24,326 nt of DNA from a virus. Within the stretch, counting starts at the first letter, position 1. The number at the start of each line of letters is the position of its first letter. The position numbers were made by a program, and so were the translations under genes. Below, piece by piece: positions 1 through 24,326 of the stretch. The stretch covers positions 1-24,326 of IMG/VR virus record IMGVR_UViG_3300036715_000275. One strand, written 5' to 3'. Below the pieces are notes generated by a model that saw only the letters and a program-made list of their open reading frames with translations, searched no databases and had not been told where the DNA came from.

Positions 1-627
1 TAAGTGTTACTGTACCCTTATTTACTACTGGAACATATACTGCATTAGTATTTGTAAATAGTGTAGGAGTTAAAGTTACTGTACCCTTATTTACTACTGG
101 AACATATACTGTATTAGTATTTGTAAATAATGTAGGGGTTAGAGTTATTGTACCCTTATTTACTACTGGAACATATAATGTATTAGTATTTGTAAATAAT
201 GTAGGAGCTAGATTTACTATACCATTATTTACTACTGGAACATATACTGTATTAGTATTTGTAAATAATGTAGGAGTTATAGTTATTGTACCCTTATTTA
301 CTACTGGAATATATAATGTATTAGTATTTGTAAATAATGTAGGAGTTAGAGTTATTGTACCATTATTTACTACTGGAACATATACTGTATTAGTATTTGT
401 AAATAGTGTAGGAGTTATAGTTATTGTACCCTTATTTACTACTGGAACATATACTGTATTAGTATTTGTAAATAGTGTAGGAGTTATAGTTATTGTACCA
501 TTATTTACTACTGGAACATATACTGTATTAGTATTTGTAAATAGTGTAGGAGTTAAAGTTACTGTACCCTTATTTACTACTGGAATATATAATGTATTAG
601 TATTTGTAAATAGTGTAGGAGTTAAAG
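1..627 (-). repeat. 69-bp direct tandem repeat array, at least nine copies, in-frame
   Basis: The string tttactactgg recurs at 21, 90, 159, 228, 297, 366, 435, 504 and 573, an exact 69-bp period. The array continues past the left edge. Each copy encodes 23 residues including TPTLFTNTNTVYVPVV on the minus strand. Copies differ at only a few bases; the most divergent stretch lies near 200-225, where the protein reads GIVNLAP instead of GTVTLTP. High nucleotide identity, including at third codon positions, points to recent duplication or homogenisation rather than only protein-level selection. Confidence 0.97.
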
Positions 628-2200
628 TTTGTACCGAAGAAACAGTAGTATAAGTTACCCTTAACTTATTTTCCTTAAATATTTGCCAAGGATTTTCTTG
701 TAAAGATCTTATTTCGCTACTACTTAGCGATCTAGTCCATCCTACTGTAAGGTGTATCTGACCTGGCCAGCATGCAGAGGAATCTCCATAGTCGGAACCA
801 ATATATCTTTTAATAGTAGGATCAGTAAAAGTAGTAGTAGCTGCTCCAAAAGTACCTGTTCCAGGTGTAGTCCCATTAGGGGTTGCAAATACACTATGAG
901 CAGTACCATTTTTTACACCAACGACTAATACTAAGTTTCCAGTATTAACTGTTGCACTTATTGATTGTTGTAATAATACTCCTGCATTATCTCTATAAGT
1001 AAACATGGCCGAGGCCGCACCAGTATCAATATATTCTATTTTATATATATCGTTACCAGAGCTACCTCTTTCTGAATATATGGCTCTACCATTAGTTCCA
1101 ATTAATGTATTACTAGGACTTGCGGCACCTGTTCCTGCAGTTGTAGTTACTAAACTTAAAATTGTACTATTATTAAGTCCGCCTAATACGGGCCCGGTTC
1201 CAAGATATAGTCCAGCTAGTGATGCCCCTGTAGTAGCATCAATATATATCGAAGAACCCCTTACAGTAGTTTGGTTTGATGAAGTTTCCAAAACCCCTAA
1301 TGTACTACTACTACTATTAACTCTAGCTAATTCTTGCTTAAGTCCGGGTAGATAGGCAAATACCATATCCTTACAAATAGGATTAGTCCAGTCAATTTTT
1401 GCTATATACTGAGGTTGTACTTTATTTACATTTTTCTTAGGCGTTATTGTAACTAGTTGATTAGATGCTGCTCCGTAGTTAGGACCTAACCATATTTTAC
1501 GTTCTTCTGTTTTAAATATTTGCCAAGGATTATCATTAAGTATCGCATACTCTGCATCACTTAATCTTCTATCCCATATTAGTATAAGGGGTACGATTGA
1601 AGATACTAGTTCTGTATCACTTTCTGAACCACCTATAGTTAGGGGTTTAGTAGCCTCAACGGCTATACTACTACCCGTTGATGTGACTGTCTGGGTATTT
1701 CCGCCGGAATTAACACGTAATTCCTTAGATACCCCGTCCCATCTAGACATGTAACTAAAAGGTTTACCTAGTGGTACACTTATGCCTGCTGTAGAATATA
1801 ATGTAGGGGCCCATATGTTAGCACGTATGGTACCATCCTCACCCGCAGGTACTTGAGCGGGTGTAAACTCCCCATCTTTTCTAATTAAAGAAATTATTGA
1901 AGTAGTAGATTGTAGCTGTTGGATTGAGAAACAGCTTATTTCTGTCCATCCACCAAATATAGACTGAACGGCGGTTGCTGCTCTTCCCCCCGATACACCA
2001 GTGGTACGTAGTCCGGTTCCTTGAGAAGAACTATCAAATCCAGAATATGTAGTAAACGGTAAGCTTTTAGTGCTAGTACCGTTTAATATAGGTGTACCAC
2101 TAGTATTCCAGTACCTTAATCCGCGAGTTAATGGATTACTCCAATTAATACTAGCTGAAGTTACTGGCTGTCTTTTTCTTATAAACTTAGAGGTTAACAA
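1..2200 (-). CDS. Large tail fibre/adhesin: two LamG-like domains plus tandem repeats (3' end beyond window)
   Basis: The frame is open from a TTG at 2200 to the left edge, giving 733 residues with no stop, so the C terminus lies outside the window. TTG is chosen because an in-frame TAG lies four codons upstream, GGAGGT sits 8 nt before it, and the next ATG is deep inside the domain. Residues about 15-230 form a beta-rich segment ending SDAEYAILNDNPWQIFK. Residues about 275-509 form a second such segment ending SSSEIRSLQENPWQIFK. That ending is typical of LamG/concanavalin-like domains in phage fibre proteins. From about residue 524 a 23-residue unit containing TPTLFTNTNT repeats at least nine times. 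Inference: an extracellular, receptor- or glycan-binding appendage with a repeat stalk, last gene of the fibre operon within view. Family assignment is from motif memory; the specific ligand is unknown. Confidence 0.85.
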   Translation of the reverse strand, partial: MLTSKFIRKRQPVTSASINWSNPLTRGLRYWNTSGTPILNGTSTKSLPFTTYSGFDSSSQGTGLRTTGVSGGRAATAVQSIFGGWTEISCFSIQQLQSTTSIISLIRKDGEFTPAQVPAGEDGTIRANIWAPTLYSTAGISVPLGKPFSYMSRWDGVSKELRVNSGGNTQTVTSTGSSIAVEATKPLTIGGSESDTELVSSIVPLILIWDRRLSDAEYAILNDNPWQIFKTEERKIWLGPNYGAASNQLVTITPKKNVNKVQPQYIAKIDWTNPICKDMVFAYLPGLKQELARVNSSSSTLGVLETSSNQTTVRGSSIYIDATTGASLAGLYLGTGPVLGGLNNSTILSLVTTTAGTGAASPSNTLIGTNGRAIYSERGSSGNDIYKIEYIDTGAASAMFTYRDNAGVLLQQSISATVNTGNLVLVVGVKNGTAHSVFATPNGTTPGTGTFGAATTTFTDPTIKRYIGSDYGDSSACWPGQIHLTVGWTRSLSSSEIRSLQENPWQIFKENKLRVTYTTVSSVQTLTPTLFTNTNTLYIPVVNKGTVTLTPTLFTNTNTVYVPVVNNGTITITPTLFTNTNTVYVPVVNKGTITITPTLFTNTNTVYVPVVNNGTITLTPTLFTNTNTLYIPVVNKGTITITPTLFTNTNTVYVPVVNNGIVNLAPTLFTNTNTLYVPVVNKGTITLTPTLFTNTNTVYVPVVNKGTVTLTPTLFTNTNAVYVPVVNKGTVTL

Positions 2201-2208
2201 TCTATTCT

Positions 2209-2214
2209 ACCTCC
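2209..2214 (-). promoter_or_regulatory. Ribosome binding site deciding the TTG start of the repeat fibre
   Basis: Reading the minus strand, GGAGGT lies 8 nt upstream of TTG at 2200. It is the strongest Shine-Dalgarno in the 155-nt gap after the preceding gene, and no ATG or GTG follows at useful spacing, so it fixes an unusual start codon. Confidence 0.7.
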
Positions 2215-2355
2215 ATAGATTATATAATGGACCAAACTTTCTTAATAGGAGATATAAGTATACTCCAAGGATTTCATGCTAATGCATGTATCTCTTCTAC
2301 TGTTTATCTACGGGGGACACATAGCTACTAGCCCTATTTCCATGGAAATTTCATA

Positions 2356-2832
2356 TTAAGTATAGTAAACTTCACGGTAGGTAGCAGAAACTGTAGCACC
2401 TAGTGCGGTTCCTGCATCGTTATATAGTACAATACCCCACTTTACAGGGATTGTACCGAATGACGAAGTGATTTCGAAAGTCTCTCTGATAGTAGCCGCT
2501 ACAGCACCTTGATTAAGTTGTAATGTTCCAATATACTTAAGATTAGTAGGTACTCCAATAGCGGTTAAAACTTTATCTGTACCATCTACGTTATCTACTG
2601 TACTAGAGTTACCTGAGTAATTAGTACCATCTTCTGACCAATAACCATAAACAATAATTTGTTTATTACCAGCTGGTGCAGTTGCTGTAGTTAGCGCGTT
2701 AACAGTTAATTCGATAGCAGTAATATTTGCAGTAGTACTTACCGTAACTGCGGAAGAAGATCTATTAGACCCAGATGCTAGAGATGCAGCTGTTATAGTT
2801 ATTGCTGTAGAGGTACCAAACTGTAGTGCCAT
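2356..2832 (-). CDS. Conserved small phage structural-type protein (158 aa), function unknown
   Basis: This is a complete 158-residue gene starting ATG, with an AGGAT element about 9 nt upstream. The protein is Ser/Thr/Ala-rich and predicted mostly beta: the N terminus MALQFGTSTAITITAASLA leads into a middle carrying YGYWSEDGTNYSG. Such a beta-sandwich-like layout is common among small tail or decoration proteins encoded beside phage fibres, and I recall similar N termini in phage fibre clusters. It has no catalytic motif, signal peptide or membrane segment. It follows the 157-aa gene by 14 nt and precedes the TTG-started fibre by 155 nt, so it is probably co-transcribed with both. A virion component is the likely role, but this rests on context rather than a recognised domain. 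Confidence 0.75.
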   Translation of the reverse strand: MALQFGTSTAITITAASLASGSNRSSSAVTVSTTANITAIELTVNALTTATAPAGNKQIIVYGYWSEDGTNYSGNSSTVDNVDGTDKVLTAIGVPTNLKYIGTLQLNQGAVAATIRETFEITSSFGTIPVKWGIVLYNDAGTALGATVSATYREVYYT

Positions 2833-2846
2833 TTTATATTATCCTA

Positions 2847-3320
2847 TTAAGAAGCTAGAGCAATAACAATATCGTTATTGCTAAAGTCTCCAACCCAATT
2901 ACGTTTAATCGCAGTAACTGTACCAGTAGTTGCCGAAGTACTTCCAAATACTAATTCCCCTAAAGAGGCCTTTTCAGTACTTGCTAGTAAAATATTTTCC
3001 GCAATAGAGGAGGCAATAGCTGAGCCCCATACATCTGTAACAACTTTACGATTTTTACTTTTTGACATATCTCTTGGCGCATATTGTAAAAATAATGCCC
3101 AAGCATCTCTCTTACCTGCTACAATAGAGTCAAAAGAGCTATAATCAGATGCCTCATCTAGTACTTTAGATGCTGTAGATTCAATCCAGGCATTAGTAGT
3201 AGAGTCTGCATTATACCATGCTGCCATTTGCCCAGTTTCCCCACCGTTTCTTAAAGCTACAAAAGTTGAATTAGTTTCTGCAGCTATTGCTGCTTTTAGT
3301 ACGATATAATTAATAGACAT
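2847..3320 (-). CDS. Conserved phage protein of fibre module (157 aa), function unknown
   Basis: This is a complete 157-residue gene with AAGGAA five bases before the ATG. The first half is helical with several Trp residues (MAAWYNADSTTNAW; GKRDAWALFLQYAPRDMSKS). The second half has NRKVVTDVWGS and a Ser/Thr/Gly segment. I recognise the general pattern of small phage proteins found next to tail genes, in which NRK, W and ENILLA-type stretches are conserved, but no biochemical role is known to me. There is no membrane segment or enzyme motif. It starts 9 nt after the preceding gene's stop and ends 14 nt before the next gene, consistent with one operon. A structural or assembly role is inferred from position only. 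Confidence 0.75.
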   Translation of the reverse strand: MSINYIVLKAAIAAETNSTFVALRNGGETGQMAAWYNADSTTNAWIESTASKVLDEASDYSSFDSIVAGKRDAWALFLQYAPRDMSKSKNRKVVTDVWGSAIASSIAENILLASTEKASLGELVFGSTSATTGTVTAIKRNWVGDFSNNDIVIALAS

Positions 3321-3329
3321 ATAAATTCC

Positions 3330-3914
3330 TTACCTTGTGGTTTCTAAGTCTAAGGTAATTCCACCATAGACAAGGGGTATTACTATAGCCCCATTAACTA
3401 ATTCTAAGCTATATACTGCTGATTTAAAAGTATATAGCTCTGTTGCTGTGGCAGGAATAGTAATAGTTATTTTCTTCAGTGTATCATCTAATACAATCAT
3501 ACTATTTTCAGTAGTAAGCGACTCTATTACTGTAGTACTAGTAAGCTTCTCTCTGATTTGCATTCTAGCAGTATATCCGGCCAAACTATTGGGTTGACTA
3601 TACTCTAAAATTCCTCCGGAGATATATGCCTTATATCCTGCGGCATTAATATCATTAAAGGTTAGTGTATCTGTAGTAGTACCTGTAATAGTCTTATACT
3701 CGTCAGAATTAACATCCGTCATACCTAGTACATTAGTAATCTTAGCTCTCCATCCAACGGGAGCACCATGAGCTACTGCAGTTACTACTAAAGGTGCGGC
3801 CGCGAATATAGAGGTGATAGGTTTATATACTTTAGTATCAGACTCCCAACGAATTTCTTCAGTAAAGGTACTGCCTTGATAAATCTTAAAGTTAAGCTTT
3901 GTCGGACCTGCCAT
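3330..3914 (-). CDS. Phage structural-type protein with FCCH-like beta segment (194 aa)
   Basis: The start is ATG at 3914, because GGAG lies exactly 6 nt upstream; the frame also holds a TTG twelve bases earlier but that would sit inside the ribosome-binding site. The N terminus NFKIYQGSTFTEEIRWES resembles phage proteins in tail/fibre clusters. Residues about 36-100 (VVTAVAHGAPVGWRAKITN, then a GYKAYISGG-type end) resemble the small beta domain annotated as E1-FCCH-like in many phage proteins. The remainder, including LAGYTARMQIREK, is another beta-rich domain. It is the first gene after a terminator and a strong promoter, so it probably heads the last transcription unit of the window. A minor virion protein is likely; exact role unknown. 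Family statement is from memory and unverified. Confidence 0.8.
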   Translation of the reverse strand: MAGPTKLNFKIYQGSTFTEEIRWESDTKVYKPITSIFAAAPLVVTAVAHGAPVGWRAKITNVLGMTDVNSDEYKTITGTTTDTLTFNDINAAGYKAYISGGILEYSQPNSLAGYTARMQIREKLTSTTVIESLTTENSMIVLDDTLKKITITIPATATELYTFKSAVYSLELVNGAIVIPLVYGGITLDLETTR

Positions 3915-3959
3915 AGGTATCTCCAATAAAAGTGTGCGACATAAGCGCGAGTTGGATCA

Positions 3960-3988
3960 ATTATACCACGGGGGCATAGATTTGTCTA
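3960..3988 (-). promoter_or_regulatory. Sigma70-type promoter with extended -10
   Basis: On the minus strand TAGACA (3988-3983) is followed after exactly 17 bases by a perfect TATAAT (3965-3960), preceded by TGG, an extended -10. It lies immediately downstream of the terminator at 3992-4023 and about 45 bases before the ATG at 3914, so it should drive the three small genes and the repeat fibre. Confidence 0.8.
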
Positions 3989-3991
3989 GTT

Positions 3992-4023
3992 AAAAAAATA
4001 GCCGCCCTAAGGCGACTATTTTT
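3992..4023 (-). terminator. Rho-independent terminator
   Basis: On the minus strand AAAAATAGTCGCC pairs with GGCGGCTATTTTT across a 4-base loop, with one G-U wobble, and runs into seven Ts. The upstream arm overlaps the stop codon of the gene ending at 4022. With A runs on one side and T runs on the other it could act in both directions, but only minus-strand genes are near. Confidence 0.85.
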
Positions 4024-4312
4024 ACTTAAGTGAGGGTAATAAAGGCAATATATATGTATGAAATAATCCGCTACCTATTACTGTTAAAATACCTATTATA
4101 GCCCAAGAAGTAACATCTTTTATTACTTTAGATTTAGATAGCTGGAACTGTACCTCGCTATTATTAACTTTTCTATGGTATACCCTATGACCTGAGTAGT
4201 CGGGCTCTCCATCCTCATCTTTTATAAATGCAGCCTCTACCTTTTGAGTAAGCTCCTTTAAATCTCTAGCAGTACTATGTACCAAGTCGTGATAATCTAT
4301 CTCTTGGCTCAT
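4022..4312 (-). CDS. Small single-TM membrane protein, candidate holin (96 aa)
   Basis: This is a complete 96-residue gene with AAGGAGG four bases before the ATG, the Shine-Dalgarno overlapping the stop region of the upstream gene. The N-terminal two thirds are charged and helical and contain GHRVYHRK. Residues about 70-92 (TSWAIIGILTVIGSGLFHTY) form one hydrophobic segment, followed by a short LPLLPSLK tail. A charged cytoplasmic region plus one C-terminal membrane helix, at the end of a fibre operon and directly before a terminator, fits small phage holin-like or membrane-anchor proteins. I recall phage proteins with a GHRxYH motif and a C-terminal helix, without a proven function. No endolysin or spanin is visible nearby, so holin is only a candidate. 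Confidence 0.7.
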   Translation of the reverse strand: MSQEIDYHDLVHSTARDLKELTQKVEAAFIKDEDGEPDYSGHRVYHRKVNNSEVQFQLSKSKVIKDVTSWAIIGILTVIGSGLFHTYILPLLPSLK

Positions 4313-4321
4313 AGGGCCTCC

Positions 4322-5242
4322 TTAAATTTCTTCTATCTCTACCTGAGAACTATACATTTCGAAGATAGGGTGGTCAATGGCATAGATACTAGCTAGTCTG
4401 CCATATATTTGGTATAACTGCTCTTTTTCCCAATCTGTAGTATTATCGGGAAATAGGCTAATAAACATAGATTTCTGAGTACCCATTAACTTAAATATCT
4501 TATTAAGTGTAATCTTATCCGTAACAGATAAAAACTTAAGATCAAAACTAATGGTATTATACATTGCCCCAGCAGTAGTGATTAAATCTCCTGCTTCACT
4601 ACGATTACTAGTACTAAGATCTTTTACTGATGTAGATAACCCATAAGAAGTATTATATTGAGGGGACCAATAATCCCCGAGTATTAATCTAGATACTTCA
4701 ACATATTTATTAATGTTATTTGTATCTATAATTTCTATTAATACACTAGTACATGCTACCCCCGTAGGTATCCATACCCTACTATACATTTTTCTAGCAG
4801 TATAGTCTGTGCTAGTAGAAGTTATTGGGTAAAATGTATCGTTATTCCAGTTGTTAATACCTAGTGATTGATATGGATTAGCTAATACTGTACCGCTATC
4901 AAATACCTGAGTACCTGCTAAGGTACTTGTGGGAGCATCCACTGTACCTGTTAATACTGGGGCTGTGCCAGTATACCCTCTTACTCTAATAGTAGCAACA
5001 GAGGAAAGATTTGTAAACGCTAAAATAACGCATCGTACTACATTACTTGGAAAGGTAGCTACTAAATTAGCTTTACCCTGTAAGGCTATACTAGAAGTAC
5101 TAGATCTCCAAACTAAGGACTTAATATCTGTTCCTATATTAGCTATTCCGGTAGAGGTAGTGGCGCTAGAACTAGCAGTAACTACGTAAGATGGGTGTTC
5201 TGTAAGATTTTGGTATACTACTCTAAGGTTATTTTGTGCCAT
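4322..5242 (-). CDS. Conserved phage tail protein (306 aa)
   Basis: This is a complete 306-residue gene. Its ATG overlaps the upstream TAA by one base (TAATG), indicating translational coupling. The N-terminal half looks like a beta-sandwich (NLRVVYQNLTEHPSYVVTAS; SLVWRSSTSSI; RVRGYTGTAP). The middle has SRVWIP, EVSRLILGDYWSPQ and GLSTSVKD, and the C-terminal third is helical to mixed with MFISLFPDNTTDWEKEQLYQ. This combination matches a family I recall from tail regions of phages of Gram-negative, especially betaproteobacterial, hosts, where it is annotated only as a tail or structural protein. The resemblance of the first half to carbohydrate-binding sandwich modules suggests a tip or receptor-contact role, which is inference. 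Confidence 0.8.
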   Translation of the reverse strand: MAQNNLRVVYQNLTEHPSYVVTASSSATTSTGIANIGTDIKSLVWRSSTSSIALQGKANLVATFPSNVVRCVILAFTNLSSVATIRVRGYTGTAPVLTGTVDAPTSTLAGTQVFDSGTVLANPYQSLGINNWNNDTFYPITSTSTDYTARKMYSRVWIPTGVACTSVLIEIIDTNNINKYVEVSRLILGDYWSPQYNTSYGLSTSVKDLSTSNRSEAGDLITTAGAMYNTISFDLKFLSVTDKITLNKIFKLMGTQKSMFISLFPDNTTDWEKEQLYQIYGRLASIYAIDHPIFEMYSSQVEIEEI

Positions 5243-5478
5243 TATCTAAACTCTCTAGGTAATTGAAGATTTTGTACTTCTTCTTGGTACGCTAAATAAC
5301 AGTGATTAGGGTTACGGAACATCCAATTAATTAGAGGCATAAATATAAGTCCTCCTCTTTTTCCTTGTAAGTTTAATCTATAAGCATATGATGATAGCGT
5401 CTCATCTGGGTACCCACCAACTAAGGTAGTACCTAATTGATCTAACGAAATTAGTATATGAAGAAAGTATAGGTACAT
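5242..5478 (-). CDS. Conserved 78-aa phage protein with GGYPDETLSSYAYR motif, function unknown
   Basis: This is a complete 78-residue gene. Its ATG is separated from the upstream TAA by one base, and TTGGAG lies about 5 nt before it. The protein has a short hydrophobic start (MYLYFLHILISLDQLGTTL), then the distinctive GGYPDETLSSYAYRL, then basic and aromatic residues with NPNHCYLAYQEEVQN at the end. I recognise the DQLG...GG-PDETLSS-AYR pattern as a small family widely carried by phages in fibre or lysis regions, with no known activity. The hydrophobic N terminus may associate with membrane. The His-Cys pair near the end could bind metal but this is speculative. Coupling on both sides (TAA-A-ATG and TAATG) places it firmly in the operon. 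Confidence 0.8.
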   Translation of the reverse strand: MYLYFLHILISLDQLGTTLVGGYPDETLSSYAYRLNLQGKRGGLIFMPLINWMFRNPNHCYLAYQEEVQNLQLPREFR

Positions 5479-5479
5479 T

Positions 5480-6040
5480 TTAACTCCAAGTAATAGTTGC
5501 CAACTCTTCTTCTGTAGCTATACTAATTTGTTCTCTAATAGCTGTAGCAGTACCACGTACTGTCTGAACCTTATTCCCTAACATTAGACCTACTGTAATC
5601 ATCTGACTTAAGTCCAGAGTTACTACCGCATTATTGGCTAGTGTGAAATCAATTGCTACTGGATGGCCTGCACTATATAGTGTTTGTGCTAATAGTACTG
5701 CGTCACTAATATTACCTCTAGCTTCTTGATCACTATCAAATATACCATAAGGTGTACTTAAGGGTGCATTAATAGCCGCGTCCCTATCTTCCTTAATCTG
5801 CCGCCATTTAGTATCTCTTAATTCTTGCAATGTAGGTGGTAATCTATTCCACCTATTAATATCCCAATACCATCCTACAGTATCAGGGGGAGCACTACCA
5901 GCGAATAGAGCACCACTAGTATAAGGAATAAATCCGAGGTAAATACCCCCACTATCTATTGCATGGATAGTGATAGAGTCATTACTCTCTACTAATTCAT
6001 ACTTTCCAGTTTCAATATTGAGTGAGGATATTAGACTCAT
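5480..6040 (-). CDS. DUF4376-type tail fibre-associated protein (186 aa)
   Basis: This is a complete 186-residue gene whose ATG follows the upstream stop by one base (TAATATG). The N-terminal part (residues 1-70) includes GWYWDINRWNRLPPTL, a Trp/Pro-rich stretch seen in fibre-assembly-like proteins. Residues about 75-180 contain KEDRDAAINAPLSTPYGIFD, NISDAVLLAQTL and TLANNAVVTLDLSQM, which match the DUF4376 pattern common in the C-terminal part of phage fibre or fibre-assembly proteins. It lacks any enzyme motif. Position between the adhesin genes and the small conserved genes supports a role as a minor fibre component or fibre-assembly factor. Recognition is from motif memory; a profile search against DUF4376 would settle it. 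Confidence 0.85.
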   Translation of the reverse strand: MSLISSLNIETGKYELVESNDSITIHAIDSGGIYLGFIPYTSGALFAGSAPPDTVGWYWDINRWNRLPPTLQELRDTKWRQIKEDRDAAINAPLSTPYGIFDSDQEARGNISDAVLLAQTLYSAGHPVAIDFTLANNAVVTLDLSQMITVGLMLGNKVQTVRGTATAIREQISIATEEELATITWS

Positions 6041-6041
6041 A

Positions 6042-6254
6042 TTACTTTACTTCTTCCTTAGATGCTTTAATTGCAGCAGCTAGCTCTTTGGCCTTCGCGG
6101 CTTCGGCCGCCGACTTGTCTTGCTCCCCACAAACTTGAGCAATAGCATTTAGAATATCTCTTACCATTTTAGCCGGTTGCTCATTTAGATTATAAACAAT
6201 TGCTTGTAAAAGATTAGCAGGAATATTATATTCCTTAGCTTGTTCTTGATCCAT
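6042..6254 (-). CDS. Small helical phage protein (70 aa), function unknown
   Basis: This is a complete 70-residue gene with AAGGAT before the ATG. The first half (NIPANLLQAIVYNLNEQPAK, then MVRDILNAIAQVC) is amphipathic helix. The second half is a Lys/Ala/Glu-rich helix (SAAEAAKAKELAAAIKASKE) likely to form a coiled coil. I recall short phage proteins with the LPxNLLxAIxxYL-like start located in fibre modules; none has an assigned function. It is coupled to the DUF4376 gene downstream (TAATATG). A 49-nt gap separates it from the cupin gene upstream, where only poor promoter-like hexamers are seen. It has no membrane segment. Confidence 0.7.
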   Translation of the reverse strand: MDQEQAKEYNIPANLLQAIVYNLNEQPAKMVRDILNAIAQVCGEQDKSAAEAAKAKELAAAIKASKEEVK

Positions 6255-6303
6255 TAAAAATCCTTAGTTAAAAAATTATGAGTATACAAAGGTATGAGTT
6301 CAC

Positions 6304-6660
6304 TTATTCCCTTTTTATACTATCTCTTATACGTAGTACCCAATCAGGCGCATTATGTGCTGAATCCAAAACAGAGTGAAAATCTTCCTGGAGTGTTGTT
6401 GAAGTATTAACAAATACTGCACCTTCTTCTATAGGAACAATGCCGTGCCATTGTGTTGAATCAAACTCATATATATCACCAGCTTTTAGAATCTTGTAAG
6501 TCTCTGGTAAAACATAAACAAGTATCTCTCCCTTTATACAGTGAATATTATGCTCCAGCCCGCTATTAGGTTTATGTGCGTGTGCAGGGAGTCCGGCATA
6601 CATATCTTCGCATTCATATCTGGTTGATGTTCCCATTACATCTATTTTTAGTCTATTCAT
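6304..6660 (-). CDS. Small cupin-fold protein in the fibre operon (118 aa)
   Basis: The start is ATG at 6660, one base after the adhesin stop (TAATATG). An in-frame upstream extension inside the adhesin gene encodes only low-complexity residues and is rejected. The protein shows a single cupin barrel: AGLPAHAHKPNSGLEHNIHC with HxH and a following Glu, then GEILVYVLPETYKILKAGD, then WHGIVPIEEGAVFVNT with the second His. These spacings match cupin motif 1 and motif 2 loosely, so a metal-binding site (His, His, Glu, His) is plausible. Cupins include sugar isomerases, dioxygenases and pure binding proteins, and the sequence does not say which. Its place directly behind a glycine-rich adhesin suggests a virion-associated, sugar-binding or fibre-modifying role, which is inference. 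Confidence 0.75.
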   Translation of the reverse strand: MNRLKIDVMGTSTRYECEDMYAGLPAHAHKPNSGLEHNIHCIKGEILVYVLPETYKILKAGDIYEFDSTQWHGIVPIEEGAVFVNTSTTLQEDFHSVLDSAHNAPDWVLRIRDSIKRE

Positions 6661-6661
6661 A

Positions 6662-7243
6662 TTAGGTATATTTGAAAATAATCTTACCAGTAAAGCCGCC
6701 TGTGCGATCCACATTAGAGCCATCAGAGCCACCGTGGCCACCAGCATTACCAGTGCCATTAGTTCCAATAATACCTGCACCGCCTGCACCACCACTGCAA
6801 ATCGTGCCATTTGCTCCAGCGTTTCCGGTTGTATTAGTAGTATTACCACCTGAAGAAGTACCTCCGCTATTACCGGAGCCATTTGCAGTTGTACTAGCAT
6901 TTGCACCAGTATTACCACCATTACATGACATTGAAGTTATGGTAAATGTTCCACTTACGATTGTTGATACTCCTGTTCCTGTACCGATAGTATAGGTCAT
7001 TGTTTGACCACCGATCGCTGCAATAATAGTTTTGCTATATCCACCCGACCCAGAACCACCACCAGCGTGCGTCGTACAACCGATAGTATTACCAGAGCCA
7101 CCAATAGGTGTACTACCCCACATTTCTATGGTTAGTGAAGTTGCGCCGAGCGGGATAGTTTCAGTAGCAGATGTCCCAGTTGTATATGTATGGATGACAG
7201 GTGTGTAACCGCCCGACATTAAAATACCCATAAAGCCACTCAT
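6662..7243 (-). CDS. Glycine-rich tail-tip adhesin (193 aa)
   Basis: This is a complete 193-residue gene whose ATG overlaps the fibre stop by one base (TAATG). A short N terminus (MSGFMGILMSGGYTP) leads into a domain with ATETIPLGATSLTIEMWGS and GGSGSGGYSKT. Then comes a long Gly/Ser/Thr/Asn-rich region (about residues 105-180: SGNSGGTSSGG, AGANGTICSGGAGGAG, AGGHGGSDG), ending GGFTGKIIFKYT. This is the pattern of phage glycine-rich tip domains, in which glycine repeats build a rigid scaffold with exposed variable loops that bind the receptor (as described for T-even-like gp38 adhesins). Three cysteines are spread through the Gly region. The base composition is clearly higher in G+C than the surroundings, suggesting acquisition from another phage. 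Receptor unknown. Confidence 0.8.
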   Translation of the reverse strand: MSGFMGILMSGGYTPVIHTYTTGTSATETIPLGATSLTIEMWGSTPIGGSGNTIGCTTHAGGGSGSGGYSKTIIAAIGGQTMTYTIGTGTGVSTIVSGTFTITSMSCNGGNTGANASTTANGSGNSGGTSSGGNTTNTTGNAGANGTICSGGAGGAGIIGTNGTGNAGGHGGSDGSNVDRTGGFTGKIIFKYT

Positions 7244-9273
7244 TAGGATAACCCTGTTCCGCTTGAAATAGCTACGGTAGAAGACTGGAAGAAGATAGTT
7301 GCAATACCATATCCTGCTAGTGTTCTATTACCTGTAGTTGCTGACCCCGCTAAACGAAGTGTTGTTACGGTTGCTGTAATGGTGATTGCTGATGCAGTAG
7401 TGTTGAAGATAGTTACTACATCACCCGCCGCCATTGTGCTGTTAGGTACGGTTACACCAGCAGTAGCCATAACAATCTTGCCCCTATCTGCTGCTACGAA
7501 AGCACCAGTAGTTACGGAAGCAGTTGGTAATCCTTTATAACCTAGTTCATTAGCGGAACCATCCTGAATGATACCAGTATTAGTAATCTTCATTTGAACG
7601 GATGAAGATGTTATAAAGTTCATATGACCATTCAGGTCATTAGATAGGGTAATATCGTCATTTGATCCGCTTCCGTAGCCCAGATATCCCTTGCGACCCG
7701 TTGGGTCATAGAAGGACATAAATAATTGACCTGATCCGCGTGCAACTGTAGTTTCGAATCTCGCTATTTCATTCGCTGATTTAGTATGTAGTCTTACTAC
7801 TGGTACTGCGGCTATACCAATATTACCAGCAGCATCGATCCGCATGCGCTCAACTAGCGAACCGCCGGTAGCAAATAGTAGACTCCCGGTTACCGCCGTA
7901 ATCCCGAAGTCGCCTGCCGCGGCACCTGATACGGCACCCTGTCCAATATAACTATTGGACGTAAACGACGAGGTAGAGAGTCGTAATATAGTACTGCGAA
8001 CATCAAGCCCATAGCTCGGAGCTATACCAATACCAACATTACTACTAAATAAAGTATCCCCGTTTGCATATATTCTTACTGCTTCAGTAAGAGAGGTATC
8101 AGTTTGCACTCGTCTGGTTGTAAATACTAAATCTCCAGTAGTATTTCCACCACCACCAGTTGTAAATCCCCTAATAGCAGCAAAACTTGTTACACCTGCA
8201 CCAAATACTATACCACCTCCGCCGCCACCTTGTTGGTTATCATTACTGGCAATGTGTAATAGGCCTAACCTTGACCCTGCATCCGTAATATTAGCCACCG
8301 CTTGACAAGTTCCATTGGCTATTACAGTTAGTGTAGTAATAGGAGAAACCCCTATACCTACTTTACCAGCAGAATCAATTCGCATACGCTCTAAAGAAGC
8401 ATTAGTAGCAAATAGTAAGCTACCTGTATCAACACGCACTGCAAAATCACTAACTGCTCCGCCAGTTACTAAGGTAGATCCTTTACCTATCATCCCGGTA
8501 TAAGTACCATCCTGCATAATTGTATAGTTGCCATATACAGTTAATTTGGGTCCTCCAGAGGTAGCCCCTACAGTACCAAACCCTAAATTACCATCATTAC
8601 TTATATTAAAATCATCAACCCAGGCCCCTGTAGTACCTCGCTGAATCTTAAAAGCTCCCGCCGCAAGAGAAGAAGGGTTATTAGAGTTAGTTATTTTATA
8701 ACCATAAAACCCTGATGCTGAGTATCCTAAGTGTATGTCTGCGTCTACAGTACTACCTGTAGTATTATTGATTACGTCTAGTTTAGCCCGTGGAGTGGTT
8801 CCGCCTATAAATAAATTACCAGAGGAGTCAATACCTGCTTTCTGAGTACCACCAGTATAAAATAGTACTTGGGAATTAGCTAGTAGCAGTGTAAGACCAC
8901 CAGATATAGCATTATCTACGTCACCGTAGTATAATGAATTACCTCCACTTAATAGGGCTATACGTCTAGCAGTACCCCCTGAATCTTTCCAGGAAATATC
9001 TGTAGTGTTAGCCATTACTACCCCACCTGTAAGACTACCCCCAGTTAACTGTAAGTAACCAGTAACTAAATCAACCCAGGAAGATGTAACCCATTGCTGT
9101 AACCTACCTGTTGCACTGTTATATCTTTTAATCCCATTATTAGGAGTACCTGTAATGGTAACATATGTAGGATCTAACCATTGCGCTACACCTACTGTAT
9201 TATTAATAATGGCAGGTGTATATGCTGTGCTATAGTTATCACTAGTAGCTGGGTGTGTAAAATCAATTGCCAT
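7243..9273 (-). CDS. Tail fibre protein with ERMRID/VGIG beta repeats (676 aa)
   Basis: This is a complete 676-residue gene with AGGGG before the ATG, which follows the previous stop directly. The N terminus (FTHPATSDNYSTAYTPAIIN) and the LQLTGGSLTG segment are typical of fibre shafts. Degenerate repeats with the pattern ER-MRID-x-GxVGIG occur near residues 148 (GIDSSGNLFIGG), 293 (ERMRIDSAGKVGIG), 395 (EAVRIYANGDTLF) and 475 (ERMRIDAAGNIGIA). Such repeats form trimeric beta-structured shafts in phage fibres. The C terminus (TITATVTTLRLAGSA, ISSGTGLS) is beta-rich, and no intramolecular chaperone domain is seen. The C-terminal third, roughly below 8040, is notably G+C-richer than the N-terminal part, consistent with exchange of the receptor-facing end. 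Downstream coupling to the adhesin by TAATG suggests the two act together. Confidence 0.85.
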   Translation of the reverse strand: MAIDFTHPATSDNYSTAYTPAIINNTVGVAQWLDPTYVTITGTPNNGIKRYNSATGRLQQWVTSSWVDLVTGYLQLTGGSLTGGVVMANTTDISWKDSGGTARRIALLSGGNSLYYGDVDNAISGGLTLLLANSQVLFYTGGTQKAGIDSSGNLFIGGTTPRAKLDVINNTTGSTVDADIHLGYSASGFYGYKITNSNNPSSLAAGAFKIQRGTTGAWVDDFNISNDGNLGFGTVGATSGGPKLTVYGNYTIMQDGTYTGMIGKGSTLVTGGAVSDFAVRVDTGSLLFATNASLERMRIDSAGKVGIGVSPITTLTVIANGTCQAVANITDAGSRLGLLHIASNDNQQGGGGGGIVFGAGVTSFAAIRGFTTGGGGNTTGDLVFTTRRVQTDTSLTEAVRIYANGDTLFSSNVGIGIAPSYGLDVRSTILRLSTSSFTSNSYIGQGAVSGAAAGDFGITAVTGSLLFATGGSLVERMRIDAAGNIGIAAVPVVRLHTKSANEIARFETTVARGSGQLFMSFYDPTGRKGYLGYGSGSNDDITLSNDLNGHMNFITSSSVQMKITNTGIIQDGSANELGYKGLPTASVTTGAFVAADRGKIVMATAGVTVPNSTMAAGDVVTIFNTTASAITITATVTTLRLAGSATTGNRTLAGYGIATIFFQSSTVAISSGTGLS

Positions 9274-10908
9274 TTAATAGCCCCTTGCTGTCCAAGAACC
9301 AGAGCCTGTTACTTTGGTTCCTGAACTATTATAAAGATAAACTGTAAAATTTGTAGGATTAGCGACCCCTGAGAAGTCTACTACAGTAGAAAGTACCGAT
9401 CCTCCACCAGATACAGTAGCTTGACAAATTGGAGTATCACATGAGACAAATCCAGGAGTCATATTAAAGGGTACTACTACGCCAGTAGAGGCTGTAGTAA
9501 CTGTAAAGGTTCCACTACCTGTACGTAACTTATTAGATATTGTAGTAGTTAATCCTGTAACTTTTATTAAGTTAGCTCCCGCAGTACATGCAAAAGACCA
9601 TACTACCTGTATATACCTAAAATTAGATATAAGGGCAGAAGTAACTCCCGCCGTAATAGGGGTCCAACTATCCCCTATTAGAAGTTTCCAGCTGATTTGA
9701 CACGAAGGTGTGACAGTTCCTGCGATTAGGGTAGTATTTAGTACTGTACTAACTACTGAGGTTAATGTAGCCCCTGTATCATATACTTCTGTATAGCTAC
9801 CCGAAGTAGTACTAGGTTCTGCGTATAAAGGATATCCTGCTGCAATTTGATTATCTGGAGTAGTCCAAGCATGCCCTGTAAAGTGTGCATCAAAGGTCTC
9901 ACTTACTACAGGCCCTAATAAATACCCATTTTCTAGGTACATATTAGTTAGTGTAGTAGTAACCCCTGAGTAATCCGCAAAGATAGAGTTATACGTTTGA
10001 CGTAGTATATAGTCAGGAGGTTGATTAATAGTAGCAACTAAACTAACGGGAGTATTTATATTACCTGCAGAATCATATGCAGCTATCCAATAAGTATATG
10101 TACCTGAAGCCTGCTCAAATATAGAGGTAAATGTACTATCGGCATTACTTCCATATGTTTTATCGGGAGAGGCCCAAGAAGCCCCCCTACGAATTTCATA
10201 CCTAGCAATAGGTAAACTACCCGTACTAGGAATAGTCCAGTATATTAAAGCGTTATTATCTACTACCTCGGTACGTGTACCTGTTACTACTCCTGGCGCT
10301 GTAATAACTACATCGATAGAATTAGGTGTACCTACATTACCTGCAGCGTCTACTCCGGCTACCCAGTATCTTTTACTACCACTAAAGTCTGCCTTACGTT
10401 GGTACAACGTTGATTTAGTATTGGCAAGGAATGTACCTCCCGCCCACGTAGTTCCGGTACGAATTTCGAAGTGGTCTAATGTAAAGTTAGCACTAGAGGC
10501 AAATAGCCAACTAAGTTGTTCGTTCTCTCCCACTATTGTATATGTAAGAGTAGGGGCAGTTACTGTAGGCACTACTATAGTAGTGCCTGCTTCTGTAGCA
10601 CTAAACATACCTGATGTATTATATGCTTTGATCCATGCAGCTACTGAGCCCGTGCTAGTAATACCATAGAAATAACTATTAGCTATTCCTTTAAATACTG
10701 AAGTACCTGTTGCCCAACTAGTACCCCCTATACGTAGATCATAGCCTGCCAAATCAGTATTATTAACAGTTGGCCAAACTAATCTAGCTCCAAATTGTTC
10801 TATAGTAAAGGTTAAACTACTAACATTAGTAGGGGCTACTACATAGCTAATAACTCTAGGGGTAGTAGCGCGTAGCTCTATATCTCTTTGATTTGCAATT
10901 GTAGCCAT
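9274..10908 (-). CDS. Tail-tip protein with three FN3-like repeats (544 aa)
   Basis: The start is ATG at 10908 (MATIANQRDIELRATTPRV), overlapping the upstream stop as TAATG. A longer in-frame ATG start 39 bases upstream would overlap the hub gene and is not preferred. Residues about 15-300 hold three ~95-residue FN3-like units, each with a core such as DLRIGGTSWATG, FEIRTGTTWAGG or YEIRRGASWASP and a later YWVAGVDAAGNVG or YWIAAYDSAGNI strand. Residues about 300-544 are a different beta-rich region (RQTYNSIFADYSGVTTTLTN; SWKLLIGDSWTPITAG) resembling C-terminal parts of central tip proteins. FN3 repeats are frequent in phage tip and host-specificity proteins. Its position after the hub gene supports a central tip or fibre-attachment role. 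Confidence 0.85.
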   Translation of the reverse strand: MATIANQRDIELRATTPRVISYVVAPTNVSSLTFTIEQFGARLVWPTVNNTDLAGYDLRIGGTSWATGTSVFKGIANSYFYGITSTGSVAAWIKAYNTSGMFSATEAGTTIVVPTVTAPTLTYTIVGENEQLSWLFASSANFTLDHFEIRTGTTWAGGTFLANTKSTLYQRKADFSGSKRYWVAGVDAAGNVGTPNSIDVVITAPGVVTGTRTEVVDNNALIYWTIPSTGSLPIARYEIRRGASWASPDKTYGSNADSTFTSIFEQASGTYTYWIAAYDSAGNINTPVSLVATINQPPDYILRQTYNSIFADYSGVTTTLTNMYLENGYLLGPVVSETFDAHFTGHAWTTPDNQIAAGYPLYAEPSTTSGSYTEVYDTGATLTSVVSTVLNTTLIAGTVTPSCQISWKLLIGDSWTPITAGVTSALISNFRYIQVVWSFACTAGANLIKVTGLTTTISNKLRTGSGTFTVTTASTGVVVPFNMTPGFVSCDTPICQATVSGGGSVLSTVVDFSGVANPTNFTVYLYNSSGTKVTGSGSWTARGY

Positions 10909-12485
10909 TAGATTAATACTCCAACATCTACTAATCCAGTAGACCAATCAGGGCTAAGAGAAACTACTTGCCCTGTTTTACCTGCGGATAGACCGAATCT
11001 AGTATGTACTAAACTTACTGGTTGTCCTAATTTTAAGGATAATAACTTACTACGTCCTGTGAAGGAATACGTTGTTTTAATTACTCCATAAAAATTATTC
11101 AGTCTAATTGCTTCATTAGAGGCGTCTGCTGTGGCAATTAATAGGGTATCCTTCTGTACTGGATCCCCGTTTAATTTATATAAGGTTTTAACCCCTGTAC
11201 TATCTAATGAAGTATATGTATACCACTCTTCACTTAAAGCATCCTTATTACTTTGTTGTATTTGTGTAGTAAGATTGCTTTGTACCGTCCAATTTTTAGC
11301 ATATCCAAGTTTTTTAGCTGCTATAATTGTTGATCTATTAGATATACTTAAACTACCTGAAATAATATCACTATTAGTAATAGTAACACTAGTATCTGTA
11401 GTAGATACTCCATATTTAATTAATTGTAATTTACCTTTTCTAGTAAAGTACATTTGCGCGCTAATACTTTCAGCTAATTGCTGACATACATCTAACACAT
11501 TTTCTCTATCTAATACTGCAAAACCTACTGGCTGAGTATTAGCAGATGCAAAAGCTGCTAAATTTACTAAATCTAATTCAGTTGCCCCATCTAATTTAAC
11601 GCCAGATATGGTGGAACCATATTGCGTAGTAATTAATGCAATTAGGTTAGCTATGTTATTACCATAAGTAGTTGTTTGTAGTGCTCCAGTAGTTAGGTTA
11701 ATAGATTTATTAACTCCTTGTACTGACATAGTACACTGACCCACTAACGGACTAGTAAGTACAAACTTACCATTGGCATTATCTAATGTTGCCCCAGTAG
11801 TTAGTACTCCTGAAGTATATAAGGGTACTCCATTGTCCCGTATTTCAGTAACCCCCTCACATACACCATCATTACTCATGTACTGTAAAATAGAGGGGTC
11901 TATTAATAGTGGCTCAATGTTGTGTACTTCACCAAAAATAATAGGTTTAATAGTATCTTTATTACTTTGCCCACCGTTCCAGGTACCATAAGTACCTAAC
12001 TTATTTTCTGTAAGTGGGTTATTAAGTCTCTGCATCTTATCGCGAATCTTAATATTAATAGTAGTTCTATCTTTAGAGTCTATATCTGCAACTACACCGC
12101 TATATATAAGTTCAAAATTTCCTGCGTAAATAGCTGCCTCATTAGCATATGCCCAAGTAGGGTCCCCATAGTATATATTAATAGACCTATTAACCCATAC
12201 ATATTTAGTATTATCAAGCCAGTCATCATACTGACCATTATTATTATTAATACCTATATCTCCGTAGGAGATACTAACACCGCCTTCTTCGGCTAACTCT
12301 TCTGTAAACTTGAGTCCACTAGTTAGTATAGGTAAGAATGAAATATCTCCACTAGTAGTAGTATACCCGGTACTAGAAAGATATTTAAATGTTTCAGTTG
12401 GGGGAGACACCTGATATACGCCTACTACTATGAGAACGCAGCGTCTAGCGCTGGTATTCTCCAGCCAGTCTTGGTATACGGACAT
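10908..12485 (-). CDS. Tail-tip / baseplate hub-like protein (525 aa)
   Basis: This is a complete 525-residue gene with TGGAG five to six bases before the ATG, and a strong promoter about 30 bases further upstream. The N terminus has YQDWLENTSARRCVLIVVG, a pattern I recall from phage tail proteins encoded just after the tape measure. Later stretches include TINIKIRDKMQRLNNPLTEN, IKPIIFGEVHNIEPLLIDP, a helix LDVCQQLAESISAQMYFTRK and a C-terminal LGQPVSLVHTRFGLSAGKTG. These are consistent with the hub fold of phage tail-tip proteins (beta-barrels plus a helical linker). It replaces the several genes that lambda uses between tape measure and J, and no NlpC/P60 peptidase is encoded here. Function as the central hub sealing the tube is inferred from position and pattern. 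Confidence 0.8.
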   Translation of the reverse strand: MSVYQDWLENTSARRCVLIVVGVYQVSPPTETFKYLSSTGYTTTSGDISFLPILTSGLKFTEELAEEGGVSISYGDIGINNNNGQYDDWLDNTKYVWVNRSINIYYGDPTWAYANEAAIYAGNFELIYSGVVADIDSKDRTTINIKIRDKMQRLNNPLTENKLGTYGTWNGGQSNKDTIKPIIFGEVHNIEPLLIDPSILQYMSNDGVCEGVTEIRDNGVPLYTSGVLTTGATLDNANGKFVLTSPLVGQCTMSVQGVNKSINLTTGALQTTTYGNNIANLIALITTQYGSTISGVKLDGATELDLVNLAAFASANTQPVGFAVLDRENVLDVCQQLAESISAQMYFTRKGKLQLIKYGVSTTDTSVTITNSDIISGSLSISNRSTIIAAKKLGYAKNWTVQSNLTTQIQQSNKDALSEEWYTYTSLDSTGVKTLYKLNGDPVQKDTLLIATADASNEAIRLNNFYGVIKTTYSFTGRSKLLSLKLGQPVSLVHTRFGLSAGKTGQVVSLSPDWSTGLVDVGVLI

Positions 12486-12511
12486 TTTATCTCCATTCTA
12501 ATTCTTGCTTT

Positions 12512-12540
12512 ATTATACTATATGAGCACCTAACAGTCAA
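12512..12540 (-). promoter_or_regulatory. Strong sigma70-type promoter before the hub/fibre operon
   Basis: On the minus strand TTGACT (12540-12535), exactly 17 bases, then a perfect TATAAT (12517-12512). It lies downstream of the tape-measure terminator and about 27 bases before the hub ATG, giving a short leader. It should drive the operon down to 4022. Confidence 0.88.
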
Positions 12541-12561
12541 GGGTAGATTTTATTTGCCCAC

Positions 12562-12592
12562 AAAAAACCCCGCGTTTTACGGCGGGGTTTTT
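12562..12592 (-). terminator. Rho-independent terminator after tape-measure gene
   Basis: On the minus strand AAAAACCCCGC pairs with GCGGGGTTTTT around an 8-base loop, ending in six Ts. It begins 14 bases past the tape-measure stop and separates it from the hub operon promoter. Confidence 0.92.
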
Positions 12593-12605
12593 ATTATTAC
12601 ATACC

Positions 12606-15600
12606 TTATGAGGTATAATCGTAGAAAGTATTTCTACTAGCCCACTCTGCAGATACAGCGGTTGCATCTGCTAGTGCTTTTTGAGCTGCAATTAATTGGT
12701 TTGTTGTGTCTTGTGTTATTTGTAACATATGTGCAGTTTGTAGGGTTTGCTCAGCTCTTAATGCTTCCATTTGATCATTAAGAAGTTTAACTTGATTAAC
12801 TAATAAAGCATTACTAGTTGCTAAGGTAATATCTTGAGTTGTCATATTAGGAGCATTAGGATCTGTTATTTTTACATCTGTTGTACTAGTGGCTGTTAAC
12901 GGAGCAGCTATTCCTAGATTAGCTACAGTAACCATAGACATTAAATCTGTAAAGATTGCTGTCATACCCTCAGTTAATTGTTTAAATATCGCATCTGGTA
13001 ATACATAGTCAGTATTTGTAGCATTAGCAGAACTAGCTGCTATATCTGCAGCATACATAGTACCTTGTAATATCACTAGTTGTTGTAGTAACTCAGCTGT
13101 AGTTTGTGTAGCACTCTCGATAAATCCTAGAGAGGATACACTAGCATCTAGAGCTTCTAGTTGTTTTTCTGCATCAGATTGTTGTGCGTCTAATACAGTA
13201 CCTGTAGAGCTAATTAAGTCTAGTACAGTATTAAAGTCTTGGGTATATTTTTCTGAGCTTGCGTAGATTATTTGACTTGCTGCTAGGAATGCATCTGTAG
13301 CTGCTGGAAGTTGATTAATTGCTGCTTGCTTATCTGATTTCTCAGCTTCAGTAGTAGCAATGCTATTAGCTAGATCTGCGACTCTTAGTGCTTCGGCTTT
13401 AGTAGTTTCATACTTAGCTTGAGGATCTAAGGTACTCTTATCGCCTTCTTTTAGTGCTGTCTTGTAGGCTGCTAATGCTTTCACAGAATCTTTAAGTCCT
13501 GTAATAGTAGTTTTGATAGCAGAGGACTCTTTATCATAAGCTGTTTTAAGTTTAGCTTTTAGTGCTGTTTCATCCTGTAGTCTATATATACGTGACTTAA
13601 GCGCTGCATCTGCTGCACTTAATCCCCTGATTTCAAGCTTTCGCTTGGCATTTAGGGCACCTGTAGCATCGCCTGTAGCTTCCATTAATTGAATCAATAG
13701 ATCATCAGTCTTAGCCTTATCTTGGGCTGCATAGGTAGCTAATTTAGTGATTTTCTCTGAATCAGTTAGAGTACGAAGCTCTAACTGTCTATCTACTTGT
13801 AGCGCTTCGTAAGTTGCGCCTATTGCAGATAATAGTGCAGATTCAGATTTAATTGCTACTAACCTATCTTCTAGTTGCCATATATACTGCTTACCTGCGC
13901 GTAAAAGTGGGTCTAGCTGGGATAATTCATCTGCTCTACTTAATGCTAGAGCATCTGATACCTTATCTAGTAGTTTTAATGTATCAATTTGTTGTGATAG
14001 CTGAGCTTTAGCTAGCTCTTCTGCTGTTAGTGTTTTACGAGTTTCTGCATGTACCTCAGCGAAAGCATCCGATACGTTTAGTAAATCTGCGTATAGTTGC
14101 TGAGCTGCTGGATTAGTTAGGTCTAATGACTTGACTACCTTTGCAAATTGTTCGCGAGTGGTAATCAGCTGCTCCCCTGTTTTTACATTTACTAATTTTA
14201 ACCTAGTCATTTCATCATTAACAGCCTTAGTAACTGGTGCCAGTTGCTCTGCTGCAGTTAGGAAGTTGGTTTTGAAATTATCTGTCTTAGTTAGGAAACT
14301 ATCAATACCACCAGTTAGTTTTAGTAGATGCTCTACAGAATCCACCTTAGCTACACCAGTTAGAGTATTTATGGACATACCAATACTTGTAAAGGCAAGA
14401 TCGGTAAGCTGTATATCTCTAGCCAAACGTACAATAGTAGTACCGAACTCTTCGCCTAATTTTCTAAAGCCTTCTAGTTCTGGAAACGCCTCTTTAGCCG
14501 CCGCATTAAATGCTATACTAATTTCTCCACTAATAGCTGCAGCTAGTTCCTCTGGTTTAAGCCCTAAGGAAGATACCTTAAAATCTGGTACGAACGATTC
14601 GACAATTTTCGTAGTTAATTCTTTATCTTTACCTAAAGAGGTACTTGCTTCTATTAAAGTATCTTTAATATTACCGAACATAACACCAATAGCTTCTGCT
14701 ATTGGTTTATCTAATTTAGTAAACTTAGTATCATTGGAAATCTTATCGCTTTTAAATAGGCCACCACTTACTTTAGTTTGTACATTAGTATATACCTGTG
14801 CTAATTTAGAGGCCCCTGTGCTAATAGCAGCAATAGTATCATTAATAACAATACCTTGATCCTTTAGTTCAGTAGTGGTTTTTCCACCAAATATACCTGT
14901 AAAGATTTTAGACCCCAATTTCCCTATTCCGCTATCTTTACCAAATATCGCACCTAGAACACCGTACTGACCACCTGTAACCCCTGTAACCCCTGTTTTA
15001 ATCTCCTTATTAGATATAGAATTTACATTACCAATACCTGCAGAAATTAGTAACTGCGCTAGATTATTAGTATTTTCTTTAATACTTCTAAGACTATCTA
15101 ACATTTTATTAGAGAATTCTAGATTCTTAAAACTATGATCTTCAATAAGTTTAATAGAGTCATCAATAGACTTAGCAATAGCTGTACTATCTCCCATTAC
15201 TCCGCCAGCGCGATCTACTATTTCTCCCTTAGCGTTATACTGTTGTCCCGTACCCTGCACCTTCTGCTGGTCCGCAGCAGAGAATCCAGCACTTGGGGCA
15301 CCCTTGGTTCCGCCACCAAAAGACTTACCTAGTAAGGATGCCATAATACCAATCATGGCGGCCCCTGTTATGAAATCTAATGGGAAAGGTGCTGCAAAAG
15401 CAGCAGTAATAGCAGCAAGAGCACTGGAGCCTGCTTTAGTAATATTGGATTCTACAACAGGTGCAGTTGTAAATACCGCAACTGCTGCTTCCTTTATCAT
15501 AGCAGCAATTTTAGCTATATGGATAGCTTTTTCTACTGCAGCTGCTGCTTTATACGCAAAGGTTTTCTCCTTAAATAAACCTTTAGTAGCTCCAGCAATA

Positions 15601-18600
15601 GCAGCCATATCAGATAATTGTGCCTGAGTATTTTTAGACTCTAATTTACCCTGTTCTTTAGTAGTTTTAGATAGCTCTGTATTAAATAGCCTCTTATCTT
15701 TATTATCATTATCGGGGTTCGCTAAATCAGCTCGGGCTTTGCCCTCATCCTTAATAAGTTGAATTTTATTAGCTGAGTAGCCCTCGTCTCTTTCGGCCAT
15801 CTTAGCGAAAACAGATACCAGTGTACCTAAGGATGTCCCTATCTTACCGAAACTAGCTCCTAAAGAATTAGTTAGATCATTGATATTTTTAATTAGATCT
15901 GCTTGCTCGGCTAATTTTTGGTTCTGTGCATCTAACTGAATAAGCCTATTAGTACTAGCAGAATTCTCTGCGGCTAAAGCGGAAGCTCTAGCCGCAAATA
16001 TTCCTTGTTCTGTAGTAGCTTTATCTTTTACTGCGGCTACCGCAGTATCAGCATTAGCTAATCCTGCAGCTGCAGCAGGCTGATCTTGAGGAGCTGCAGC
16101 AGCTAATTTAGCCTTAGCCTCATTCTGAAGTCTGATAGTTTCAGCTAAGGCAGCATTAGTTAGTGTAATTGCGGCTAATCTTTCTGCCTCTAATGAAATA
16201 CTCTCTCTAGTAAATTTACGTGCTAAAGCTGCTAACTCTATTTCTGTACTCTTTCTTGATAACTCTGTTTCAGATATAGTACCTAAAGCTTTTCTATTAG
16301 CTAATTCTGCTTGAGCTTCAGAAGCTTGGGAAGTTGCGGCACTATCTAAGGCATCCTGTAATTTAAGAGCATTAGTAACAGCCAGTGCAGATTTTGCTGC
16401 CTCTCCTGAGGCGCTTCTTTGTCTAGCTATAGAGGCTGCTTGTTCTGTGGCCGATAGTTTTTCCGTTGCTAGTAATACTTCTTCCTTATTAAGTTTAATA
16501 ATTTTAGCAGTTAACTCTTCTTTATTAACCTTATCTGCCGCATCTAGTATACCTTTTTTATTTAAAGTATCTAGAGCTCCCTGTGCGATTAATTTATCTT
16601 GCTCTAAGGCGGCGCTTTTCTTAGCATACTCATTATTTAATAACTGAGTATCTAGAAGTTCTTTACTACGCTCTAAGGTAGAATCATACGTTCCTACTAT
16701 CGATTGTAAATTACTTAACTCATTTTGCTGTACTTTTATACTTCTATTATCTAGTTCTAGTTTTTCTGAACTTTCCTTAGTTGCTTCTCTAATTTTATCT
16801 GCCTGTAATTTTAAAAGTACGTTAAGTTTCTGGGCAGCAGCGGCGGCTAATCCACCTTCCATACCTCTGGCATCCTCTGCAGCACCTCTTAATATTAATG
16901 CTGCCCCTCCCTGTATAGCATTACTATTTTCCTGAGCCTGCGTACGAGGACCTATTTTATTATTATATGTAGTAGCAAATCCTCTTTGTTGTGCTAGTAC
17001 TGCTCCAGGACCTTTAGCCAGTGTTAAAGACGCTTCTGCATTAGCTTTAATAGAAATAGATAATGTGGCTAGTTTATCAATAATTGCTGCTTGCTCTGAT
17101 TCGCTAAGTTTATCAAATCTAGGTATATCGGCCCTTTTGGCCTCTAATGCTATTTTTTCTCTTGATAGGATATCTGCTTCTACTTTTAGACTTAGACCTG
17201 TTAATGCTTGTGTATTAGAATACTTAGCCTTAATATCCTGAATCTGTAAATCAATAGCTTTATTAGCTAATACGGCATCTGCTTCTGCAGTATTTCCACC
17301 TATAGATCTAAGAATATCTACATAACCCTTAGCTGCAAGAATAGATGCCTCTCCTAAGGCTTTAGTTAAGCCTTTTTCAGCGTAGTCTATTCCTTTTGCA
17401 AAGATTTGTGTACCAACACTAGCAAACTCTTTTATTATACTTCTTTGCTTAGATTCTAACTTACTTAATTCCTCATTAGTTTGGTTAGCTGCTGAAGCAG
17501 TTCTATCTGCTACTTCTTTATCCTGCTTAAATTTAGTACTTTGTACAACTATATCATCTATACCCTTTTTTCCAGTAAAATTGGATGCTAAAACTGAGGC
17601 AGCAGTGGCAGCAGTGGCATTATTTTTAGATGCTGCTGCTCGTACAGCAGCTAGTTCTTGTCCTAAAGCAGCTAAAGCATCCTTGCTTTTAGCTAGCTTT
17701 AAGGCAGTATCTTCTGGTAAAAATGATAGTGTTTTTAAATTTCCCGCTAATGATATTAATTCTGTTAGTCCGTTAATAGGGTCTTTTAGAGCGGTATCTA
17801 TTTTAGTACTCCCCTCTATCAAACTGGTACCCAGTTTACTGAAAGGATCGGTTAATTTATTACTAATAGTTAAATTATCGAATTGTTTATTGATTTCTGC
17901 TACAGCCGCAGCAGCCGATACTAATGCAGCCCCTGTAGCCTTACCTGAGCTACTGATTTTGTCTAAAATAGGGGTTACGTCTTTAGCTTTGCTTTTAATT
18001 ACAGACTCATCTAAATCTTTAATACTGGCGTTTACTTCTTTGAAATTACCTAAATCTACTTTTTGCCCTAAGATTCCCTGTAATGTACGTTTAGCCTCTT
18101 CTTTAGCAGGGCCCTCCGACATAAGATTTAGAGATTCTACTATGGTACTAGATAGAGAGGCAGATAACTTATCAGCATCACTTTTACCGACAAAATCAAA
18201 TAGCCACTTATCCCAGAAACTCTCCCACCCACTTTGTGCTGCCTTTAACTTATCGAATTTTGTTAATAGAGTACCAAAAGCACTAGTTAACTCATACATA
18301 GCTACAGCTTTAGCATTTACAGACTCTACGCTTAATTGTCCTAATAGGTCTTTTTTACTTATAGCTTCTAGAGTATTGACTGCTCCCTTTGCTGCTTCTT
18401 GTACTGTGTCAAAAGCACCTTTAAATGCCTCCGCTTCTTTAGTAGCTGTAGATGCTAGATAGTCTACTACCTGGAAAGCTATAGTAATTAATCCAATAAT
18501 TCCAAATAGGTTACCTAAAGAAACGGCTAGAGTAGATACCGCAGTTGTTACAATTGCTAAACTACCGCGTACTACAGTCGATGCTGCAGCAAAAGCTGTC

Positions 18601-20255
18601 ATCCTTGGTCCACCGGCCTCAAAAGCTCCATTAACTAAATTAATACCTTCTCGTGCTTTTCCAACAGTATCAAGTAGTTTAATAAAACTATCTCTAATAC
18701 CTGCTACAGGTAGGGTTTCTGCTATACTACCTAAGATTGTACTTTGTTGTGCTTTTGCCTGGGCATTATCTGCTATCCTATTTCTAGAAGCATCTTGTCC
18801 TAAATACTTTGCGGTTCTAGTGAATATATTAGAGGGTGACTCTCTCTCTAGTTTTTCAATTTTTTGTCTATTTTCATAGAAGTCTCTATATTCTTTGGCT
18901 AGATTTTTAATAGCTAGACCTTCTAGGTGTACTCTATCTAATGTATCCTGGCTACCTTTAGCCTGTGCTAAACTGAAACTTTCTCGGGCAGCCGCCTGTT
19001 TATCTAGGGCATTAATCTGCTCTATTGTAATATCAGACATGTCTTCTTTTAAAAGCTTATTAGTTAGTCTAGATTTCCCTTTAATACCGTCTAGTACTTC
19101 TCTAGCACTACTTATTCTATTTATAGCCTGCTCTTCCTTAGCATATAATCCCGCATCTGCTCTAATAACCTGAGCCTTACGTAATTCATTAGCGGCAATA
19201 GCCGTCTTATTTGCAGCAGCAGCAGAATCTATCAGACCCTGTCTCCATTGACCTAAGGCGGGTAGAGCCTGCTTCAGTAACATTGAAGCAACTCCCCCTA
19301 TCGCTACAGTTAGTGCTATGGGATTACTAGATAAAATATTAACTATAGGCCCTAATACTGTATTGATTAAAGTTAGTCCCGTTTGGGCTAGATTTTCAAT
19401 ACTAGCTAGTAATTTAGCATAGGGGTTAGTGTCAATATGAATAGACCCGAATTTCTTTTCTGCCTGATCTAATGTAGCGTTTGTGAAGGCCTGCTGTTTT
19501 TCAAAGTCTGTTAGTGAGGCTACTGTCTTACCTATTTTTCTAGCATATTCTGAGTGTGCTTCACCTACTTTAACAATAATACCTAATTCGTCTAATAGAC
19601 GCGGCTGTTGTTTAGCTATACCTAGGGTTAGACGTTCGATAGCATTAGGCATATCAAAGCCCATTGCTTGCGAAGCATTTTTAGCTGCAGCACCTATACG
19701 TAATATATCTGATGCAGCAATCCCGCTAGCGCTAGCTCTAGCAGTTGCAGTTATAGCGTCCTTCATTGATAGGGCACCATCTGTGGCAGCATTTAGTTGT
19801 TTAGATAGGGTGCCCAGGGCTTGCCCTGAGGCTGCTCCGATTTGGTCTAGACCTTGTACTAAGTGGGCAGTATTCACTGCATTTGATAGCGCAGTAAATG
19901 CAGTACTAATAGCGTATAAGTTAGCAGCAAATGTAGCATAGACGTGAACTAGACCACCAAGACCCGCTGCCTGTGCTGCAAAGTCTTTAGCCCCAGCCCC
20001 TGTGTCTCCTATAGTCCCACGAGCTAAATTAGAGTCTGCTGCTGCGGATGATCTATAATCACTAGAAGATGCTTTGGTCGTCTTTGTTGCTGAAGACGCA
20101 GCTACCCCTTGTTGAGCAGCCTGAGTGGGTAAGGGAATTCTTGCGGCCGCCTGAGCGCCCTCAAGAGTTTTCTTTAATTTTAAGGCCTCATTATTTACTT
20201 TAGCGGTACTACCATTGTCCGTTACATCTACATTTACTTTTACATTCTCTGCCAT
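12606..20255 (-). CDS. Tail tape-measure protein (2549 aa)
   Basis: This is a complete 2549-residue gene with AGGAGA four bases before the ATG. It is by far the largest gene, between the frameshifted chaperone and the tip genes, which is the standard tape-measure position. The N terminus (MAENVKVNVDVTDNGSTAKV, then helices) is followed by very long Ala/Lys/Glu/Gln-rich coiled-coil regions. Hydrophobic segments lie near residues 305-330 (NPIALTVAIGGVASML), 580-605 (LFGIIGLITIAFQVVDYLA) and 1585-1645 (AAFAAPFPLDFITGAAMIGI, followed by a Gly-rich turn); these are the type that may insert in the host membrane during DNA ejection. The ruler sets tail length and is chaperoned by the gpG/GT-like proteins encoded upstream. 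No muramidase or peptidase motif was recognised. It has its own promoter and terminator. Confidence 0.95.
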   Translation of the reverse strand: MAENVKVNVDVTDNGSTAKVNNEALKLKKTLEGAQAAARIPLPTQAAQQGVAASSATKTTKASSSDYRSSAAADSNLARGTIGDTGAGAKDFAAQAAGLGGLVHVYATFAANLYAISTAFTALSNAVNTAHLVQGLDQIGAASGQALGTLSKQLNAATDGALSMKDAITATARASASGIAASDILRIGAAAKNASQAMGFDMPNAIERLTLGIAKQQPRLLDELGIIVKVGEAHSEYARKIGKTVASLTDFEKQQAFTNATLDQAEKKFGSIHIDTNPYAKLLASIENLAQTGLTLINTVLGPIVNILSSNPIALTVAIGGVASMLLKQALPALGQWRQGLIDSAAAANKTAIAANELRKAQVIRADAGLYAKEEQAINRISSAREVLDGIKGKSRLTNKLLKEDMSDITIEQINALDKQAAARESFSLAQAKGSQDTLDRVHLEGLAIKNLAKEYRDFYENRQKIEKLERESPSNIFTRTAKYLGQDASRNRIADNAQAKAQQSTILGSIAETLPVAGIRDSFIKLLDTVGKAREGINLVNGAFEAGGPRMTAFAAASTVVRGSLAIVTTAVSTLAVSLGNLFGIIGLITIAFQVVDYLASTATKEAEAFKGAFDTVQEAAKGAVNTLEAISKKDLLGQLSVESVNAKAVAMYELTSAFGTLLTKFDKLKAAQSGWESFWDKWLFDFVGKSDADKLSASLSSTIVESLNLMSEGPAKEEAKRTLQGILGQKVDLGNFKEVNASIKDLDESVIKSKAKDVTPILDKISSSGKATGAALVSAAAAVAEINKQFDNLTISNKLTDPFSKLGTSLIEGSTKIDTALKDPINGLTELISLAGNLKTLSFLPEDTALKLAKSKDALAALGQELAAVRAAASKNNATAATAASVLASNFTGKKGIDDIVVQSTKFKQDKEVADRTASAANQTNEELSKLESKQRSIIKEFASVGTQIFAKGIDYAEKGLTKALGEASILAAKGYVDILRSIGGNTAEADAVLANKAIDLQIQDIKAKYSNTQALTGLSLKVEADILSREKIALEAKRADIPRFDKLSESEQAAIIDKLATLSISIKANAEASLTLAKGPGAVLAQQRGFATTYNNKIGPRTQAQENSNAIQGGAALILRGAAEDARGMEGGLAAAAAQKLNVLLKLQADKIREATKESSEKLELDNRSIKVQQNELSNLQSIVGTYDSTLERSKELLDTQLLNNEYAKKSAALEQDKLIAQGALDTLNKKGILDAADKVNKEELTAKIIKLNKEEVLLATEKLSATEQAASIARQRSASGEAAKSALAVTNALKLQDALDSAATSQASEAQAELANRKALGTISETELSRKSTEIELAALARKFTRESISLEAERLAAITLTNAALAETIRLQNEAKAKLAAAAPQDQPAAAAGLANADTAVAAVKDKATTEQGIFAARASALAAENSASTNRLIQLDAQNQKLAEQADLIKNINDLTNSLGASFGKIGTSLGTLVSVFAKMAERDEGYSANKIQLIKDEGKARADLANPDNDNKDKRLFNTELSKTTKEQGKLESKNTQAQLSDMAAIAGATKGLFKEKTFAYKAAAAVEKAIHIAKIAAMIKEAAVAVFTTAPVVESNITKAGSSALAAITAAFAAPFPLDFITGAAMIGIMASLLGKSFGGGTKGAPSAGFSAADQQKVQGTGQQYNAKGEIVDRAGGVMGDSTAIAKSIDDSIKLIEDHSFKNLEFSNKMLDSLRSIKENTNNLAQLLISAGIGNVNSISNKEIKTGVTGVTGGQYGVLGAIFGKDSGIGKLGSKIFTGIFGGKTTTELKDQGIVINDTIAAISTGASKLAQVYTNVQTKVSGGLFKSDKISNDTKFTKLDKPIAEAIGVMFGNIKDTLIEASTSLGKDKELTTKIVESFVPDFKVSSLGLKPEELAAAISGEISIAFNAAAKEAFPELEGFRKLGEEFGTTIVRLARDIQLTDLAFTSIGMSINTLTGVAKVDSVEHLLKLTGGIDSFLTKTDNFKTNFLTAAEQLAPVTKAVNDEMTRLKLVNVKTGEQLITTREQFAKVVKSLDLTNPAAQQLYADLLNVSDAFAEVHAETRKTLTAEELAKAQLSQQIDTLKLLDKVSDALALSRADELSQLDPLLRAGKQYIWQLEDRLVAIKSESALLSAIGATYEALQVDRQLELRTLTDSEKITKLATYAAQDKAKTDDLLIQLMEATGDATGALNAKRKLEIRGLSAADAALKSRIYRLQDETALKAKLKTAYDKESSAIKTTITGLKDSVKALAAYKTALKEGDKSTLDPQAKYETTKAEALRVADLANSIATTEAEKSDKQAAINQLPAATDAFLAASQIIYASSEKYTQDFNTVLDLISSTGTVLDAQQSDAEKQLEALDASVSSLGFIESATQTTAELLQQLVILQGTMYAADIAASSANATNTDYVLPDAIFKQLTEGMTAIFTDLMSMVTVANLGIAAPLTATSTTDVKITDPNAPNMTTQDITLATSNALLVNQVKLLNDQMEALRAEQTLQTAHMLQITQDTTNQLIAAQKALADATAVSAEWASRNTFYDYTS

Positions 20256-20309
20256 GACTTCTCCTATAGCATACCCTGAAGTAATTACGTCAAGATTTAT
20301 CGATTGCTA

Positions 20310-20338
20310 ATTATAACACGTATGCAGTATCATGTCAC
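20310..20338 (-). promoter_or_regulatory. Sigma70-type promoter before tape-measure gene, extended -10
   Basis: On the minus strand GTGACA (20338-20333), 17 bases, then a perfect TATAAT (20315-20310) preceded by TGT, an extended -10. It sits just past the chaperone terminator and about 55 bases before the tape-measure ATG. The weaker -35 is offset by the TGN element. Confidence 0.78.
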
Positions 20339-20358
20339 CCCTATTTTTTTGTAGGTAC

Positions 20359-20395
20359 AAAAAAGCCCCTGTAAATTTCTTTACAGGGGCTTTTT
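20359..20395 (-). terminator. Rho-independent terminator after chaperone genes
   Basis: A perfect 16-bp stem on the minus strand, AAAAAGCCCCTGTAAA with TTTACAGGGGCTTTTT, has a 4-base GAAA loop and six Ts. It starts one or two bases after the stop of the chaperone's second reading frame. Confidence 0.95.
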
Positions 20396-20396
20396 A

Positions 20397-20780
20397 CTAT
20401 TTTGCTGGAGTTTTTGCTTTTTTAGCTTTTATTCTATGGTCATCTATAGTACCTACAAGATCGAACATACTTCTACGGTATTCCTTTGGTACATCTAATA
20501 GCTCTAATATATCTAGAAATCCTACATAGTTTTTACCTAAGTAGGTTCCATTCATATAGTCCCATTCATCTCTTAATTTACCATATATGCCGAGAGCCGA
20601 CTGTACGTCTAATGATAAATCGTCGTATTCAACCGGGATCTCAGACTCTACAGGCTCGTTACCCATTGCCTCGCATATTTCAAAGTATACTGCTTTAGTA
20701 ACATTTAAGGAACTATTAGCAAGGTAAGACTCAATTTGTTTATTTACTTTGAGTTGCTGCTCTTCGTAAAAGCTGATAGG
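20397..20780 (-). CDS. Second (-1 frame) part of tail assembly chaperone, gpT-like
   Basis: This frame is open from just after a TGA at 20783-20781 to a TAG at 20397, 127 codons. The first ATG is at 20666 and has no good ribosome-binding site. The 38 codons before it (including KQIESYLANSSLNVTKAVYF, then EICEAMG) read as ordinary protein continuous with the rest. Downstream are DDLSLDVQSALGIYGKLRDE, WDYMNGTYLGKNYVGFLDIL and PKEYRRSMFDLVGTIDDHR, a helical pattern I associate with the T portion of phage G-GT chaperones. A -1 frameshift from the upstream gene would give a fusion of 257 residues that binds the tape-measure protein during tail assembly. Start at 20666 as an independent gene is the alternative. 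Confidence 0.8.
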   Translation of the reverse strand, partial: PISFYEEQQLKVNKQIESYLANSSLNVTKAVYFEICEAMGNEPVESEIPVEYDDLSLDVQSALGIYGKLRDEWDYMNGTYLGKNYVGFLDILELLDVPKEYRRSMFDLVGTIDDHRIKAKKAKTPAK

Positions 20781-21169
20781 TCAGTTACAATTTCGCTAAT
20801 GAAAGAGTCGAAATTAGCAGAGTTTTGCATTAGGAATAGTGCATCTTCACGTGAGTAAGGTAGTTCACTATCTGTATCCTGTCCAACTAAATCAACTGGG
20901 GCTAGTTGTTCTAGATACGAAAGCTTAAGGCCAGACCAGCCCTTAATTGAAGCATCTACATATAGCTGTAAGAACAACTTGTCGTCTAGTTCTTCAACTG
21001 GTGAGCGATTCTTAAAGGTAGTCTTAGTAGCTTTCTTGCGAATATTAATAAGAGTTTCGCGTGATAGAAATGCCACATTGATTTTGAAATCTGGTAGACC
21101 GGGATATTCTACTTCAACAGCCTTGCTAGGTACAAGAAGGCTTTTTAGTGAAAGTGTGCTTACTGACAT
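20744..21169 (-). CDS. Tail assembly chaperone, gpG-like (141 aa)
   Basis: This is a complete 141-residue gene; AAGGAT lies about 9 nt before the ATG. It is acidic and helical: residues about 37-90 contain ETLINIRKKATKTTF and DDKLFLQLYVDASIKGWSGL, then LSYLEQLAPVDL, and the C-terminal part has YSREDALFLMQNSANFDSFI. The position between the tail-tube gene and the tape-measure gene, the size, and a second overlapping -1 frame with conserved-looking protein are the hallmarks of lambda G/GT-type chaperones. These coat the tape measure in the cytoplasm before tube polymerisation and are absent from the virion. It lies after the tube terminator, so a promoter or read-through is needed; only an isolated TATAAT (21190-21185) is seen. 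Confidence 0.85.
   Translation of the reverse strand: MSVSTLSLKSLLVPSKAVEVEYPGLPDFKINVAFLSRETLINIRKKATKTTFKNRSPVEELDDKLFLQLYVDASIKGWSGLKLSYLEQLAPVDLVGQDTDSELPYSREDALFLMQNSANFDSFISEIVTDLSAFTKSSNSK
20747..20771 (-). other. Candidate -1 ribosomal frameshift region
   Basis: The two chaperone frames overlap only between the TGA at 20783-20781 (-1 frame) and the TAA at 20746-20744 (0 frame), so any shift must occur there. Two candidate slip points exist on the minus strand: a UUUU run (20771-20768), where codon UUU can slip back one base, and A-AAG directly before the UAA stop (20750-20747). No canonical X-XXY-YYZ heptamer is present. Either site yields the same total length, 257 residues. Confidence 0.5.
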
Positions 21170-21199
21170 TGGATTTTATCCTTAATTATAATGTAAGAG

Positions 21200-21231
21200 A
21201 AAAAGAGGGTGGGGGGATCAATCCCCACCCT
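21200..21231 (-). terminator. Rho-independent terminator after tail-tube gene
   Basis: On the minus strand AGGGTGGGG pairs with CCCCACCCT around an 8-base loop and runs into CTTTTTCTC. It starts 16 bases past the tube stop codon. Partial termination could set the tube to chaperone ratio. Confidence 0.88.
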
Positions 21232-21246
21232 ATGGAACTTCAGCTA

Positions 21247-22722
21247 TTAAGCTGAGAAATAGCGAATACTAGCGTAGTTTGTTGAGCCTAGATCATATGA
21301 AGCAGTAGCTGTTGTCTGATCTGATAGTGAACCTTGCGCATTGAAGTTAATAGTTGTAGATACAACTCCTGACGTTTCGATAGTAGGAATAGATAACATG
21401 CAGCCATCCATCTCAACTTCTACACGGTTAGTGTTTGTAAGACCACCAATATCAATTTCCATACGGTACTTAGTTTCTACACCTGACGCCGTGCTAACGG
21501 ACGCAAGGATAGCGGCTAGTAAGGCCCCGGTACCTGTTACACCAGCACCAGTATTCATGTAAGCAGTAACGCTTCCAGAGATTGCTAGGTTACCTGTGTA
21601 ATAACTAATAGGTAGGTTAACAACACCGATATTAGCAGGAGTTACATACGAAATATTATTGTTGAAAGTAATACTTCCGCCAGTTAAGGCTAGGGTATAT
21701 GTTGTACCACCAACACCACCGATATTACTAATAAGTTGAGCGGTTGATAACTTATTAGTTAAATAGTTAGCTGTAGTTACTTTACCTACTGCAGTTCCTG
21801 CGATACCGCCTGTCATAGTAACGTTACCGCCCCCGTCTACCATAGTAGTACCGACTAGGTTTCTAATAGCTGTAGCATTACCGGACCATTGAATAGACGC
21901 AATACCATCTAGTCCAAAGTCAATAACTGCTTGATTAAGGGCACAGTTATCAAGTACATAAGTAGTTTGATCTACTGAAATAATCATACCGAAAGGCTGT
22001 AGCTGATTAACGTTAGAACGAGCTGTAGTAGCCAGTGCATAAGCTGCTGGTTTCGCAGTATCTGCTGCAACTGCGGCGTTCTGTGTCCATGCACTAGCGC
22101 TTAAAGTAGCAGTTGAAGCAGTAGTTGAAGGTGTAGTACCTGCACCAAATGCTGGTGCTGTAGAGAATTCACCAACTATAGTAGTTCCTGATACTGTAGT
22201 AATCTTGAACGGAGAGTTCCACTCATTAGCAAATGTACCAGTTAAGCCACCCATTACTAGTACAACACCTGCAGCTAGTGTTACACCCTGTACTGTGGCA
22301 GGAATTACTGTACCAACCATGGTGAATACACCTGTATTAGTAGTAGCACGAGTTAATGCAGTACATGTAGCAGATACTGCAGTAGTATTTAGTGCCTGTG
22401 CGTTAAATAATGCATTCCATAAGAAGCTTTCTTCAGCTAGTACACTACCAGATAGGCGCGGACGAATATATGTAGTGAAACTAAAGTCAACTGGTGCTAA
22501 TGACGAGTTGAAATTACGCTGACCACGAGTTGGGTTGATACCTGCTTCACTTACTGAAATAGTATCACTATTTGTTGATTGTGAGAACGAGAAACCGTCT
22601 AGAACTTGTAATTCCGAAGTATTAGCAATACCAGGAGTTCCGATAACAGTACTTCCTGCTGATACAGCAGAAATATTAGTCGTGAAGAATACTCGACTAT
22701 TACGTACTAGATTTAATGCCAT
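21247..22722 (-). CDS. Major tail tube protein (491 aa)
   Basis: This is a complete 491-residue gene with AAAGGAA six bases before the ATG. The N-terminal part has VLDGFSFSQSTNSDTISVSE, GINPTRGQRNFNSSLAPVDF and SFTTYIRPRLSG, a pattern I recall from phage tail-tube proteins. The C-terminal part has TKYRMEIDIGGLTNTNRVEV, EMDGCMLSIPTIETSGVVST and a final YASIRYFSA. Between them, at about residues 113-215 and 275-400, are Ala/Thr/Gly-rich beta segments that make it larger than typical ~200-350-residue tube proteins. Position (tail terminator, tube, terminator, chaperone, tape measure) agrees. It would polymerise as hexameric rings around the tape measure and should be the most abundant tail protein. 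Confidence 0.88.
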   Translation of the reverse strand: MALNLVRNSRVFFTTNISAVSAGSTVIGTPGIANTSELQVLDGFSFSQSTNSDTISVSEAGINPTRGQRNFNSSLAPVDFSFTTYIRPRLSGSVLAEESFLWNALFNAQALNTTAVSATCTALTRATTNTGVFTMVGTVIPATVQGVTLAAGVVLVMGGLTGTFANEWNSPFKITTVSGTTIVGEFSTAPAFGAGTTPSTTASTATLSASAWTQNAAVAADTAKPAAYALATTARSNVNQLQPFGMIISVDQTTYVLDNCALNQAVIDFGLDGIASIQWSGNATAIRNLVGTTMVDGGGNVTMTGGIAGTAVGKVTTANYLTNKLSTAQLISNIGGVGGTTYTLALTGGSITFNNNISYVTPANIGVVNLPISYYTGNLAISGSVTAYMNTGAGVTGTGALLAAILASVSTASGVETKYRMEIDIGGLTNTNRVEVEMDGCMLSIPTIETSGVVSTTINFNAQGSLSDQTTATASYDLGSTNYASIRYFSA

Positions 22723-22824
22723 AATTATTTCCTTTTAATTCTATGTACTGCAGTATTCTAACTAGATAATTATCTGTATTGATACATTAGTACAATTTAT
22801 CTGCACATGAGGCGCAGAAACTCT

Positions 22825-23265
22825 TTACATTATCTGGTATCTAATTAGTAAGTTAATCTCACCGACACCATAGGGAATAAGTATTCCCTCGTCTGTAACT
22901 ATCGAGCTTATATTAACCTCGGCAGTTTTATAGTTGTTAGTGGCATCATATACTAATACACCGTGTAGGCTATCAATTACTGTTTCTACATCCTCTAGTA
23001 GATCTTCTAGTAATTGTAAGGCATCTTCCCCTTTAGTATACACTTTTAATGATACGTTTAAAAAGCCCCAAGCAAATGCTGAGGGTAAATATTCTCTGGA
23101 CTCTCCGCCTGCTACAACGTAAATACAGGGGAAATCGCTTACTTCATCCCAGAATTTAAGTTTAGCATATGAGTTACTGGTTATATTTGATTTATAACCA
23201 GTAGACCCATCAATTACTTTAAATTTCTCTGCTAAAGCTTTTACTATACTTGTTCTACGACTCAT
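22825..23265 (-). CDS. Tail terminator-like / neck protein (146 aa)
   Basis: This is a complete 146-residue gene; the ATG overlaps the upstream stop as ATGA, indicating coupling, and no good Shine-Dalgarno is present. The N-terminal helix (SRRTSIVKALAEKFKVIDGS) is followed by FPCIYVVAGGESREYLPS, AFAWGFLNVSLKVYTKGEDA, LQLLEDLLEDVETVIDSLHG and a final beta segment. The alternation of an alpha helix, a central sheet with an acidic helix, and the size fit the gpU-like tail terminator fold that caps the completed tube. It lies between a neck-type gene and the tube gene, exactly where phages encode this function. A head-tail completion protein is the alternative. Assignment rests on layout and general pattern, not a diagnostic motif. 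Confidence 0.75.
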   Translation of the reverse strand: MSRRTSIVKALAEKFKVIDGSTGYKSNITSNSYAKLKFWDEVSDFPCIYVVAGGESREYLPSAFAWGFLNVSLKVYTKGEDALQLLEDLLEDVETVIDSLHGVLVYDATNNYKTAEVNISSIVTDEGILIPYGVGEINLLIRYQIM

Positions 23266-24326
23266 ACTAATACAGCTCGCATTCTGTTGGAAACAATGGA
23301 AGCACCTATTTCACGGATGCTTTTGGAGATTAGTGTCTTAGGGTCACGAGTCTTAGGAGACTGCTGCTTACCCCCTTCAGAGAAAGTACCATAGGGGTTT
23401 CTCATGTAGTTGTAGAATACTGATATCATACCCTCTCGCGAGGTACTAATACGATCAATAGTAGCCGACTCTGCAAATCTACCAGAACGATAATTAAGTA
23501 CATTCTTAGCTAGACCCGTACCCATATTCTCTTTTATCTGAAGTGATAGCCGCGCGCGAAGCAGCGCGGCTAGGTTAGAATTAGATACAGGCGTACTATT
23601 TTGAATTACCTGGCTTTTTGCCTTAACTATTTTTGCCTTAGCTCTACCTGCTTCCTCGCGTATAGCTTTTAGCTTAGCGCGATAGGCATTTTGTTCTTGT
23701 TCATTGTTATATAATGTAACAATAGTACCTACAGGTACATTACCAGAGTAGCTATCTTTAAACTTCTTTTTCTTACCTGAAATAGCACTCGCTATTTCAT
23801 CTGCCATCATATCTAGCATAGGCGGAGAAGACTCAAACTTCAATAATTTATTTGGGTCTGTTAGCCCCTGAGACCGAAGAATAGTAGAAAGTTTCTTAAT
23901 CAAGGCTTTCTGATGGCCCCCAGGAGACAGTAAACCTCTAATACCTGTAGCTGCATTTATAGTTCTACCCGCTAATTTTTGTACTAATTTAGCAGATTCT
24001 GCATTATCTTCCTTTGTCTGAAGTTCTACTAAAAAGTGCCTGCTACTTTTAATATATTTTGATAATATTTTACTTTCAAAATTTTTAATAGAACTAGAGT
24101 CAATATCTAGTTGGGTTAAGTGCTCTATAAGAACATCTAAAAACTCTGTAGCGGAATTTAATTCTTCTTTAGTTACAGCTCCCTGTATACCTTTAGACGC
24201 TAATAGACTTTCTTTAACACCTACTAATGCACCTGTATTAATACCTAATACGTGCCCCTTAATAAGATTCTGTGCTTTAGCTATATCTGAAGTACCTGTA
24301 CCTAGTACTTTATCTAATAGTCTTTC
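23262..24326 (-). CDS. Neck / tail-completion-type structural protein (5' end beyond window)
   Basis: The frame is open from the right edge to a TGA at 23262, giving 354 residues without a start, so the N terminus lies outside. A TTG at 23903 could be mistaken for a start, but it has no ribosome-binding site and the frame continues upstream with ordinary helical protein (LLDKVLGTGTSDIAKAQNLI; EELNSATEFLDVLIEHLTQL). The C-terminal 150 residues contain LNYRSGRFAESATIDRIS, EGMISVFYNYMRNPYGTFSE and DPKTLISKSIREIGASIVSN, which fit HK97 gp10-like head-tail joining or tail-completion proteins. The long helical N-terminal part is extra to that family's usual size. Coupled by ATGA to the tail-terminator-like gene. 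Confidence 0.78.
   Translation of the reverse strand, partial: ERLLDKVLGTGTSDIAKAQNLIKGHVLGINTGALVGVKESLLASKGIQGAVTKEELNSATEFLDVLIEHLTQLDIDSSSIKNFESKILSKYIKSSRHFLVELQTKEDNAESAKLVQKLAGRTINAATGIRGLLSPGGHQKALIKKLSTILRSQGLTDPNKLLKFESSPPMLDMMADEIASAISGKKKKFKDSYSGNVPVGTIVTLYNNEQEQNAYRAKLKAIREEAGRAKAKIVKAKSQVIQNSTPVSNSNLAALLRARLSLQIKENMGTGLAKNVLNYRSGRFAESATIDRISTSREGMISVFYNYMRNPYGTFSEGGKQQSPKTRDPKTLISKSIREIGASIVSNRMRAVLV

Follow-up and report, generated by a model that had tools for sequence, protein, structure and literature searches.

The tandem array at the edge of the analysed DNA (24,326 b, an entire public record; hereafter the window) is probably the repetitive C-terminal segment of a LamG tail adhesin or minor tail protein, which recombines by whole units and acts over the long term as a joint between modules. 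We propose that it represents a phage repeat of 22-23 residues that is widespread but has no name; in the window it lies on the C-terminal side of a LamG-bearing tail protein. The repeat probably forms a rod-like, beta-rich segment, with two short strands predicted in each unit. Homologous recombination or slippage during replication could add, remove or homogenise whole units. Because neighbouring 69-bp units have almost the same sequence and share one reading frame exactly, such changes would leave the gene unbroken. Whole-unit change was seen in relatives; for the window it is suggested by low synonymous divergence and by a reticulate pattern of sites. In the longer term the repeated stretch may exchange N-terminal anchors and C-terminal tails, as mosaics in relatives suggest. 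The segment could act in a putative receptor-binding protein as a spacer or for display, with a possible effect on host interaction. Phage tail proteins decide which bacteria get infected, and the way they diversify has been an open question for a long time. A repeat that is uncatalogued, joined to many modules and present in arrays that differ by whole units between near-identical phages offers a concrete case in which a recombination joint is visible and testable.

The array occupies the 3' end of a putative tail adhesin gene

Tandem Repeats Finder detected one array in the window, at positions 6-629, with a period of 69 and 9.0 copies; matches amounted to 93% and indels to 0%, for a score of 1059. 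Reading of the units placed nine in-frame 69-bp units with the core LFTNTNT at 2..622 on the minus strand. Each unit is translated into 23 residues of the form TPTLFTNTNTVYVPVVNKGTITI, and the units lie at 554-622, 485-553, 416-484, 347-415, 278-346, 209-277, 140-208, 71-139 and 2-70, with minus-strand starts at 622, 553, 484, 415, 346, 277, 208, 139 and 70. The in-frame, nine-copy, 69-bp array described in the initial annotation was thus borne out by both the program and the unit coordinates. The array forms the 3' end, in frame, of a minus-strand ORF at 2..2200 (733 aa, TTG start assigned mechanically) encoding a putative tail adhesin or minor tail protein, the 3' end of which is incomplete at the contig edge. 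Nine units is a lower bound, the ORF being open at the edge one base beyond unit 9; the further copies that the initial annotation placed past the left edge would lie outside the record. A plus-strand frame at 3..653 (216 aa) is simply the antisense of the repeat.

The ORF carries a laminin-G/concanavalin A-like domain (Laminin_G_3, PF13385, E 7.2e-08, score 33.2 over a cut-off of 27.6) at 710..1093 on the minus strand. An NPWQIFK hinge comes next, and the array after it. A first LamG-like segment, read from the translation, spans 1510..2200 on the same strand, ends in NDNPWQIFK and is probably a duplicate of the second. The minus-strand stretch 657-2200 contains the LamG-like segment twice, both copies ending in NPWQIFK, which suggests a domain duplication adjoining the array. 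The LamG domain lies within the N-terminal two thirds of the protein, and the array begins shortly after the second hinge. PHROG profile 8501 ('minor tail protein') matched the window repeats (phrog_8501, E 1.8e-12) and those of a relative, L002 (E 8.8e-14), although E-values on repeats are inflated.

The minus strand of the window encodes a siphovirus-like tail module made of a tail completion protein, a tail terminator (22825..23265, phrog_3907), a major tail protein (21247..22722, phrog_3575, E 4.7e-51), tail assembly chaperones, a 2549-aa tail tape measure protein (12606..20255, phrog_3779 and phrog_7740) and fibre-like proteins. The LamG/concanavalin-like domain therefore sits in a tail-module gene, as a LamG tail adhesin would. 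The term 'fibre gene' used initially is plausible, given the tail module, the LamG domain and the 'minor tail protein' match.

The window units were probably expanded or homogenised recently

Among the nine copies, between 1 and 8 of the 69 bases differ; pS is 0.074 and pN 0.067. The window pS, 0.073 in the family-wide comparison, was the lowest among about 50 family arrays, the comparison taking in arrays with at least five units; the others ranged from 0.27 to 0.78, many of them lying between 0.6 and 0.78. Synonymous codon-pair difference in the window was 0.064, against a mean of 0.54 and a minimum of 0.42 in 2000 simulations of the same proteins with the codon usage of the window contig. 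All four gametes were found at 7 of 10 informative site pairs, and adjacent units were not more alike than distant ones (P 0.39). Both observations fit repeated exchange between units, although the array has only five informative sites and recurrent mutation could also give four-gamete failures. Recent expansion or homogenisation of the window array by recombination is well supported by the low pS, the far higher codon mismatch in simulation and the four-gamete failures. These data uphold the initial proposal of recent expansion or gene conversion, for which a comparison of synonymous and non-synonymous differences had been suggested.

The array has a GC content of 27%, and an AT-rich codon bias might by itself make copies alike whatever their age. 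The simulation ruled out this source of similarity, since the codon usage of the contig predicts a mismatch of 0.54. Moreover, base composition is not the cause because AT-rich relatives are still diverged (L039, 32% GC, pS 0.65; L065, 36% GC, pS 0.77). We therefore regard codon constraint as an extremely improbable account.

The array lies exactly at the record edge, as happens when an assembler breaks in a repeat, and many other family contigs likewise end within arrays. The contig might thus end in a collapsed or expanded repeat with an unreal copy number. The differences of 1-8 bases between units argue against periodic duplication of one read, and the same type of array recurs in over a hundred further contigs and in the complete genome of an isolate, Pseudanabaena phage Pam2. 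An assembly artefact is accordingly very unlikely.

The array belongs to a widespread and uncatalogued repeat family

The family has the consensus LxPxL[FY]TNTNTFYxxTVxxGxVT over 22-23 residues. It was present in at least 128 IMG/VR contigs (two-unit profile search; 80 retrieved), in one bacterial genome contig (Mesorhizobium sp. Root157, L092), which is probably the same prophage as L047, and in phage Pam2, matched via a diverged family query. The core LxPx[LR][FY]xNTN[TS]FYxxxV is kept across units at a spacing of 22 or 23 residues (23 in every window unit; 22, 23 and their sums in most relatives); the NTN core belonged to the search pattern, and its full invariance is partly built in. All nine window units have the LFTNTN core, with V or L preceding Y where relatives mostly show F. 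Unit number across the family ranges from 2 to over 20. The repeats are joined to differing N-terminal modules, among them LamG in the window and a LamG-like segment placed in the same order in L088.

Searches of Pfam and NCBIfam gave no match above the curated cut-offs over the window repeats and no model for the repeat, and a search for TNTNTFY found no paper in the library covered. When INPHARED was queried by megablast and tblastn with the entire window or with the array protein, nothing matched, for which the low-complexity filter is perhaps partly responsible. The repeat thus appears to be an uncatalogued, unnamed and widespread phage repeat.

A close counterpart is Pam2_68 of Pseudanabaena phage Pam2 (ON014754), annotated only as a hypothetical protein. 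It contains the same 22-23-residue repeat as the window (hhalign probability 98%) and adjoins tail genes. Unlike the window protein, its repeats run from the N-terminus, no LamG domain was seen and its C-terminal segments differ. Gp24 of Mycobacterium phage Brujita, a minor tail protein, itself consists of repeats of about 21 residues with a P-x-V pattern, and its length (132 aa, against a profile of 133 positions) and name suggest that it belongs to PHROG 8501. Direct hhalign comparison of the TNTNT profile with gp24 gave a non-significant probability of 1.4%. Other repeats of roughly 20-25 residues were seen in unannotated proteins of Microcystis phage Mwe-JY26 and Roseobacter phage CRP-6 (L095:2699-5203 and L096:3335-4603), with the patterns I.DGDTFG...G.VTV and FNQDQTFEPVELATG; they are possible distant analogues. 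The resemblances to Brujita, the Microcystis phage and the Roseobacter phage are weak, and we do not take them as evidence of homology.

The array might also be a neutral spacer, a tolerated and easily slipping linker of irrelevant length in which the similarity of copies is a by-product of slippage. Such a linker would account for the near-equality of pS and pN in the window, for the wide range of unit numbers and for the many different modules that flank family arrays. In relatives, however, pN lies well below pS (for example 0.13 against 0.37 in L080), and the N-T-N-T-F-Y core and the 22/23-residue register are conserved even between very different phages, with the reservation made above on NTN. 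We consider a purely neutral spacer somewhat unlikely.

Across the family (L002-L091), synonymous differences were below expectation at the three Thr codons of the TNTNT core (ratio 0.51-0.72), a pattern that exchange tracts with the core at their centre might produce. The Asn codons of the same core showed no such reduction within family arrays. We do not claim a DNA-level signal at the repeat core, since the Thr codons show a reduction but the Asn codons none.

Unit number differs between close relatives by whole units

Whole-unit differences were found in the lineage L014-L031, represented by ten contigs with the whole gene and an eleventh, L018, which begins two codons inside the gene and has a complete array. 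Nine units were present in 9 of these 11 contigs and eight in L017 and L018. Compared with L020, L018 shows a single 69-nt gap in the array plus 7 substitutions over about 2 kb, and L017 a single 69-nt gap in the array plus 17 substitutions over about 2.5 kb. The unit-allele strings of this lineage (KBLMPQGHJ, KBLMSOGTJ, KBLMNOGHJ, ABLMQGHJ and KBCPQGHI) show shuffling, and in several cases a unit is an exact mosaic of two other units; one of these, u10, lies 10 nt away from each parent. In a second lineage, the genes of L068 and L081 are otherwise similar but differ by 46 aa (two units), the DNA being about 95% identical from the array rightwards.

The relatives are metagenome assemblies, probably from short reads, and mis-assembly of repeats is the main caveat to these counts. 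Recovery of the same 9-unit haplotypes in several metagenomes argues against mis-assembly of the 9-unit forms; each 8-unit form comes from one contig.

Unit number was fixed within the near-identical groups L050/51/52, L058/59, L065/66, L072-75 and L089-91, and most family arrays are near synonymous saturation, indicating that unit turnover is not fast everywhere. The initial suggestion that copy number varies between isolates therefore holds in part: relatives vary in the L014-L031 lineage (eight against nine units) and between L068 and L081 (two units), yet five near-identical groups keep a fixed number.

The window phage itself occurs in at least three metagenome records, namely the window, L107 and L108. 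L107:3946-14300 and L108:391-13467 share 99.98-99.99% identity with the right part of the window (11250-24326) across 10.4 and 13.1 kb. They stop short of the array, L107 at window position 13972 and L108 at 11250, the latter being the end of the L108 stretch compared. L107 also runs 3.9 kb beyond the right edge of the window. Neither full record contained a match to the window array. Scans of viral contigs for exact sequence patterns taken from the array and from its flank gave no match, although the window's own record may lie outside those scans. Whole-unit change in copy number for the window phage is supported by analogy with the relatives described above.

Arrays in relatives join different N- and C-terminal modules

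In the relatives, two short N-terminal types (FGF and MPLP) were each found with the C-terminal types NDVRP, EELPR and GGGGED, covering all six combinations. L072 and L020 share 94% identity over a stretch that starts within the C-terminal coding region and extends 1.8 kb downstream of it, and the N-terminal module of L072 does not match that of L020. Upstream and into the array, L072 is instead 81% identical to L068. As a looser case of exchange, jelly-roll-like and AFQ N-termini share a C-terminal segment. Recombination within the array or next to it would be expected to leave such mosaics in these relatives. In relatives the array's clearer candidate role is that of a site where recombination brings different N- and C-terminal modules together, a role absent from the initial annotation. 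The scheme draws on the relatives, the C-terminal end of the window protein lying past the contig edge.

A bolder version of this idea would see in the TNTNT array a dedicated, mobile recombination joint, common to otherwise unrelated tailed phages, which swaps adhesin anchors and tips by homologous recombination through the conserved core, varies protein length and amounts to a general, unnamed system for diversifying phage tail proteins. We find this extension rather doubtful.

The repeat is predicted to form a beta-rich segment

AlphaFold2 models of the window array contained two nine-residue strands per unit with a pLDDT of about 90. The diverged natural array of L058 gave the same strand pattern with a pLDDT of only 60-70. 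Over-prediction of beta-solenoids from near-perfect repeats is a known tendency of AlphaFold2 (PMC11795689). Foldseek searches of PDB and BFVD found no confident match to the predicted array. The proteins matched by VIA-align were for the most part beta-helical or otherwise rich in beta structure (top Z 17.4, the next, at 14.0, being the HxuA secretion domain), and for repeats such matches may reflect just a common arrangement. In a beta-solenoid, the coil rises by about 0.5 nm per unit. If the array is a solenoid, a single unit would have little effect on reach because each adds only about 0.5 nm.

This estimate bears on the proposal that the array is a device for host range or reach, with copy number under selection and tuning fibre length or avidity. 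The number of units does differ between near-identical relatives, a LamG-type domain adjoins the array, and a passage of PMC2248197, citing Tetart 1996, describes duplications in the T4 adhesin and in the tail fibres of the Xanthomonas phages OP1, Xp10 and Xop411 that change host range. On the other side, if the predicted solenoid is right, the increment of a unit would be too small to alter reach much, and the near-equality of pS and pN among the window units gives no sign of selection on their differences. Tuning of reach, fibre length or host range by copy number is therefore possible by analogy, but a selected device of this kind seems quite unlikely.

Comparison with known systems

A recombining C-terminal array in a tail protein would have several precedents. 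The T4 and Xanthomonas duplications resemble TNTNT arrays in being in frame, inside a tail fibre gene and different in number between close relatives; their effect on host range was observed, whereas the TNTNT arrays are known here from sequence. In crAssphage, tandem repeats of BACON domains are tail-associated, grew in number through internal duplication and were also passed on by horizontal transfer (PMC6949934). A tail association is likewise proposed for the window array, but each BACON unit is a folded domain of much more than 23 residues, and their order is conserved in the main crAssphage lineage. In the distal tail fibre of T-even phages, recombination between conserved motifs swaps adhesin specificity, according to a passage in PMC6466182 citing Tetart 1998. 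Short conserved intragenic motifs thus act as exchange points for adhesin modules there, as proposed for TNTNT arrays; the T-even motifs are scattered and lie in a different protein, while the window has a tandem array. Antireceptors of Streptococcus thermophilus phages contain collagen-like repeats between the domains of the receptor-binding protein (PMC5601072). They share with the window the placement of short repeats between domains, but theirs are Gly-X-Y repeats with another fold. By analogy, the TNTNT case would work like the crAssphage, T4/OP1 and T-even systems, the recombining element being an uncatalogued short repeat.

Other features of the tail module

The protein encoded at 4322-5242 had no relative in the viral contigs searched. 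A separate putative tail fibre protein is encoded at 7243..9273 on the minus strand (phrog_9942 and phrog_18345) and contains repeated segments of the type 'RMRIDSAGKVGIG', as in many phage fibres. In the adjacent minus-strand region (6304-7243), a glycine-rich ORF at 6662-7243 overlaps an ORF at 6304-6921. The first half of the latter resembles an out-of-frame reading of the glycine-rich stretch and its C-terminal half looks cupin-like; its true start is therefore probably near 6650.
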